In this document: piece by piece, positions 1 to 64,000 of the stretch
Layout: every line of letters starts with the position of its first letter
Numbering within the stretch: the first letter of the stretch is position 1
Source: Brevibacterium sp. CBA3109
GTDB taxonomy: Bacteria > Actinomycetota > Actinomycetes > Actinomycetales > Brevibacteriaceae
Direction of reading: 5' to 3'
Assembly (NCBI RefSeq): GCF_040256645.1
Contig: NZ_CP158281.1
Span: 3,596,001 to 3,660,000 of the forward strand
Length of the DNA stretch: 64,000 nucleotides
Position numbers and translations under genes: made by a program
Notes under the pieces: generated by a model
Seen by the model: only the letters and a program-made list of their open reading frames with translations
What the model was told of the DNA's origin: nothing
The model's database searches: none

Positions 1-8
1 CGATCCGT

Positions 9-1382
9 CTACTGCGGCATATTGACGAACCGGGACTTCGCGCCCTGGAAGGCCACCGAGATGTCGGCGGTCGGGCCCGCACGGTGCTTGGCGACGATGA
101 TATCGGCCTCGCCGGCGCGCTCGTGTTCCTTGTCATACATGTCGTCACGGTGGATGAGCAGAACCATATCGGCGTCCTGCTCGATCGAACCGGACTCACG
201 CAGGTCCGAGATCATCGGCCGCTTATCCGTCCTCTGCTCACTGCCACGGTTGAGCTGTGAGAGCGCAATGACAGGGATCTCGAGCTCTTTGGCCAAAAGC
301 TTGAGTGAACGGGAGAACTCGGAGACCTCCTGCTGACGCGACTCGACTCGCTTGCCGGAGCTCATCAGCTGCAGGTAGTCGACGCAGACCATCTTGAGGT
401 CATGCTGCTGCTTCAGGCGTCGGCACTTCGCACGGATCTCGGTCAACGCCATGTTCGGGGAATCGTCGACGAACAGCGGGGCGTCATTGATACGCGATTC
501 CGTCGCAGCCAGGGTCGTCCAGTCATGAGGGGACAGCTCACCTCGGCGAAGGTTCTGAAGCGGAATCTCCGACTCTGCCGACAGCAGACGCATGACGAGT
601 TCGTTCTTGCCCATCTCCAAGGAGAAGAAGACTGCGGCCTGGCCGTGGTGGATCGCCGCCGAGCGCATGAAGTCCAGCGCCAAAGTCGACTTGCCGACAC
701 CGGGACGAGCGGCGATGACGATCATCGTGCCCGGATGGAAACCGTTGGTGAGCTGGTCGAATTCGGTGAAACCGGTCGGCACACCCGCAGTCTGCCCATC
801 GGTGTCGCCGTTGCGTTCGATCTCCTGAGCGACATCGCTGAGGATATCGGAGAGGATCACATAGTCCTCAGTGGTGTGACGCTCAGTGACCTGGTAGATC
901 TCCGCCTGAGCCGAGTTCACGACCTCATCGGTGTCACCCTCCGCGTCATAGCCCATCTGCACGATGCGAGTGCCGGCTTCGACAAGGCGTCGCAAGACTG
1001 CCTGCTCGCGCACGATCGCGGCGTAGTAGCCGGCGTTCGCGGCAGTCGGGACGGAGGAGATCAGCGTGTGCAAGTACGCTGCGCCACCGACTCGAGACAG
1101 GTCACCGGTCTTCGTGAGGTAGTTCGCCACCGTCACGGAGTCCGCGGGTTCACCGCGCGAATACAGGTCGAGGACGGCCTCGTAGATGGTCTCGTGAGCA
1201 GGCTTGTAGAAGTCATCGCCGGTCATGGATTCGACGCAGTCGGCGATCGCATCCTTGGACAGAAGCATCGCACCGAGGACGCTCTGCTCGGCCTCGACGT
1301 CCTGCGGCGGGGTCCTCATCCCGTCAAACCCCTGATTGTTGCTCAATCGTCTTCCTCTTCCTCGAACCTCGTCGGCGGACAC
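9..1382 (-). CDS. dnaB: Replicative DNA helicase DnaB
   Basis: Hexameric 5'-3' helicase that unwinds DNA at the replication fork. The 457-residue product has the DnaB N-terminal domain (about residues 25-130) and a RecA-like ATPase core with Walker A ARPGVGKS near residues 225-232, followed by the Walker B-like VDYLQLM and the SQLNR segment. Its length fits an intein-free DnaB; many actinobacterial dnaB genes carry inteins, and none is seen here. The stop codon lies at the very edge of the window, so its 3' neighbour is unknown. It lies downstream of the rpsF-ssb-rpsR-rplI cluster on the same strand, as in other actinobacteria, but here about 9 kb of unrelated genes separate them. Confidence 0.97.
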   Translation of the reverse strand: MSADEVRGRGRRLSNNQGFDGMRTPPQDVEAEQSVLGAMLLSKDAIADCVESMTGDDFYKPAHETIYEAVLDLYSRGEPADSVTVANYLTKTGDLSRVGGAAYLHTLISSVPTAANAGYYAAIVREQAVLRRLVEAGTRIVQMGYDAEGDTDEVVNSAQAEIYQVTERHTTEDYVILSDILSDVAQEIERNGDTDGQTAGVPTGFTEFDQLTNGFHPGTMIVIAARPGVGKSTLALDFMRSAAIHHGQAAVFFSLEMGKNELVMRLLSAESEIPLQNLRRGELSPHDWTTLAATESRINDAPLFVDDSPNMALTEIRAKCRRLKQQHDLKMVCVDYLQLMSSGKRVESRQQEVSEFSRSLKLLAKELEIPVIALSQLNRGSEQRTDKRPMISDLRESGSIEQDADMVLLIHRDDMYDKEHERAGEADIIVAKHRAGPTADISVAFQGAKSRFVNMPQ

Positions 1383-1492
1383 CCGCTTTCAACGCCCTCC
1401 AACTGTACCTGGATCGAGAAGCCGCAGACCCACCTCGGCGGGGATATCCGGGTGTGAGCACACGCTCACTCCGGCATCCTCAGGCTCCGTCC

Positions 1493-1624
1493 TCATTCCC
1501 TCGAATGACCCCCTGTCGCGACGGTCATGAAGATCAGCTTCTCCAGCTGGAGTCCCGATCTGATGATGAGAATACCGGGAACAACTGACACGAGAATCGT
1601 GAGCAATCCGATCGGTTTGAGCAC
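1493..1624 (-). CDS. Possible small hydrophobic protein downstream of the ABC permease
   Basis: A 43-codon open frame with a GTG start begins 10 nt after the permease stop. AGGAG lies just upstream (1628-1632), but its 3-nt spacing is short. The product starts VLKPIGLLTILVSVVPGILI, one likely membrane segment, then a short charged tail. Codon use is compatible with the host. No family is recognised. It could be a small third component of the exporter operon or a chance frame; only sequence conservation would decide. Confidence 0.33.
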   Translation of the reverse strand: MLKPIGLLTILVSVVPGILIIRSGLQLEKLIFMTVATGGHSRE

Positions 1625-1634
1625 GAGCTCCTGC

Positions 1635-3005
1635 TTAGGCCCCGGCGTTCACGGTGGTGACACTGCGTACGAGCGGGCGGGTGAACTGCAGCCCCAGCCA
1701 CACCATGACCACGCCTCCGACGAGCACCGATGCGACAACCCCAATGGTCAGCGGGTCGCCGAGGTCACTGGCCGAGGCCATGAGAGCGGCCAGCATTCCG
1801 CCCAGCAGCAGGGACACGAGGGTGACGAGGATGATCGGCGACATGACCGCGTTGACGGTGACCCGGTGCATCATCTTCTGTGTCATGCCCGCCGAATGCA
1901 GCTCCCGGTAGGTCGATGCCCGGTCGAGGATGTCTGCCGCCTGGTTGATCGTCGCTGAGATGACGATGAAGACGAAGGCGATGGCCAGAGTGAGGATGAG
2001 TCCGGTGAAGATGTCATCGGCCATGTACTGGTAGGGGCCCATGACGGCCTTGTCCTCGGCGGTGAGATCTCCCTGATTCGCCCGCATCATCGCCGTGCCG
2101 GCACCGCCGACGACCGCGATGAAGGTGATCATCGCCAGACCTGCCACGCGCCGCCAGTACTGTGCTGGGGCGTCGGCGATCATCGAAGCAGCGATCATCG
2201 ACGTGGGTGTGCGGGCGATCCGGTGACTGAGCCATCCGTGGATGCGCATGACGAGGACGCCGATGACATTGATGAGCAGGAGGGCGATGCCGATCGTGAT
2301 GATGCTGGCAACGACGAAGACCATCGTCGGCTGGTTGCGGTTAAGGGAGAAGACGAGTGCACCGATCATTCCGACCACGAGGACGATCACGGTGATGATG
2401 CGGGCCACGGGGAATTTCCTGGCCAAGGACCGGGTGCGCACGCCCAGTGGTGACACAGTGATCTTGCGCAGGCCGAGCAGTGCCGCGAGAAGGCAGACCA
2501 AAAGCAGTCCGATGACAACTGCGGCGAGCAGCCACAGGGGCATCATCAGCGCAGAATATCCGAGCGCTTGGCCGTTGAAGACAAGGAAGCTGAGCGGGAA
2601 GGCCAGCATGAAGTAGCCGGCGATCCCTGCAATGATCCCTGCCGAGGCGGGAACGAATGGTTCGGCGACTGCAAGGAGCCGGACAGTGCCGGGCTTCGCG
2701 CCCAGCAGGGACAGCGTGGACAGCCGTTCGTCCTGGCGGCGGGCACTCAGCTTCGCCGAGGCGACCCCCAAGCTGATCGCGGGAACGATGAGGAAGACCG
2801 TGGCCAGGATGGCAAGCATGCGATAGAGGTCGCCCACCTCGGCGTATCCGGAGACCTCGGGACGGTCGTTGAACGCCCAGGCTCCGCCGGCGACGGTGAG
2901 GAAGAGGGTCGAGCAGGCGAAGAAGGCGATGGCGACGAGCTTCGAAGTCGTGGATGTGAAGGACTGTTTGGTCAGGACTATGGGAAGGATATTCATGGTC
3001 GGCAT
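1635..3005 (-). CDS. ABC transporter permease, FtsX/MacB-like
   Basis: Membrane subunit of an ABC transporter, probably an exporter or an envelope-stress system. The 456-residue product has many hydrophobic segments: an N-terminal helix near residues 18-40, a cluster at about 60-190, and another group of four towards the C terminus, as in duplicated FtsX-like permeases. I chose the ATG whose first base overlaps the last base of the ATPase stop (TGATG), a standard translational-coupling arrangement; a GTG one codon upstream is possible. The substrate cannot be told from sequence; peptide or lipid exporters and antibiotic-resistance pairs share this architecture. Confidence 0.85.
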   Translation of the reverse strand: MPTMNILPIVLTKQSFTSTTSKLVAIAFFACSTLFLTVAGGAWAFNDRPEVSGYAEVGDLYRMLAILATVFLIVPAISLGVASAKLSARRQDERLSTLSLLGAKPGTVRLLAVAEPFVPASAGIIAGIAGYFMLAFPLSFLVFNGQALGYSALMMPLWLLAAVVIGLLLVCLLAALLGLRKITVSPLGVRTRSLARKFPVARIITVIVLVVGMIGALVFSLNRNQPTMVFVVASIITIGIALLLINVIGVLVMRIHGWLSHRIARTPTSMIAASMIADAPAQYWRRVAGLAMITFIAVVGGAGTAMMRANQGDLTAEDKAVMGPYQYMADDIFTGLILTLAIAFVFIVISATINQAADILDRASTYRELHSAGMTQKMMHRVTVNAVMSPIILVTLVSLLLGGMLAALMASASDLGDPLTIGVVASVLVGGVVMVWLGLQFTRPLVRSVTTVNAGA

Positions 3006-3751
3006 CACCGGTTGTTCTCAACGTACTGGTGGTTCTGCACAGGCTGGTTCGCAGAATCGGAGACGATTCGGCCGTCGGCGAGGCGGACGATGCGAGAGCA
3101 CCGGGCGGCCACTGACTCATCGTGGGTGACCACGACCAAGGTGGATCCGCGGCCGGTCGTCGAGGCGAGAAGTTCGGAGAGCACCTCGGTGGAGGTGGAG
3201 GAGTCAAGGGCACCGGTGGGTTCGTCGGCGAAGGTGACCACGGGCTGGGTGACCTGAGCGCGGGCGATGGCCACGCGCTGTGCCTGACCGCCGGAGAGCT
3301 GTCCGATGCGTTTGTTCAGGTGTTCGGCCAGTCCCAGGCGCTGCAGCCATGCGCGGGCATGCTCGGTCGCATCGGAGCGTTTCATCCCCGAGAGCATGGC
3401 GGCGAGCGCAACATTGTCCAAGGCGGTGAGCTCGGGCAGGAGCAGGCCCTGTTGGAACACGAAGCCGAAGACCTCGCGGCGCAGTGCGGTGCGGCCCTTC
3501 TCCTTCAGCGAGGTGATCTCTGCGGCGGCGCTGCGGTCGGTGGGCAGGAGGCGAATGTTGCCCTCGTCTGGTCGGATGATGCCTGCCAGGCAGTGCAGGA
3601 GGGTCGTCTTGCCGGAACCGGAGGGTCCCATAATGGCCAGGGATTCGCCGAGGCCGATGCCCAGATCGACTCCGGCGAGTGCGTAGGTCTGGTTGTAGTG
3701 CTTGGTCACGTTCGAGGCGGCGATGATCGCGGGAAGCTGTGTGTTTGTCAT
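3005..3751 (-). CDS. ABC transporter ATP-binding protein
   Basis: Nucleotide-binding subunit that powers the adjacent permease. The 248-residue product shows Walker A GPSGSGKTT, signature LSGGQAQR, Walker B TFADEPTGALD and the switch His in VVTHD, the pattern of the LolD/MacB/FtsE-type branch. The start was set at MTNTQLP because GGAG lies just upstream; an 11-codon upstream extension lacks an SD. The stop overlaps the permease start by one base, so the two form an operon. Confidence 0.9.
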   Translation of the reverse strand: MTNTQLPAIIAASNVTKHYNQTYALAGVDLGIGLGESLAIMGPSGSGKTTLLHCLAGIIRPDEGNIRLLPTDRSAAAEITSLKEKGRTALRREVFGFVFQQGLLLPELTALDNVALAAMLSGMKRSDATEHARAWLQRLGLAEHLNKRIGQLSGGQAQRVAIARAQVTQPVVTFADEPTGALDSSTSTEVLSELLASTTGRGSTLVVVTHDESVAARCSRIVRLADGRIVSDSANQPVQNHQYVENNR

Positions 3752-4033
3752 GTCTCCATGTTTTCGCAAACGGACTTGTGCCACTATGAAGACGACCCAC
3801 CACCTCGGCGAGGAAAACCCGACTCTTGGAATAGGGGTTACAGATCCGGCGAATCACCTGGTGATTGGCTTGGGATCAGACTTGCCGATAGACCAATCGG
3901 CGATCAGCCGCCTATTGTGAATGCGTAGCGGTTGCCCGACGGTTCCGCTGCACTTGAGCCACTCTGCGTGAACCACTCTGGGTGAACTCACGACGAGGAC
4001 CAACCAAGACACGTCTACAACGGAGGAGTCATC

Positions 4034-4447
4034 ATGAAGGCACAGTGGATCAGCATTCTCGTCGACGACCAGGCTCGGGCCCTGAAGTTCTACACGGACA
4101 GGCTCGGCTTCATTCCGAAGGTCGATGTGCCGGTCGGAGACGACTTCCGCTGGCTCACCGTGGTCTCACCCGAGGCTCCAGACGGAGTCGAGATCGTCCT
4201 GGAGCCGAAGGGCCACCCCGCCGCGAACGACTTCACCTCTGCGCTGAAGGCCGACGGAATCCCTCTCAACCAGTTCGCCGTTGAGGATGTCCAGGCCGAA
4301 TATGATCGCCTGTCAAAGCTCGGTGTCACGTTCACGCAGGAGCCGACGACGATGGGACCAGTCACCACCGCCGTCCTCGACGACACAGTGGGCAACCTCA
4401 TTCAGCTCATTCATCAGGAAGAGGACACCGAGCCCGACCTGCCTTGA
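4034..4447 (+). CDS. VOC (glyoxalase/bleomycin-resistance) family protein
   Basis: A 137-residue protein of the vicinal-oxygen-chelate fold. It begins MKAQWISILVDDQARALKFY, the usual first beta-alpha unit, followed by GFIPKVDVPVGDDFRWLTV; a second module ends AVLDDTVGNLIQLIHQ. GGAGG precedes the ATG by about 8 nt. Family members range from glyoxalases and dioxygenases to antibiotic-binding proteins, and the sequence does not settle which. It stands alone, divergent from the ABC pair and convergent with the DUF445 gene. Confidence 0.85.
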   Translation: MKAQWISILVDDQARALKFYTDRLGFIPKVDVPVGDDFRWLTVVSPEAPDGVEIVLEPKGHPAANDFTSALKADGIPLNQFAVEDVQAEYDRLSKLGVTFTQEPTTMGPVTTAVLDDTVGNLIQLIHQEEDTEPDLP

Positions 4448-4483
4448 GGCTGAGTCGGCTGCGTCACGGCGGGTCTGCTCACC

Positions 4484-4500
4484 GAGCAGCGATGCTGCTC
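4484..4500. terminator. Short hairpin between convergent genes
   Basis: GAGCAGC-GAT-GCTGCTC is a perfect 7-bp inverted repeat with a 3-nt loop in the gap between the VOC and DUF445 stops. No T-run follows, so a terminator role is only suggested by position. Confidence 0.35.
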
Positions 4501-4522
4501 ATTCTGGCGGCTCTACCGCGCA

Positions 4523-5821
4523 TCACCCAGGCAGCAGCACGATGATCGTGTGGATGACGAGACCGACGAGGGCGCCGATGACTGTGCCGTTGATGCGGAT
4601 GTACTGCAGATCCCGGCCGACGTAGAGCTCGATCCTCTCGGCGGCTTCCTTCGCATCCCATCGTTCGATCGTGTCGGAGATGACGCTGGCGATCTCGGGG
4701 CCGAAGCTCTCTGCCAGGTCACCGGCCGTCGTGGCGATCCGGTCATCGATCTTGGCGGAGAATTCCGAATCTTCCTGCAGCCTGCCGGCGAATTCTCCGA
4801 TGAGTTCGGAGATGCGTCCGCGCACCTCGCCGTTGGGGTCGATGATGGCCTGGCGCAGGAGCTGCTTGAGCGAAGTCCAGATCTCAAGCACGGAGTCGAC
4901 GACCCCGGATTGGCTGAGCAGATCGTTGATGATGACCTCGGCCTTCTCCGACAGTGGAGTGTCAGAGTTCAGGTCGTCGGAGAGGTCGACGAGCCAGGCG
5001 TCGAGGGCCTGTCGTGCCTTGTGGTATTCGTTGTCGCGGACGTCGGCGACCCAGCCGAGCACCTCTCGCTGCAGTCGGTTGGAGAGCTGCTCGTTGACGA
5101 AGTCGGGAACCCAGGACGGGGCCCGGTTGTGGACGATCCCATCGATGACCTGCGGGTTGTCACCCAACCAGGAGTACGCCTCGGCGACGATGAGGTCGAC
5201 AAGCTTGTGGTGCGCCCCGTCGAGGACGATCTGACGCAGCAGCTGCGCCAGCACCGGAGTCTTACGGGTCGCGACCAGGCGCGGAATGATGACATTCTTC
5301 GTCAGGGCCACGACGGAATCGTCGTCGATGCGGGCCAGCACATATTCGAGCCCACCGGCGGCACGGTCGACGACGAGGTCCCGGTTGGCAGACTTGCTCA
5401 GCCACTCACCGGCACGGTGGGAGACCTGAGCGGACCGGATCTTCGTCGACACCGCCTCGGCGTGGAGGAAGTTCGCGGCGACGAACGCGGACAGGCTCGC
5501 GCCCAGGGTGTCCTTCTTGCGGGGAATGATCGCGGTGTGCGGAATCGGCAGCCCGAGTGGATGGCGGAAGAGTGCCGTGACAGCGAACCAGTCGGCGATC
5601 GCACCGATCATCGCAGCCTCCGAGGCACGGGAGACGAAGCCCCAAACCCCGGTGTTGTCGGTGAAGATGTGGGTCGAGAGGAAGATAAGGGTGGCGAGGA
5701 CGAGCAGCGACAGCGCCAGCGTCCGCATCTTGCGCAGACCCCGCGCCCGCTCCTGGTCCTCCGGCGTCAGTTCGCTCGGACCGCCGAAACGCGGCACGGA
5801 TGGTGCTTTTTCGATCGACAT
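4523..5821 (-). CDS. DUF445 family membrane protein
   Basis: A 432-residue protein related to YjiN/DUF445 proteins. A charged N terminus is followed by a hydrophobic segment (TLALSLLVLATLIFLSTHIF), the GFVSRASEAAMIGAIADWFA region, and FRHPLGLPIPHTAIIPRKKD, which is a hallmark of the family. The C terminus ends in a second hydrophobic stretch. The start MSIEKAP was chosen because GGGGGAACG sits directly upstream; an ATG eight codons earlier has no SD. The family function is unknown, with an envelope role usually assumed. Confidence 0.87.
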   Translation of the reverse strand: MSIEKAPSVPRFGGPSELTPEDQERARGLRKMRTLALSLLVLATLIFLSTHIFTDNTGVWGFVSRASEAAMIGAIADWFAVTALFRHPLGLPIPHTAIIPRKKDTLGASLSAFVAANFLHAEAVSTKIRSAQVSHRAGEWLSKSANRDLVVDRAAGGLEYVLARIDDDSVVALTKNVIIPRLVATRKTPVLAQLLRQIVLDGAHHKLVDLIVAEAYSWLGDNPQVIDGIVHNRAPSWVPDFVNEQLSNRLQREVLGWVADVRDNEYHKARQALDAWLVDLSDDLNSDTPLSEKAEVIINDLLSQSGVVDSVLEIWTSLKQLLRQAIIDPNGEVRGRISELIGEFAGRLQEDSEFSAKIDDRIATTAGDLAESFGPEIASVISDTIERWDAKEAAERIELYVGRDLQYIRINGTVIGALVGLVIHTIIVLLPG

Positions 5822-5994
5822 CGTTCCCCCTTCTTCGCCTGCCATCGACTTTAGCGAAGTAGCGGCCCGTCATGGGCATCGGCAGGCTGTGCCGAGCCTG
5901 GGAACCTGCGTCGTGGAGTCTGCGCCCTGTCGCCGATTGCCGCATCGTGCTTGGATGGGAAGAGGCACCATTCGACGACTTCCGGGAGGATGAC

Positions 5995-6210
5995 ATGGCA
6001 GAGACGTTCAATGTGGGCGACCACGTGGGGTGGAACTCGGAGGCCGGCGAGGTCTCGGGCACGATCACGAAGGTCCACACTTCCGACTTCGAGTACAAAG
6101 GCCACAAGCGTCGGGCATCGAAGGACGAGCCGCAGTACGAGATCAAGAGCGATAAGACCGATCACATCGCCGCTCACAAGGGCACGGCCCTCCACCGGAT
6201 CGACAAATAG
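5995..6210 (+). CDS. DUF2945 / HVA1-type Tudor-like small protein
   Basis: A 71-residue protein, MAETFNVGDHVGWNSEAGEV onward, matching the short hypervirulence-associated/DUF2945 domain (GDxVxWNSEAG...G.I..V, then a basic middle and KSDKT..IAAHKG..L). GGGAGGA lies 4 nt before the ATG. A longer in-frame extension upstream has no SD. It overlaps the following DUF488 gene by one base, so the two are co-translated. Function is unknown; the fold suggests binding of nucleic acid or protein. Confidence 0.85.
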   Translation: MAETFNVGDHVGWNSEAGEVSGTITKVHTSDFEYKGHKRRASKDEPQYEIKSDKTDHIAAHKGTALHRIDK

Positions 6211-6782
6211 TGAGCAGCTCGCAGTTCTTCACCATCGGTCACTCGAACCATTCTCTTCAGGAATTCATCGACCTTCTTACCGACAACGCCGCCGAGGTGG
6301 TGGTTGACGTCCGCAAGCTGCCCGGATCGAATAAGAATCCCCAGTTCAACGCGGATACTCTCGTCGATGACCTGGCCAAGGTGGGAGTGGACCTGCGTCG
6401 GCTCGAGGGACTGACCGGCCGGCGCCCGGTGAATCGTGACATCGACTTCGAGATCAATGGGTGGTGGAAGAATCGCAGCTTCCACAACTATGCCGATCAC
6501 GCCCTGACCGAGGAGTTCCGGACCGACTTCGATCAGCTCCTCGAGTGGAGCGCGACGAAACGCTGCGTGCTCCTGTGTTCAGAGGCGGTGTGGTGGCGCT
6601 GCCACCGGCGCATCATCGCCGACAACCTGCTCGCACACGACCTTCCCGTCACCCACATCATGGGCAAGAACCAGACCACCGCCGCCGAACTCAGCTCGGG
6701 AGCCGTCGTCGACAAGGATGGAAGCGTCACCTACCCGGCAACTGCCTCAGACGACTCGTCGGGTGAGTCGGTGGATTCGTAG
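6210..6782 (+). CDS. DUF488 domain protein
   Basis: A 190-residue protein with the DUF488 pattern: FTIGHSNHSLQEFIDLL near the start, VVDVRKLPGS, a central NRDIDFEI region, then VLLCSEAVWWRCHRRIIADN, where Cys and Arg residues are conserved in the family. The GTG start overlaps the preceding stop (TAGTG). DUF488 proteins are uncharacterised, though several sit in DNA-damage or stress contexts. A second, smaller DUF488-type gene lies at 57747-58112. Confidence 0.85.
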   Translation: MSSSQFFTIGHSNHSLQEFIDLLTDNAAEVVVDVRKLPGSNKNPQFNADTLVDDLAKVGVDLRRLEGLTGRRPVNRDIDFEINGWWKNRSFHNYADHALTEEFRTDFDQLLEWSATKRCVLLCSEAVWWRCHRRIIADNLLAHDLPVTHIMGKNQTTAAELSSGAVVDKDGSVTYPATASDDSSGESVDS

Positions 6783-7028
6783 GTAGCAGAATGTAGGGCG
6801 CAGTCGCTCAAATCAACATTCTTCTCCCTGTGAATCGGCGCATTGCACTGAACTGCCTCACCGTCGCTCCGGTGAATGGTCTCAATTGACGAGACCGAGC
6901 AGTCTCACCAACATTTCGGGCGTAGTGTGTCGGGGTCTGGTCACCGCTGTCCCGCACGGGAGGGGACCTGCCCAGGTTTCCGCTTCAGGCTGACCGGACG
7001 GTTCACCCCCGTAAAGTCAGGAGCAGCC

Positions 7029-8228
7029 GTGCCAGCACAACCGGCCGAGGCCACCATTTCCGAGATCACCGATCTCATCACCTTCGACACCACGAGCCGG
7101 GATTCCAATCTCCCGCTCATCGACCACGTCGTCGACCGTCTCAAGGCCGCAGGCATCGAATCTCAGCGTGTGCCCAACGCCGAGGGCACCAAGGCAAACC
7201 TGCTGGCCACGTTGCCCGCCGCCGATGGTTCCACGACCGGCGGAATCGTCCTGTCCGGGCACACCGATGTCGTGCCCGTCGACGGCCAGGATTGGTCGAG
7301 CGAGCCCTTCACCTCGCAGATCAGGGACGGCAAGCTCTATGCGCGCGGCAGTGCGGACATGAAGTCCTTCATCGGCGTGATCCTCGCCAAACTCCCCGAG
7401 CTCACCGCCGCGAAACTCAAGGAGCCCATCCACCTCGCCTTCTCCTATGACGAAGAGGTCGGCTGCGTAGGTGCGATCGATCTCGTCGACACGATCACCG
7501 AGGCGGGCCTGGCCCCACGCGGCTGCATCGTCGGTGAGCCCTCGAGCATGCGGGTCGTGCGCGGACACAAGTCGATGAACGTCTTCCGTGTCGACTTCCA
7601 CGGCGTCGCGGCACATTCCTCGCTGACCCCTGAGGGTGTGAACTCGATTGCCTACGCGGCCGAGTTCGTCACCTTCGTCCATGCGGTCGCCGCCGAGTTC
7701 CGCACCGAGGGTCCCTTCGATGAGAACTATGTCGTGCCCTTCACCACGGTGACGGCGAATACGATCAGCGGCGGCATCGCCGTCAACACGATCCCCGCCG
7801 AGGCGAGCGTGCAGTTCGAGTTCCGTTCCCTGGGATCTGTGGATCGTGAGGCGCTCGTCGAGCGATTCCGCGCCGAGGCGGCTCGCCTTGAGCGCATGAT
7901 GCGCGCGGAGAACGACAGCGCCCGCGTCGAGTTCACCGTTGAGGCTGCCGCTCCCGGCTGTGAGACTCCTGCCGACGCCGACATCGTCTCCCAGGCCGGC
8001 CAGTGGGGCGGAGTGGTCAGTGATGACAAGGTCACCTACGGCACCGAGGCGGGACTGTTCTCGAATGCGGGCATCCCCACTGTTGTCTGCGGCCCCGGGG
8101 ACATCGCGCAGGCACACGCTCCCGATGAGTTCATCGAGCTCGAACAGATCGCCGCCTGCGAAGCGTTCATCGGCAACCTCATCACCGACCTCAGCGCAGG
8201 CACCAAGCACAGCACGGAAGGAGAGTGA
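7029..8228 (+). CDS. argE: M20 family metallohydrolase, acetylornithine deacetylase (ArgE)-like
   Basis: Zinc hydrolase that removes N-acyl groups from amino acids. The 399-residue product shows the M20 set: SGHTDVVPVDG (H78, D80), RGSADMK (D110), the YDEEVGCVG pair (E142, E143), GEPSSM, and a C-terminal QAHAPDEF His. The GTG start at 7029 has AGGAG at 7019-7023; the upstream part of the open frame reads as non-coding. It is translationally linked to an MFS carrier rather than to arginine genes, so use of an imported N-acyl amino acid is as likely as arginine biosynthesis. The gene symbol is therefore tentative. Confidence 0.88.
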   Translation: MPAQPAEATISEITDLITFDTTSRDSNLPLIDHVVDRLKAAGIESQRVPNAEGTKANLLATLPAADGSTTGGIVLSGHTDVVPVDGQDWSSEPFTSQIRDGKLYARGSADMKSFIGVILAKLPELTAAKLKEPIHLAFSYDEEVGCVGAIDLVDTITEAGLAPRGCIVGEPSSMRVVRGHKSMNVFRVDFHGVAAHSSLTPEGVNSIAYAAEFVTFVHAVAAEFRTEGPFDENYVVPFTTVTANTISGGIAVNTIPAEASVQFEFRSLGSVDREALVERFRAEAARLERMMRAENDSARVEFTVEAAAPGCETPADADIVSQAGQWGGVVSDDKVTYGTEAGLFSNAGIPTVVCGPGDIAQAHAPDEFIELEQIAACEAFIGNLITDLSAGTKHSTEGE

Positions 8229-8233
8229 GCACC

Positions 8234-9535
8234 ATGAGTTCCTCCACCGCGAATCCGCAGCAAGAGCCCGTGCTCGAGGCGACTCCGGAGCGTCTCCTGG
8301 CCGCCCGCAAGGCCGTCATCTCGAGTTCGATCGGTGCCGCCCTCGAATGGTTCGACATCATCGTCTTCGCGTCGTTCGCCGTTGTGATCTCGGAGATCTT
8401 CTACCCTGAGGGCGATCCGGTCTTCTCCCTCATCCTCACCTTCGCCACCTTTGCCATCTCCTACCTGGTTCGCCCCATCGGCGGCCTGGTCCTGGGCCGG
8501 TTCGCCGATCGACGTGGCCGCAAACCGGCGCTGACTCTGACCCTGTTCCTCATGATGCTGGGCACGCTGCTCATGGCGATTGCCCCGACCTATTCGCAGA
8601 TCGGGGTCTGGGGAGCGCTCATCATCCTGGCCTCCAGGCTCCTGCAGGGGTTCTCTGCCGGCGGCGAGTTCGGCACGGCGACGACCTTCCTGGTGGAGAC
8701 CGCTCCGCACCGGAAGATGTACTACGCCTCCTGGCAGATCGCGAGCCAGGGAGCATCGATGGCCTTGGCCTCGGCCTTCGGCTTCGCCCTCAACACGTAT
8801 CTCTCCGAAGAGGCACTCCACTCCTGGGGCTGGAGGGTGCCGTTCCTCATCGGTCTCCTCGTCGGACCTGTCGGACTCTACATCCGCTCCAAACTCGACG
8901 AAACCGAGGAGTTCACGTCGAGGCCTCCGGCGAAGTCGCCCCTGCGCACGCTCTTCGCCAACCACTGGGGTCGCATCCTGGCCGCCTCCGCGTCGGTCGG
9001 CGTCGCCACGATCTCCGTGTACATGATCCTCTTCATGCCCACCTTCGCCATGTCCAACCTGGGCATCTCACCGACGGCGGCCTACCTCGGCGGTATTTTG
9101 GCAGGTCTCATCTGCCTGATCGGATCACCGCTGGTGGGCCGCCTTGCCGATCGGGTCGGTCCCGCGCGGATCATGACCTATGCCGCGATCGCGGCCCTGG
9201 TGCTCGCGTGGCCGCTGTTCCAGCTCATCGTCACCCAACGCAGCGTGCCCGCGTTCATCTTCGTCATCGCCGTGCTCGGCGTGATCATGGCGTTCTACTT
9301 CGCGCCGCTGCCGGGCATGCTCTCTGTGCTCTTCCCGGCAGAAATCAGAGGCACCGGACTGTCCACGGCCTACAACATCGGTGTGACGCTCCTCGGTGGC
9401 ATCGCTCCGCTGGTGCTCACGTGGCTGCTCGACATCACCGGTTCGCTGAACTCGCCGAGCGTGTACTACATGGGAGTCGCCGTGCTCTCCCTCATCGGTC
9501 TGTTCTTCGTCCGCAGACACTACGGCCAGCGCTGA
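8234..9535 (+). CDS. MFS transporter, metabolite:H+ symporter (MHS) type
   Basis: Twelve-helix carrier of the ProP/KgtP/ShiA type, about 433 residues. It has GAALEWFDIIVFASFAVVIS in helix 1, the signature LVRPIGGLVLGRFADRRGRK, and a large central loop. AAGGAG at 8218-8223 gives a 10-nt spacing to the ATG at 8234; the GTG at 8225, which overlaps the deacylase stop, would have only 1 nt and is less likely. Its position suggests it imports the substrate of the adjacent M20 hydrolase, which is inference. Confidence 0.88.
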   Translation: MSSSTANPQQEPVLEATPERLLAARKAVISSSIGAALEWFDIIVFASFAVVISEIFYPEGDPVFSLILTFATFAISYLVRPIGGLVLGRFADRRGRKPALTLTLFLMMLGTLLMAIAPTYSQIGVWGALIILASRLLQGFSAGGEFGTATTFLVETAPHRKMYYASWQIASQGASMALASAFGFALNTYLSEEALHSWGWRVPFLIGLLVGPVGLYIRSKLDETEEFTSRPPAKSPLRTLFANHWGRILAASASVGVATISVYMILFMPTFAMSNLGISPTAAYLGGILAGLICLIGSPLVGRLADRVGPARIMTYAAIAALVLAWPLFQLIVTQRSVPAFIFVIAVLGVIMAFYFAPLPGMLSVLFPAEIRGTGLSTAYNIGVTLLGGIAPLVLTWLLDITGSLNSPSVYYMGVAVLSLIGLFFVRRHYGQR

Positions 9536-9633
9536 GGTCGTTGGCGGGGCGCGACTGACTGCGGCGGCCGGACGCGTAGGTCGCCAGCACGCCCGGCCGG
9601 CCTCGCGCCCTGCCGCCGGCGCGCCTGCCTTGG

Positions 9634-9639
9634 TATCCT
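9634..9639 (+). promoter_or_regulatory. -10 element of a probable leaderless promoter
   Basis: TATCCT ends 6 nt before the ATG at 9646, and no SD is visible. This spacing places the transcription start at or near the start codon, as in the leaderless mRNAs common in actinobacteria. Confidence 0.45.
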
Positions 9640-9645
9640 GGCGCC

Positions 9646-10083
9646 ATGTACTGGCCACTGACGCCCCGGGAACATGAGGTCGCGCTGACGATGATCCGTC
9701 ACGCCCATCCCTCACCCGATGATCAGAACCGCGCCACGTTCACCGATCCGCAGCGAGAGGCCTGGGATCAACCCGCCCCAATCACACCGCAGCAGCGTGT
9801 GACCTGGGAGTCCAACCTCGCCGAGGTGGTCGTGACGAACCCCTGCGAGTGCGGTTCCTGCCCGTCGATCGGCATGCGACCGGTAACTCGTGTCGACGAC
9901 AAGAGCAGAGACGACACTGGTGGACAGGGAGACTTCGCGAACCGAGTCATCCTCGACGCCACGGTCGACGGGTGCATGCTGCTGCTGTTCATCGACGACG
10001 ACAGCCCCAGCTATCTCGAACTAGCTCCCACAGATGATGAGGTCTTCACGGAGTTCCCGCCACCCGAACGCATCCTGTTCTGA
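9646..10083 (+). CDS. Hypothetical protein, 145 residues
   Basis: Not recognised. The product starts MYWPLTPREHEVALTMIRHA and has a short cysteine patch (NPCECGSCPSIGM) about one third in, then a hydrophobic stretch VDGCMLLLFIDD and an acidic end. The CEC-x2-C arrangement could bind metal or form disulfides. Codon use is high-GC and host-like. No SD precedes it, but a -10 box sits 6 nt upstream. It is convergent with rplI across a strong hairpin. Confidence 0.75.
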   Translation: MYWPLTPREHEVALTMIRHAHPSPDDQNRATFTDPQREAWDQPAPITPQQRVTWESNLAEVVVTNPCECGSCPSIGMRPVTRVDDKSRDDTGGQGDFANRVILDATVDGCMLLLFIDDDSPSYLELAPTDDEVFTEFPPPERILF

Positions 10084-10163
10084 AGCCCCGACGACCGCAC
10101 CGTCGTCGAGCGCCGCGCGAGCGCCACGCCACTCGCGCCCCCAATTCACCGAGAGCATACAAA

Positions 10164-10203
10164 AACGTCGAGGGGACACTCTGTAAAGTGTCCCCTCGAC
10201 GTT
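10164..10203. terminator. Strong bidirectional terminator-type hairpin
   Basis: A perfect 17-bp inverted repeat (10164-10180 with 10187-10203) with a 6-nt loop, CTGTAA. It is preceded by AAAA on the plus strand, so the minus-strand transcript from rplI ends in a U-run after the stem. It separates two convergent genes and probably serves both, with the minus-strand ribosomal operon the better fit. Confidence 0.88.
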
Positions 10204-10265
10204 CAGCTCTGCTTTCGACTACGAGTCCGGCTGACCGATGGTCGGCCAGGCTCGTTGCGGAAGCA

Positions 10266-10724
10266 TCAGGCCTTGCCGACGACCTCGAACTTGGCGTTCG
10301 CGGTGATCTCGTCGTTGACGCGCACGGTAGCGGTGTAGCTGCCGGAGGTCTTGACGTGAGCAGGCAGTGCGACCTGGCGACGATCGAAATCGTGTCCGGT
10401 TGCGGCGTGCACCGCTTCGGCCACAAGCGCAGGGGTCACGGCGCCGAAGAGGCGGCCGTTCTTACCCGACTTGAGCTCGATGCGAGCGCTGGAGGATTCC
10501 AGCTGAGCCTTGACCTTGACTGCTTCATCGTGGTCGGCGATCTGCTTGGCCTGACGGGCCTTGCGGAGAGCATTGACATGCTTCTCTGCGCCGGCAGACC
10601 ATGCGGATGCCCAGCCACGGGGCAGGAGAAGGTTACGTGCGTATCCGGCGCGAACCTCGACGATATCGCCGGCGGCTCCCAGACCATCAACTTCCTGGTT
10701 CAGAATAACTTTGCGATTAGGCAT
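10266..10724 (-). CDS. rplI: 50S ribosomal protein bL9
   Basis: Large-subunit protein of 152 residues, the usual length. The N-terminal rRNA-binding domain is clear (MPNRKVILNQEVDGLGAAGD, then VRAGYARNLLLPRGWA), followed by a long helix and a C-terminal domain with VALPAHVKTSGSY. GGAGGG precedes the ATG. It is the last gene of the rpsF-ssb-rpsR-rplI operon, 15 nt after rpsR. Confidence 0.98.
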   Translation of the reverse strand: MPNRKVILNQEVDGLGAAGDIVEVRAGYARNLLLPRGWASAWSAGAEKHVNALRKARQAKQIADHDEAVKVKAQLESSSARIELKSGKNGRLFGAVTPALVAEAVHAATGHDFDRRQVALPAHVKTSGSYTATVRVNDEITANAKFEVVGKA

Positions 10725-10739
10725 GTTCTCTCCCTCCGA

Positions 10740-10979
10740 TCAGCGAGCAGTGCTCGAGTAGGGCAGAAGTGCCATCTCGCGGGCGTTCTTGACGGCCTTT
10801 GCGATGATGCGCTGTTCCTGCACGGTCACGCCGGTGACGCGACGAGCACGGATCTTGCCGCGGTCGGAAATGAACTTACGGAGCGTAGCGGTGTCCTTGT
10901 AGTGGATCTTCGCCGCTTCGCCCTTCTTGAGCGGATTAGCCTTCTTCTTGATAGGCTTCCGGATCTCTGGCTTGGCCAT
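10740..10979 (-). CDS. rpsR: 30S ribosomal protein bS18 (cysteine-free form)
   Basis: Small-subunit protein of 79 residues that pairs with S6 in the platform. The conserved core [20 protein letters not shown] is present. It contains no cysteine, so it is the zinc-independent paralogue type; actinobacteria often carry a second, zinc-binding copy elsewhere. It lies between ssb and rplI, the standard order. Confidence 0.97.
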
Positions 10980-11015
10980 GAGTATCTCCTGATTTACGAA
11001 ATGTCTTGAACGTGT

Positions 11016-11657
11016 TTAGAACGGTGGTTCATCGGCGCCCGGGTTGCCCCAACCGCCGTTTCCGCCCTGTGGACTCGATGATGCCCACGGGTCGTTTGCC
11101 GGTGCGTTGTTCCCCTGGCTGTAACCGCCCTGGCGCTGACCACCCTGCTGCGAGCCACCCTGTTGTGGGTTGGACTGCTGCGGGTTGTTGCCCCAGCCCG
11201 AGGACTGCTGCTGACCGAAGCCACCCTGCTGGGGGCCCCCGCCCTGCTGCTGTCCACCGGAGTTACCGCCGCCGGAGAATCCGCCTCCGCTGCGTTCGTT
11301 CTTCGTCACCTGAGCGGTGGCGCGTCGCAGGCTGGGGCCGACTTCGTCGACGTCCAGTTCCATGACGGTGCGCTTTTCGCCCTCTTTGGTTTCGAAGGAC
11401 CGCGACTTGAGGCGGCCCTGAACGACGACCCGAGTACCGCGTTGCAAGGATTCGGCTACGTTTTCGCCCATCTCACGCCACACCGAGCAGCGAAGGAACA
11501 GGGTTTCCCCGTCCTTGAACTCGTTGGACTGACGGTCGAACATACGCGGCGTCGAAGCCACGGTGAAGTTTGCGACCGCAGCACCGTTAGGTGTGAAGCG
11601 CAGTTCGGGATCACTTGTCAGGTTCCCGACAACCGTGATGACTGTTTCGCCTGCCAT
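11016..11657 (-). CDS. ssb: Single-stranded DNA-binding protein
   Basis: Protects single-stranded DNA in replication and repair. The 213-residue product has an OB-fold in residues 1-110 ([59 protein letters not shown]), a Gly/Gln/Asn-rich flexible linker with QQGG-type repeats, and the acidic tip ending DEPPF that recruits partner proteins. Its place between rpsF and rpsR is conserved in bacteria. Confidence 0.98.
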
Positions 11658-11690
11658 TGACTGCTCCTTGAAACGAGGTGCTTGACGCTA

Positions 11691-11981
11691 TTACTTGGCG
11701 TCTGGGCGGAGGATCTTGGTACGCAGGACGGACTCGTTGAGTCCGAGCTGGCGATCGAGTTCCTTGGTCGTTGCAGGCTCTGCGTGGAAATCAACCACGA
11801 CGTAGAAGCCTTCGGACTTCTTCTGGATGTCGTAGGCAAAGCGCCTGCGTCCCCAGATGTCCACGTTGTCGACGGTTCCGTTTTCAGCCGGGACAACCTT
11901 CATCAGCTTGTCCACGGTGTCAGCCAACGTCCGCTCTTCGGTTTCGTTGTCAAGAATGAGCATGAGCTCGTAATGACGCAT
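11691..11981 (-). CDS. rpsF: 30S ribosomal protein bS6
   Basis: A 96-residue S6 beginning [20 protein letters not shown], with the [20 protein letters not shown] core. It forms a heterodimer with S18 encoded two genes downstream. GGAGG lies about 9 nt before the ATG. It is the first ribosomal gene of the operon; a hairpin-forming leader lies just upstream. Confidence 0.98.
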
Positions 11982-12009
11982 CTGTCACCCACCTCCTCTG
12001 GTCTTTACG

Positions 12010-12028
12010 GCCATGGTCGTTCCATGGC
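12010..12028 (-). promoter_or_regulatory. Leader hairpin upstream of rpsF
   Basis: On the minus strand GCCATGG-AACGA-CCATGGC forms a 7-bp stem with a 5-nt loop about 30 nt before the rpsF start, followed by CCG. rpsF operons in many bacteria carry an S6:S18-binding autoregulatory leader containing a CCG element. The match here is by position and a short motif only. Confidence 0.3.
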
Positions 12029-12118
12029 AGGAGGGCATATGCATGTCTGCTCCGTCCTCCACGATTGTTGTGAAATGGGAACAGACCTACACAGTCTAGT
12101 GGACGCCCACCGGTGGTG

Positions 12119-13444
12119 TCATGTCGGATTCCCGTGCCCTTGGACACGGACCGTGGGATGGTCGTCTTCGGCACGCCGAGGCGGTTCCGTCCTGAGCAGT
12201 CGACCGCGAATCCGTCGCCGGTACAGATTCTCCCCCGCGCAGATGACGACGGCGACGAGAGCGAGCAGTCGCAGGAGGGTCAGGAGAGCGACGAAGGTCG
12301 GTTCGAGGCCCTTGTCCGATTCAATCTCGGCAACGTCGCCGAGGTGGATGGCAATGGCGAAGGCCGTCTCAGCCAGTGCCCAGACGATGAGCACCCACCA
12401 GCGACGGACGGTGAGTGCGAGGAATGGCAGGATCCACAGGCTGTCCCAGGGCATCATTCCGGGGGCCAGCAGCAGGCAGCCACCGATGAGGAGACAGGCG
12501 GCAACGGCTGGGTCGAGTCCTGTTCTGCGCACCATGTACAGCGAGACGGCGACCGCGGCGATGACACCCGCGCTGCCGATGATCCACACCGGTGCCCACA
12601 CCTCGGCGGTTCCGAGGCGCGCCATGACCAGGATCGAGGCGAACGATCCGCCGTCGACGGCGTCACTCATCCAGTGCATGATTCGTTCGATGGCGCTGCC
12701 GTCGAGGACGAGGATGATCGCGGAGGTGATCGTGGCAGCCGCAAGCATCATTCGCGGATCCCTGGGGCTCAGTCTCCCGGCCGGGCGCGGTCCAGCGAGG
12801 CTGAGTGCGAGCAGAACCAGCAGGGCCAGCGGGTTGATGAATGCGGCTATTGCGAGAAGGACCCCGGACAGCCACGGGCGGGGAGTCACCGGCGAGGATC
12901 CGACGAAGATGGCCATCGCCCAGACGCTCAGGGCCAATGCCACCGGGCCCAAGGTCGAACCCACGGTGAAGAGGATGACCGGCGAAGCGAAGGCTGTGAC
13001 CAGCCAGGCCCGCTGCCTGGCGAGAACCAGCAGTGCGACGCCGAGGGCGGCGAAGGCGATCACATTGACGAGGAGGACGATCGCCATGAAGACGGACACA
13101 TCGTCGGTCATGAGTTTCAGCAGCTGCACGAAGCGCGCGTCGATTGGTGACAGTCCCGCCATCCCACCGGTCGAACGCCCCAAAGCCTCTTCAGGATTGG
13201 TCTGCCCGAGAAATGCTGTGGACAGAGGCCCGGCACACATCCTCGCCGAGGCGGATGGCTGTTCGTAGCCCGAGCTCAAGCAGGGGCCCTGCAAGGCGAG
13301 TGCGAGGAACGTCGTCACACCGAGGATTCCAGCGAAGATATAGGCCTGGCCTCGCCGGAACTGCGCCCCCGCGGACGCGAGGTGAATGCCATCCGGACCG
13401 CCGAGCAGAGGCTCGGCGATCCGGGTGCTGGACTGAGATGGCAT
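12119..13444 (-). CDS. Polytopic membrane protein, GT87/DUF2029-like
   Basis: A 441-residue integral membrane protein with about ten hydrophobic segments; one in the N-terminal part is AYIFAGILGVTTFLALAL and another later on is PVWIIGSAGVIAAVAVSLYM. Its position between ponA and rpsF matches the actinobacterial membrane protein found there (Rv0051 in M. tuberculosis), often classed with GT-C mannosyltransferase-like proteins. I cannot identify catalytic residues, so enzymatic activity is not supported. A role linked to envelope glycan assembly is inference from context. No good SD is visible. Confidence 0.78.
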   Translation of the reverse strand: MPSQSSTRIAEPLLGGPDGIHLASAGAQFRRGQAYIFAGILGVTTFLALALQGPCLSSGYEQPSASARMCAGPLSTAFLGQTNPEEALGRSTGGMAGLSPIDARFVQLLKLMTDDVSVFMAIVLLVNVIAFAALGVALLVLARQRAWLVTAFASPVILFTVGSTLGPVALALSVWAMAIFVGSSPVTPRPWLSGVLLAIAAFINPLALLVLLALSLAGPRPAGRLSPRDPRMMLAAATITSAIILVLDGSAIERIMHWMSDAVDGGSFASILVMARLGTAEVWAPVWIIGSAGVIAAVAVSLYMVRRTGLDPAVAACLLIGGCLLLAPGMMPWDSLWILPFLALTVRRWWVLIVWALAETAFAIAIHLGDVAEIESDKGLEPTFVALLTLLRLLALVAVVICAGENLYRRRIRGRLLRTEPPRRAEDDHPTVRVQGHGNPT

Positions 13445-13490
13445 GACTAGAGGTTACCGGTTCGACAACGCTCGAAAGAGTTGCCGCGGG

Positions 13491-15980
13491 TCAGTCTTTA
13501 TTCCCTTTGCCACCATCGCCTTTGTCTTTACCGCCGCCAGTGTCGCCACTGCCACTAGTGTCTCCGCTACCGCCAGTGTCGCCACTGCCGCTAGTGTCTC
13601 CGCTACCGCCAGTGTCGACACCGCCACCGGTATCGCCACCGCCGCCAGTGTCTCCTTTGTCTCCACCCTTCGGCCCACCATCGGGGTCCTTAGACGAGCC
13701 GCCATCTTCGCGACCGTCCTTGGAATCCTTGGAATCCCTGGAATCCTTGGAATCCTTGGAATCCTTGGCGCTGTCCTTCGAGTCGCCCTTGGCATCCTTC
13801 GACCCGTCGGCGTCCTTCTCCTTGTCCTTATCCTTGCCTTTGTCCTCGTCGTCCTTCGGCTTCTCGCTCGGAGTGTCGATCGGAGCCTTGGTCTTTGTGT
13901 CCCCGCCGTCGCCGCCATTGTCGCTGCCGTTCTCGCTGGGCGCCTTCGGCTGAGGTGGTGGCGCAGGAGCGTTGGTGTTCTTAGGCTTCGGTTTATCGGG
14001 CAGTTCTCCGCGCTCAGGGAACTGCACGACTTTTTCGCCTTCAAGAGCATCCTTCATGTATTCCGTCCATACCTGGATCGGGAAGGATCCACCGGTGACC
14101 TGGCCGCGTCCACCGTAGGCACCGATCGAAACAGATTTGCCATCAACCTCACGGTAGAGGACCACCGAGGTCGCCAGTTGCGGAGTGTAGCCAGAGAACC
14201 ATGCAGCCTTGTTGTTGGTGGTCGTACCCGTCTTACCGGCGGCTGGACGACCCAAATTCTGGGCGTAGCTGCCCGAACCACCATTGACGACCTGGCTGAG
14301 AGCATAGGATGTCTCAGCTGCAACCGCTTTGTCGAAGACGCGCTTGCCCTTCGTCTCCGACTTGTAAATCTCCTTGTCGTCCTCACCCTGCTTGACCGTC
14401 TTGATCGCATGAGCGTCATGTTTGACGCCGTTGGACGCGAAGGTCGAGTAGGCATTCGCCATGTCGATGACCTTGACGCTGGCCGTACCCAGCACGTTGC
14501 CGGGGTTCGGATCAAGACCAATCGTGCAGTTGCGGGTGTCGCCCTCTTTTAACTGCTCGGGAGTGCAGTTCCCGCTCAAGCCGGCTCTCTGCGCAACATC
14601 CACCGTCTTTTCAGGTCCGACCTGAACATTGAGCGCCTGGTACGCCGTGTTAATCGACGACTGAGTTGCCTTGAGCAGCGTCACCGGACCATAGCTGGCG
14701 TTGGCGAAGTTGTGGACAGTGAAGGGATCGTAGTTAGGGTAGTTGAACGTCGTGGTGCTGCCCGGATATCTATCGGTCAAACGCACACCATTTTCCAAGC
14801 CAGCCACCAGTGCGAAGGGTTTGAAGGTCGAGCCGGCCTGGGCATGTCCCTGGGTCGAGACGTTGAACGCCTGGTCAAGATAGTTCTTGCCACCATAGAA
14901 GGCCTCGATCCCGCCGGACTTCGGATCGATCGAGACCAAGCCTGCCTGCAGGCCCTCGGGCTGATCAGGCGGCAGATTCTTGACGGCCTTCTCGGCTTCC
15001 TTCATCCGGTCTTTGTCGAATGTGGTGGTGATGTTGTAGCCACCGCGGTCCAGCTGAGCTTCATCGATGTCGAGTTTCCGCAGGGCCTCACGACGAACGT
15101 ATTCCCACATGTAGCCTGTCTGGCCCTTGAGAGATTCTTCCTTGCTCGCCTTCTTCACTTCGGGCATCTTGACCTTAGCGGCCTGCTCTTCGGTGATGAA
15201 GCCTTCGTCGGTCATCGACTTCACAACGTAGTCGAACCGGGCTTGATAGGCCTCAGGACTATCTGCCGGATCGGCTGCTCCAGGACGCTGGATCATCGCT
15301 GCCAGGAGTGCGGACTCACTGACGTCGAGGTCCTTCGCCGGCTTGTCGAAGTAGTTCTGACTGGCGACCTCAATGCCGTAAGACCGGCGACCCAGGTAGA
15401 TCGTGTTCAGGTAGTTGGCAAGGATCTCGTCCTTGCTCTGCTGCTGGTCGATCTTGAGCGAGATGAACATTTCCTTGACCTTGCGATCCAGAGAGTGCTC
15501 ATTGGTGAGGTAGAAGTTCTTCACATACTGCTGGGTGATCGTCGAACCGCCGCCGGCATACTTGTTAGTGGCTACACCGACGACTGCACGGGAGAGTCCC
15601 TTGATGGAGATTCCGCGGTTCTCGTAGAACGAGGTGTCCTCGGCAGCTATGGCTGCCTCCTGCATCGGCTCGGAGATCTCATCGATCGGCACCGACTTGC
15701 GATCTTGGACCTTGTACTGGCCGATGGGTGTCTTGCCGTCGTTGTAGTAGATGGTCGATGTCTGACCCGTGGCCTCGATGTTGGGCTCAGGGACGTCAGT
15801 GACGGCATAGCCGATGGAGAACAACACGCACAGGGCGATGATGATGCTGAGTCCGCCCACGACGAGCAACCGGACGCTCGGCAGAAAACGCGTCCATCCG
15901 CTCACACCTGTGCGCGGATAGTTGAGAATGTTCTTTGTCTTCTTGCCTCTGGTTTTGGCTTGTTCTTGTCCCTTAGCCAC
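13491..15980 (-). CDS. ponA: Bifunctional class A penicillin-binding protein (PBP1)
   Basis: Polymerises and crosslinks peptidoglycan at the outer membrane face. The 829-residue product has a basic cytoplasmic N terminus, one membrane anchor (LLVVGGLSIIIALCVLFSIG), a GT51 glycosyltransferase domain with EDTSFYENRGISIKG, and a transpeptidase domain with GSTFK (Ser near 384), SSIN and KTGTTTNN near residue 583. The last 130 or so residues are a low-complexity Pro, then Lys/Asp/Ser, then Gly/Asp/Thr tail encoded by DNA repeats. The GTG start has GGAGG about 8 nt upstream. Confidence 0.95.
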   Translation of the reverse strand: MAKGQEQAKTRGKKTKNILNYPRTGVSGWTRFLPSVRLLVVGGLSIIIALCVLFSIGYAVTDVPEPNIEATGQTSTIYYNDGKTPIGQYKVQDRKSVPIDEISEPMQEAAIAAEDTSFYENRGISIKGLSRAVVGVATNKYAGGGSTITQQYVKNFYLTNEHSLDRKVKEMFISLKIDQQQSKDEILANYLNTIYLGRRSYGIEVASQNYFDKPAKDLDVSESALLAAMIQRPGAADPADSPEAYQARFDYVVKSMTDEGFITEEQAAKVKMPEVKKASKEESLKGQTGYMWEYVRREALRKLDIDEAQLDRGGYNITTTFDKDRMKEAEKAVKNLPPDQPEGLQAGLVSIDPKSGGIEAFYGGKNYLDQAFNVSTQGHAQAGSTFKPFALVAGLENGVRLTDRYPGSTTTFNYPNYDPFTVHNFANASYGPVTLLKATQSSINTAYQALNVQVGPEKTVDVAQRAGLSGNCTPEQLKEGDTRNCTIGLDPNPGNVLGTASVKVIDMANAYSTFASNGVKHDAHAIKTVKQGEDDKEIYKSETKGKRVFDKAVAAETSYALSQVVNGGSGSYAQNLGRPAAGKTGTTTNNKAAWFSGYTPQLATSVVLYREVDGKSVSIGAYGGRGQVTGGSFPIQVWTEYMKDALEGEKVVQFPERGELPDKPKPKNTNAPAPPPQPKAPSENGSDNGGDGGDTKTKAPIDTPSEKPKDDEDKGKDKDKEKDADGSKDAKGDSKDSAKDSKDSKDSRDSKDSKDGREDGGSSKDPDGGPKGGDKGDTGGGGDTGGGVDTGGSGDTSGSGDTGGSGDTSGSGDTGGGKDKGDGGKGNKD
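13536..13607 (-). repeat. 36-bp tandem repeat in the ponA tail
   Basis: Two adjacent 36-bp units (13536-13571 and 13572-13607) differ by a single base, and a partial third copy follows. Each encodes 12 residues of the Gly/Asp/Thr/Ser tail, so copy-number change would stay in frame. Confidence 0.85.
13717..13768 (-). repeat. 9-bp tandem repeat in the ponA tail
   Basis: About 5.8 copies of TCCTTGGAA (one copy has TCCCTGGAA). On the coding strand this gives the SKD tripeptide run. It is an in-frame microsatellite, liable to expand or contract by slippage. Confidence 0.85.
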
Positions 15981-16326
15981 CCAAGGTCCTCCAGGTCAGT
16001 TTGCCTGCCGCATTGCGTGGCGACGAGGTTCGATAAGGTCACACTTGAGCTTCAGTGTGGCACGCATTCTTTGGAACACAGTGAAAATACCTTGAATCCA
16101 GCGCCCACTGATCCCGCTTGTTACCTATCGGCACATATGAGTAGTGTCATATATCCGCTCTCACCAGGGATTTTACCGACGGTCCTGGTTTTCATCCACA
16201 TCCAGTGCGGAATTGCTCACATTTAGCTACTTTTTCAACTATCAGCCGCCTGTCGGCCCGCCGTGGGGACTCTCGTATGCAGTATCCGACGGAGGAAAGG
16301 GCAGCCCAGCCCGATTCACTCTGGCT
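15981..16326 (-). promoter_or_regulatory. ponA upstream region with a 20-bp dyad
   Basis: This stretch holds no gene I can support. The ponA SD (GGAGG) is at its edge. An imperfect dyad, CACACTTGAGCTTCAGTGTG, lies at 16040-16059, about 60 bp upstream of the ponA start, and could be an operator or an RNA hairpin. No clear -10/-35 pair stands out. Confidence 0.35.
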
Positions 16327-16383
16327 CAACGCTGAGTCAGGTTATTCGCGTCAATGCAAGAGCGAAAAACCGACTCAGCGTTG
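16327..16383 (-). terminator. Cruciform-like terminator after the acyl-CoA ligase
   Basis: CAACGCTGAGTC (16327-16338) pairs with GACTCAGCGTTG (16372-16383). A second small stem, TTCGC/GCGAA, lies inside the loop. It begins about 11 nt after the stop of the minus-strand ligase, so it probably ends that transcript. Confidence 0.65.
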
Positions 16384-16394
16384 GCCGAGAGCGA

Positions 16395-18101
16395 TCACCC
16401 CTTGAGGTCGAAGTCGGTGTCTGCGTACTCTTTGCCCTCGACTACCGGCTCCCCGCTGAACGGGTGCAGCTGGTCCTCACGGGCGCGAAGTTCAACACGG
16501 CGGATCTTGCCGGAGATGGTCTTCGGCAACTCCGAGAACTCGAGCCGGCGGATCCGCTTATAAGGGGCCAGATGCTCACGGCAGTAGGCCAGGATCTCCC
16601 GGGCAGTATCCGCATTGGCCTCGAAACCGCCCGCCACGACGACATAGGCCTTGGGCACCGCGAGACGGACAGGATCCGGTGAGGGGACCACAGCCGCCTC
16701 GGCGACGGCCTCGTGCTCAATGAGCACGCTCTCGAGCTCGAACGGGGACAGCCGGTAGTCGCTGGCCTTGAACACGTCATCGGCTCGTCCGACGTAGGTG
16801 ATGTACCCGTTCTCGTCGCGTTCGGCCACGTCACCGGTGTGATAGACACCGTCGGCGAAGGCCTCATCGGTCTTCTCCTGATTGGACCAGTAACCGCTGG
16901 TCAATCCCAGCGGGCGGGGGTCGAGACGGAGGCAGATCTCGCCCTCGTTGCCCTCTTCGCCGGTTGCAGGATCGATGAGGACCACGTCATAGCCAGGCAG
17001 CACCTTGCCCATGGAACCGTATTTGAGCTCCTGATCAGGGGAGTTGCCGACCTGCAGGGTCGTCTCCGTCTGACCGTAGCCGTCACGGATGAGCACATCC
17101 CAGTCCTGCTTGACCCGATCGATGACCTCGGGGTTGAGCGGCTCACCGGCGCCGAGGGCGATCTTCGGCGGGTTCTTCAGGTGCTTCAGGTCAGCCTGGA
17201 TGAGCATGCGCCACACGGTCGGCGGGGCGCAGAAGCTCGTGACTCCGGCCCGGTCCATGGTCTCCATCAGGGCATTCGCGTCGAAGCGCGAATAGTTGTA
17301 GAGGAAGACGCAGGATTCGGCGATCCAGGGAGTGAAGATGTTCGACCACGCATGCTTAGCCCAGCCAGGCGAGGCGACATTGAGGTGGACGTCGCCGGGC
17401 CTCAGGCCCATCCAGTACATCGTGGACAGGTGACCGACGGGGTAGGACACGTGGGAGTGGGCGACCATCTTCGCCTTCGAGGTCGTGCCCGAGGTGAAGT
17501 AAAGGAGGAGCAGGTCATCGGCGCGGGAGGAACCCTGCGGGTCGAAGCTGGTCTCCTCGTCATCGGCGTCGGCGTAGCTGTAGTCCTGCTGGCGCTTGGC
17601 GTCGTCACCGACGATGATGCGCACCACCTCGGCGTCGACATCGTCGAACTTCGCAGCGTCGGCGGCACCGGCGATGACGAACTCGGCCTTGCCGCGCTCG
17701 ACCCGATCACATAAGTCGATGGGACCCAGCTGAGTGGTCGTCGGCAGGAGGACCGCACCGAGTTTGATGCCGGCGAGCATGGTCTCCCACAGCTCGACCT
17801 GGTTGTTGAGCATGATCATGACATGGTCGCCGCGCTTCACACCGGACCGGCGGAGGAAGTTGGCGACCTGGTTCGACCGGTGGGAGAGCTGGGCATAGCT
17901 CCACTTGCCCTCGGATCCGTCCTGCTCGACGATCCACAGGGCAGGACTGTCGTTGCCTTCGGCGACTTTGTCGAACCAGTCGATGCCGAAGTTGAAGTGA
18001 TCGAAGCGCGGCCATTCGAAGCCGTCGCCGGCCGCCGCAGCATCGCTGCGCAATGAGATCAGCTTGTCTCTGGCTGCACGGAACTCTTCGGTCACAGTCA
18101 T
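16395..18101 (-). CDS. Acyl-CoA synthetase, AMP-forming (medium-chain/ACSM-like)
   Basis: Activates a carboxylic acid to its CoA thioester through an acyl-adenylate. The 568-residue protein carries the P-loop-like YFTSGTTSKAKM, the DGYGQTETT motif, YHTGDVAERDENGY and the C-terminal hinge and catalytic Lys region KTISGKIRRVELR. The start MTVTEEF was chosen because GAGGAG lies upstream; a longer frame without SD is less likely. The overall layout resembles ACSM/benzoate-type ligases rather than acetyl-CoA synthetase, but the substrate is not readable. It is monocistronic, with a hairpin after it. Confidence 0.9.
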   Translation of the reverse strand: MTVTEEFRAARDKLISLRSDAAAAGDGFEWPRFDHFNFGIDWFDKVAEGNDSPALWIVEQDGSEGKWSYAQLSHRSNQVANFLRRSGVKRGDHVMIMLNNQVELWETMLAGIKLGAVLLPTTTQLGPIDLCDRVERGKAEFVIAGAADAAKFDDVDAEVVRIIVGDDAKRQQDYSYADADDEETSFDPQGSSRADDLLLLYFTSGTTSKAKMVAHSHVSYPVGHLSTMYWMGLRPGDVHLNVASPGWAKHAWSNIFTPWIAESCVFLYNYSRFDANALMETMDRAGVTSFCAPPTVWRMLIQADLKHLKNPPKIALGAGEPLNPEVIDRVKQDWDVLIRDGYGQTETTLQVGNSPDQELKYGSMGKVLPGYDVVLIDPATGEEGNEGEICLRLDPRPLGLTSGYWSNQEKTDEAFADGVYHTGDVAERDENGYITYVGRADDVFKASDYRLSPFELESVLIEHEAVAEAAVVPSPDPVRLAVPKAYVVVAGGFEANADTAREILAYCREHLAPYKRIRRLEFSELPKTISGKIRRVELRAREDQLHPFSGEPVVEGKEYADTDFDLKG

Positions 18102-18213
18102 TGTGGTCTCCTCACCTCTTCGCCTGCGCCACACCATGTGACGGCAAGCACAAACATACGCGAGTTACGAAGCTATCAGTTGGTGTGAGGATGACAACAG
18201 GCGGGGGTGGAGC

Positions 18214-19716
18214 CTAGGACTGCTCGCCGGACTCAACATCGGCAGGCCCGTTCTCCGCCCACCACTGACGCAGGACCGCTTCGGCGCGCTCAGGCCCCAG
18301 CGGTCCGTGCTCCATCCTCTCCTCGAGCAGATGCTTGTAGGCCTTGCCCACCAGCGGTGAGGGTGTGATGTCGAGGATGGCCATGATCTGCCGACCATCG
18401 AGGTCAGGACGGATCGCGGCGAGTTCCTCCTGTTCGCTCAGCTTCTCGATCCGGTGCTCCAGATCGTCGTAGGCGAAAGCGAGCCGATCGGCCTTCTTCT
18501 TGTTACGGGTGGTCACATCCGCCCGGGTGAGGATGTGCAGGCGTGAGAGCAGCGGTCCGGCGTCGGTGACATAACGTCGCACCGCAGAATCGGTCCACCC
18601 GGCATCACCATAGCCATAGAAGCGCAGATGCAGCTCGACCAGGCGACCAACAGCCTTCGTGGTGTCTTTGTCGAAGCGCAGCGCCTTCATCCGCTTCGCG
18701 GTCAGCTTCGCACCGACAGCATCGTGGTGATAGAAGGTGACAGCCCCACCAGGCAGGAATCTGCGGGTCGCGGGTTTGCCCACATCGTGCATGAGAGCCG
18801 CGAACCGGACGGCGAAATCCGGCACGACAAGATGGTTGGGATCATCAGAGCTCAACCCGGCCTCTCGCTGTTTGGCCGCATACTTCTCTTCGAGCTCCAC
18901 AGCCTGGCGCAGCACAGTCAGCGAGTGCTGGTAGACGTCCTTGTGACGGTGGTGCTCATCGGTCTCCAGTCGCAGACCCGCGACTTCGGGCAGGACGTGG
19001 TCGGCAACATCGGTGCGCACCAGCAGATCGATGCCCGCGGCCGGGTCGATGCCGGTCATCAGCTTGAACAGCTCCACCTGGATGCGTTCGGCCGAGATGA
19101 TCGCAATCCGATCGGCCATGTCACGCATCGCCGCTTCGACCTCGGCGACGGGATCGAGACCCAGCTGAGCGGTGAAGCGAGCGGCGCGCATCATGCGCAG
19201 CGGATCATCGGAGAACGAATCGACGGCCGTTCCCGGGGTCCGGATGACACCCTCGACGAGGTCGGTGAAGCCCTCGAACGGGTCGACGAAGGTCATTGCC
19301 GGCAGGCGAATGGCCATCGCACCGATCGTGAAGTCACGTCGGATGAGGTCAGCGTCGAGATCTGTGCCGAATTTCACCGTCGGTTTGCGCGAATCAGGGT
19401 CGTAGGCCTCGGCGCGGTAGGTGGTGATCTCGATCTGCACACCGGACTTGATGGCGCCGATGGTCCCGAATTCCCGCCCGATGTCCCAGTGTGTGTCGAC
19501 CCAGTCGGAGATGAGGGTGAGGATGTCGTCGGGGCGCGCGTCCGTGGTGAAGTCGAGATCGGGCATAGGACGGCCCAGCAGCGCGTCGCGAACGGAGCCG
19601 CCGACGAGCGCGAGTTCGAATCCGGCCGCGGCGAAGCGCTTGCCCAAGGGCCCGAGGATGTTCTCGAGCTCATCGAGCTTGTCGTACAGACGGGCGTGCG
19701 CGGTCTTCGGATCCAC
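18214..19716 (-). CDS. cca: CCA tRNA nucleotidyltransferase
   Basis: Adds or repairs the 3'-CCA of tRNA. The 500-residue class II enzyme shows LVGGSVRDALLGRPMPDLDF with the catalytic DxD, RRDFTIGAMAIRLP, the RMMRAARFTAQLGL ATP-selecting helix, and an HD domain (HRHKDVYQHSLTVL; MHDVGKPATRR) typical of actinobacterial PcnB/Cca proteins. The tRNA genes in this window do not encode CCA, consistent with a need for it. It is divergent from the NUDIX gene, as in other actinobacteria. Confidence 0.96.
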   Translation of the reverse strand: MDPKTAHARLYDKLDELENILGPLGKRFAAAGFELALVGGSVRDALLGRPMPDLDFTTDARPDDILTLISDWVDTHWDIGREFGTIGAIKSGVQIEITTYRAEAYDPDSRKPTVKFGTDLDADLIRRDFTIGAMAIRLPAMTFVDPFEGFTDLVEGVIRTPGTAVDSFSDDPLRMMRAARFTAQLGLDPVAEVEAAMRDMADRIAIISAERIQVELFKLMTGIDPAAGIDLLVRTDVADHVLPEVAGLRLETDEHHRHKDVYQHSLTVLRQAVELEEKYAAKQREAGLSSDDPNHLVVPDFAVRFAALMHDVGKPATRRFLPGGAVTFYHHDAVGAKLTAKRMKALRFDKDTTKAVGRLVELHLRFYGYGDAGWTDSAVRRYVTDAGPLLSRLHILTRADVTTRNKKKADRLAFAYDDLEHRIEKLSEQEELAAIRPDLDGRQIMAILDITPSPLVGKAYKHLLEERMEHGPLGPERAEAVLRQWWAENGPADVESGEQS

Positions 19717-19836
19717 CGAGCTCCTTCGTGTTCTACCGTGGTCGTTCCGATTGGAGACGACTCATCTACAGCCGGGTCCAGCCTACCGGGAGCGCGCCCA
19801 ACGACACTTCCAAGAATCGCCTACTAAGGTAGGAGA

Positions 19837-20325
19837 ATGACCACACCGATGCCCAAGCCGGGACCACGAGCGTCTCGTCGCACCACGGTAGAGGAGATTT
19901 CCGCCGGGGGCATCGTCGTCGACTTCACACATCCGGAACTGACCGTGGCCGTGATCGCCCGGATCAACCGGGCAGGACGGATCGAATGGTGCCTTCCCAA
20001 GGGACACCTCGAAGGAACCGAGACCCCCGCTGAGGCGGCTCGACGAGAGGTGGAAGAGGAGACAGGCATCCGCGGGCAGATCGTCTGCCCCCTGGGCTCC
20101 GTCGACTACTGGTTCACTGTGACCGGAATCCGGGTTCACAAACTCGTCCACCACTTCCTGCTGCGTGCACGGTCGGGGGCGTTGACCGTGGATAATGATC
20201 CTGACCAGGAAGCGATCGACGCCGCGTGGATCCCCTTCAACGATCTGCGCTCCCGGCTCTCCTTCGCCAATGAACGTCGCATCGTTGCCGCCGCCCGCCC
20301 GATGGTCGCCCGATTGGAGCAGTGA
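19837..20325 (+). CDS. NUDIX hydrolase
   Basis: Hydrolyses a nucleoside-diphosphate-linked substrate. The 162-residue protein contains the complete Nudix box (GHLEGTETPAEAARREVEEE followed by TGI). AGGAG sits just before the ATG. It heads a plus-strand run: its stop overlaps the DUF6049 GTG by four bases. MutT-like or ADP-ribose pyrophosphatase activity is possible; the sequence does not tell. Its position next to cca and murJ is conserved in actinobacteria. Confidence 0.93.
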   Translation: MTTPMPKPGPRASRRTTVEEISAGGIVVDFTHPELTVAVIARINRAGRIEWCLPKGHLEGTETPAEAARREVEEETGIRGQIVCPLGSVDYWFTVTGIRVHKLVHHFLLRARSGALTVDNDPDQEAIDAAWIPFNDLRSRLSFANERRIVAAARPMVARLEQ

Positions 20326-22682
20326 AACTCATCAGTCGTACGCGTTTCCTCCTCGCCCTGCTGAGCACGGTCCTGCTGCTCGCAGGGTCGGTTTTCGTGT
20401 TCCCGCTCATGGGAGTCAGCCCCGCCGCCGGTTCGACCGCTGCCGATGGCACCTCACCGGACGGGAGCACGCCGAGTGAATCCGACGTTTCCATCACCCT
20501 CGACGAGGTGACGCCCTGGGTTGATGAGAAGGGCACACTCACAGTGCGCGGCATGATCACGAACTCCACAGATCAGGTGATCTCGAATCCTGATCTGAGT
20601 CTGGCGATGTCCACGCAGAAGCTCGATTCCGGACGAAAGATCCAGAGCTGGAAGACCGACCAGTCCCAGAACCGCAGCATCGCCGACCTCGAGAACAACG
20701 GTCCCGCCGCCCGCAAAAAGGCCAAGAAAGCCCAGAAGTCGGCACAGGACACAAACGGGAAATCCGACCCGCTGACTGCGGTGGACACCACTTTCGACGA
20801 TGAGATCGCGGCCGGATCTTCCTCGGAGTTCACGATCTCCGTCCCCGCAGAACAACTCGGGCTTCGGAAGTCCTCCCCGCTCTCGGCCTGGGGTCCGCGC
20901 GGTCTGAGCGTGCAGCTCGGCGATGCCACCGGGCGGCTCGCCTCCGAAGTCGGGTTCTCCACCTGGTATCCGAGCCCGAAGTTCGACAAGACCAAGATCA
21001 GCATCCTCGCCCCCGTGACGCTTCCGGCTCACACCGCTGACGGCATTATCGACCCCGATGACCTCGACAAGGCGATCGGCAAGGGTGGCTCCCTGACTGC
21101 GATCATGAACGTCCTCGACACTCCCGGTGTGGGCATCGCGCTGGACCCCCGGATCATCGCCTCCTTCGAATCTGCTGTAGCCGAACCATCTGGAGACGAT
21201 GACGCATCAGAACCTGAGAAGAGTGGAGAACCCTCCCCACAGGACACAGAAACGACGGCCAAGGGATCCGATGCCCCCGACATCGATCCCGGCGCGAACT
21301 CCAATGACCAGGGCGGCGCCGATGGACTCAGCGCCGACGAAGCTAAGGCCCAGAAAGAGCAGCGCAAGCGCCTCGACACCTGGTATCACGACTTCCTCGA
21401 CAAGGCGGAGACACACACCGTCATCGCCCTGCCCTATGGCGACCCCGACCAGGCGTCGCTGCTGAATAGCGACCTGAAGAGCCTGGGCACGTTCGCACAG
21501 AAGCAGAGGAATATCGTCAAGAAGGTCCTGCCGAAGGCCAAGACCGACATCGCCTGGCCCATCGCCGGCTCTGCGCAGCGCGATCAACTCGATGACTTCG
21601 CCGAGGCTGGTGACCAGACCGTGATCCTCAGCAATACCCAGCAACCGTCGCTGGCAGGGATCCACGACAACGCCCATTCGAAGACCCGCATCACGGCGGA
21701 TGCACAGTCATCGATCGACACCCTGATCACCGATTCGGCTCTCGCGCAGCAGAGCGCGAATATCATCGGTTCCGATCATCCGGCCTCCGGCATCTCAGAA
21801 TTGGTCGCGACAACTGCCGCGATCCAAGCGGAGACCCCCTACCGGACACGACACCTGCTGCTGCCCATGCCACGCACGGCAGCCTCGGCGGACTGGGAGA
21901 ATACGGTCAAGGCCGTCGCGGATGCCCCCTGGGTCGATCCATCCGGTATCGATGATCTCCTCGACACCGACGCCGTGCCCCGTGGGCTGCTGCAATCAGG
22001 AGCGGACCCGAAGAGCATCGGAGTGAAGGCCATGCAGAGCCTCGCACAGACCCGGGCGACGCAGAAGAAGTTCAACAGCGTGTTCTCTGACACGGCGAGT
22101 GCGAATACGCGGCTGGATCGGGAGCTGCTCAGCTGCACCTCGGTCGCGTGGACCCTGGGCGGCAATGCGAAACACTGCGCCGATGGTGCCCGGGCTTCGA
22201 GTGAGAAGGTGAGGAACAGCCTCTACCTCGAGAAGGGATCCTCGGTGCTGCTGGTCACCGGTGAGAAGACGACCATCCCTGTGACGATAGTCAACGATTC
22301 ACTCGCTGAGGCGACCATGAGCATCCGGATGAAGCCAAAGACCCCCCAGTTGCGGGCCGAGTCCACCGAGACCGTCGTCGTGCCCGCCCAGGAGACCATG
22401 CGCGTCGACGTTCCCGTCGAAGGCCTGGCCAACGCCGACGTGCCGACGACCATCGAGATGGTGGCCACCGATGACGTCGTCCTGCCGAAGAACGAAACAC
22501 TGCTTGTCAGGGTTCGGGCCGACTGGGAGAACATCGGCACGGCCGTAGTCGGATTGGCACTGGCCGCCGTGTTCGTGATCGGCTTGATCAAAACGATCTC
22601 CCGCGGACGCAGGAAGATCCCCGAACAGCAGCTGGCCGATGCGATGGCCCGTGCGAAGAACGACGAATCGGAAACGAGGTAG
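20322..22682 (+). CDS. DUF6049 family exported membrane protein
   Basis: A 786-residue envelope protein. Residues 1-45 form a signal or anchor sequence (basic start, then FLLALLSTVLLLAGSVFVF). A long extracytoplasmic region follows, including an acidic low-complexity insert around residues 290-345. One C-terminal membrane helix (GTAVVGLALAAVFVIGLIKT) leads to a short basic tail. The location between the NUDIX gene and murJ matches Rv3909 in M. tuberculosis. Function is unknown, though conserved linkage to murJ suggests cell-wall assembly. The GTG start overlaps the previous stop. Confidence 0.87.
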   Translation: MKLISRTRFLLALLSTVLLLAGSVFVFPLMGVSPAAGSTAADGTSPDGSTPSESDVSITLDEVTPWVDEKGTLTVRGMITNSTDQVISNPDLSLAMSTQKLDSGRKIQSWKTDQSQNRSIADLENNGPAARKKAKKAQKSAQDTNGKSDPLTAVDTTFDDEIAAGSSSEFTISVPAEQLGLRKSSPLSAWGPRGLSVQLGDATGRLASEVGFSTWYPSPKFDKTKISILAPVTLPAHTADGIIDPDDLDKAIGKGGSLTAIMNVLDTPGVGIALDPRIIASFESAVAEPSGDDDASEPEKSGEPSPQDTETTAKGSDAPDIDPGANSNDQGGADGLSADEAKAQKEQRKRLDTWYHDFLDKAETHTVIALPYGDPDQASLLNSDLKSLGTFAQKQRNIVKKVLPKAKTDIAWPIAGSAQRDQLDDFAEAGDQTVILSNTQQPSLAGIHDNAHSKTRITADAQSSIDTLITDSALAQQSANIIGSDHPASGISELVATTAAIQAETPYRTRHLLLPMPRTAASADWENTVKAVADAPWVDPSGIDDLLDTDAVPRGLLQSGADPKSIGVKAMQSLAQTRATQKKFNSVFSDTASANTRLDRELLSCTSVAWTLGGNAKHCADGARASSEKVRNSLYLEKGSSVLLVTGEKTTIPVTIVNDSLAEATMSIRMKPKTPQLRAESTETVVVPAQETMRVDVPVEGLANADVPTTIEMVATDDVVLPKNETLLVRVRADWENIGTAVVGLALAAVFVIGLIKTISRGRRKIPEQQLADAMARAKNDESETR

Positions 22683-22685
22683 GAC

Positions 22686-24299
22686 TTGTCCAAGCTTTCA
22701 TCATTGGCCAAATCCTCGGCCATCATGACCGCCGGAACCCTGACCTCGCGCATATTGGGCTTGGTCAAAGCTTCGCTGCTGGCTACCGCGCTCGGAATAA
22801 CAGCCGTTCAGGCCGACGCCTTCGACGTCGCCAACAAGGTGCCCAACACCCTGTATATGCTCCTGGCCGGCGGTGTCGTCAACGCCGTTCTCGTCCCACA
22901 GCTTGTGCGGGCCTCGAAGAGGAAGGACGGGGGCCAGGACTACACGAACCGCCTGCTGACCCTGTCTTTCATGATCCTCGCGGCAGTGAGCATCATTGCG
23001 ACAGCGGCCGCCCCGTTCCTTGTGTGGCTCTACTCTTCGGGGTGGGGTCCGGATCAGATGGCATTGGCCACCGCATTCGCCTTCTGGTGCCTGCCTCAGC
23101 TGTTCTTCTACGGCCTCTACACACTCCTGGGACAGGTGCTCAATTCCAAATCCTCCTTCGGCCCGTATATGTGGGCACCGGTGCTCAACAATGTCGTCGC
23201 CATCGTGGGGCTCCTCGTCTTCATCATCGTCTTCGGAACGGACAGTGCTTCCCCTCATGGGCTGAGCACCTGGACTCCATTCAAGATCGCTCTCATGGGC
23301 GGCTCGGCCACTCTGGGTGTCGCCGCCCAGGCACTCATCCTGATCTGGCCCCTGAAGCGCATCGGCTTCAAATACCGGCCGACCTTCGGCTTCCGCGGAG
23401 TCGGCCTGGCCACCGCCGGCAAGGTGGCGTTCTGGACCTTCGCCGCCATGCTCATCGGCCAGATCGGCTTCCTCATCATCTCCCGGGTTGCCGCCGAGGC
23501 GTCGGTGCCGGGTGCGGGCAACGCCTCAAACGCCGCTTACACCAACGCCTATCTCGTGTTCATGCTGCCGCACTCACTCATCGCGGTGTCGCTGGCCACG
23601 GCACTCTTCACCTCGCTGAGCAGGGACGCCGCCAACAATGACACGAAGGCGGTCGTCGACGACTTCTCCATGGGCGTGCGCATGGTCGGCCTGGTCAATT
23701 CCTTTGCCGTGGCCGCGCTCATCGTGCTTGCATCCCCGGTCGCTATGATCATCGCCGGCAGCGGTCGTGACCAAGCCATGGCTGTGGGACTCGTGATCAT
23801 CACCATGGTGTTCGGTCTCATTCCCTTCAGCGCCAACTACCTGGCACAGAGGGTCTTCTACGCCTATGAGGACGCGAAGACTCCGTTCCTCATCCAACTC
23901 CCACAGGTGATCTTCCAATCCCTGGCAGTGCTGTCGGCCTCGATCTTCCCTAAATCGGTGACGGTGGCCATCATCGGCCTGACGATGAGCCTGGGATACC
24001 TCTTCGCAATGATCCTGTCGTTCTCGCTCTTGTCGAAGCGCCTGGGCGGGATTGACCTCCGCACAATCCTGACCGCTCATATGAAGTTCTTGGTAGCAGC
24101 GTTGTTTGCCGGAATGGCGGGTTATGGACTTCTCTTCTTCTTCCCGGACTTCGCCCTGGCTGGTCGCTGGCAGGCGTTCGTCTCCGCCGCCGGCGTCGGC
24201 ACGCTCATGCTCGTTGTCTTCCTGGGAGCATGTTTTTTGCTGAAAGTCAGAGAGTTGCATTCGATTATTGGCGTCGTTGCTGGAAAACTAAGAAAATAG
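22686..24299 (+). CDS. murJ: Lipid II flippase MurJ (MviN)
   Basis: Moves lipid II across the membrane for peptidoglycan synthesis. The 537-residue protein has about 14 hydrophobic segments and the MurJ opening SAIMTAGTLTSRILGLVKAS, with YMLLAGGVVNAVLVPQLVRA and the NYLAQRVFYAYEDAKTP motif. The start is TTG at 22686 with GAGGTAGG just upstream; an internal ATG at codon 14 would truncate the conserved start. In mycobacteria MurJ is fused to a pseudokinase; here the protein ends after the membrane domain and the pseudokinase is the next gene, 25 nt away. Confidence 0.95.
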   Translation: MSKLSSLAKSSAIMTAGTLTSRILGLVKASLLATALGITAVQADAFDVANKVPNTLYMLLAGGVVNAVLVPQLVRASKRKDGGQDYTNRLLTLSFMILAAVSIIATAAAPFLVWLYSSGWGPDQMALATAFAFWCLPQLFFYGLYTLLGQVLNSKSSFGPYMWAPVLNNVVAIVGLLVFIIVFGTDSASPHGLSTWTPFKIALMGGSATLGVAAQALILIWPLKRIGFKYRPTFGFRGVGLATAGKVAFWTFAAMLIGQIGFLIISRVAAEASVPGAGNASNAAYTNAYLVFMLPHSLIAVSLATALFTSLSRDAANNDTKAVVDDFSMGVRMVGLVNSFAVAALIVLASPVAMIIAGSGRDQAMAVGLVIITMVFGLIPFSANYLAQRVFYAYEDAKTPFLIQLPQVIFQSLAVLSASIFPKSVTVAIIGLTMSLGYLFAMILSFSLLSKRLGGIDLRTILTAHMKFLVAALFAGMAGYGLLFFFPDFALAGRWQAFVSAAGVGTLMLVVFLGACFLLKVRELHSIIGVVAGKLRK

Positions 24300-24324
24300 C
24301 CTGCGTATTGAAGCCCCTCTGGAG

Positions 24325-26817
24325 GTGGTCACCCTGATCGATATCGAATCCGGCATGATTGTTGCCGGTCGTTACGTCGTATCAACGGTCGACCGTCGGT
24401 GGCTCGAAGACAATCCGCAGGCTGGTGCCGTGTGCACGGCCCTCGACGCCATTCTCGATGAACCCGTACTCATCCACGTCGCCGATGCCGATGGTTCCAC
24501 GGATGTGCTCGAAGCAGCGCGACGGGTCTCCATCCTCGGCGATCATCGTATTGCCCCGACTTTGGATGTCGGTCATTCGAACGGACTCGACTACGTCGTG
24601 TCCAAACGCATTGCCGTCACGTCACTGGACAAGATCCTGCCCAAGTCACCGCTGCCCATCGATGCCGCCCGCGCGCTCATCGGCGAGATCGGAACTGTTC
24701 TCGTCACAGCTGCCCGACGCGGCCTGTTCCACATGTTCCTGCGTCCGAACACGGTGGGGATCACGACCAAGGGCTCTGTCCTGGTCTCCGGCATCGGCAT
24801 CGATGCCGCTCTGGCCCTGGGCACAGGAGTGATCCAGCCCGAGGACTACACACCGACGCAGGCATCTCGAGCGGATGCTCTGGGCCTCATCAGGCTGTTC
24901 TATGCCGCGATCACCGGCTATTGGCCCGCTGCAGAGGCATTCAACGGGATACCGGCAGCAGGTCGTGAGAATTCCCGCATCGCGAGGGCCAAGTCCCTCA
25001 ACCCTGAGATCTCCAATGAACTCGATGACTTCGTCAGCGGCATCCTCACCGGATCCGATCCGGGCCCGGGTTCCGTGGCCGAGGTGCTGGGCTACCTGGA
25101 CGAGTGGGATGCGGAGCTGCTGCGTTACGTCAACCGTGCTCCGGTCCCCGACAACGACAGTGTATTCAACCAGTCGCCGCGCAGCTTCGACGAGGCGACG
25201 AGCCTGCCCACGCCACGATCGACGTCGCTGGGTTCGTCCACTGCGAACACAGCCAGCGATGACCAGGTCAAGGCAGCTCTGGTTCGCATCGGCATCACCC
25301 GTCCGGGAACTCGCGGACTGGCTGTGGGAGTCGTCGGCAAGACGACGGGACAGTATGCGGACCGTATGCAGATGCGTGAGGCCTCGAGCTTCCCGATCGG
25401 CAAAGATCAGCTGGACAATGCCGCCCAGGACTGGGAGGAGTGGGAGCCTGAACAGACCTATTCGCAGTACTCCGCATACGCCGACCATGAGTACGACGAG
25501 AATCTGACGTCTCCGATCATGAATCGTGACGCACTGGACTCGGATCCCGACACCCAGGCTATCGACATCGTTTCCGAGGACAGCGTTGACGAGACCGAGG
25601 ACGACAATGACACCCGCGTCATCATGGATGATGAGGACGACGGGTCGTGGTTCCTCGGTGGAATGTTCGAGACCAATGAGCAGCAGCGCGAGCATCAGCT
25701 GCGCGAATACGAACGCGAACGCCGTATCGCCCGGGCCAAGGAAAACGAAGCACGTCGGCGCCTCGCCGCGCTCGAGACAGCCTCGACGTCCAAGCGACAA
25801 GAGGCGAACGCCGCCACGCCACCCAAACAGGTGCGCAGACTCTCGCCCACTTCCGTCGACGAGTCGCACGCCGATTCTTCTCGTTCAACTGCGCCCGTTC
25901 CTGCAGTCTCACCCGAGCAGAAGTCGGTCGACACCTCTGGAGCTGGAGCGGCAGCCGGATCTGCAGGTATCGCAGGCGCGGCTGCTGACGGGGCGACTGG
26001 AGCAACTCGAACTTCCTCGTCGACCGGCTCCGCGGGCCAGAAGAGAACTTCAGCCGAAAACAGGTCTGCGACTGCTGGAGCAACGACTGGCGGTTCGGTT
26101 GCTGGTTCAACCGGCGGTGCACCAGCCAAGAGCGCAGCTGGCGGCGGTTCGCCGACCGGCGGCGCGTCCGCCGGGGGATCTGCGAACAATGGCGACGATT
26201 CGGATGAGGACTCGTCGAATTCGCGAAAGCCGTTCGCCTGGCTGGTCCTTGCGCTGGTGGTCATCGCGGCCATCGTGATCTCGATCGCAGTCTTCAACTT
26301 CACATCCGGCAACGACGAGTCCGGACCGGTCGCCGAGACCTCGGCTCCGGCAAAGACCGATGACGGCAAGGACAAGAAGACAGAGAAGCCCAAGGCAGAT
26401 CCGCCGAAGATCGACACAGTCACGGCATTGGATCCCGAGGGCGACAATGAGGAGAACAACGACACGGCTGAGGACGTCATCCCCAATACGGAGGGGTCAT
26501 GGCAGACCGACCGCTACAATTCGGCAGCGTTCGGCAACCTGAAGTCCGGCGTCGGACTGCTGTTCGAACTCGAAGACACCACAATCGTGAAAGAAGTCGA
26601 AGTCAAGTCCTCAAACTCGGGCGGATCCTTCGAAATTCGCGACGGCTCCGACCCCGAAAATTCCAAGAAGGTGGGCGAAGGAGTGTTCGACTCGGACGGC
26701 GTCACGATCAAGCTTGATGATGACGTCGAGACGGACAACCTGATTCTCTGGGTGACTGAGCTTCCCCAAGGCGAAGGCGGCTTCCGTGCCGTCATCAACA
26801 CCGTCAACTTCAAGTAG
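24325..26817 (+). CDS. Membrane-anchored pseudokinase with extracellular C-terminal domain
   Basis: An 830-residue protein matching the C-terminal half of mycobacterial MviN (Rv3910). Residues 1-270 are protein-kinase-like but lack the HRD aspartate (the site reads HMFLRPNTVGI) and DFG (SGIGID), so catalysis is unlikely. An acidic linker, a charged coiled-coil-like segment near 450-495 and a Gly/Ala/Ser-rich stretch follow. One membrane helix lies near 636-656, then a beta-rich discoidin or carbohydrate-binding-like domain. The start is uncertain: GGAGG at 24321-24325 overlaps the GTG and would better serve a CTG at 24334. In mycobacteria this module binds FhaA to control wall synthesis. Confidence 0.87.
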   Translation: MVTLIDIESGMIVAGRYVVSTVDRRWLEDNPQAGAVCTALDAILDEPVLIHVADADGSTDVLEAARRVSILGDHRIAPTLDVGHSNGLDYVVSKRIAVTSLDKILPKSPLPIDAARALIGEIGTVLVTAARRGLFHMFLRPNTVGITTKGSVLVSGIGIDAALALGTGVIQPEDYTPTQASRADALGLIRLFYAAITGYWPAAEAFNGIPAAGRENSRIARAKSLNPEISNELDDFVSGILTGSDPGPGSVAEVLGYLDEWDAELLRYVNRAPVPDNDSVFNQSPRSFDEATSLPTPRSTSLGSSTANTASDDQVKAALVRIGITRPGTRGLAVGVVGKTTGQYADRMQMREASSFPIGKDQLDNAAQDWEEWEPEQTYSQYSAYADHEYDENLTSPIMNRDALDSDPDTQAIDIVSEDSVDETEDDNDTRVIMDDEDDGSWFLGGMFETNEQQREHQLREYERERRIARAKENEARRRLAALETASTSKRQEANAATPPKQVRRLSPTSVDESHADSSRSTAPVPAVSPEQKSVDTSGAGAAAGSAGIAGAAADGATGATRTSSSTGSAGQKRTSAENRSATAGATTGGSVAGSTGGAPAKSAAGGGSPTGGASAGGSANNGDDSDEDSSNSRKPFAWLVLALVVIAAIVISIAVFNFTSGNDESGPVAETSAPAKTDDGKDKKTEKPKADPPKIDTVTALDPEGDNEENNDTAEDVIPNTEGSWQTDRYNSAAFGNLKSGVGLLFELEDTTIVKEVEVKSSNSGGSFEIRDGSDPENSKKVGEGVFDSDGVTIKLDDDVETDNLILWVTELPQGEGGFRAVINTVNFK

Positions 26818-26924
26818 ACGCCCGCTCCAGACGTATGTTCCTCGCCTGCCCGGTGCAGACATCAGTGTGAGAGGCAGACACCCGGTGTGGGCAGACTCGA
26901 CGAACTTCGCCTGAGACCAGATGC

Positions 26925-26950
26925 GGAATAGTCGCAAGCGCCGTACCGTT
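26925..26950 (+). promoter_or_regulatory. SigR/SigH-type promoter of trxB
   Basis: GGAAT (26925-26929), an 18-bp spacer, then GTT (26948-26950). This is the consensus geometry of Streptomyces SigR promoters, which drive trxBA. It lies about 80 bp before the trxB ATG, and the same motif with an identical spacer precedes trxA. Confidence 0.75.
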
Positions 26951-27027
26951 ATGCGTACGATAGGCAATCTGTGCCGCCATGGAGCGGGACACGAAGAACT
27001 CAGCGAGCAGGAACAGGGAATTTTCAC

Positions 27028-28023
27028 ATGACTGATACACAACTGGTGATCATCGGGTCGGGGCCGGCCGGATACACTGCTGCCGTTTACGCGGCTCGTG
27101 CGAACCTTTCGCCCGTGGTCATTGCAGGTTCTGTGACAGCAGGTGGTGAACTCATGAACACCACCGACGTTGAGAATTACCCCGGATTCCCCGCCGGCGT
27201 GCAGGGTCCAGAACTCATGGAGAGCATGCGCGAGCAGGCTGAGAAGTTCGGCGCCGAGGTGATCTACGACGACGTCGAGACCCTCAAGCTGGAGCCCGGC
27301 GCACATCAGATTGAAACAGCACTGGGCGCGAAGTACACGGCTCAGGCAGTCATCCTCGCCACAGGATCGGCATACCGCGAACTCAACCTGCCCAATGAGA
27401 AAAGACTGTCTGGCCATGGTGTCAGCTGGTGTGCCACCTGCGACGGGTTCTTCTTCCGAAACCAGCACATCGCCGTCGTCGGCGGGGGCGACTCTGCCCT
27501 CGAAGAAGCGACGTTCCTCACCCGTTTCGCCTCGAAGGTGACTCTCATTCACCGTCGTCAGGACCTTCGGGCTTCGCAGGCCATGCAGGATCGGGCAGCA
27601 GCCGATGAAAAGCTCGAATACCTCCTTGACAGCGAGGTCGCCGAAATTCAGGGCGAGGATTCGCTGACCGGGCTCACTGTTCGCAACACCGTGACAGGTG
27701 AGACGTCCCAGTTGCCGGTCACTGGCTTGTTCGTGGCCATCGGTTCGGATCCGCGCACCAGTCTCTTCGGCGACCAGCTCTCGCTGCGCGCCGACGGATA
27801 TCTCAATGTCGAAGGGCGGACCTCCAAGACCGCAGTCGAGGGCGTCTTCGCTGCCGGCGACGTCATCGATTCTGTCTACAGGCAGGCCATCACGGCTGCA
27901 GGATCAGGCTGCTCCGCAGCCCTCGACGCTGAGCACTACCTTGGAGATCTGGAGGCTGTGACAAAGCAGGCCGAGGCCGTCGCGGCTCACGCTTCCAAGG
28001 CCACAGCACCGATCGGCTCCTGA
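27028..28023 (+). CDS. trxB: Thioredoxin reductase
   Basis: NADPH-dependent flavoenzyme that reduces thioredoxin. The 331-residue protein shows the FAD motif IIGSGPAGYTAAVYAAR, the redox pair WCATC (C135, C138), the NADPH motif VVGGGDSALEEA, and the FAD-closing GVFAAGDVID. The ATG at 27028 has AGGGA 8 nt upstream; the 19-codon upstream extension has no SD. trxA follows after 140 bp, with its own promoter. Confidence 0.97.
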   Translation: MTDTQLVIIGSGPAGYTAAVYAARANLSPVVIAGSVTAGGELMNTTDVENYPGFPAGVQGPELMESMREQAEKFGAEVIYDDVETLKLEPGAHQIETALGAKYTAQAVILATGSAYRELNLPNEKRLSGHGVSWCATCDGFFFRNQHIAVVGGGDSALEEATFLTRFASKVTLIHRRQDLRASQAMQDRAAADEKLEYLLDSEVAEIQGEDSLTGLTVRNTVTGETSQLPVTGLFVAIGSDPRTSLFGDQLSLRADGYLNVEGRTSKTAVEGVFAAGDVIDSVYRQAITAAGSGCSAALDAEHYLGDLEAVTKQAEAVAAHASKATAPIGS

Positions 28024-28102
28024 CAGATGCCTATCGGACGAAATTAACGCCCACCAAGCACCGACTGCGCTTGACCGAACGAGGGCCGATCGGCCACGTT
28101 GG

Positions 28103-28128
28103 GGAATGAAACCTGCGCAACGACTGTT
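28103..28128 (+). promoter_or_regulatory. SigR/SigH-type promoter of trxA
   Basis: GGAAT (28103-28107), 18 bp, GTT (28126-28128). Spacing is identical to the element before trxB. It lies 35 bp upstream of the trxA ATG, so trxA can be induced separately from trxB. Confidence 0.75.
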
Positions 28129-28163
28129 TCCGCTAGAGAACATTGTTACGAGAAAGGCTGCTC

Positions 28164-28481
28164 ATGTCGACAGAAGTCACTGATGCCACGTTCGAAGAAA
28201 CCGTTTTGAAATCCGACAAGCCAGTACTCGTCGATTTCTGGGCACCATGGTGCGGCCCTTGCCGCATGGTCAGCCCGATCGTGGACCAGATCGCGGAAGA
28301 GAATACCGAGAAGCTCACCGTCGTCAAGGTCAACACTGACGAGAACCTCGAGACAGCGAGCAAGTATGGAATCACCTCGATTCCTGCGCTCTACGTCTTC
28401 AAGGATGGTGAGGTAGCCAAGACCATCATCGGTGCACGGCCCAAACCGGCGCTTGAGGATGAGCTCTCCGACTTCATCTGA
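28164..28481 (+). CDS. trxA: Thioredoxin
   Basis: Cytoplasmic disulfide reductase of 105 residues. It has the canonical VLVDFWAPWCGPCRM active site (C30, C33), the cis-Pro in GITSIPALYVF, and the FKDGEVAKTIIGARPK end. The start MSTEVTD is preceded by AGAAAGG with 6-nt spacing. A hairpin directly follows the stop. Confidence 0.97.
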   Translation: MSTEVTDATFEETVLKSDKPVLVDFWAPWCGPCRMVSPIVDQIAEENTEKLTVVKVNTDENLETASKYGITSIPALYVFKDGEVAKTIIGARPKPALEDELSDFI

Positions 28482-28489
28482 TCATGTTC

Positions 28490-28523
28490 TAAGGCGCCTG
28501 TTGTACGATCAACAGGCGCCTTA
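28490..28523 (+). terminator. Hairpin after trxA
   Basis: A perfect 14-bp inverted repeat (28490-28503 with 28510-28523) with loop TACGAT, starting 9 nt after the trxA stop. No strong T-run follows. It separates trxA from the cwlM-like gene. Confidence 0.8.
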
Positions 28524-28578
28524 GGTCTATCCAGATGGCAGACAGGAACACGTTCAGAACCTCGCACAGCAGATTGGC

Positions 28579-29721
28579 ATGGCATTGACTCACAACCCAC
28601 ACCCGCAGTTTTCCCGCGGGGACAGCTCTGAGGTGTTGCCCAACATCAAATCTCAGATGGCTCGCCTGGGACTCAATGTCGGTCAGGCCGAATCTGTCGA
28701 ATTCGACCGGGCCTTCGAACTCGCAGTTCGACAATTCCAACAGGTGCGAGGGATCCTCTGCGACGGCGTGATGGGCACAGAGACCTTTTCGGAGCTCGAA
28801 CGGGCCCGATATCAACTAGGAGACAGGGTCCTCCGCTATGACCCCGTCAGAGTCCTTACAGGCGATGATGTACTCAGGCTGCAGCGAACCCTCGCCGGCC
28901 TCGGGTTCTACGCGGGCCGCATGGACGCCGAGTACTCGGCAGTCACAGATGCAGCAGTCAAGGAGCTGCAGATGGGTCTCGGGACCAAAGCCGACGGTAT
29001 AGCCGGACCGCAGACGCTGCGTGGACTCGACGCAATCGATCGCAAACAGGACACCGGCAATCTCTTTGCTCTTGAAGAGCGAGCTCGCGTTGCGGCATCC
29101 GGAACATCACTAGCGGGCCGCACATTTGTCATCGAGGCAGCAACTACAGTTGTAGATTTCGAGACTCTGCCGATGACACCCGCCCAATCTGAGACCGAAC
29201 GACGCATCACTACTGATATTGCAAGTCGACTTGCCGGACGGCTGGAAGCTGTCGGTGCCGGGGCTATAGTTCTGACAGGGGACGCCGTCGAAGTCAACAA
29301 GGCTGACCAGCTGGGCGCTTCTGCGGTCATTACCGTCACTGCCGACATCAACAAGGCCAAAGACGCAAACGGGATCGCGACCTTCTTCTTCGGCCACGAG
29401 ACTCATTCCGATATCAATTCGCCGACCGGTGCACGTCTGGCCGAACTCATCCAAAGTGAGCTCACGGCGCGAACAGGGATGAGAGATTGCAGAAGTCACG
29501 CACGGACCTGGTCTTCTTTGAAGCGTCTCCGTACCCCGAAGGTGCATGTAGTAGCCGGCTATCTGACCAATACCGATGACCTCGATAATCTCGAAGACGC
29601 TAACGTACGAGATGCGATTGCTGATGGAATAGCCGCTGGCCTGCAGAGACTGTACGTTCGCGAAGACTCAGACCCCGAAACCGGCACACTCAGTCTCGCT
29701 GAGATCAAGGCGTACAGCTAA
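28579..29721 (+). CDS. cwlM: CwlM-like protein: two peptidoglycan-binding domains plus a degenerate amidase domain
   Basis: A 380-residue protein in the conserved trxB-trxA-cwlM-(parB) position. Residues 13-77 and 93-152 are PG_binding_1-like repeats (VRQFQQVRGILCDGVMGTET; VKELQMGLGTKADGIAGPQT). Residues 180-362 align in layout with Amidase_3, but the zinc-binding positions look lost: the expected GHGG region reads VIEAATTV (184-191), the second His site reads ITVTADIN (251-258), and the final Glu region reads VVAGYLTN (324-331). There is no signal peptide. In mycobacteria CwlM is a cytoplasmic, PknB-phosphorylated activator of MurA rather than a hydrolase, and this sequence fits a regulatory role. 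Confidence 0.85.
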   Translation: MALTHNPHPQFSRGDSSEVLPNIKSQMARLGLNVGQAESVEFDRAFELAVRQFQQVRGILCDGVMGTETFSELERARYQLGDRVLRYDPVRVLTGDDVLRLQRTLAGLGFYAGRMDAEYSAVTDAAVKELQMGLGTKADGIAGPQTLRGLDAIDRKQDTGNLFALEERARVAASGTSLAGRTFVIEAATTVVDFETLPMTPAQSETERRITTDIASRLAGRLEAVGAGAIVLTGDAVEVNKADQLGASAVITVTADINKAKDANGIATFFFGHETHSDINSPTGARLAELIQSELTARTGMRDCRSHARTWSSLKRLRTPKVHVVAGYLTNTDDLDNLEDANVRDAIADGIAAGLQRLYVREDSDPETGTLSLAEIKAYS

Positions 29722-29736
29722 AGGCACAGCACCATA

Positions 29737-29752
29737 TGTTTTACGTGAAACG
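29737..29752. other. parS-like site 1
   Basis: TGTTTTACGTGAAACG: two mismatches to the 16-bp parS consensus TGTTTCACGTGAAACA. It lies 15 bp after the cwlM-like stop. Confidence 0.65.
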
Positions 29753-30247
29753 CGTGCGTGGCTACGACCTTCACGGCGTACCGTCGCCGCAATCCAGAAG
29801 CCAGATTCAGCAGTAGTCAGCACGCTGAAGTCCAAACGACCTGCTCGCCTGATCAACCACCACCCCCTGACTTCTGCCAACACCATATCTCTGTGACGCC
29901 TCCGCCCATGCAGTGCGGTGCAATGCAGCCTGTGCTCATATGCATGGGTCTGAATGCCGTGCGAAGTTCCAAGGGAACTCGGTGCTCCACCATTGTGCGA
30001 GCCTTTGCGCCGATGCAGACGGTCCGGCGCAGATGAGCTAGCCCGGGTTCAGGTACTAAACCTCCAAAGGCGTACTTTTGCAACAGCAATGTATAGGCGC
30101 GGATCTGTAGCGCCTGCACCTTCTAATGACCACCTACACACGCGACCCCACAAAGCTGCGCCCTGGTGCATACAAGAACTCAATGCCGTCGACGACACTG
30201 CGGCATAAGATCATGCCAGTTCCGAGTCTTGGTCGTGCGGCAGTATA

Positions 30248-30263
30248 TGTTTCACGTGAAACA
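30248..30263. other. parS site 2 (perfect)
   Basis: TGTTTCACGTGAAACA, an exact match to the conserved bacterial parS sequence. Confidence 0.96.
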
Positions 30264-30483
30264 GGCGGAATGCAATCCAAATTGTAAGTCGATCGGCGTT
30301 AAGAGACCCGAGCACACCCGATGCACATCGGATGGAAACACCGGACGGACCGTGGACAACCCATCCGACGAAGCCATAGAGCCAACAAGCCAGGCCCTCA
30401 GAGGGATCCGCTCCCCCCGGCAACCCGAAGCATGCAGATCAACCACGATTTCCAGTGCAGCAAGCAGACGCCCGGCGATCTCA

Positions 30484-30499
30484 AGTGACACGTGAAACC
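30484..30499. other. parS-like site 3 (half-degenerate)
   Basis: AGTGACACGTGAAACC: the right half-site is intact apart from its last base, and the left half is degenerate (four mismatches in total). It may be a weak or decayed site; it keeps the array spacing. Confidence 0.4.
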
Positions 30500-30686
30500 G
30501 GCGGGCGTATGGCGAGTCGGGGAAGCTGAATTGAAGAGCTGAACGACCAGCTCTTAACCCGAGGCGAAGCCGACCTATCACATTGCGTCCACATCGGACG
30601 GAGTGTGCGCCCCGGACCGGAGAACACCTGGTAGCTGCATAGGTGGGCGTTGCAGCAGTGTTTCAAGCACCTGATGATCTGCGAAC

Positions 30687-30702
30687 AGTTTCACGTGAAA
30701 CA
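30687..30702. other. parS site 4
   Basis: AGTTTCACGTGAAACA: one mismatch, at an outer position; the 14-bp core is perfect. Confidence 0.93.
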
Positions 30703-30926
30703 TCGAGCCGACCGTGCCGAAGCAGCAGACTTCGGAGTCACACCGTGATTCGGGGGCGTCGCATATTAGGGAGAGCCTCACAGCAAAACGTAACGCACCG
30801 GCTACGGGCTCGGTATCAGGATTGAGCTACCCAATCCATAGCCGCTGGACCCTCGAACCCATCAAACCACCCGACTCGCACGTTCAAGATCCTCTAGCTC
30901 GTTCACTATTCACAGATTATAGGTCG

Positions 30927-30942
30927 CGTTTCACGTGGAACA
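30927..30942. other. parS-like site 5
   Basis: CGTTTCACGTGGAACA: two mismatches, one outer and one (A to G) in the right half-site. Confidence 0.75.
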
Positions 30943-31124
30943 ACCGACGGGCATTTGCAGTAGGACGGATCAACAGCCCCCGACGTTCCTGATCCTTCAA
31001 GCGCTCGGCCGATTCCAACTAGCCTCACATAGCCCAATCACACTGGTCCCCGAAAGGTCCCAAATGCGCTAACACGTAAAGACATTACAGTAGCCGCGGG
31101 GAGTACCAGAGCGGTGCTTGCTCA

Positions 31125-31140
31125 TGTTTCACGTGAAACG
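31125..31140. other. parS site 6
   Basis: TGTTTCACGTGAAACG: one mismatch at the last position; perfect 14-bp core. Confidence 0.94.
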
Positions 31141-31252
31141 CCGATATATGTGCGCGGTTATGACCGAGGAGAGGTAGCAAATCGGCGGGGCGCGAAGCAT
31201 AGAGCCGAACTAATGGGATTTCAACCAACTCAGACTGGCTGCGATAAAGGCA

Positions 31253-31771
31253 CTACGGTGATTGGACCTCGCCTTCACCAGCCAGCGACAGGCCCGGGAG
31301 TTGCTGCGCGACGATTCGGTAGTAGCCGGGAGGTAGCGCGAGTGCTGTGGAGGGAGCAATACCCGACAATGTGACGCCGCCAACTTCACGACGGCTTTTC
31401 CGTCGGTCGCGCACCTTCGCGTCCCCCAAAAGTACCATTGAAGACGCAACGTACGGACCCACTTGGGTGCAGAACTGCCACAGCCCAGTGTCGATACACA
31501 CGCCTGGTGACAGAGAACATTCTGACCTGAGCATTCCTGGATCAAGAATTGGACGTTTCACGTGAAACGATCGGCGAGACAAGTCCCGATCGTCGTGATC
31601 TAGAAATTCGATAGGAGCTGTAAATGGTTCATCAACCTGCACTTGTACCTCTTCCCATGCGTCGGTAGTCGTGCCGTTTAGCCAATTGCATCTGATGTGA
31701 CCAATTGAAGTCGTGGGTCTCCAGCGATCGAGGACGCTTCGAACCCAGACCGAAACGACAGCGAAAGCCAT
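31253..31771 (-). CDS. Uncertain ORF inside the parS region
   Basis: A 172-codon open frame and the only long one in this zone that reads at all protein-like (VQVQVDEPFTAPIEFLDHDD; ALPPGYYRIVAQQLPG near the end). Third-position GC is clearly lower than in the surrounding genes, no SD was identified, and parS site 7 lies inside it. It may be a laterally acquired or decaying gene, or chance. No family is recognised. Confidence 0.28.
   Translation of the reverse strand: MAFAVVSVWVRSVLDRWRPTTSIGHIRCNWLNGTTTDAWEEVQVQVDEPFTAPIEFLDHDDRDLSRRSFHVKRPILDPGMLRSECSLSPGVCIDTGLWQFCTQVGPYVASSMVLLGDAKVRDRRKSRREVGGVTLSGIAPSTALALPPGYYRIVAQQLPGLSLAGEGEVQSP
31554..31569. other. parS site 7
   Basis: CGTTTCACGTGAAACG: a perfect palindrome with the intact 14-bp core; only the two outer bases differ from consensus. 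Confidence 0.9.
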
Positions 31772-31819
31772 CGCTATTAGTGTGCTTGCGCAATTCGACT
31801 ATGAGAATAGAATGCTCTA

Positions 31820-31835
31820 TGTTTCACGTGAAACC
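31820..31835. other. parS site 8
   Basis: TGTTTCACGTGAAACC: one mismatch at the last position; perfect core. Confidence 0.93.
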
Positions 31836-32069
31836 CCGCGTTACCGATTGGCATGGTGCCCACCACAGCGATGAGACGGCCACGGAAGGTGACACCGGCC
31901 CATACAATTGAGCCTGTACTCGATCGACAACATGAAGAATTTCCGGCATATTCAGACGGCGCCTGCTAAGACAACCTAGGTGCAGACCGGTGGACACAGT
32001 CGACATCTAGCCGTCGCAAGATCGACTGACTGCGTACGGAGCCGGCGACGGCCACTCCCAGGGGAGGAC

Positions 32070-32085
32070 CGCTTCACGTGAAACG
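32070..32085. other. parS-like site 9
   Basis: CGCTTCACGTGAAACG: three mismatches, one of them inside the 14-bp core (T to C at position 3). Confidence 0.75.
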
Positions 32086-32288
32086 GTATACTTCATTCAC
32101 GGTGCCGGATAAAGCCGTTTGGTGCAAAAAGAGTGAAGTCCCTCGCTGAGCAATCAGGGTTTCAGCTATTCGCCAAGGAAACACACGCGATGTTTGTTCC
32201 CGTACCAGCGAGACGCGCACCGACAAACAATCCATGAGGGCCCCAGTCCGCAGACAAGCGCCACCACCGGTAAGGGTGTATGGTCAAA

Positions 32289-32304
32289 CGTTTCACGTGA
32301 AACG
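32289..32304. other. parS site 10
   Basis: CGTTTCACGTGAAACG: identical to site 7, perfect palindrome with the intact core. Confidence 0.9.
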
Positions 32305-32500
32305 ACTAAAGCAAATCGGCAGCATCTATGAGTTGTAGCCTACGTTAACGGGCCAGAGACCGCTGAGTACGATCGAGCGCGACCGCAGACTCGCAGCGGT
32401 AGGGAGATACTTTTCCTAGCAATGGTGCGGCTTTCCCGAACGAGGCAACACACGGCACCCAGGTCCTCAACAGTCTCACCACTTCACCGAGCAGCGAAGA

Positions 32501-32548
32501 AGGTAGGGCGGGTGAGAGAGACTATCGTCCTTCTAACCCGCCCTACCT
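32501..32548 (-). terminator. Terminator hairpin after parB
   Basis: A 13-bp perfect stem (32501-32513 with 32536-32548) and a 22-nt loop, 18 nt downstream of the parB stop. It probably ends the yidC-parB side transcripts before the parS region. Confidence 0.75.
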
Positions 32549-32566
32549 CCAGCGACGAGGAACCAA

Positions 32567-34420
32567 CTACTCAGTCGGTGTCTCCACACCAAGCAAACTC
32601 AGTATTCGATCGAGATCGTTCTGATTAGCGAACTCCACACTCAATTTTCCCTTTTTCTTGCCCACCGTAATGTTGACCTTCGTGTCCAAACGATCTCCAA
32701 GACGTTCCGCAACCTCGACAAACTGAGGTGCGACGCGGGTAGTTGCACGTGAAACATTCATAGAGTCGCCACGGTTCAGCAGCACCACGGCTTCTTCGGA
32801 CGCTCGTACGGAAAGCCCCTCAGCGACAATGCGCTGAGCAAGAACTTCCATGTGCTCCGGTTCCCGCAGGCCCAAGATCGCTCGAGCGTGTCCCGCTGAA
32901 ATGACTCCAGCCGCAACACGCCGCTGAACCAGCGGTGGCAGACGAAGCAACCGAAGAGTATTGGAAATCTGCGGGCGAGAACGTCCAATCCGTTCGGAGA
33001 GTTCTTCCTGCGTACAGCCGAAGTCTTCGAGCAGCTGACCATAGGCAGCGGCCTCCTCCAGCGGGTTCAGTTCTGCACGGTGCAAGTTCTCAAGAAGCGC
33101 ATCCCGCAACAGATCTGTGTCATCAACGTAGCGAATGATTGCAGGAATGGTCGACAGGCCCGCATCCTTCGTAGCCCGCAGACGACGTTCACCCATGATG
33201 AGTTCGAAGCGTTCAGAGTCGCTGGGCTTCTGTCGGACCACGACTGGCTGGAGCACACCGATCTCGCGAATGCTGTGGACAAGTTCGCTGAGCTGGTCTT
33301 CATCGAAGAATGTCCGCGGCTGACGAGGATTGGCATCGATGCGATCGACGTCGATCTCACCGAATTCCGTATCCGGGATCGAATCAACACCCGCACGATC
33401 GGTATCTTCTCGCGATGGCGAATGGTCATCCTCCGCACCCGCAGCTGGCACCGATGAAGTCGTTGGAGACTTCGACATGCTGTCTACTTCATATGTAGTA
33501 TTCGCTGTCTGAGCCGCTTCTAAGCTCTGCGCCTCGTCGAAGACCTCATGCCCCGACCTGTAGACCCCAGGATGCGTCTCCGAAACATCGTCGTCATATA
33601 TCGACGCTTCGTCCCTTCCACCTTCAGTCGGCTCACCGAAATTGGCTTCTACGTCAGGCTCGGCAGTTTCAACGACACGCGATTCCAACACGTCGGTGTT
33701 GTTGAGCTCCGGATCCGGTGTGACGTCCACTGCAGCAGAGGACGACGCCGAATCCGACTCTGGCGCGGTCGTTCCCTGTGCGGACGCAGCTGTCGGTCTC
33801 GAGCTCACTGCCGCGTCGCTCGTCGGCCTGGTGGACGACCGTCGAGTCGGCGTCTTCGTCCCTGGCGTCTTCGGGCTGGCTGATGCCCCGGGCGTCGACT
33901 TACTGCCGGGCGATTTCTTCGCGTCTGTCGTCGCCCCGCTCGTCTTCGCCTTGGATACAGTCTTAGCTGACGGATCTGCGGCCGGGGTGGAATCAGCCGC
34001 TCTCGCCCCCGCTGATTTGGCCCCTGCAGCGGCCTTCTTCGACGCGGCTTGAGAAGCGCCGGATTTGGATGAGGTTGCCGCCGCTGCCTTCTTCGTGGAA
34101 CCAGTCTTCGCGGTCGCACTTTCCACAGCCGCACTCTTCGACGAAGACAGCTCTGAAGCGCCAGCACCCTTCTTGGAGGCCTTATCTGTCGATGATTCTG
34201 ATGCAGAACCATCCTTAGGCTTACGCCGACGCGAGGACTGCATCGAGGCTGCAGGATCCGTGCGAGCGGCCCGAGGAGCCTTCGGCTCCTCTGTGCTGTG
34301 GTCGGCCTCTTCAGCTTCGCCACCGGAGAAGAACACGTCGACTGGACGATCGCTCGACGCCGCATCCGGAATCAAAGCACCTAGCCCACGACCCAATCCA
34401 CGCTTTCTGCGTTCAGCCAC
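32567..34420 (-). CDS. parB: Chromosome partitioning protein ParB with a very long linker
   Basis: CTP-dependent clamp that loads at parS and spreads. The 617-residue protein has the ParA-contacting motif [13 protein letters not shown] at residues 5-17, then about 336 residues (18-353) of low-complexity Ala/Ser/Lys/Thr, then acidic, sequence. The conserved core starts near 354 ([15 protein letters not shown]), with GERR at 410-413 in the CTP-binding domain, an HTH ([20 protein letters not shown]) and a C-terminal dimerisation domain. ParB proteins are typically about 280-400 residues, so the linker is exceptional. Its start overlaps the parA end by 8 nt. A parS-like site lies within the gene. 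Confidence 0.96.
32741..32756. other. parS-like site 11, inside parB
   Basis: AGTTGCACGTGAAACA: two mismatches to consensus, one in the left half-site. It is embedded in the parB coding sequence, continuing the array spacing (452 bp from site 10). Confidence 0.65.
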
Positions 34421-35339
34421 GATTTACTCCTCGTTGTGCGATTTCTTCGGCTGCTTCCCGATAGGACAAAGCGCCACTGGAATGGGGATCATACGAAATG
34501 ACAGTCTGGCCGTAGCTTGGAGCCTCTGAAATGCGCACGGAGCGCGGAATCGAGGAAGACAGGACCTGTTCGGGGAAATGGGTGCGAACATCATCGGCTA
34601 CCTGTGCGCTGAGATTTGTTCGGCCGTCGTACATCGTCAGCAAGATGGTGGAGATCGCCAGTTTGGGATTCAGATGCTTCTGGATCAGCTGAATATTCTT
34701 GAGCAGCTGGCTCAATCCCTCAAGAGCATAGTATTCACACTGAATCGGGATCAAGACTTCCCGGGCGGCAACGAACGCATTGACTGTCAGGAGGCCGAGG
34801 CTCGGAGGGCAGTCCACGATAACGTAGTCGACTCGATTCCCCGCTGCAGCTTCTTCATCGAGATAGAGACTCAGAGATCTCTGCAGGCGCTGTTCTCGCG
34901 CGACAAGCGACACCAGCTCGATTTCTGCACCAGCCAAGTCGATCGTCGCAGGCACACATGTGAGGGTCTCGAAGTCGGGGCATTGGGCGACCGCTTCACG
35001 CATGGGCACGTCATCGATGATCACATCGTAGATACTGGTCACTTCGGAGTAATGGTCAATGCCCAGAGCGGTGCTCGCATTGCCCTGTGGGTCGATGTCG
35101 ATCAGCAGAACGTTGAGGTTCTGATTCGCCAGCGCGGCAGCGATATTCACAGCAGTGGTGGTTTTCCCAACGCCGCCCTTCTGGTTGGCGATCGTGAAGA
35201 TCCGGGTAGAGTCCGGTTGTGGAAAACTCGCCTGGGACAGTCGATCGGCGCGACGATTGTCGCGCGCGATTGCAGCACCTATCGGAGACGACTCGTCCAT
35301 GATCGGCATTCGGCGCACTCCATCATCCATTGGTTTCAC
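34413..35339 (-). CDS. parA: Chromosome partitioning ATPase ParA
   Basis: Walker-type ATPase that binds nucleoid DNA and moves ParB-parS complexes. The 308-residue product contains [19 protein letters not shown] (deviant Walker A), [10 protein letters not shown] (A'), and [13 protein letters not shown] (Walker B). The N-terminal start is unclear: the frame opens at GTG 35339, with ATG codons at positions 4, 11 and 14 and no strong SD for any. It sits between rsmG and parB, the standard order. Confidence 0.95.
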
Positions 35340-35375
35340 AAAGCTATATTCAGCCTAGACCAAATCTACTTCGTA

Positions 35376-36014
35376 CTATTTCTTGACTATCTCGACGACA
35401 CGGCTGGGGATATCGAGGATTCCACCGTCGACGATGTGAATCTTCGGCTGAGACAGTCGGTACCGCTTCAACAGCTTCTTCGTCTTCGCCAATTCAGCCT
35501 CGACAGAAGCGCCCTTGAGCGCGAGGATCCGTCCGTCAGGACCCATCACTTCATGAGTCCATTCGATGAGAGTCGTCATCGCCTTGACCGCTCGCGAGGT
35601 CACGACGGTGAACATCTCCTCATCAACGAGTTCTTCGACACGAGCTCGGACGATACGAACGTTGTCCAGCCCCAAATCCTCGACGACCATTTTCAGCCAC
35701 TCGACCCGCCGCTCCATCGGTTCAATGAGGACGACCTGCGTTTCAGGGCGAAGCAGGGCAATCGGAATTCCTGGCAGTCCAGCGCCGCTGCCAACATCAC
35801 CGACGACATCACTGTCATCAATGAACTCAGCTACGACAGCACAGTTGAGGATGTGCCTGGTCCAGAGTCGGTCGATCTCGCGGGGACCGATCAGTCCCCA
35901 CTCGATGCCGGTGGTTGCCAAATGCTGCGCATACCGCGTTGCCGCTGGGTAGGCAGCTCCAAAGAAGCCTTCGGTACCTGCTGGGGGAACTTCGAGAGCG
36001 GAAACGTCAGTCAT
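35376..36014 (-). CDS. rsmG: 16S rRNA (guanine-527 N7)-methyltransferase RsmG (GidB)
   Basis: Methylates G527 of 16S rRNA with S-adenosylmethionine. The 212-residue protein has the SAM motif DVGSGAGLPGIPIALLRP and the RPEIDRLW-type region read here as REIDRLWTRHILNCAVV. The start MTDVSALEVPP was chosen; it overlaps the jag stop by 8 nt, and the upstream extension in the frame is the antisense-free part of jag. Loss of RsmG confers low-level streptomycin resistance in other bacteria. Confidence 0.94.
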   Translation of the reverse strand: MTDVSALEVPPAGTEGFFGAAYPAATRYAQHLATTGIEWGLIGPREIDRLWTRHILNCAVVAEFIDDSDVVGDVGSGAGLPGIPIALLRPETQVVLIEPMERRVEWLKMVVEDLGLDNVRIVRARVEELVDEEMFTVVTSRAVKAMTTLIEWTHEVMGPDGRILALKGASVEAELAKTKKLLKRYRLSQPKIHIVDGGILDIPSRVVEIVKK

Positions 36015-36588
36015 GGGCAGGACGGACGAGCACATGCCGGCCGTCACTCTCGCCTTCAGACTCCGACACCAAACCGGCCTGGGCAACCTGATCGTGGATG
36101 ATCTTGCGCTCAAAGCTGTTCATCGGTTTGAAGGCGAATTCGTTGCCCGATGCCTTGACATCTTCGATCGCCTGCTGAGCCTTCTTGATGAGCTCGTCAC
36201 GACGACTATTGCGGAAGCCGTCGATGTCGAGCATCAGCCAGGATCGCTGACCGGTGCTGGTCTGAACAGCCAGCCGGCTGAGCTCCTGCAAAGCGCCGAG
36301 GGTCTTGCCATCACGGCCGACCAGCGTGCGCAGGTTGGAATTCTCGTCGTCCTCGCAGACGATCGACAACTGAGCGCGACCGTCCCCGACATCGATGTCG
36401 ATGTCGCCGTCGATATCAGCAAGGTCCATCAGTTCTTCCAGGTAGTCCGCTGCGATTTCTCCCTCTTCTTCGAGGAGCTCGGCTCTCGTCGGCTTCGCAG
36501 CTTTCTCGGCACCATTGTCTGCGGCACCCGCGTCGACAGGCTCGTCGACGTTGTCATCAACAGTCGTGTCGACATTCTCTTCAGTCAT
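36007..36588 (-). CDS. jag: Jag/KhpB family RNA-binding protein (KH plus R3H)
   Basis: A 193-residue protein with an acidic N terminus, a KH-II-like domain containing LVGRDGKTLGALQELSRLAV, and a C-terminal R3H domain (FERKIIHDQVAQAGL). It lies between yidC and rsmG, the universal location in Gram-positive origin regions. In firmicutes KhpB affects cell elongation and binds RNA. Confidence 0.93.
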   Translation of the reverse strand: MTEENVDTTVDDNVDEPVDAGAADNGAEKAAKPTRAELLEEEGEIAADYLEELMDLADIDGDIDIDVGDGRAQLSIVCEDDENSNLRTLVGRDGKTLGALQELSRLAVQTSTGQRSWLMLDIDGFRNSRRDELIKKAQQAIEDVKASGNEFAFKPMNSFERKIIHDQVAQAGLVSESEGESDGRHVLVRPAHD

Positions 36589-36597
36589 GGTTCTTCC

Positions 36598-37560
36598 TCA
36601 GCGCTTGTTGTTCTTCTTGCGGTTCTTGCTCACCGGTTGCTGCCGCTGACGGCTCTGATTCGAGGTCCGCTCGACAGCTGTGTCGGTGCCGCCCTTGATC
36701 TCAGGCTGCTGAACGGGCTTGCCCTTGCGAGCCTTGCGCTCGAGCATCTCCTTCTCTGCCTTGGAGCCGGGGGTGGGCATGTTGCGGATGACCACGTGCT
36801 GCTGGCACATCGTCCAGGTGTTCGACACAAGCCAGTAGAAGAGAACACCGAGCGGGAAGTAGAGGCCACCGAAGCCGAAGACGAGAGGCATCACGTAGAG
36901 CAGCATCTTCTGCGACTGCATCATCGGATTCGCCATAGCGGACTCCGACATGTTCTTCGCCATCATCTGCTTCTGAGTGACGAACATCGTCGACGCCATG
37001 ATGACGATGAGCACACCGGTGAGGAGCTTGACACCGATTCCCGGTGTCTCCAAGAACGTCGCGGACAGGGAGATCCCAAAGACCGTCGACTGTTCGGCCT
37101 GTTGAGCCAGGGTCTGGGTGAATCCACCGATGGCTCCGACCGACCCATCGGCCACCTTCGGCATGTTGTGAATGACTCGGAAGAGGGAGAAGAAGATCGG
37201 CATCTGCACAAGGAGTGGCAGACACGAAGCCCACGGGCTGGTCTTATTATCACGGAACAGATTCATCTGCTCTTCTGCCATGGCCTGACGCGAGTACTGA
37301 TCTTTCTTGCCCTTGTACTTGGCCTGCAGGCGCTGAATCTGAGGCTGCAGCAGCTGCATCTTCCGCTGAGACTTGATCTGATAGACGAACAATGGAATCA
37401 AGATCGCACGCATCACGAGAGTCAGACCCGCAATCGACAGCACCCAGGTCCATCCGTTCGCGGCTGGAAGGCCGATCGCGGTAAAGATCTCATGAAAGAT
37501 CGCGAGGACCCAAGCAACTACCCACTGCAGTGGGTAGAGCAGCTTGTCCATCCAGTCCAT
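36598..37560 (-). CDS. yidC: Membrane protein insertase YidC
   Basis: Inserts membrane proteins alone or with SecYEG. The 320-residue actinobacterial type has five hydrophobic segments, the long cytoplasmic hairpin KSQRKMQLLQPQIQRLQAKY, CLPLLVQMPIFFSLFRVIHN and the C-terminal MPLVFGFGGLYFPLGVLFYW region. It ends in a very basic tail (SKNRKKNNKR) typical of ribosome-binding YidC proteins. jag follows after 9 nt. Confidence 0.95.
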   Translation of the reverse strand: MDWMDKLLYPLQWVVAWVLAIFHEIFTAIGLPAANGWTWVLSIAGLTLVMRAILIPLFVYQIKSQRKMQLLQPQIQRLQAKYKGKKDQYSRQAMAEEQMNLFRDNKTSPWASCLPLLVQMPIFFSLFRVIHNMPKVADGSVGAIGGFTQTLAQQAEQSTVFGISLSATFLETPGIGVKLLTGVLIVIMASTMFVTQKQMMAKNMSESAMANPMMQSQKMLLYVMPLVFGFGGLYFPLGVLFYWLVSNTWTMCQQHVVIRNMPTPGSKAEKEMLERKARKGKPVQQPEIKGGTDTAVERTSNQSRQRQQPVSKNRKKNNKR

Positions 37561-37733
37561 TCAGTACTCCTCGTTACAACGATTCTTCACGATCGTTAAT
37601 TTTGCCATTGTTCGCAGGTCTTCGCGACACAGAACTCTTGGTCCTGTTCTCGCACGTGCTGGAGGCGGCAGCCTCCGAGCTCTTCGTGATGCACAGATGC
37701 GCCGAACTTCTGTTGCACACGGGGCAAGTGTTG

Positions 37734-38087
37734 TCAGCGGCCCTCTTCGTCATGTATCGAAACTGAGCGAGTCTGGCGGGCTGAACCGGGAACGTGGTCC
37801 ACCCCACCATGGGAAAAGGGATTGCATCGCAGTATTCGCCACCCAGTTAACACCATTCCCTTGAGAATTCCGTGTATCTCGAAAGCCTCCAGGCCGTACA
37901 TGGAGCAACTGGGATAGTACCGACAGACCTGTCCATACAGTGGGGACACCGTGACTCGATAGGCTCTGATGAACCACACGAACGGCATGCGCGGTCCGAT
38001 TCGGATCACCCACCAGACTGTGGGCCAGAAGCCGGCTGGTCTGCGAGGCACCTCCGAGGGGTGTTTCAGATCATGTTCGGCGTCCAC
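37734..38087 (-). CDS. yidD: Membrane protein insertion efficiency factor YidD
   Basis: A small 117-residue protein with the YidD core [20 protein letters not shown] followed by [16 protein letters not shown] and the [13 protein letters not shown] end. The frame opens with GTG and overlaps the rnpA end by 17 nt, as is common. A shorter start inside the gene is possible. About 170 bp without a supported gene separates it from yidC. Confidence 0.93.
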
Positions 38088-38436
38088 GGCTCTCTAGCTT
38101 CTTCTGCGCCTTGTCCATCAGCATCGTGACCTCGGACTCAAGCACGGCGAATTCTGCTTCGGCTGCCTGGGGCAATGCTCTGATTACGAATAGAGCTCCG
38201 GGATCCAGGCTGTCGAGCCGGACCCGCATGATCTCTCGAAGACGACGTTTCACTCGGTTCCGTCGAACGGCGTTTCCAACGGCCTTGGATACGATGAAAC
38301 CCACGCGTGCAGCGTGGGAATCATCACTAACTATCAGGCTGTGTGCCATCAAATGGTCCGAGCGCACGCGGACGCCAGCTTTGAAGACTCTTCTGAAGTC
38401 GTCTCCGCTGCGGATCCGGTGAGCCGCGGTGATCAC
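38071..38436 (-). CDS. rnpA: Ribonuclease P protein component
   Basis: Protein cofactor of RNase P, 121 residues. It contains the family signature [17 protein letters not shown] and the N-terminal [18 protein letters not shown]. The GTG start lies 2 nt after the rpmH stop, so the two are probably translated from one message. Confidence 0.95.
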
Positions 38437-38438
38437 AC

Positions 38439-38576
38439 TTATGCCGAAACTTCGGCACGTCCCTTGCGACGACGGGCGGCCAGGATCGAGCGGCCGGCAC
38501 GAGTGCGCATGCGCAGACGGAAGCCATGCTTCTTGGCACGCTTGCGGTTGTTGGGCTGGAAAGTACGTTTACTCAC
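38439..38576 (-). CDS. rpmH: 50S ribosomal protein bL34
   Basis: A 45-residue protein that reads [20 protein letters not shown] at its start and continues with the [20 protein letters not shown] signature. The start is GTG at 38576. It is the first gene of the minus-strand rpmH-rnpA-yidD-yidC run, divergent from dnaA. Confidence 0.97.
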
Positions 38577-38991
38577 TTCAAGTCTCCGATTTCTAGGTTG
38601 CGGTCGAACGGCTTTGCGTTCTCACAAAAAACGGCGGTGAGAATCTCGACCGCCGAGCACTCCTGTGCATAAGAGCCAAAAGATATTCAAGATAATCGGA
38701 TGAAGCCCGGTACACAGGACACTCCATCTTAGCCAAGGTCAAAGTTGCTGGTCAAACTCGATGGCGATGTTTCACGTCACTGTCGCGAACTGTTCGCCGA
38801 AATTCATCCCCCGCACATCTGCGGTCGTCCACAAGTAACAAGGGTGTAGTTTTCCACATGGTTATCCACCAGTGTGGAGGATTGCTGGGATGACTCGTCA
38901 GTTCTCCACAAACTGTGGAAAACTATGTGGAAGTCATACACAGGTGTGGACCGCACCAAAGAGAAGCGACGAAAACGGAGGAAGATTGACG
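38577..38991. promoter_or_regulatory. rpmH-dnaA intergenic region with DnaA-box cluster
   Basis: About 415 bp that hold the divergent promoters. DnaA-box-like 9-mers crowd the dnaA side: TCGTCCACA (38825-38833), TTTTCCACA (38850-38858), TTATCCACC (38862-38870), TTCTCCACA (38902-38910) and, in reverse, TGTGGAAAA (38914-38922). None is a perfect TTATCCACA. They may autoregulate dnaA or form an upstream origin subregion. The far side is featureless apart from a parS-like half-site. Confidence 0.8.
38768..38783. other. parS half-site near dnaA
   Basis: TGTTTCACGTCACTGT: the left half of parS is perfect but the right half is lost. It may be a decayed site or chance. Confidence 0.3.
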
Positions 38992-40626
38992 GTGTCGAAT
39001 TCCAAGAATGAGCTCATCAGCCAATGGCGGAAGGTGGTCTCGACCCTGGATCAGGACCCAAGTCTCACCGCACACCAAAAGGGCTTCCTCTCACTCGCAG
39101 TGCCCAAGGCTCTCGTCGACAACGCACTGGTCCTGCTTGCTGTCCGTGATGAGCACACGCGCAGGACCATTGAGACACGACTCCTCGTCCCTCTGACCAA
39201 GGAGTTCTCCCACGTTCTTGGTTTCGAGGTGACCTTCGGGTTCGTTGTCGATCCCGAACTCGACGTGCCGATCAGGTTCGAAGATCTCATCGGGGAGCCC
39301 ACGCCGGGCTCTCCGATCAAAATCGATCCGGAAACATCCACCTCGGCGATGGGATCGGCCGGAGCACCTGCCTATGCACCATCACAGGTCTCATCCACTC
39401 AGCCTCAGGCACCGGCCCCATATAACCGCGCGCCACATCCGCAGCCGCAGACACCCAGGTACGGCGACGTTGGACCGGCACCCAACAATGGGGCACCTGT
39501 GGAGAGAACGACGCGAGAGATGAAGATCGCCGAGGCGACCGCCGCCCAGTCCACCCCACCGGTCGAGGTCCCCGGCGTCGCCCAGCTCAACCCGAAATAC
39601 ACCTTCGACACCTTCGTCATCGGCGCATCCAACCGCTTCGCACACGCTGCAGCCTTCGCCGTGGCCGAGGCACCGGCCAAGGCCTACAACCCGCTGTTCA
39701 TCTACGGCGATTCGGGGCTGGGCAAGACACACCTGCTGCATGCGATCGGCTACTACGCGACCCAGCTCTTCCCCGAGATCCGAGTGAAGTACGTCTCGAG
39801 CGAAGAGTTCGTCAACGACTTCATCAATACGATCGGTTCGTCGAAGACCTCGAACTCTCTGCGACCTGCGTTCCAGCGTCGCTACCGCGAGGTCGACATC
39901 CTGATGATCGATGACATCCAGTTCCTGCAGGGCAAGGATGCGACGGTCGAAGAGTTCTTCCACACATTCAATGCACTGCACAACGAGGTCAAACAGGTTG
40001 TGATCACCTCCGACAAGCCGCCGAAGATGCTCAAGGGCTTCGAAGAGCGTCTGCGCTCGCGCTTCGAATGGGGCCTCCTGACAGACGTGCAGCCCCCGGA
40101 CATGGAGACGCGCTTCGCTATCCTGCGACGGAAAGCGGCTGGAGAACAGCTCGATGTTCCCAATGACGTCCTCGAATACATCGCATCGCGGATCTCCTCG
40201 AACATCCGCGAGCTCGAGGGAGCACTCATTCGTGTCACAGCCTTCGCCAACCTCAACGATCAGCAAGTCGACGTCAGTCTGGCCGAGACCGTCCTCAAAG
40301 ATTTCATCACCCAGGACGACACCCCGACCATCACCGCTGCCGACATCATGGGTCAGACCGCTGCCTACTTCAGCCTCACCCTCGATGATCTGTGTGGCAC
40401 GTCCCGCTCTCGGACCCTGACCACTGCCCGCCAGATCGCAATGTATCTGTGCCGTGAACTCACGGAGCTGTCCCTGCCGAAGATCGGCCAGGCCTTCGGC
40501 GGCCGCGATCACACCACCGTGATGCATGCGAACAAGAAGATTCGAACTCAGATGGCCGAACGACGGGCGGTCTACACTCAGGTCACCGAGTTAACAAACC
40601 GCATTAAACAGCAACATCGCCTATAG
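38992..40626 (+). CDS. dnaA: Chromosomal replication initiator DnaA
   Basis: AAA+ initiator that melts oriC. The 544-residue product has domain I (1-100), a Pro/Gln-rich domain II (about 105-195), domain III with Walker A GDSGLGKT at 239-246 and Walker B ILMIDDIQFL, and domain IV with the DNA-binding signature GRDHTTVMHANKKI. The GTG at 38992 is preferred because GGAGGA lies 9 nt upstream; a TTG two codons earlier would be too close. An open extension of 40 codons upstream runs through DnaA boxes and is non-coding. Confidence 0.98.
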   Translation: MSNSKNELISQWRKVVSTLDQDPSLTAHQKGFLSLAVPKALVDNALVLLAVRDEHTRRTIETRLLVPLTKEFSHVLGFEVTFGFVVDPELDVPIRFEDLIGEPTPGSPIKIDPETSTSAMGSAGAPAYAPSQVSSTQPQAPAPYNRAPHPQPQTPRYGDVGPAPNNGAPVERTTREMKIAEATAAQSTPPVEVPGVAQLNPKYTFDTFVIGASNRFAHAAAFAVAEAPAKAYNPLFIYGDSGLGKTHLLHAIGYYATQLFPEIRVKYVSSEEFVNDFINTIGSSKTSNSLRPAFQRRYREVDILMIDDIQFLQGKDATVEEFFHTFNALHNEVKQVVITSDKPPKMLKGFEERLRSRFEWGLLTDVQPPDMETRFAILRRKAAGEQLDVPNDVLEYIASRISSNIRELEGALIRVTAFANLNDQQVDVSLAETVLKDFITQDDTPTITAADIMGQTAAYFSLTLDDLCGTSRSRTLTTARQIAMYLCRELTELSLPKIGQAFGGRDHTTVMHANKKIRTQMAERRAVYTQVTELTNRIKQQHRL

Positions 40627-41166
40627 AACACGGTATACACATCTGTGGATAACCATGGGGACAAACCTCGTATCCTGGGGATAGAATGGTGGATAACTCC
40701 ACGTTGTGAGTGGACGGCTGTGAACTACATGGATGTGCTTACCCAAGCGCCCACCGCAGCATGTGTGAGCGTACACAGGGGATCCACACCCTCCGAGGTC
40801 GCTCAGCCCTTGATTACTAGGGCGTAACAGTTGGTTGTCCACACACTCCACAGGTGCTAATACTTCTACTCCATGAATTGAAGTTGTAAGAGGGTGACCG
40901 CCACCGACTGCATCGGCTTGGTCAGAAGCTCTCGAGTGAGAGCTCGGCACAAGCTCAGCGCACTTTCAGTTATTCGAACACATGGTCACAGTCGATTCTC
41001 GAATGCGAGATCCTTCAGGTCTTGGTCCAAGCGGAACCTGTGGCCGATCATGATGTTGGCAGCCCGATGCCGGGAAGCTGAGATTTCCGATAGGCTGTGT
41101 AAAGTTTTCCGAGCAACGTCAAGCCAGTGACTTGAGTACGTCGGGTGGCCACCCCGAAGGAGTAAA
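40627..41166. other. Probable oriC (dnaA-dnaN intergenic region)
   Basis: A 540-bp gap with no gene. It holds a perfect DnaA box in reverse, TGTGGATAA (40644-40652), GGTGGATAA (40688-40696, one mismatch) and TTGTCCACA (40835-40843), plus weaker TACACA and TCCACA motifs. The stretch around 40859-40890 is relatively AT-rich and could be the unwinding element. dnaA-dnaN is the usual actinobacterial origin site, and gene orientation diverges around this point. Confidence 0.85.
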
Positions 41167-42306
41167 GTGAACGCCGAAGCATCTCCCCTGAAGTTCAAAG
41201 TCAACCGCGATGTCCTTGCCGATGCGGTGACTTGGGCTACCAAGACCCTCCCCAGCCGTCCTTCCGCACCGGTGCTCACCGGCATTCTCATCACTGCTGA
41301 GGCTGGTGGGGCCGTTCGTCTCTCCGTCTTTGACTACGAAGTCTCGTCCCGAGTCGAGATTGCAGCTGATGTTGTCACAGCCGGCACTGTTCTCGTCTCC
41401 GGTCGACTCCTTGCCGATATCTCCAAGGCTCTGCCGAACCAGGAAGTCACCCTCGAACAGATCGATTCGAAGGTCGATGTCACCTGCAGCTCGTCGCGGT
41501 TCTCGCTGATGACGATGCCTGTCGGCGAATACCCAGCGCTGCCTCAGGTCCCCGATGCTTCGGGAACCGTCTCAGCTGGTGAATTCCAGAACGCCGTCTC
41601 ACAGGTCACGATCGCGACATCGAAAGATGACACACTGCCGATCCTGACCAGTGTTCGTGTCGAGATCGAAGGCGAAAAGGTCACACTTCTGGCCACCGAC
41701 CGCTACCGGCTCGCTGTTCGTGAATTCACCTGGAACCCCGGTCGTCCCGACGTCTCCGCAGTCGCGCTTCTGCGCGGACGGACACTGTCCGATGTGTCGA
41801 AGTCGCTGGGCGGTGATGTCACGATCGGCCTGAGCAATGATGCGGGCAAGGACCTCATCTCCTTCACCTCGGCGGGGCGGGTCACAACCTCGCTGCTGGT
41901 CGAAGGTGAATACCCCAAGGTACGTTCCCTGTTCCCCGATTCCGTACCGATCCACTCGATCGTCGAAACCGGTGTTCTGCGTGAGGCCGTCCGTCGTGTC
42001 TCCCTCGTCGCCGAACGAAACACACCACTGCGCTTCGAGGTCAGCGATGGAATGCTCACGCTCCATGCCGGAACCGGCGACGATGCTCAAGCATCGGAAG
42101 CCGTCGAGGCAGTGCTGCAGGGTGACCCGATCACCGTCGGCTTCAACCCGCACTACATTGCCGAAGGTCTGGCCGCCATCGAGAGCCCGTATGTGAACTT
42201 CTCATTCACACAGCCGATGAAACCCGTCATCATCTCGGGTCAGAGAGATCTGGAATCGTCGGCGGACGAGTCGTATCGATACTTGCTCATGCCAACGCGT
42301 ATCTGA
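41167..42306 (+). CDS. dnaN: DNA polymerase III beta subunit (sliding clamp)
   Basis: Ring-shaped processivity clamp, 379 residues, with three repeated clamp domains; the segments MTMPVGEYPALPQVP, TDRYRLAVREF and the C-terminal YRYLLMPTRI are diagnostic. The GTG start has AAGGAG 5 nt upstream. recF begins at the base following its stop. Confidence 0.98.
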   Translation: MNAEASPLKFKVNRDVLADAVTWATKTLPSRPSAPVLTGILITAEAGGAVRLSVFDYEVSSRVEIAADVVTAGTVLVSGRLLADISKALPNQEVTLEQIDSKVDVTCSSSRFSLMTMPVGEYPALPQVPDASGTVSAGEFQNAVSQVTIATSKDDTLPILTSVRVEIEGEKVTLLATDRYRLAVREFTWNPGRPDVSAVALLRGRTLSDVSKSLGGDVTIGLSNDAGKDLISFTSAGRVTTSLLVEGEYPKVRSLFPDSVPIHSIVETGVLREAVRRVSLVAERNTPLRFEVSDGMLTLHAGTGDDAQASEAVEAVLQGDPITVGFNPHYIAEGLAAIESPYVNFSFTQPMKPVIISGQRDLESSADESYRYLLMPTRI

Positions 42307-43431
42307 ATGTGGATATCCCGACTTTCGCTGCGTAACTACCGGTCCTATCCCGAACTCGATCTCGAGTTCGAACCCGGGGTCACCACATTCGTGGCCGACA
42401 ACGGAACCGGCAAGACCAATATCGTCGAAGCCATCGGGTATCTGGCCCATCTGCGTTCTCATCGAGTTGCCTTCGATGCACCGCTGGTCAATGAGTCCGC
42501 GCAGACGGCAACCGTGTCCGCTCTCGTCAACCGCGATCAGCGACATGCCACGGTGGAAGTCTCGATCCAGTCGAAGGGTGCCAACCGGGCAAGGGTCAAC
42601 CGCTCTCCGGTGAAGATGAAGGAGATACTCGGACTCGTCTCCTGTGTTGTCTTCGCACCAGAGGATCTCAGCCTTGTCCGGGGCGAACCAGCAGAACGAC
42701 GGTCGTGGATCGACACTCTGGTTGTGTCCCGCAACCCTCGTTATTCTTCGGTGATCACGGATTTCGAGCGTGCTCTCAAACAGCGCAACGCGCTGCTCAA
42801 ACGTCTGCGCGAGGACCGCGACCCCGGACTCGAAGCTACGTTGGACATCTGGAACATGGCCTATGCGGACTCCGCCTCTGAGCTGGTCTACGGCAGGCAG
42901 AGGATCCTCGCCGATATCGTCGAGCCCCTGCAGAAGAACTTCGCCCATATCGCCGCCGATGCTCGCCTAGAGCGCCAAGGCATCAAGGCTCGCTACGATT
43001 CACGCATCGACTATTCACAGGCCGGATCCGCTGCCGAATGTCGGGAGCTGCTGTTGGCCGCCCTTGAGCGCAGGCGCACCACGGAGATCGAGCGAGGTCT
43101 GACCCTGCACGGTCCCGGTCGCGATGATCTGGCGCTGACGATCGGCGATCATCCGGCGAAGGGCTATGCCTCCCACGGCGAGACCTGGTCGCTGGCCCTG
43201 GCGATGCAGCTGGCCGGATGGGATCTGCTGAGTTCCGACGCCGGGTCGACTGCCGAACAGCCGGTCCTCGTCCTCGACGATGTCTTCGCCGAACTCGACA
43301 CCGGACGTCGGAACCGACTGGCCTCACGGATCACTGCTGCTGAACAGGTCTTCATCACTGCGGCCGTCGACGGAGATCTGCCCGACGGGCTTGAGGGCCG
43401 AAGAATCGGTCAGGAGCGTCTGCTCCCATGA
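42307..43431 (+). CDS. recF: DNA replication and repair protein RecF
   Basis: SMC-like ATPase that helps load RecA at gaps. The 374-residue protein has an N-terminal LRNYRSY motif, Walker A ADNGTGKTNIVEAIGYL, a signature-like region (SHGETWSLALAMQLAGWDLL) and Walker B LVLDDVFAELD. The ATG directly abuts the dnaN stop without its own SD, implying translational coupling. Confidence 0.96.
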   Translation: MWISRLSLRNYRSYPELDLEFEPGVTTFVADNGTGKTNIVEAIGYLAHLRSHRVAFDAPLVNESAQTATVSALVNRDQRHATVEVSIQSKGANRARVNRSPVKMKEILGLVSCVVFAPEDLSLVRGEPAERRSWIDTLVVSRNPRYSSVITDFERALKQRNALLKRLREDRDPGLEATLDIWNMAYADSASELVYGRQRILADIVEPLQKNFAHIAADARLERQGIKARYDSRIDYSQAGSAAECRELLLAALERRRTTEIERGLTLHGPGRDDLALTIGDHPAKGYASHGETWSLALAMQLAGWDLLSSDAGSTAEQPVLVLDDVFAELDTGRRNRLASRITAAEQVFITAAVDGDLPDGLEGRRIGQERLLP

Positions 43432-43940
43432 GCGGCATCGAGAAGGACACCTCGACTCCGGTCGCGGCACTCGAAGCCCTTGACCGAGTCCGCCGGATGG
43501 AAGCGACCGAGGCGAAGTTCGTCCGCAGCCGTCGCAGGTCACGGCTGCGAGGAGAAGCCGTCTACACTTCGGCGGGCAAAGACAAACGTGATCCGGCAGC
43601 GATCTCATCGGCACTGGGAAAGCTGATCTCCGCCCGAGGCTGGTCCTCGTCGATCGACATCGGCAAGGTGCTGGGCCGGTGGCCCGATCTGGTGGGAGAA
43701 CAGGTGGCGATGCACTGCAAACCCGTGGATTTCTCCCCTCCACTGCTGATCATCGCCGCGGACTCAACGACGTGGGCGACTCAGCTGCGAGTCCTCAAGC
43801 CCACGATCCTGAGAGCTTTGGAAGCGGGCCTCGGCTCACAGACGATCACGGAGATCGAGATCCGCGGACCACGGGGACGCAGCTTCAAGAAGGGTCGGCG
43901 CAGCGTGTCCGGTCGGGGACCACGCGACACCTTCGGCTGA
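43428..43940 (+). CDS. DciA/DUF721 family protein
   Basis: A 170-residue protein overlapping recF by four bases (ATGA). The DUF721 core is seen in ISARGWSSSIDIGKVLGRWP followed by VAMHCKPVDFSPPLLIIAAD. DciA proteins act as helicase operators that help load or stimulate DnaB; in actinobacteria the gene is almost always between recF and gyrB. Confidence 0.9.
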   Translation: MSGIEKDTSTPVAALEALDRVRRMEATEAKFVRSRRRSRLRGEAVYTSAGKDKRDPAAISSALGKLISARGWSSSIDIGKVLGRWPDLVGEQVAMHCKPVDFSPPLLIIAADSTTWATQLRVLKPTILRALEAGLGSQTITEIEIRGPRGRSFKKGRRSVSGRGPRDTFG

Positions 43941-44145
43941 ACGCGCAAGTCCACCTGAGATTCGACGATCGGCTGAACTTCGCCAGAGGGTTTCTGGAGT
44001 CTGTGCGGGGGCCGAGCCGAAAACCATAGAGGGCCTTAAACGGCGATAGCCGGTCCCGTTCGTGCCCGGGGGTACATCTGAGGCTTCAAAATTCCGCAAA
44101 TGTACCTTAATGGGCCGCTTACGGGCATTTCCGGTCTCGGCGCGG

Positions 44146-44151
44146 TAGAAT
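44146..44151 (+). promoter_or_regulatory. Candidate -10 box of gyrB
   Basis: TAGAAT lies 36 bp before the gyrB ATG. No convincing -35 is seen. The SD AGGAG follows at 44180-44184. Confidence 0.4.
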
Positions 44152-44157
44152 AGGTAG

Positions 44158-46185
<2,028 letters not shown>

Positions 46186-46190
46186 TCCTC

Positions 46191-46226
46191 ACCGTCGGTT
46201 CTCGACCACTGTCGAGAGCCGACGGT
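46191..46226 (+). terminator. Stem-loop between gyrB and gyrA
   Basis: ACCGTCGGTTCTCGAC (46191-46206) pairs with 46211-46226 over 16 bp with one G-U, loop CACT. It begins 5 nt after the gyrB stop. It could terminate, attenuate or stabilise the gyrB mRNA end. Confidence 0.65.
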
Positions 46227-46294
46227 CATACAGACTCTCACGAACTCATTCACCGCCGTGCTGCGCGGGTTAAGACACAAGGGAAGAGCCCACA

Positions 46295-48853
46295 TTGGCT
46301 GACGAAAACGATATCGGAACCGAAATCAACCGTGTCGAACAGGTTGATCTCAATCTGGAGATGCAGAGGTCGTACCTCGATTATGCGATGAGCGTGATCG
46401 TCGGCCGCGCCCTGCCGGATGTCCGCGATGGACTCAAGCCCGTCCACCGGCGCGTGCTGTACGCGATGTTCGACGGCGGCTACCGCCCGGACCGCAACTT
46501 CTCGAAGTGCTCACGCGTCGTCGGCGACGTCATGGGCCAGTACCACCCGCACGGCGATACGGCGATCTACGATGCGATGGTCCGCCTCGTGCAGCCGTGG
46601 ACAATGCGCTACCCGCTCGTCGCCGGACAGGGCAACTTCGGCTCACCGGGTGATGACGGCGCTGCCGCCCCGCGTTATACCGAGTGCAAGATGGCTCCTT
46701 TGGCCCTTGAGATGGTCAGGGACATCGAAGAGGGCACTGTCGACTTCCAGGACAACTACGATGGCCGCAACCAGGAGCCGACGGTTCTGCCCTCGCGGTT
46801 CCCGAACCTGCTGGTCAACGGTTCCTCGGGGATCGCCGTGGGTATGGCCACGAACATCCCGCCGCACAACCTCCGTGAGGTCGCGGCCGGGGCTCAGTGG
46901 CTTCTCGCTCACCCCGAAGTCAGCAAGGAAGAGGCACTGGAGGCGCTGCTCGGCATCGTCAAGGGCCCCGACTTCCCAATGGCTGCGACGATCCTGGGCC
47001 GCAAGGGCATCGACGACATGTACCGGACCGGCCGCGGTTCGATCACGCAGCGCGCTGTCGTCGAGGTTGAGGAGATCCAGGGACGCACGTGCTTGGTCGT
47101 CACGGAACTGCCGCATATGGTCAACCCCGACACCCTGGCCGCGAAGATCGCCTCCTACGTCAAAGACGGCAAGGTCGCCGGCATCGCGGACCTCCGTGAC
47201 GAGTCCTCGGGACGTACAGGACAGCGTCTGGTCATCGTGCTCAAGCGCGATGCGGTGGCGAAGGTCGTGCTCAACAACCTCTACAAGCACACGTCACTGC
47301 AGGAGAACTTCTCAGCGAACATGCTGGCGATCGTCGACAGCGTGCCGCGCACCCTCAGTCTGGACTCGTTCCTGCGCCTGTGGGTCAAGCACCAGATCGA
47401 AGTCATCGTCCGACGCACCGAATTCCGTCTGCGCAAGGCCGAGGAGCGCGCGCATATCCTGCGTGGCTACCTCAAGGCACTCGATGCCCTCGACGAGGTC
47501 ATTGCTCTGATCCGTCGTTCACCCTCTTCCGATGAAGCTCGTACAGGTCTGATGGAGCTCCTCGAGGTCGATGAGATTCAGGCCAATGCCATTCTTGATC
47601 TGCAGCTGCGCCGCCTCGCCGCCCTGGAACGCCTTAAGATTCAGGAAGAGGCAGACAAGATCGAGCAGCAGATCGCCGAGTTCAAATACATCCTCGCGAC
47701 TCCCGCCCGTCAGCGTGAGATCGTGTCGGAAGAACTCGATGAGATCGTCGAACGCTACGGCGACGACCGCCGGACAAAGATCCTGGCCGGATTCGACGGA
47801 GATGTGTCGATGGAAGACCTGATCCCGGAAGAAGAGGTCGTCGTCACCATCACCCGCGGCGGATACGCCAAGCGCACCCAGAATCACCTGTACCGGGCAC
47901 AGCACCGTGGTGGTAAGGGCATCAAGGGCGCAAACCTGCGTGGAGATGACGTCGTCGAGCAGTTCTTCGTCACCTCCACACACAACTGGCTGCTGTTCTT
48001 CACGAACACCGGTCGCGTCTACCGGGCCAAGGCCTACGAGCTCCCAGAAGGTTCACGGGATGCCAAGGGTCAGCACGTGGCGAACCTGCTCGCTCTGCAG
48101 CCGGGTGAGACGATCGCCAAGGTGCTCTCCATCCGAGACTACGAAGAAGCCGACTTCCTCATCCTGGCCACGCAGTCCGGTGTCGTGAAGAAGACCCGTC
48201 TGAGTGAGTACGACTCGAACCGCACAGGCGGCGTCATCGCGATCAACCTCCGTGAGTACAAGGGACAGCCAGACGAGCTGGTCTCCGCACGGATCGTCAG
48301 CTCCGAGGACCACCTTCTGATGATCTCCCGCAAGGGAATGTCGATCCGGTTCGCAGCCGACGACGACTCGATTCGCCCCCTGGGCCGAGTCACCGGCGGT
48401 GTGACCGGAATGAAGTTCAAGGGCGATGACGAGCTGCTGACCATGGACGTCATCCAGCCAGACACCTTCGTCTTCGTTGTGACAGAGGGTGGCTATGCGA
48501 AGCGGACTCCGGTCGATGAATACCGTCTGCAGGGCCGTGGTGGCCTGGGAATCCGGGTTGCCAAGATCACGGAGCAGCGCGGAGACTTGGTGGGCGGACT
48601 GATCGTCGATGAGGGAGAAGAAGTCCTTGTCGTCATGGAACGCGGTAAGATCGTACGGTCGAATATCGATGAAGTTCCGGCAAAGGGACGCAACACCATG
48701 GGTGTGGTGTTCGCGAAACCGGGCAAGAATGATCGTATTATCGCTGTAACGCGTGGACCCGAGACCGTGGTCGAAGAACTTGACGAAGAAGCTGAGGAAC
48801 CGGAAGGTGAGGACGTAGAGCCTCAGACCGGCAGCGAGGATGTGGAAGAGTGA
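46295..48853 (+). CDS. gyrA: DNA gyrase subunit A
   Basis: Breakage-reunion subunit of gyrase, 852 residues, with TTG start. The catalytic Tyr is in APRYTECKM (Y128). The quinolone-determining stretch reads [12 protein letters not shown], with Thr at 89 and Asp at 93, so none of the classic resistance changes (such as Ser/Ala to Leu/Val or loss of the Asp) is apparent. The C-terminal beta-pinwheel with repeated GGYAKRT motifs is complete, followed by an acidic tail. DUF3566 overlaps its end by four bases. Confidence 0.98.
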
Positions 48854-49704
48854 GCGAGAACAAACAGCCAGGCTCAGGCAAGATCATACGCACGTCCAGT
48901 GGCTCCACCCGCTTGACAGCAGGATCGTCGAAGGACGGGGAGAAGGCTGATCATTCTTCCGGCTCCGATGACCCGGGCGGCTCCGGCGAATCGGCGGGCT
49001 CGAATAGATCGGCAAGATCGGGTGAATCGGGTGCTGCACCCGATAAGACCCGAGTCGTTGCTCCCCCTACGCCCAAGGCCTCGCCGAAGCCGAGCAAGGC
49101 TCCCTCGGCCGGTCAGTCCTCAGCCGGTTCGGCCTCCGGCCGGCAGCCCTCTGCCGGGACCTCCACCGGTGGCTCGACGCCTTCGAGTCAGGCAACCGGT
49201 TCGCAGAACTCAGCGTCCGGAAGTGGTCCGGCCACCTCGGGGATGGGATCAGCGTCCAACACCATTCGCGCCAGCTCCGGCAGCGTGAAAATGGGCGTCA
49301 AGAACATGGTCGACAGCGGCAAAGGCAGCAAAAAGAAGAAGGGCCCGCGAACGGTTCGCCTCACTGTGTCAGCGGTGGACCCATGGTCGGTCATGAAGAT
49401 GTCGTTCCTCATGTCAGTGGCCATCGGCATCGCCACCATCGTGGCATTCATCGTGCTCTGGGTCGTCCTCCAGGCCACGGGCGTCATGAGCGGTCTGGAA
49501 ACGACGATCTCCGAAGTTGCCGGCGCGGAATCGGCCGAGAAGATCGTCGGGATATTCGGTTTCGGACGAGTTGTGGCCGCCGGCTTCATCATCGCAGTCA
49601 TCAACATCGTCCTGATGACTGCCCTGTCCACTCTCGGTGCGTTCATCTACAACATCGGATCCCTCATCGCGGGTGGATTCCATCTGACACTGACCGACGA
49701 CTGA
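48850..49704 (+). CDS. DUF3566 membrane protein
   Basis: A 284-residue protein. Residues 1-165 are a low-complexity Ser/Gly/Pro/Ala-rich cytoplasmic region. The DUF3566 domain follows ([20 protein letters not shown]), with two membrane helices (near residues 187-212 and 236-262). It sits after gyrA in many actinobacteria (Rv0007 in M. tuberculosis). Function is unknown; the position suggests a role near the origin or the division machinery, which is inference. Confidence 0.9.
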
Positions 49705-49760
49705 GACCTGCGGCAGCCTCTTTCGGTGCTATGTGCTCCTACCTGCTCCCAGAACCTGGC

Positions 49761-49798
49761 GGCGGCTCGGAATCCCAGTCTGGGAATTCCGAGCCGCC
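49761..49798 (+). terminator. Terminator hairpin after gyrA-DUF3566
   Basis: GGCGGCTCGGAAT followed by CCCA pairs with TGGGAATTCCGAGCCGCC, with one bulged base and a 3-nt loop. It lies 57 bp after the DUF3566 stop. Confidence 0.75.
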
Positions 49799-49921
49799 GT
49801 CGGGCGGTTCAGGGGAGGATCGCAGAGTATGATGAGGTCATGTGAGGCGAGTCACTGTCGGCCGATTTGTGTTGGAATGACCCGTTGGGTATCGTTTTAC
49901 TTCGGGTTCACCCCCTGAAAA

Positions 49922-49995
49922 GGGCCTATAGCTCAGGCGGTTAGAGCGCTTCGCTGATAACGAAGAGGTCCCTGGTTCAAGTCCAGGTAGGCCCA
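49922..49995 (+). tRNA. ileT: tRNA-Ile (GAT anticodon)
   Basis: A 74-nt cloverleaf. The acceptor GGGCCTA pairs with TAGGCCC, the anticodon loop is CTGATAA with GAT, and the T-arm carries GGTTCAAGTCC. CCA is not encoded. It occupies the usual post-gyrA position. Confidence 0.97.
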
Positions 49996-50014
49996 CATCC
50001 TTTCGAGGAGGATC

Positions 50015-50131
50015 ATGAAGAAGTGGATTCTCAGTGGTCTCACGCTTGTGGGACTCGGAGTTTTCTTCCGGTGGCGGCACAGTAATCAGAGTGCCCAAGC
50101 CGAATGGTCCGAACACACCGACTCGGTGTGA
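50015..50131 (+). CDS. DLW-39 family-like microprotein
   Basis: A 38-residue ORF between tRNA-Ile and tRNA-Ala with the strong SD GAGGAGG 4 nt before its ATG. It reads MKKWILSGLTLVGLGVFFRW, one membrane helix, then a polar tail ending SEHTDSV. Size, location and layout match the actinobacterial DLW-39 proteins, but the name-giving Asp-Leu-Trp reads Ala-Glu-Trp here. Function is unknown. Confidence 0.8.
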   Translation: MKKWILSGLTLVGLGVFFRWRHSNQSAQAEWSEHTDSV

Positions 50132-50147
50132 AGGTGAATGCCGTTTG

Positions 50148-50220
50148 GGGGGTATGGCGCAATTGGTAGCGCACCTGCTTTGCAAGCAGGGGGTTAGGGG
50201 TTCGAGTCCCCTTACCTCCA
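50148..50220 (+). tRNA. alaT: tRNA-Ala (TGC anticodon), copy 1
   Basis: A 73-nt cloverleaf with acceptor GGGGGTA/TACCTCC, anticodon loop TTTGCAA (TGC) and T-loop GGTTCGAGTCC. CCA is not encoded. Copy 2 at 53043-53115 is identical. Confidence 0.97.
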
Positions 50221-50227
50221 CCAGATG

Positions 50228-50264
50228 ACGAAGGCTCCGGACCGAATCGGTCCGGAGCCTTCGT
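50228..50264 (+). terminator. Terminator after tRNA-Ala copy 1
   Basis: ACGAAGGCTCCGGACC pairs over 16 bp with GGTCCGGAGCCTTCGT around a 5-nt loop, followed by TG. It starts 7 nt after the tRNA. Confidence 0.85.
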
Positions 50265-50469
50265 TGTGAAGAACTTCCCTCGTGCCCCGCACTCTCTCCA
50301 CTTCCGGTCTCTTTTCGCTCTCTGTTCGGAATAAGTCCGCCCTCATCATCGTTGTCTGCTACATCCGCGAGTGTCGTTCGCAGTTTCCGAACTCGCACTC
50401 GCCTTCCGGGGCAGATGGCTGCAGACGCCAGTTCGGCCCTTGATCACATCACTCGATCGGAGATCCTCT

Positions 50470-51975
50470 TTGTCCAGCGACACCTCACCCTCCCGTCCCA
50501 ACGATTCGCGGACTGAGTCCATCAATCCTGCGGGGATGCGGGTGATCTGGCTGCTTCTGGTGGCTGCCTTCGTAGCGATCCTCAACGAAACGACGATGGC
50601 CATCGCGATCCCCGAGCTCAACGTTGCCCTCGGGATCCCCCCGGAGCTCGGTCAGTGGCTGACCAGCGCGTTCATGCTCACCATGGCCGTCGTGATTCCC
50701 ACGACCGGTTTCCTCCTGCAGCGCTTCACCACCCGTCAGATCTTCCTGGCAGCAATGATTCTGTTCTCAGCTGGCACCCTGATCTGTCTCGTGGCTCCGG
50801 GCTTCACCGTCCTGCTCGTCGGACGCGTCGTCCAGGCTGCGGGCACCGGCATCATGATGCCGCTGCTCATGACAACGATCATGAATGTCGTCCCTGCCCA
50901 CTCGCGCGGTCGGATGATGGGTCGGGTCGGCCTGGTCATCTCGCTCGCTCCCGCAATCGGTCCGACGATGTCGGGCATCGTGCTCGATTCCCTAGGATGG
51001 CGTTGGCTGTTCGCCATCGTCCTCCCCATCGCGCTCATCGCTCTCGGCTTCGGCGCCAAGTGGATGACCAATCTGGGTGAGAGCACCCATGCGCCGATCG
51101 ACATCGTCTCCGTCGTGCTCTCGGTCCTCGCCTTCGGCGGCATCGTCTTCGGCCTCAGCCAGTTCGGTGGGGGCCACGATGGGGGCGGCTCCACCACCGG
51201 TTTCGCGTGGACTGCAATCGCTGCGGGACTCGTCTTCCTGGGTTTCTTCGCCTGGCGACAGCTGATGCTGCAGAAGGACGATCGGGCGCTGCTGGACCTG
51301 CGCGTCTTCTCCGCGAAGAACTATGTCATCGCAGTCATCATCATGGCCGTCGTCTCACTGGCCATGTTCGGTACCTTCTCCCTGCTTCCGCTGTACCTGC
51401 AGAACGTCGCCGGGCTCAACGCCACGCAGTCGGGTCTCGTCCTTCTGCCCGGATCCATCCTGATGGGCGTTCTTGCTCCCGTGATGGGCCGCATCTACGA
51501 CGCACGAGGCCCACGGACTCTGCTGATCCCAGGATCGGTCATGATCGCTGCATCGATGTTCGCCTACTCCATGGTCGGCGTGGGCACACCCACCTGGGTT
51601 CTCGTCGTCATCCAGACGGTCATGTCACTGGGGCTGGCCGGGTCGTTCACACCCCTGTTCTCCGCCTCGCTGGGTTCACTGGACCGGAAACTCTATTCGC
51701 ACGGATCTGCGGCGCTCAATACCATGCAGCAGGTGGCAGGAGCTGCCGGAACCGCACTTCTGATCTCCATCTACTCCTCTGCCCTGCATTCGGGTGAGGC
51801 CGCAGGACGTTCCGTGGCGGAGTCGGGTGCGCCGGGAGCGCACAATGCGTTCCTGCTGGCCACAGCCATCACCCTGGTGCCCGTAGTGCTGGCGTTCTTC
51901 ATCAAGAAGCCCGAAGACCAGGAGTCCGCCCCCGCCGAGGAGGTCCCCCTGGTTCCGGAGACACCTGCCACATAA
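50470..51975 (+). CDS. MFS transporter, DHA2 (14-helix drug exporter) type
   Basis: A proton-coupled efflux pump of about 501 residues. Hydrophobic segments fit 14 helices. The motif C region reads VISLAPAIGPTMSGIVLDSLG, and NETTMAIAIPELNVALGIPP marks helix 1. I prefer the TTG at 50470 with GGAG 7 nt upstream; the frame is open from a GTG at 50371, which would add 33 polar residues. Possible substrates are drugs, dyes or metabolites. No regulator gene lies beside it. Confidence 0.87.
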   Translation: MSSDTSPSRPNDSRTESINPAGMRVIWLLLVAAFVAILNETTMAIAIPELNVALGIPPELGQWLTSAFMLTMAVVIPTTGFLLQRFTTRQIFLAAMILFSAGTLICLVAPGFTVLLVGRVVQAAGTGIMMPLLMTTIMNVVPAHSRGRMMGRVGLVISLAPAIGPTMSGIVLDSLGWRWLFAIVLPIALIALGFGAKWMTNLGESTHAPIDIVSVVLSVLAFGGIVFGLSQFGGGHDGGGSTTGFAWTAIAAGLVFLGFFAWRQLMLQKDDRALLDLRVFSAKNYVIAVIIMAVVSLAMFGTFSLLPLYLQNVAGLNATQSGLVLLPGSILMGVLAPVMGRIYDARGPRTLLIPGSVMIAASMFAYSMVGVGTPTWVLVVIQTVMSLGLAGSFTPLFSASLGSLDRKLYSHGSAALNTMQQVAGAAGTALLISIYSSALHSGEAAGRSVAESGAPGAHNAFLLATAITLVPVVLAFFIKKPEDQESAPAEEVPLVPETPAT

Positions 51976-52042
51976 TCTGAGGATGAGTTGACCCAAGGTT
52001 CCTGCCCATCTGCACGTGTGGCGCTGTGGCAACGACCTGAAC

Positions 52043-52048
52043 TAGAGT
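52043..52048 (+). promoter_or_regulatory. -10 box of a probable leaderless K+ channel promoter
   Basis: TAGAGT ends 7 nt before the GTG start at 52056 and there is no SD, the leaderless pattern. Confidence 0.42.
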
Positions 52049-52055
52049 CGTCGGC

Positions 52056-52838
52056 GTGAATTCGAAACGCTGGCAGCACATTATGGAATGGCCACTCGTG
52101 GTCGCCGCGCTCACCTTCCTCGGTGCCTACAGCTGGCAGGTGATCGGAGCGCCCACCGGCACATATGCCCAACTCGCTATGGCCTTGGTCATCATCACGT
52201 GGCTCGTCTTCGTCATCGACTACGTGGTCAACCTCTGGCTCGCCGAGGATCGCTGGGCCTGGTTTCGTCACCATCTCTTCGATCTCGCCGTCATCGCCCT
52301 GCCGTTGCTGCGGCCCCTGCGAGTCCTGCGCGCCATCACGGTCCTGCACATCCTCAACCGCACTGTCGGCACCGCCGTGCGCGGGAAGATCCTCATCTAC
52401 ACCGCTTCGGCGTCAGCATTGCTCGTCTACGCCGCTGCACTCGCCGTCCTCGACGCCGAACGCGGAACCGAATCGGCGATCAATTCCTTCCCCGACGCCA
52501 TCTGGTGGGCCTTCGTCACCGTGACCACCGTCGGCTACGGGGACATGGCGCCGATGAGCGGGTTGGGCCGGATGCTCGCTGTGTGCCTCATGCTGGGTGG
52601 GATTGCTCTGCTCGGCGTCGTCACCGGCACGCTGGCCTCCTGGATCGTCGAGAAGGTATCGACGGATGCGGAGGAGAACCAATCAGCCACCGTCGCCCAC
52701 ATCCATGCCCTCGAGGAGTCGATCGCGGCACTGACACTCCAGGTCGAAACCATCGGCGGGCAGGCGCAGACAGGATCGGAATCGCTGAGGCACACCGGTG
52801 ATCGATTCGAGGACTCGACATATAGCGACCCTGCGTAA
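52056..52838 (+). CDS. Voltage-gated-like potassium channel
   Basis: A 260-residue Kv-type subunit. Four helices precede the pore, with an S4-like RPLRVLRAITVLHILNR (86-102) that carries spaced arginines. The selectivity filter is TVGYGD at 158-163, followed by the last helix (GRMLAVCLMLGGIALLGVVT) and a short C-terminal coiled coil near 220-245. It probably forms a tetramer and passes K+. The start GTG is preceded by a -10 box but no SD. Confidence 0.92.
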   Translation: MNSKRWQHIMEWPLVVAALTFLGAYSWQVIGAPTGTYAQLAMALVIITWLVFVIDYVVNLWLAEDRWAWFRHHLFDLAVIALPLLRPLRVLRAITVLHILNRTVGTAVRGKILIYTASASALLVYAAALAVLDAERGTESAINSFPDAIWWAFVTVTTVGYGDMAPMSGLGRMLAVCLMLGGIALLGVVTGTLASWIVEKVSTDAEENQSATVAHIHALEESIAALTLQVETIGGQAQTGSESLRHTGDRFEDSTYSDPA

Positions 52839-53042
52839 GAATCTTCGGTGATTGCTCGGGCCACGGGTGATTGTCTGAAAACGAGGGGTTTACGAAGATT
52901 GCCGACACCGGCCCCGAGGTCGGGGTGCCGAGCGCGTGTAGATGGGCCTGGAGGGGTCTTCGCAGGTCTTTGCCGTTGCTTGTGGACCACAGCCGATTTC
53001 GCACGCACCGCTTCAAGCGGGTAATATCGGCCTGTGCTCTGA

Positions 53043-53115
53043 GGGGGTATGGCGCAATTGGTAGCGCACCTGCTTTGCAAGCAGGGGGTTAGGGGTTCGA
53101 GTCCCCTTACCTCCA
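53043..53115 (+). tRNA. tRNA-Ala (TGC anticodon), copy 2
   Basis: Identical over all 73 nt to the copy at 50148-50220. It stands alone between the K+ channel gene and its own terminator, not next to tRNA-Ile. The flanking sequence is not duplicated beyond a few bases. Confidence 0.97.
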
Positions 53116-53149
53116 CTCGAGAAGCTATTGAGACAGCACTCGTAAAAGA

Positions 53150-53190
53150 AGATCCCGCCGACAGCGATATGGACGCTGTCGGCGGGATCT
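53150..53190 (+). terminator. Terminator after tRNA-Ala copy 2
   Basis: A perfect 17-bp stem (53150-53166 with 53174-53190), 7-nt loop, then TTG. AAAAGA precedes it, so it may also serve the convergent minus-strand dehydrogenase. Confidence 0.87.
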
Positions 53191-53278
53191 TTGTCTGTGT
53201 TCTGTCCCCGACATGAGTCAGGGCGGTGGTTCCGCGTCGATTCCGAGCAGACCAGAGCCTGCTCGGAACCTGTACAGA

Positions 53279-54652
53279 TCAAGCATGGACGCGAATGAGG
53301 TGCTCGTTCGTGAACGCCTGGAATGCCCACTGGGCGTTCTCGCGACCGTAACCCGAGCGGTTGATGCCGCCGAACGGGTATTCGGGACCGGACTCCATGT
53401 GGGAGTTGATCAGCGTCATGCCGGCGTTGATCTTGGCGCCGAACTGCTGCCCCTTTTCGAGATCATCGGTCCACACCGAGCTCATGAGGCCGTATTCGGT
53501 GTCATTGGCCAGACGCAGCGCATCCTCTTCGTCCTTGGCCCGGTAGACCATGACCGCTGGCCCGAAGAGCTCATTGCAGCCGAGATCGGACTTCGGGTCG
53601 ATGTCGGAGATCACAGCCGGGGACATGAACCAGCCCGGACGGTCGAGCTTCTTCCCGCCGGTGTGCAGTGTGGCGCCATCGGCCACAGCCTTCTCGATCA
53701 TGGCCACGATCTCATCGCGAGCACCCTCGGAGGAGACCGGTCCCATGCCGACGTCCGGATCATCGTAGGTCGAGACCTTCGTTGCCTCGGCGGCCTTGAC
53801 GGCCTCGGCGAGGAACTCGTCGTAGAGATCATCGACGACGATCATGCGCTTGGGTGAGGTGCAGACCTGACCGGCGTTGGCAAGACGCAGGCCGACAAGC
53901 TTCTTGGCCAGTGCCGGCACATCTTTCGAATCGAGGACGACGGCGGGATCGTTGCCGCCGAGTTCGAGGACGGCGCGCTTGTAGTACTTGGCGGCGATGG
54001 AGGCCACGGAGGCACCCGCACCCTCGGAGCCGGTGAGTGAGAAGCCCTTGACGCGGAAGTCCTTGAGGACCTCCTCGGCATGAGAGCTGTCGAGGTAGAT
54101 GTTCTGGTAGACGCCCTTGGGCAGACCCGCCTCGGTGAGGAGATCCTCGAAGTACTGTGAGGACTTCGGGCAGATCGAGGCCTGCTTCATGATGATCGCA
54201 TTGCCGACCATGAGGTTGGGCAGCACGAAACGCGCGATCTGGTTATAGGGGAAGTTCCACGGCATAATGCCCAGCAGAACACCCAGCGGCTGGTGGCGGA
54301 CGTAGCTGCTGGCTGCGCCTGCGGCAGCCAGATGTGTGGGAGCCAAGTGAGTCTCGGCGTTATCGGCCATCCACCGTGCTGTACGAGCGACCTTGTCCAC
54401 CTCGCCGAGGCCCTGCTTCTTGACCTTGCCCATCTCACGGCCGATGATGTCGGTCATCTCATCGGCATTGGCATCGACGAGGTCAGCGAACTTGCGCAGG
54501 ATCGCGCCGCGCTCGTGCAACGGTGTCTCCTTCCACGCAAGATGAGCTTCGTGGGCACGGTCGATGTAGCCGGGGATGTCTTCCTTGGCGACGGAGGCGA
54601 ACTCCTCCTCGACCTCACCGGTATTGGCATTTGTGACTGCGAACTTGCTCAT
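53279..54652 (-). CDS. NAD(P)-dependent aldehyde dehydrogenase, succinate-semialdehyde type
   Basis: Oxidises an aldehyde to the acid. The 457-residue protein has LGIMPWNFPYNQIARFVLPN, the catalytic Glu in LELGGNDPAVVL and the catalytic Cys in NAGQVCTSPKRMIVV. The layout matches the short GabD/Sad-like succinate-semialdehyde dehydrogenases. The start MSKFAVTNAN has GAGAGGAC upstream; the longer frame lacks support. No GABA aminotransferase is adjacent, so the physiological substrate is uncertain. Confidence 0.92.
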   Translation of the reverse strand: MSKFAVTNANTGEVEEEFASVAKEDIPGYIDRAHEAHLAWKETPLHERGAILRKFADLVDANADEMTDIIGREMGKVKKQGLGEVDKVARTARWMADNAETHLAPTHLAAAGAASSYVRHQPLGVLLGIMPWNFPYNQIARFVLPNLMVGNAIIMKQASICPKSSQYFEDLLTEAGLPKGVYQNIYLDSSHAEEVLKDFRVKGFSLTGSEGAGASVASIAAKYYKRAVLELGGNDPAVVLDSKDVPALAKKLVGLRLANAGQVCTSPKRMIVVDDLYDEFLAEAVKAAEATKVSTYDDPDVGMGPVSSEGARDEIVAMIEKAVADGATLHTGGKKLDRPGWFMSPAVISDIDPKSDLGCNELFGPAVMVYRAKDEEDALRLANDTEYGLMSSVWTDDLEKGQQFGAKINAGMTLINSHMESGPEYPFGGINRSGYGRENAQWAFQAFTNEHLIRVHA

Positions 54653-54792
54653 GAAACGTCCTCTCGCGCGTAGGAATCGACTTTGTAGTCTCAACAAGAA
54701 GAATGACGTGCGCATTCCACAAGGGCAAGTCGGTCTCAAACTCGCTCTGGCTCGCAGAGACTAAAGTGACTCAGAAACGCCGAGGAGCAACG

Positions 54793-55395
54793 ATGTCCCA
54801 CCAACGCAAACTGTGCTATTTCGTCGCAGTCTCCATCGATGGTTTCATCGCCGGCCCGGATGGAGGCGATCCGAGCAGTTGGTGGCCGATCACCGATGAC
54901 TACATCGACTTCATTCGCACGGAGTATCCGGAGACCTTGCCGGGCCCCGCCAGGGAGGCGCTGGGCGTGACGGGACGCGGACACCATTTCGATACGGTCG
55001 TCGAGGGCCGAGGATCCTTTGCGATCGGTCTTGCCGCCGGACTACCGGATGCCTACCCGCATCTGCGTCATCTCGTGGTCTCTGCCTCGCTCGATTCGGT
55101 CCCCGGCTCCGCTGTCGAAATCGTCAGAGACGATCCCGTGCAGCGGATTCGGGAGCTCAAAGGTGAGCCGGGGAAGGATATCTGGCTCGTCGGCGGAGGG
55201 ACGCTGGCTTCGAGCCTGCGTGCTGAGATCGACGAACTCATCATCAAACTCGGTCCCATCACCCTCGGAGCGGGTGTGCCGCTCTGGGGCGTTGAGTCCG
55301 ACTTCGACAAAGAGATCTGGACGACTACCGAGGTGCGAGCCTTTCCCGGTGGAATGACCCTGCTGCGCTACGCCCGCTCAGGCGATGGCGTCTGA
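54793..55395 (+). CDS. Dihydrofolate reductase-like / RibD C-terminal family protein
   Basis: A 200-residue protein of the RibD_C fold: KLCYFVAVSIDGFIAGPDGG at the start, VTGRGHHFDTVVEGR in the middle, then KDIWLVGGGTLASSL, the NADPH-binding segment, and ITLGAGVPLWG. GAGGAG precedes the ATG. Such orphan reductases are common in actinobacteria and their substrate is usually unknown. The gene ends 18 bp inside the convergent MFS gene. Confidence 0.87.
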   Translation: MSHQRKLCYFVAVSIDGFIAGPDGGDPSSWWPITDDYIDFIRTEYPETLPGPAREALGVTGRGHHFDTVVEGRGSFAIGLAAGLPDAYPHLRHLVVSASLDSVPGSAVEIVRDDPVQRIRELKGEPGKDIWLVGGGTLASSLRAEIDELIIKLGPITLGAGVPLWGVESDFDKEIWTTTEVRAFPGGMTLLRYARSGDGV

Positions 55396-56625
55396 GGACT
55401 GTTCGAACCTCGCGACACCGATACGAGCACTCCAGACTCGTTCGACCCGGATCGCAACCGCGACGAGGACCAGGGAGGCCAGGGCGAGGAGGATCGCGAC
55501 GACGACGGGGGCCTTGAACCCCCAGCCGAGTGCGATGACGCCGGCGCCGAGTGCTGGCCCGATGGCATTGCCGACGTTGAACGCCGAGGTGTTCACGCTG
55601 GCGGCCAGTGTCGGTGCCTGAGTGGCGATCTGGAATACGCGGGCGTTGAGCGCCCCCGCGATCGAGAAGCCGCTGGCGCCGATGAGGACGATCATGACGA
55701 TCGCCGCCCAGCCGGTGTCGGCCACCAGCCACAGGGCGAAGAGACTGAGCGCCAAGGCCGCGAGGCTGCCGATGATATTGCCGAAGATGTTCTTATCGGC
55801 GAAGCGTCCGCCCACGACGACTCCGATGAAGGCGCCGATGCCGAAGGCTGCCAAAACTCCGGGGACGAGGTCGTGGGAGAGCCCCGCCACCTGAGTGAGC
55901 AGGGGCGAAAAGTAGGAGAAGGCGGCGAAGACCGACGCCTGGAACAGCGCGGTCGTTGCCAGAGCCAACCAGATTCGCGGTCCCTTGAATGCGGCGAGCT
56001 CGGCCTTGAGAAGAGTGGGCAGATGCTGGTTCGACCCGGTTTCCTCGTCGGTCGGGTTGCGAACTGTGAACCCGATGAGGACGGCGGCGAGAGCAGTGAC
56101 GACTGCGACGGCCCAGAATGTCGCCCGCCATCCGTACTGCGTGCCCACCCAGGTGCCCACGGGAACGCCCACGAGGTTCGCAACGGTCAGACCGCCGACG
56201 AGGCTGGCCAGGGCACGACGCTGCACCTTTGCGGGGGCGATGCGCGTCGTATGAACAGCGGCCACGGCCCAGAACCCGCCGCAGGCGACGGCCGCCAGGA
56301 CACGGGTGACCATGAGGATCGAATAGCTCGGCGACAGCGCGGCCAGGATGTGCAGAGTGGTGAACGCAATGATCGAGATGATCATCGTCGCCCGACGCGG
56401 CAGCGTGAGCGTCAGCAGCGCCATTGCCGGTGCTCCGCCGATCATTCCCACAGCGAATCCGGTGATGAGCAGGCCTGCCTGCGGGATGCCGACCCGCAGA
56501 TCGGCACTGATGGGTTCGAGGATCCCAGCGATCATGAACTCGCTGGTGCCGAGGCAGAAGATCACCGCTGCCAGGAGGTAGACCTGGGCTGGGACACGGA
56601 CTCTCGTTGGAGTCGAAGTCGTCAC
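55378..56625 (-). CDS. MFS transporter, DHA1 / AraJ-like exporter
   Basis: A 415-residue, 12-helix carrier of the sugar or drug efflux group. Helix 1 reads FCLGTSEFMIAGILEPISAD, which is typical of AraJ/PbuE/CmlA-like exporters. The GTG start overlaps the TetR stop (GTGA), so it is co-transcribed with and probably controlled by that repressor. The longer open frame upstream is TetR antiframe and is not coding. Confidence 0.88.
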   Translation of the reverse strand: MTTSTPTRVRVPAQVYLLAAVIFCLGTSEFMIAGILEPISADLRVGIPQAGLLITGFAVGMIGGAPAMALLTLTLPRRATMIISIIAFTTLHILAALSPSYSILMVTRVLAAVACGGFWAVAAVHTTRIAPAKVQRRALASLVGGLTVANLVGVPVGTWVGTQYGWRATFWAVAVVTALAAVLIGFTVRNPTDEETGSNQHLPTLLKAELAAFKGPRIWLALATTALFQASVFAAFSYFSPLLTQVAGLSHDLVPGVLAAFGIGAFIGVVVGGRFADKNIFGNIIGSLAALALSLFALWLVADTGWAAIVMIVLIGASGFSIAGALNARVFQIATQAPTLAASVNTSAFNVGNAIGPALGAGVIALGWGFKAPVVVAILLALASLVLVAVAIRVERVWSARIGVARFEQSSDAIA

Positions 56626-57299
56626 TGTGCGCTGCTTTCGGTTGCGATGAGGTGTCCGGGAGAATTGCGGCGGTATGTGTGGGGTGCCGTGTGGTCGTGA
56701 AGTGCCCTGAGTCCCTCGGGTGTGCACAGTCCTTCGATGAACGCGGTCGCCTGAGACTGGACATTGCTTGCGGGCATGACCCGAGCGGCGATCCTCAGCC
56801 CGGCGAGCACACTGTGGATGAGCTCCGCATGCACCTTCGCATCCAGCTCGGAGCGGATGTGGCCCTCGACCTGCCCGCGTTCCAGGACGAACCGATACGA
56901 CTCCAACCAGGCCTGGTGATCGGGATCGAGGATCGTGCACACCGCATCGACCTCACGGCCGAGTTCGGCCGCAGTGTTTGCCGACAGGCACCCGACCCGT
57001 GAGTCGTCCTCGCACTGTTTGGCCAGTTCCCCGCCGAGGCGGTGCATGATGAGCGTCGGGGCCGGTGCTGTTCCTGTGCGCAGCTCCTCCCGGGCCGGGA
57101 TTCCTCTCGCGGTGTAGTCACGCAGGGCCCGAAGGAAGAGCGAATCGAGGCTGTCAAAGGTGTTGTAGAAGCTTGAGCGGCCGATGTTCGCACGCTCGCA
57201 GACCAGGCCGACGTCGGTGCCCGTGTAGCCATGCTCGCTGAAGACGGCAATGGCAGTGTTGATCACCGCCTGCTCGTCGAAGGTCTTCCTCCTGCCCAT
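56622..57299 (-). CDS. TetR family transcriptional regulator
   Basis: A 225-residue regulator. The HTH lies in residues 10-55 (AVFSEHGYTGTDVGLVCERA then NIGRSSFYNTFDSLDSLF), followed by a TetR_C-type ligand domain containing a conserved cysteine in RVGCLSANTAAELG. It forms an operon with the downstream MFS exporter. A perfect palindrome in its own promoter is the likely operator. Confidence 0.93.
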   Translation of the reverse strand: MGRRKTFDEQAVINTAIAVFSEHGYTGTDVGLVCERANIGRSSFYNTFDSLDSLFLRALRDYTARGIPAREELRTGTAPAPTLIMHRLGGELAKQCEDDSRVGCLSANTAAELGREVDAVCTILDPDHQAWLESYRFVLERGQVEGHIRSELDAKVHAELIHSVLAGLRIAARVMPASNVQSQATAFIEGLCTPEGLRALHDHTAPHTYRRNSPGHLIATESSAQ

Positions 57300-57318
57300 G
57301 GAAAGAGCTTAAATTGTT

Positions 57319-57336
57319 TTGGACACAACTGTCCAA
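57319..57336. promoter_or_regulatory. Probable TetR operator
   Basis: TTGGACA-CAAC-TGTCCAA, a perfect 7-bp inverted repeat about 20 bp upstream of the tetR ATG. The left arm on the minus strand doubles as a -35-like TTGGAC, with TTTAAG 17 bp downstream as a possible -10. Binding would block the promoter of tetR and the exporter. Confidence 0.7.
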
Positions 57337-57489
57337 TAAGTGCTCGGAACATCATCGGATGAATGCTGACACCGTCTGTCAACAGCCGCCGGGCATCAAC
57401 AGCAGGTGTAACGTGGCGGCAAGGAACGATGGCACTATCCCGGGTGAGATACCCACGGCGAACTATCCGCGGTGAAGAAAGGAACACAC

Positions 57490-57699
57490 ATGAGTCCAGT
57501 GAGCAAAGAGCGCCGAAGACAGCTTCGCGACGATGATGCGAACTGGAAGCTCGGAATCTTCTACTTCTGCCCCCAGGACCCATCGTTCCTGATACCGAAG
57601 CGCTTCGGCATCGGCTGGTCGCTCAACTACGGCAGCCCCTGGTCGCTGCTGTTCCTCATCATCGTCATCGTTCTCCTGGTGTGGGGCATCTTCTTCTGA
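57490..57699 (+). CDS. DUF5808 small membrane protein
   Basis: A 69-residue protein. The DUF5808 pattern NWKLGIFYFCPQDPSFLIPK followed by RFGIGWSLNYG is clear, then one membrane helix (LLFLIIVIVLLVWGIFF) that ends the protein. The ATG at 57490 is preceded by AAGAAAGGA. Function is unknown. Confidence 0.87.
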   Translation: MSPVSKERRRQLRDDDANWKLGIFYFCPQDPSFLIPKRFGIGWSLNYGSPWSLLFLIIVIVLLVWGIFF

Positions 57700-57746
57700 G
57701 CCAGATCAGCCGCGTGGGTCACGGCCCCGTTGGGTCGAACGGGCGG

Positions 57747-58112
57747 CTACTTCTTGTCCAGAACCTTCTTGAGTACTGTCGCGTCGCTGATGTCGTCGCG
57801 CTTTGACGCGGTCAAAAGGGTGAGTTTGCCCTTCTTTGCGTAGTCCTTCAGCTGTGCGAGAGCCTCGGCGTGGTCATCGTCCTTGAGCTCCTCCCGGTAG
57901 CGCCGGGAGAACTCCTGAAACTTATCGGGATCGTGTGAATACCACTTGCGCAGATCGGTCGAAGGAGCGAGATCCTTCAGCCAATCATCGAGTTCAGCCT
58001 TATCCTTGCTGACCCCGCGCGGCCAGATGCGGTCGACGAGGACGCGAGTGCCGTCGCTGTTGACCGGATCATCGTAGATCCGACGAACCTGGACCTGATG
58101 CTTCTCTGACAT
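57747..58112 (-). CDS. DUF488 family protein (YeaO-like)
   Basis: A 121-residue protein with the YeaO-type core: VRRIYDDPVNSDGTRVLVDR then IWPRGVSKDKAELDDWLKDL, KWYSHDPDKFQEFSRRY, and LLTASKRDD. The start MSEKHQ has GAGGAGG upstream. It is distinct in size and sequence from the DUF488 protein at 6210-6782. Function is unknown. Confidence 0.9.
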   Translation of the reverse strand: MSEKHQVQVRRIYDDPVNSDGTRVLVDRIWPRGVSKDKAELDDWLKDLAPSTDLRKWYSHDPDKFQEFSRRYREELKDDDHAEALAQLKDYAKKGKLTLLTASKRDDISDATVLKKVLDKK

Positions 58113-58265
58113 GTTCGTCCTCCTCATTCTGCGGTGCTGGTGTGGTCCTGATTTCAGTCTAAGACAGAAGAAGTCAGAGGCAAGGCGAGAATACTCGGAC
58201 CCCTTCGTGACCCGTTCGAGCGTAGACTCGACGCCTGAACACCAGTGTGCTGATGCGAGGCGGCG

Positions 58266-59021
58266 ATGACTGAGATTCCGAGGATCAATCGGCTCTTCCC
58301 CGACCAGGCCAAGGGCGTGAAACTGTCAGAGGCCCTGGCATTTCCCTGCGATGGTGACCAGTGGGTGCGTGCAGTGTTCGTGGCTTCGGTCGATGGGGCC
58401 GCGACCATCGCCGGTCACGCCGGAGGCCTGGGCAATGACATCGACAAGCAGCTGTTCGCCCTCAACCGAGCATTGGCAGACGTCATCCTCGTCGGCGCCG
58501 GCACTGCCAGGACCGAGGTCTATGGTCCCGCCGAAGACGATCCGCAATGGTGGCAGCTGCGCGAGAACCGCAGCCCCACACCACCCATGGCGGTGGTCTC
58601 AGCCAGCTTGGACCTCGATTTCTCAGCCGCGCTGTTCACCGAGGCTCCCCAGTCTGCCCGGACCATCCTCATCACCCGCGCAGACGCACCAGCTCAGGCA
58701 CGTGCACAGGCTGCTGAGGTCGCCGAGGTGATCGTGGCCGGTCAATCCTCCGTTGACCTGAGCGCGACGATCGCTGAACTCCGGTCGCGTGGATTCGCCC
58801 GGATCGTGTGCGACGGTGGACCGCAGCTGTTCACCGACCTGCTCGAGGCGCGAGGCATCGACGAACTGTGTCTGACCCGAAGCCCGAGTTTGGTCGCCGG
58901 GACCGAGACGAGGATCCTGCACGGTGCCCGGTTCGATCCACCGGTCGAACTCGAGCTGAAGACCCTCTACGGCACCGACGACGGCTTTCTCTATCTGCTC
59001 TACCGTCCGGCAGGGTCGTAG
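58266..59021 (+). CDS. Pyrimidine reductase / RibD C-terminal domain protein
   Basis: A 251-residue reductase of the RibD_C family: VRAVFVASVDGAATIAGHAG, DVILVGAGTARTEVYG, and ARIVCDGGPQLFTDLL are the typical NADPH-binding segments. GAGGCGG precedes the ATG. Proteins of this actinobacterial subgroup are annotated as pyrimidine reductases, but no other riboflavin gene is nearby, so a riboflavin role is not supported. Confidence 0.88.
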   Translation: MTEIPRINRLFPDQAKGVKLSEALAFPCDGDQWVRAVFVASVDGAATIAGHAGGLGNDIDKQLFALNRALADVILVGAGTARTEVYGPAEDDPQWWQLRENRSPTPPMAVVSASLDLDFSAALFTEAPQSARTILITRADAPAQARAQAAEVAEVIVAGQSSVDLSATIAELRSRGFARIVCDGGPQLFTDLLEARGIDELCLTRSPSLVAGTETRILHGARFDPPVELELKTLYGTDDGFLYLLYRPAGS

Positions 59022-59071
59022 GGACGAGCCGTAAGGACGAGCCGTGGGGATGAGTCGTAGGGACGAGCCGT
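59015..59071 (+). repeat. Short direct repeats after the reductase gene
   Basis: GTCGTAGGGACGAGCCGT occurs identically at 59015-59032 and 59054-59071, with a partial copy AAGGACGAGCCGT between them. The first copy contains the stop codon of the reductase. Probably slippage-derived. Confidence 0.8.
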
Positions 59072-59178
59072 GTCGGGATGCAAGAATGTGAGTATAGAAC
59101 CGAGCCCTGTGATCCCGCAGTCGCGCATGATCGCATGATCGGTGGCCGTAGTACCCGTGCACACTCGACAGGACAGTG

Positions 59179-59778
59179 ATGACTCAAGCTCGCGAGACCA
59201 GACCGCAGCCGGCTGCCGGTGCGGAGATCGGCTCCCTGATCGGTGGAGCATTCGGCCTGGTGTTCCTCATCGTCGACAGTGCATCGTTCTCTACCCTCGG
59301 CCGCATCCTCGTTCTCGTCATGGGAATCGCGGCATTCGCCGCCATCGCCTTCTTCGCAATGCGTTCCCTGGGCCGGATGAAGCGCGCTCAGATCTCCTCA
59401 GCGAATTCAGCCGAGGGGCAGGATGAGGTTTCGCCTGGCAGGGCCGTGCCCTTCGGACGCAGCTACTGGATCATCGTCGGGGTCGAAGCGCTCGCCCTCT
59501 TCGGCGGCACGCGCCTATTGAGCGGTCTCGGGCATCCCGAACTCGGCGTGGCCTGGGTGGCATTCGTTGTCGGCACCCACTTCTATGCTCTCGGCCACGT
59601 GTTCAAACTCAATCGGTTCCACATTCTCGCTACGGTCGTCACCCTGTGCGGGATAGCCGGTTTCATCGCCTTCTTCGCCTCGATCCCAGCGTTCATCCCG
59701 ATCTTGGGTGGAATCATTCCCGGATTCGTCCTCCTGGCGTTCGGCCTCTGGGCGCTCGTCGCAGTCGACGAACGCTGA
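59179..59778 (+). CDS. Hypothetical membrane protein
   Basis: A 199-residue protein with about six hydrophobic segments in two groups separated by a polar loop near residues 70-90 (QISSANSAEGQDEVSPGRAV). No family is recognised. AGGA lies about 7 nt before the ATG; a GTG one codon upstream is also possible. It is monocistronic and convergent with the tricorn gene. Confidence 0.78.
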   Translation: MTQARETRPQPAAGAEIGSLIGGAFGLVFLIVDSASFSTLGRILVLVMGIAAFAAIAFFAMRSLGRMKRAQISSANSAEGQDEVSPGRAVPFGRSYWIIVGVEALALFGGTRLLSGLGHPELGVAWVAFVVGTHFYALGHVFKLNRFHILATVVTLCGIAGFIAFFASIPAFIPILGGIIPGFVLLAFGLWALVAVDER

Positions 59779-59820
59779 GACGCCGCTGCGCGAGTGCCGG
59801 ACGAGCGCCCCCACGCGAGC

Positions 59821-59878
59821 GTCATAGTGGACTTGCGTTCGAAATCTCGGGCGAAATCGAACGCGAGTCCACTATGAC
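59821..59878. terminator. Long bidirectional hairpin
   Basis: Two 22-nt arms (59821-59842 and 59857-59878) pair with a single G-U and a 14-nt loop, between convergent genes. Confidence 0.78.
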
Positions 59879-59939
59879 GAGCAGATCGCGCCGGAGGCAG
59901 AACCGCATGGGCGCCGTCGCCGGTATACCTTGGCCGGTA

Positions 59940-62900
59940 CTAGTCCGTCGGGGTACCTGGGGCCTGGACCTGCGGCGATGACTGCACTCGTGGGGCAGGG
60001 AAGTCCGGGGCGGTGGCCGCGGGTACAGCATCCAGGCCAGCGAGCACCTCGGCGATGGCACGGTCGAGCTGCAGATCATCGTCGCTGAACAGCTGCGAGG
60101 GATCGTGCTCGACCTCGATGTCCGGCTCGACGCCGTAGTTCTCCACATCCCAGCCCTTGCCCTCGAGCCAGAAGGCATAACGAGGCTGCGTCACGCCGGT
60201 GCCGTCGACCAGATCGTAGCGACCGTCGATGCCGACGACTCCGCCCCAGGTGCGGACTCCGATGACAGGGCCGAGTCCCTTGGCCTGCACGCGGGCATTG
60301 ATGATGTCACCGTCGGAGCCCGAGAACTCGTTGGCTACGAAGGCCACCGGACCACGGCGGGAATCTTCCGGGTCGGGAAGCATCGTGTCGTAGCTCCTGG
60401 ACGCGTTCCAGGCGATGACCCTGTCCGCGAAGCGTTCGGCGACCAGGGCACTCGTGTGACCACCCCGGTTGAACCGGACATCGGCGATGACGCCCTCGGC
60501 GGACATCGCCTGCCGCAGGTCACGGTGGAGCTGAGCCCAACCACCGGCCATCATGTCGGGGACGTGGACATAGCCGACTCGGCCACCGGACTTTCCCGCC
60601 ACGTACTCGCGCCGGGAGCGGACCCAGTCCTGGTAGCGCAGCTTCTCCTCATTCGCCAGAGGAATGATCGCGACCACGCGATCCTTGCGTCCCCGCCGCA
60701 GGGTGAGCTCCACGATCGAGTCCGCCGTTCCCACCAGGTGGGCGGCTGGGCCGCGGACCTCGTCGACCGGCTGACCGCCCACAGCGACGATGAGATCACC
60801 GTCGCGGGCTCCGACGCCGGCTTGGCGCAGTGGTGACCTGGCGGCTGGGTCACTGCTCTCACCGGGCAGGATGCGGGCAATCTGCCAGCCCTGCCCAGTC
60901 CGTTCCAGATCCGCACCCAAGAAGCCGAGCTTCTTCGCCTGATCACCGGGTGGGCTGGACGGCAGCACATAGGCATGTGAGGTGTTGAGCTCGCCCACGG
61001 TCTCCCACAGAATGTCGACGAGGTCGTCATGGGTCAGCGCCTTCGCGGCAACTCGGCGCCAGCGCAGGGTCACACCTTCCCAGTTCACCCCGTTCATGTC
61101 CGCACGCCAATAGTGGTCGCGCATGATTCGGGAGTTCTCCTCGAACATCTGCAGCCATTCAGCCCGCTGATCGAGTTCGAACCGCAGACGCGTGAGGTCC
61201 ACGGAGACCGTATCGTCGTCATCGGCTTCGACCTTGCGGGTGGCCGGTCGCACCGCGACACCGCCATCGTTGGTCACGATGATGAGCTTGCCGTCACCGG
61301 TCACCGAATAGTCATCGGCCTTGTCGACGACGGTGGAGACCTTGCGTTTGGCGAAGTCGAAGTACTGGACCATTTCGCCCGGTTTCTCACCGGCGTCGCC
61401 GGAGTGCTTGTCGCCGAGCTCACCGTCTTCGGCATCACCGGTGCGCATCCACAGGACGCCGCCCTCGGCAGCGTTCAGATTGCGGAAGACACCAGAAGAG
61501 ACCGGGAACGCCACGATCCTCTCCTCTGCTCCCGCCAGGTCGACCTCCGTGGTGACGACGGTCTTCTCAGCCTTCGCCTTGTCCGCTTTCGAAGTCTCAT
61601 CGGTGACCTCACTGATCGCCCACCCGCTGGCACTCGGCCCGAAGGGTGCGGGCTCGGTTGAACTCAGCGGCAGCAGCCACGGCCTGGTCACACCGTTGAA
61701 CGACAGGTCGAAGGAATGCTGATTGTAGGAGGGATCGAAGGTCCGGTCCGAGAGGAACGCGAGGTATTTGCCATCGGCTGTGAATGCCGGCGAGAAGTCA
61801 TTGAACTTCCCGCTAGTCAGCGCCTGACCCTCATGGTCGGACTTGGTGTCGACGAGCATCAGCCGTTCCACCCTGGGTCGGCTGCGACCACACGAGGTAG
61901 CGTCCGTCCGGAGAGAAGCGAGGGGTCCTGGCCTCCCCGAAGCCCGAATGCCCGACGAGTCGGGTTCTGCCATTTCCGACCTCGACGAGGCGGATGCTGC
62001 CGTCATGGGAGATCGTGGCCAAGGTCTTCCCCGCCGGATCGGAGGCCATGTCGAGGACACGTCCCAGGGCTCCGGCCCCGATTCGCCGAGGCGGCTTGTC
62101 GGCGGAGACCGCCCGCACCTCGATCGAGTCCTCGCCCTCGACATCGGTGATGTACGCGGCGAGCCCGGTCTGCCCGAGGACGACGGGTTCACGGGTGCGG
62201 ATCGACGAATCCGCGCACAGCGCCCGTGCAGGACCTTCGCGATGGGCCAGCCAGAAGGTCTTTCCGCGCCATTCCACCACCGAGGCGTTGCCGCCGTGAT
62301 CTGGGACGATATTCAAAGTGCTGGAGGTGGGATCGACATGGAGCGGCTGCACTCCGGTTCCGGGAAGCACCACGTTCAGGGTTCTGATCTGCGCGTCGAG
62401 GCTGTCGAGGATGCGTATCTCCCCGTGGCTGTGCCACACGATGCGGGTTCCATCGGTCGTAGCATCGCGGACATAGCCCTCGGCCTCGGTCTGGAATGTC
62501 AGCTGCCGAGGTTCACCGGCCGCGGCCTGATCCGATCCCCTGGTCCCGGTCTGTGTCGCCAGACCGTCCCAGATCCACAGATTGGCCTGCTCATGCGCAT
62601 GATCCGGGAAGGCAGCGGCACGGTCCGAAGTGAAGACCAGCGAGTCACCGACCCAGATCGGATCGGTCAGCGATGCCTCTTCCTCACGCAGCAGGCGCTG
62701 CCACTGGGCACCAGTTCCCGAGGCGTCGGCGACGCGATCGAGCCACAGCCTGGGCGCGGTGCCGCCGCGGTAGCGCTTCCAATGTGCGGGCGGACGACTG
62801 AACGGTGTGGACAGAGCGGTGACACCTGAGTGGTGCCGGTCCAACCCAGAGGCCCGACCCAGCGACAGGCGTTCGACGCCGCCGTCGAGGTCAACGGACT

Positions 62901-63252
62901 TCACAACATGATTGCGGACCTCGAACTCACCGGCATTGGACCCGATGAGAATGTGACGTTCATCTGCCCACCCGAGCATCGTCGTCGTCGTTCCACCCAA
63001 CCAGCTCAGCCGTCGCAGGGCCCCGGAGGCCACCTCGGCGAGCATGAGTTCAGGGTGCCCATCACGGAAAGACACATAGGCGATATGCGTTCCGTCCGGC
63101 GAGATCCGCGGACTGCGGACTGGGACATGATCGGAGGTCAGGCGCCATGCGCGCCCACCAGCTGACGGGACGATCCAGACGTCGTCGTCGGCGGTGAAGG
63201 TGATGAGATCACCGTGGATGTGCGGGTACCGGAGGTAAGAATACTGAGTCAC
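59940..63252 (-). pseudogene. Tricorn protease homologue interrupted by a frameshift
   Basis: Two overlapping frames together make one tricorn-like peptidase of about 1,100 residues. The 5' frame (GTG 63252 to a stop at 61831) encodes the beta-propeller half, starting VTQYSYLRYPHIHGDLITFT. The 3' frame, readable from about 61870 to 59940, gives the rest: the C1/PDZ region with LRQAGVGARDGDLIVAVGGQ and the catalytic core with ELNTSHAY and NEFSGSDGD. The switch falls at a GGG run (CCC at 61871-61873 on the plus strand); deleting one G rejoins the frames as SQPTQVERLML. It may be a true recent mutation, a sequencing error or programmed slippage. Confidence 0.85.
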
Positions 63253-63259
63253 GTGACCC

Positions 63260-63265
63260 ACATTA
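63260..63265 (-). promoter_or_regulatory. -10 box of the tricorn gene (leaderless)
   Basis: On the minus strand TAATGT ends 7 nt before the GTG at 63252; no SD is present. Confidence 0.42.
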
Positions 63266-63311
63266 CAAGCTTGGGCGCCGAGGTGACGCGGCCCATGCGG
63301 CCCCTGACCAA

Positions 63312-63317
63312 TAGAAT
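63312..63317 (+). promoter_or_regulatory. -10 box of argS (leaderless)
   Basis: TAGAAT ends 6 nt before the argS ATG at 63324, with no SD between. The spacing puts the transcription start at or next to the A of ATG. Confidence 0.55.
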
Positions 63318-63323
63318 GGTGAC

Positions 63324-64000
63324 ATGCCATCTTTGACTTCGCTTCTCAACGATCGTTTCGCACTCGCCCTCGAACAGTCCTTCGGCGAGGATTTCACGCG
63401 ACGCGACCCCGTGATCAGGAGCAGCCAGTTCGCCGATTTCCAGGCCAACGTGGCCTTGCCTCTGGCGAAGGAGCTGAAGTCCAAACCCCGCGACATCGCG
63501 ACCACGATCGTGGACAACCTCGACCTCGCCGGCATCTGTGAGACCCCCGAGATCTCCGGCCCCGGCTTCATCAACCTCACCTTCACCCCCGAATTTCTGG
63601 CGACCACGCTGAACCAGACAAACGCAGCCGAGGTCGAGTCCGAGACGGCCGGAGCGCGGATCGTCATCGACTATTCGGCGCCCAACGTCGCCAAGGAGAT
63701 GCACGTCGGCCACCTGCGGACCACCGTCGTCGGCGACGCACTCGCTCGCACGCACGAACTCTTCGGCAACACCGTCGTGCGCCAGAACCACATCGGCGAC
63801 TGGGGCACCCCGTTCGGCATGCTCATCGAACACCTCCTCGACGTCGGCATCGAATCGGAGACGGCCCAGGACATCTCGGCCAACCCGAATGCCTTCTACC
63901 AGGCCGCTCGTGAGAAGTTCGACAGCGACGCCGACTTCGCCACCCGCGCACGTGCCCGGGTGGTCGCGCTGCAGGGCGGGGACAAGCAGACTCTCGAACT
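63324..64000 (+). CDS. argS: Arginyl-tRNA synthetase (5' part, runs off the window)
   Basis: The first 225 codons of a class I synthetase that charges tRNA-Arg. The N-terminal additional domain begins MPSLTSLLNDRFALALEQSF. The catalytic start DYSAPNVAKEMHVGHLRTT contains the HIGH-type motif HVGH, followed by RQNHIGDWGTPFGMLIEHL. It is divergent from the tricorn gene, with 71 bp between the two start codons. The C-terminal part lies beyond the window. Confidence 0.96.
   Translation, partial: MPSLTSLLNDRFALALEQSFGEDFTRRDPVIRSSQFADFQANVALPLAKELKSKPRDIATTIVDNLDLAGICETPEISGPGFINLTFTPEFLATTLNQTNAAEVESETAGARIVIDYSAPNVAKEMHVGHLRTTVVGDALARTHELFGNTVVRQNHIGDWGTPFGMLIEHLLDVGIESETAQDISANPNAFYQAAREKFDSDADFATRARARVVALQGGDKQTLE

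Follow-up and report, generated by a model that had tools for sequence, protein, structure and literature searches.

The DNA that carries the parS array of Brevibacterium sp. CBA3109 has undergone substitution several times faster than comparable DNA of the same genome, and this fast zone moves with parS: the genes parA and rsmG belong to it only if parS sites adjoin them. The coincidence of a centromeric parS array with raised substitution probably reflects a higher mutation rate that the ParB–parS complex itself would cause.

A parS array in a non-coding block beside parB

In the window, the whole 64,000-nucleotide stretch of the chromosome that was analyzed, the 14-bp parS core was matched 11 times at up to three mismatches, every time within 29738-32755; six cores were perfect, four had one mismatch and one had two. 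Shuffled controls for the window gave a mean of 1.89 matches and a maximum of 7 (100 shuffles). The perfect cores are parS 2 (30249..30262, which also has the full 16-bp palindrome), parS 4 (30688..30701), parS 6 (31126..31139), parS 7 (31555..31568), parS 8 (31821..31834) and parS 10 (32290..32303). One mismatch is found in parS 1 (29738..29751), parS 5 (30928..30941), parS 9 (32071..32084) and parS 11 (32742..32755), and two in parS 3 (30485..30498). A scan of the whole genome (3,669,452 bp) at up to two mismatches returned 14 places, namely the 11 of the array and three strays with two mismatches each, while the reversed control pattern returned four; at up to one mismatch all 10 sites lay in the array and the control had none.

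The array is flanked by parB (32567..34420, minus strand; 617 aa; ParB_N, HTH_ParB and ParB_C domains), which adjoins parA (34413..35339, minus strand; 308 aa; AAA_31), and by a peptidoglycan amidase gene convergent with parB (28579..29721, plus strand, with a putative start codon; PG_binding_1 and Amidase_3). About 4.5 kb past parB, at 38872, lies dnaA. The locus has the domains of a chromosomal ParABS system, in that its ParB has N-terminal, HTH and dimerization domains and the adjoining gene encodes a ParA-type Walker ATPase, and its consensus parS palindromes are confined to the dnaA-proximal region. Judged from its sequence, the block between the two convergent genes is the predicted ParB loading array, the origin-proximal centromere of this chromosome.

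This block (29722..32566; 2,845 bp) extends from one stop codon to the other and has a GC content of 0.56, versus 0.61 for the window. Because parS 11 lies within the 3' part of the parB coding sequence, the block holds 10 of the sites and not 11; in all 27 Brevibacterium loci, the parS 11 position is occupied by a site of two mismatches or fewer. A screen of open reading frames of at least 90 aa for codon-like substitution found none in the block, which forms one uncovered stretch of 2,845 bp; no Rfam family matched at gathering scores in 28400-34500, and promoter-like and terminator-like matches in the block were at chance level only. Just past the parB stop codon is an inverted repeat (32501..32548; 22-nt arms, 86% complementary, 4-nt loop), which is absent from the list of terminator-like sites and is possibly the end of the parB transcript. 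Tandem duplication of a unit about 230 bp long was rejected as the origin of the array; the repeats are centered on parS, except for one weak two-copy match.

A non-coding block longer than 1.5 kb was present in 43 of the 52 genomes measured, and nine deep-branching species have a short block with parS within or beside parB and parA. Three members of the genus (G015, G017 and G031), whose contigs are too short for the array region, were left out of all counts, and G024 and G076 lack the amidase gene and thus have no block length. The array recurs in related species and is therefore not peculiar to Brevibacterium sp. CBA3109. The initial annotation had described eleven sites in about 3 kb beside parB, with none of parS quality elsewhere in the 64 kb, as a dense and dedicated array. 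Its exclusivity in the genome and its recurrence in relatives bear this out, since neither equally good sites elsewhere nor a lack of conservation was found; the further claim that the block is non-coding was correct for ten sites and wrong for parS 11.

Rapid substitution in the block and the flanking genes

Compared with a genome of the same species (pair 1; 239 kb aligned), the block diverged by 24.7% over 2,791 bp, versus 4.3% in 109 other intergenic stretches and 5.7% in the 24 convergent ones among these, and ranked first of 450 two-kb windows. In pair 2 the divergence was 33%, versus 8.5% in 78 intergenic stretches elsewhere, and the block ranked first of 336 windows. Other very divergent windows reached 0.20 in pair 1 and 0.29 in pair 2, the values for the block being 0.26 and 0.35. 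Relative to other convergent intergenic DNA, the block was 3.6-5.8 times as divergent in both pairs, with and without the most divergent stretches. Other intergenic DNA was no faster than 4-fold sites, and the block exceeds both of these yardsticks of unconstrained DNA, which may themselves carry some constraint. The parS cores diverged by only 5-14%, and bases 9-15 bp from the center by 30-51% (7 pairs).

The fast zone extends into the coding sequence on both sides. Median ratios of the 4-fold rate in 11 pairs, outward from the block, were 3.7, 3.0, 2.9 and 1.3 in the amidase gene and 3.2, 3.6 and 2.0 in parB; the corresponding medians were 1.1 for parA, 1.0 for rsmG and 0.9 for both dnaA and dnaN. 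The synonymous rate in the flanking genes is thus raised about threefold, and the baseline is regained about 1-1.5 kb out. When six bins, each about 300 bp long, were compared with genes further out in these 11 pairs, the hot zone was placed at approximately 28822..33496; it comprises the block and, to either side, about 900 bp of coding DNA (4-fold medians 2.0-3.7 times the reference; ratio above 1 in 61 of 66 combinations of pair and bin). A tree built from the two flanking genes is 6.87 long, versus 2.4-3.7 for other gene sets, a measure that includes amino-acid change. Further away, trxB (1.7 kb) was somewhat fast, at 1.3 times and in 10 of 11 pairs, and murJ was at 1.4 times, raised in 5 of the 7 pairs that hold it.

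It is most improbable that mutation is not raised at all and that synonymous and non-coding sites near parS are merely less constrained. The GC content at 4-fold sites is 0.617 near parS versus 0.779 and is lower near parS in 36/36 genomes, as weaker codon preference predicts, so that weaker preference is mixed into the signal. However, by a rough estimate, a preference for GC as strong as this would slow substitution by only about a fifth, and the block outpaces other convergent intergenic DNA by the factor given above. Intergenic DNA elsewhere is itself no faster than 4-fold sites. Genes with low 4-fold GC are also slower and not faster, with medians of 0.017 (13 genes) and 0.007 (9) versus 0.059 overall in pair 1, and of 0.063 (8) and 0.027 (3) versus 0.100 overall in pair 2. 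Codon bias is therefore unsupported as a cause of the fast zone.

A fast zone around parS in three actinobacterial groups

We compared sites less than 900 bp from parS (near) with sites more than 2 kb away (far). The near rate exceeded the far rate in 16/16 pairs of Brevibacterium, 6/6 of Nocardioides and 5/5 of a third genus, and the difference was significant in 26 of the 27 pairs (Fisher p<0.05, with sites treated as independent and p values uncorrected). In the 11 pairs with parS only in the block and at the end of parB, the median ratios for parA and rsmG were 1.0 and 1.0; in the five pairs with parS also flanking these genes, they were 1.8 and 2.4 (p=0.003 for parA and p=0.0005 for rsmG). 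Where parS lies within or next to other genes, the surrounding zone was likewise fast. Of 20 genomes from another genus, 11 carry at least 10 parS sites in 13-20 kb. The genera of G040 and G048, considered as additional tests, yielded only 2 and 4 genomes and were left out of the comparison.

Several individual cases were noted. The pair L055/L092 was weak (p=0.07), as was G100/G101 (near 0.152, far 0.112), and a parS of G100 at 11182, away from the array, had little effect on the rate. In G012/G019, the parB value of 0.075 was below that of the far genes (0.112), the sole such case in 24 pairs, and parB of G008/G032 barely exceeded the far genes.

The cause could be mutational without being ParB, if SMC loading, convergent transcription, missing transcription-coupled repair or fork pausing coincided with parS, and this we regard as quite unlikely. 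In other bacteria, SMC is known to load at parS, and the block does separate two convergent genes, with no more promoter-like or terminator-like matches than chance would give. Yet the last 300 bp of other convergent genes diverged by only 0.084 in pair 1 (47 ends), versus 27/111 sites at the block, and by 0.127 in pair 2 (33 ends), versus 21/113. An effect of position at the 3' end was absent from ordinary genes, and proximity to the origin was rejected as a cause, dnaA and dnaN being at baseline although they are presumably closer to it. The zones at parS sites within or adjoining other genes are likewise fast, and SMC loading is inseparable from ParB here.

Mutation spectrum and recombination

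The mutation spectrum near parS is like that of the rest of the genome. The corrected Ts/Tv ratio at 4-fold sites was 1.34 near and 1.28 far from parS (5 pairs), and in pair 1 it was 1.34 in the block versus 1.55 in other intergenic DNA of low divergence. Local loss of NucS mismatch repair is expected to give an excess of transitions; NucS is present in the genome, but the excess is absent, and we rejected this cause.

A hotspot of recombination, in which the flanks of parS are repeatedly replaced by homologous DNA of other lineages and hence look old, is unlikely on balance. The same genomes do contain divergent tracts that resemble imports, with 4-fold values of 0.27-0.41 at 1635-5846 and 0.34 at 13491-15981, and in pair 1 the 4-fold values of the flanking genes (0.22 and 0.20) are close to that of the spacer (0.25). 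In two clades (G007/G032 and G006/G012), the closest spacer is not always from the closest genome; nevertheless, the spacers of 43 genomes match only their own clade, except for matches of 40-50 bits. The largest conflict of the flanking-gene tree, at 6/25 splits, is with yidC plus trxB, but its conflicts with four other gene sets amount to 1-6 splits (of 21-27; 36 genomes), and these sets conflict with one another in 1-5 splits. Indels in pair 1 numbered 1.15 per 100 bp in the block and 1.01 in other convergent DNA, versus 3.69 in the import-like stretches. Moreover, parS was the center of the divergence in every clade tested, and where parS moves the divergence moves too. The spectrum and the tree topology near parS, both like the background, tend to favor raised mutation over imported DNA. 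The number of substitutions per indel (in pair 1, 21.6 in the block, 5.7 in other convergent DNA and 10.9 in all intergenic DNA of low divergence) was dropped as a general argument; it varies with the aligner in the more divergent pair 2 and with the comparison set.

Spacing of the parS sites

Neighboring sites are separated by gaps of 198-266 bp and by three longer ones of 429, 452 and 511 bp, exactly as initially annotated. The coefficient of variation of the gaps is 0.37, versus 0.83 under random placement (p=0.001), and the best period is 229 bp (p=0.007; 2,000 random sets, searched across an identical range of periods). In 32 of 40 genomes, which share ancestry, the sites were spaced more evenly than at random (p<0.05); these 40 are the 43 with a block longer than 1.5 kb, minus three with fewer than 7 sites. 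The regularity described in the initial annotation therefore stands as evenness, and not as a strict lattice of about 230 bp, since the arrangements are clade-specific. That a fixed spacing of this length is itself required for clamp sliding or condensin loading is very unlikely. The period and the evenness would agree with it, and evenness recurs in clades whose site positions differ; on the other hand, the gaps vary by clade (in L028, they are 357, 300, 123, 156, 373, 331, 302, 210, 373 and 210 bp), neighbors lie less than 60 bp apart in 10/40 genomes, and in G071 the sites are spaced less evenly than at random (CV 1.26). The spacing is explained equally well by even coverage with no set period.

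A possible role of the ParB–parS complex

To account for the fast zone, we infer that ParB complexes may be mutagenic or may shield DNA from repair. ParB clamps would load on the parS array for ParA-driven segregation, and presumably for SMC loading as well; the loaded clamps and bridges could then exclude repair enzymes or disturb replication through the complex. The unchanged spectrum makes poor access for repair the favored of the two. Substitutions of every type would build up near parS, with selection retaining only the sites and their roughly even coverage, so that the sites would persist while the intervening DNA is rewritten. The chances are about even for the broader proposition that ParB–parS complexes act as local mutators, with DNA within about 1 kb of clusters mutating about 2-3 times faster, and more so inside dense arrays. 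No paper on raised mutation or substitution near parS was found among the matches listed, which covered titles and the starts of abstracts and few subscription journals.

The fast evolution of eukaryotic centromeres is a long-standing puzzle, for which drive, recombination or raised mutation has been invoked. If ParB complexes raise mutation, bacterial centromeres would share this paradox of a conserved function on the fastest-changing DNA. A bacterial centromere is without meiosis and hence without meiotic drive; if it is also hot, the cause may be general to DNA in segregation complexes. Sequence divergence would then be a fossil footprint of ParB occupancy, from which the reach of ParB could be read. 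The rates of parA, parB and rsmG seem to depend on the location of parS, and caution is therefore needed in using them as clock genes.

Comparison with known systems

In Streptomyces and Corynebacterium, the parS sites are grouped near oriC and spread across tens to hundreds of kb, both within genes and between them. Brevibacterium resembles these actinobacteria in the proximity of parS to the origin and differs from them in that its sites occupy a 3-kb non-coding block.

With at least 10 parS sites within a few kb, the array is a dense cluster of the kind found in Myxococcus xanthus, where 22 sites in 3 kb (PMC3899335) or 24 sites (PMC3778016) are reported. Each cluster occupies about 3 kb in the vicinity of parAB and the origin. 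That of M. xanthus lies about 4 kb upstream of parA, whereas that of Brevibacterium follows immediately downstream of parB, where two genes converge, at about half the density. The accessible parts of the two M. xanthus papers contained no analysis of spacing or evolutionary rate.

In Saccharomyces, the point centromeres evolve at about 3 times the rate of unconstrained DNA, and their mutation spectrum is ordinary (Bensasson 2011, PMC3155921). The bacterial ParB–parS complex differs in having no nucleosomes, its fast zone adds about 1 kb of flanking coding sequence, and it is known here from comparison between genomes. The two kinds of centromere nevertheless share a rate above that of unconstrained DNA and an ordinary spectrum; recombination is not favored as the cause in yeast, and in Brevibacterium it seems the less likely one.

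Organization and conservation of the parS array

A search of the window found 11 parS sites at 29738-32755. Ten of them lie in a 2,845-bp non-coding block (29722-32566), which is flanked by the convergent stop codons of an amidase gene (28579..29721, + strand) and parB (32567-34420, - strand), and the eleventh (32742-32755) is embedded near the 3' end of the parB coding sequence. Directly beyond the parB stop codon, a strong inverted repeat (32501-32548; 22-nt arms, 4-nt loop) possibly terminates the parB transcript ahead of the array. The gene order is murJ, trxB, trxA, amidase, array, parB, parA, rsmG, jag, yidC, dnaA, dnaN; Pfam assigned trxB, trxA, amidase, parB, parA, rsmG and dnaA, and the translations of the others are presumably those of murJ, jag, yidC and dnaN. 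The window belongs to a Brevibacterium; the C-terminal 307 residues of ParB are 97% identical to those of B. antiquum CNRZ 918, the closest named relative found. The exclusivity of the array proposed in the initial annotation extends to the whole one-contig genome: all 10 sites with at most one mismatch to the 14-bp core fall within it, and the three two-mismatch places elsewhere do not exceed a reversed control pattern.

We compared 27 Brevibacterium loci of 18-21 kb, 26 of which include the amidase gene. In all 26, the block spans 2.3-4.1 kb and has 8-13 sites with no more than one mismatch; at this threshold, the loci contain no site outside the block and the neighbouring end of parB. The site within parB is present at the same place in 27/27 loci (at most two mismatches). 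Among 16 genomes whose amidase is less than 60% identical, 12 have one there too, judging by listed coordinates 160-200 bp from the parB stop. A wider set, overlapping largely with these loci, comprised 55 sequences (54 genomes plus L041, a duplicate assembly). Among the 52 genomes with measurable block length, this one included, the block exceeds 1.5 kb in 43; 40 of these have at least seven sites (at most two mismatches), and the remaining three (G016, G062, G070) have 3-5 sites with at most one mismatch. Nine deep-branching species have a block of only 25-840 bp, and most of their parS sites sit within parB or in the gaps that separate parA from parB and rsmG. This distribution suggests that the block expanded within the genus.

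The sites had been described as resembling an incomplete lattice of about 230 bp. Their evenness was borne out in the window (gap CV 0.37 versus 0.83 by chance, p=0.001), and spacing is more even than chance (p<0.05) in 32/40 genomes. Nevertheless, site positions vary from clade to clade and neighbours lie less than 60 bp apart in 10 of the 40, which argues against a fixed lattice and favours even coverage. One array (L037, genome G071) is more irregular than random placement: it has a gap of 1,431 bp, and three of its sites follow one another at 26 bp, which looks like a recent duplication.

Rapid divergence of the block

The same-species genome G065 (239 kb aligned) is 98% identical over a 4-kb dnaA-dnaN stretch. 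The block is identical in length, yet only about 75% identical; in the flanks, identity per 100-bp window is 87-100%, except in one parB window (81%). Block divergence is 24.7%, against 4.3% for other intergenic DNA (109 stretches), 5.7% for its convergent subset (24) and a median of 5.9% at 4-fold sites (185 genes). In a second pair, G012/G019 (180 kb aligned), the corresponding values are 33%, 8.5% (78 stretches), 9.4% (17) and 10.0% (140 genes). The block ranks first of 450 and of 336 windows, respectively, at 0.26 and 0.35; further highly divergent windows reach at most 0.20 and 0.29. By blastn, 0-3% of this genome's block is alignable to 25 other loci, L015 excepted. Gene calls in these two pairs, and in the Nocardioides, G054-genus and transition/transversion comparisons below, came from a simple ORF screen. 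Two tracts, 1635-5846 and 13491-15981, differ from G065 at 4-fold sites by 0.27-0.41 and 0.34 (median 0.06) and were probably imported through recombination.

The fast zone follows parS

Eleven pairs that share no genome were compared at 4-fold sites. Relative to the rate of genes farther out, the rates in 300-bp steps outward from the block are 3.7x, 3.0x, 2.9x and 1.3x in the amidase gene and 3.2x, 3.6x and 2.0x in parB; trxA and parA are at 1.1x and murJ at 1.4x (7 pairs). The effect is absent from parB in G012/G019. The trxB gene (26971-28023) is mildly fast (1.3x, 10/11 pairs) although it lies 1.7 kb from the array and the intervening trxA is not fast. As a function of distance from the nearest parS, pooled 4-fold divergence is 0.331, 0.309, 0.312 and 0.265 in 300-bp steps over the first 1.2 kb; it is 0.176 up to 1.6 kb, 0.145 up to 2 kb, 0.151 up to 3 kb, 0.120 up to 5 kb and 0.120 beyond. 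No trend of this kind toward the 3' end is seen in ordinary genes. The rise in amino-acid change is less consistent, being higher near parS (<900 bp) than far (>2 kb) in 12/16 pairs, equal in two and lower in two.

In five deep-branching Brevibacterium pairs, parA and rsmG are themselves flanked by parS and run at medians of 1.8x and 2.4x; in the 11 pairs whose parS sites are confined to the block and the end of parB, both genes are at 1.0x (Mann-Whitney, p=0.003 and p=0.0005). For jag, farther out, the values are 1.1x versus 1.4x (p=0.18). In Nocardioides, parS lies at and within the genes directly upstream of parB (parA and rsmG by order alone), and near exceeds far in 6/6 disjoint pairs, five at p<0.05, with stray sites close to the end of two loci omitted. 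In the genus of G054, loci were retrieved from 20 of the 49 genomes searched; near exceeds far in all five disjoint close pairs used, and 11 of the 20 carry 10-18 parS in the retrieved stretch. In G120/G126, a parS-rich block of about 3.5 kb stands at 0.49-0.57 divergence, which we judge no better than an alignment of unrelated DNA; its flanks are mostly at 0.06-0.21. In total, near exceeds far in 27/27 pairs, all of them from Actinomycetota, 26 at p<0.05 in tests that treat sites as independent; G100/G101 and L055/L092 are the weak pairs. One parS site located away from the array shows little effect. The G100 and G101 loci (L259, L261), from an actinobacterial genus other than Brevibacterium, hold 15 parS in about 4.6 kb (~13.5-18.2 kb of the locus), with one short called ORF only and several sites about 390 bp apart.

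Mutation or recombination

Trees of 36 genomes were compared between the two flanking genes and four other gene sets. The flanking-gene tree has about twice the length of the others and conflicts with them at 1-6 of 21-27 well-supported splits, compared with 1-5 among the four themselves. Spacer matches, which many of the 43 genomes lack, are confined to the same clade except for some of 40-50 bits, and the transition/transversion balance is equal near and far. These comparisons of sequences favour a raised mutation rate around parS. Recombination as the source of the divergence keeps a share of the probability, because spacers show within-clade discordance.

Candidates for the agent behind a raised mutation rate are ParB itself, SMC and replication across the complex. 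ParB is described as a CTP-dependent clamp that loads at parS and then slides (PMC10387095). A persistent, bridged ParB load could make the DNA around it more mutable, most likely because repair is hindered. Yeast point centromeres offer a close parallel to the parS zone: they are reported to evolve at 3-4 times the rate of unconstrained DNA, and their mutation spectrum is ordinary (PMC3155921).
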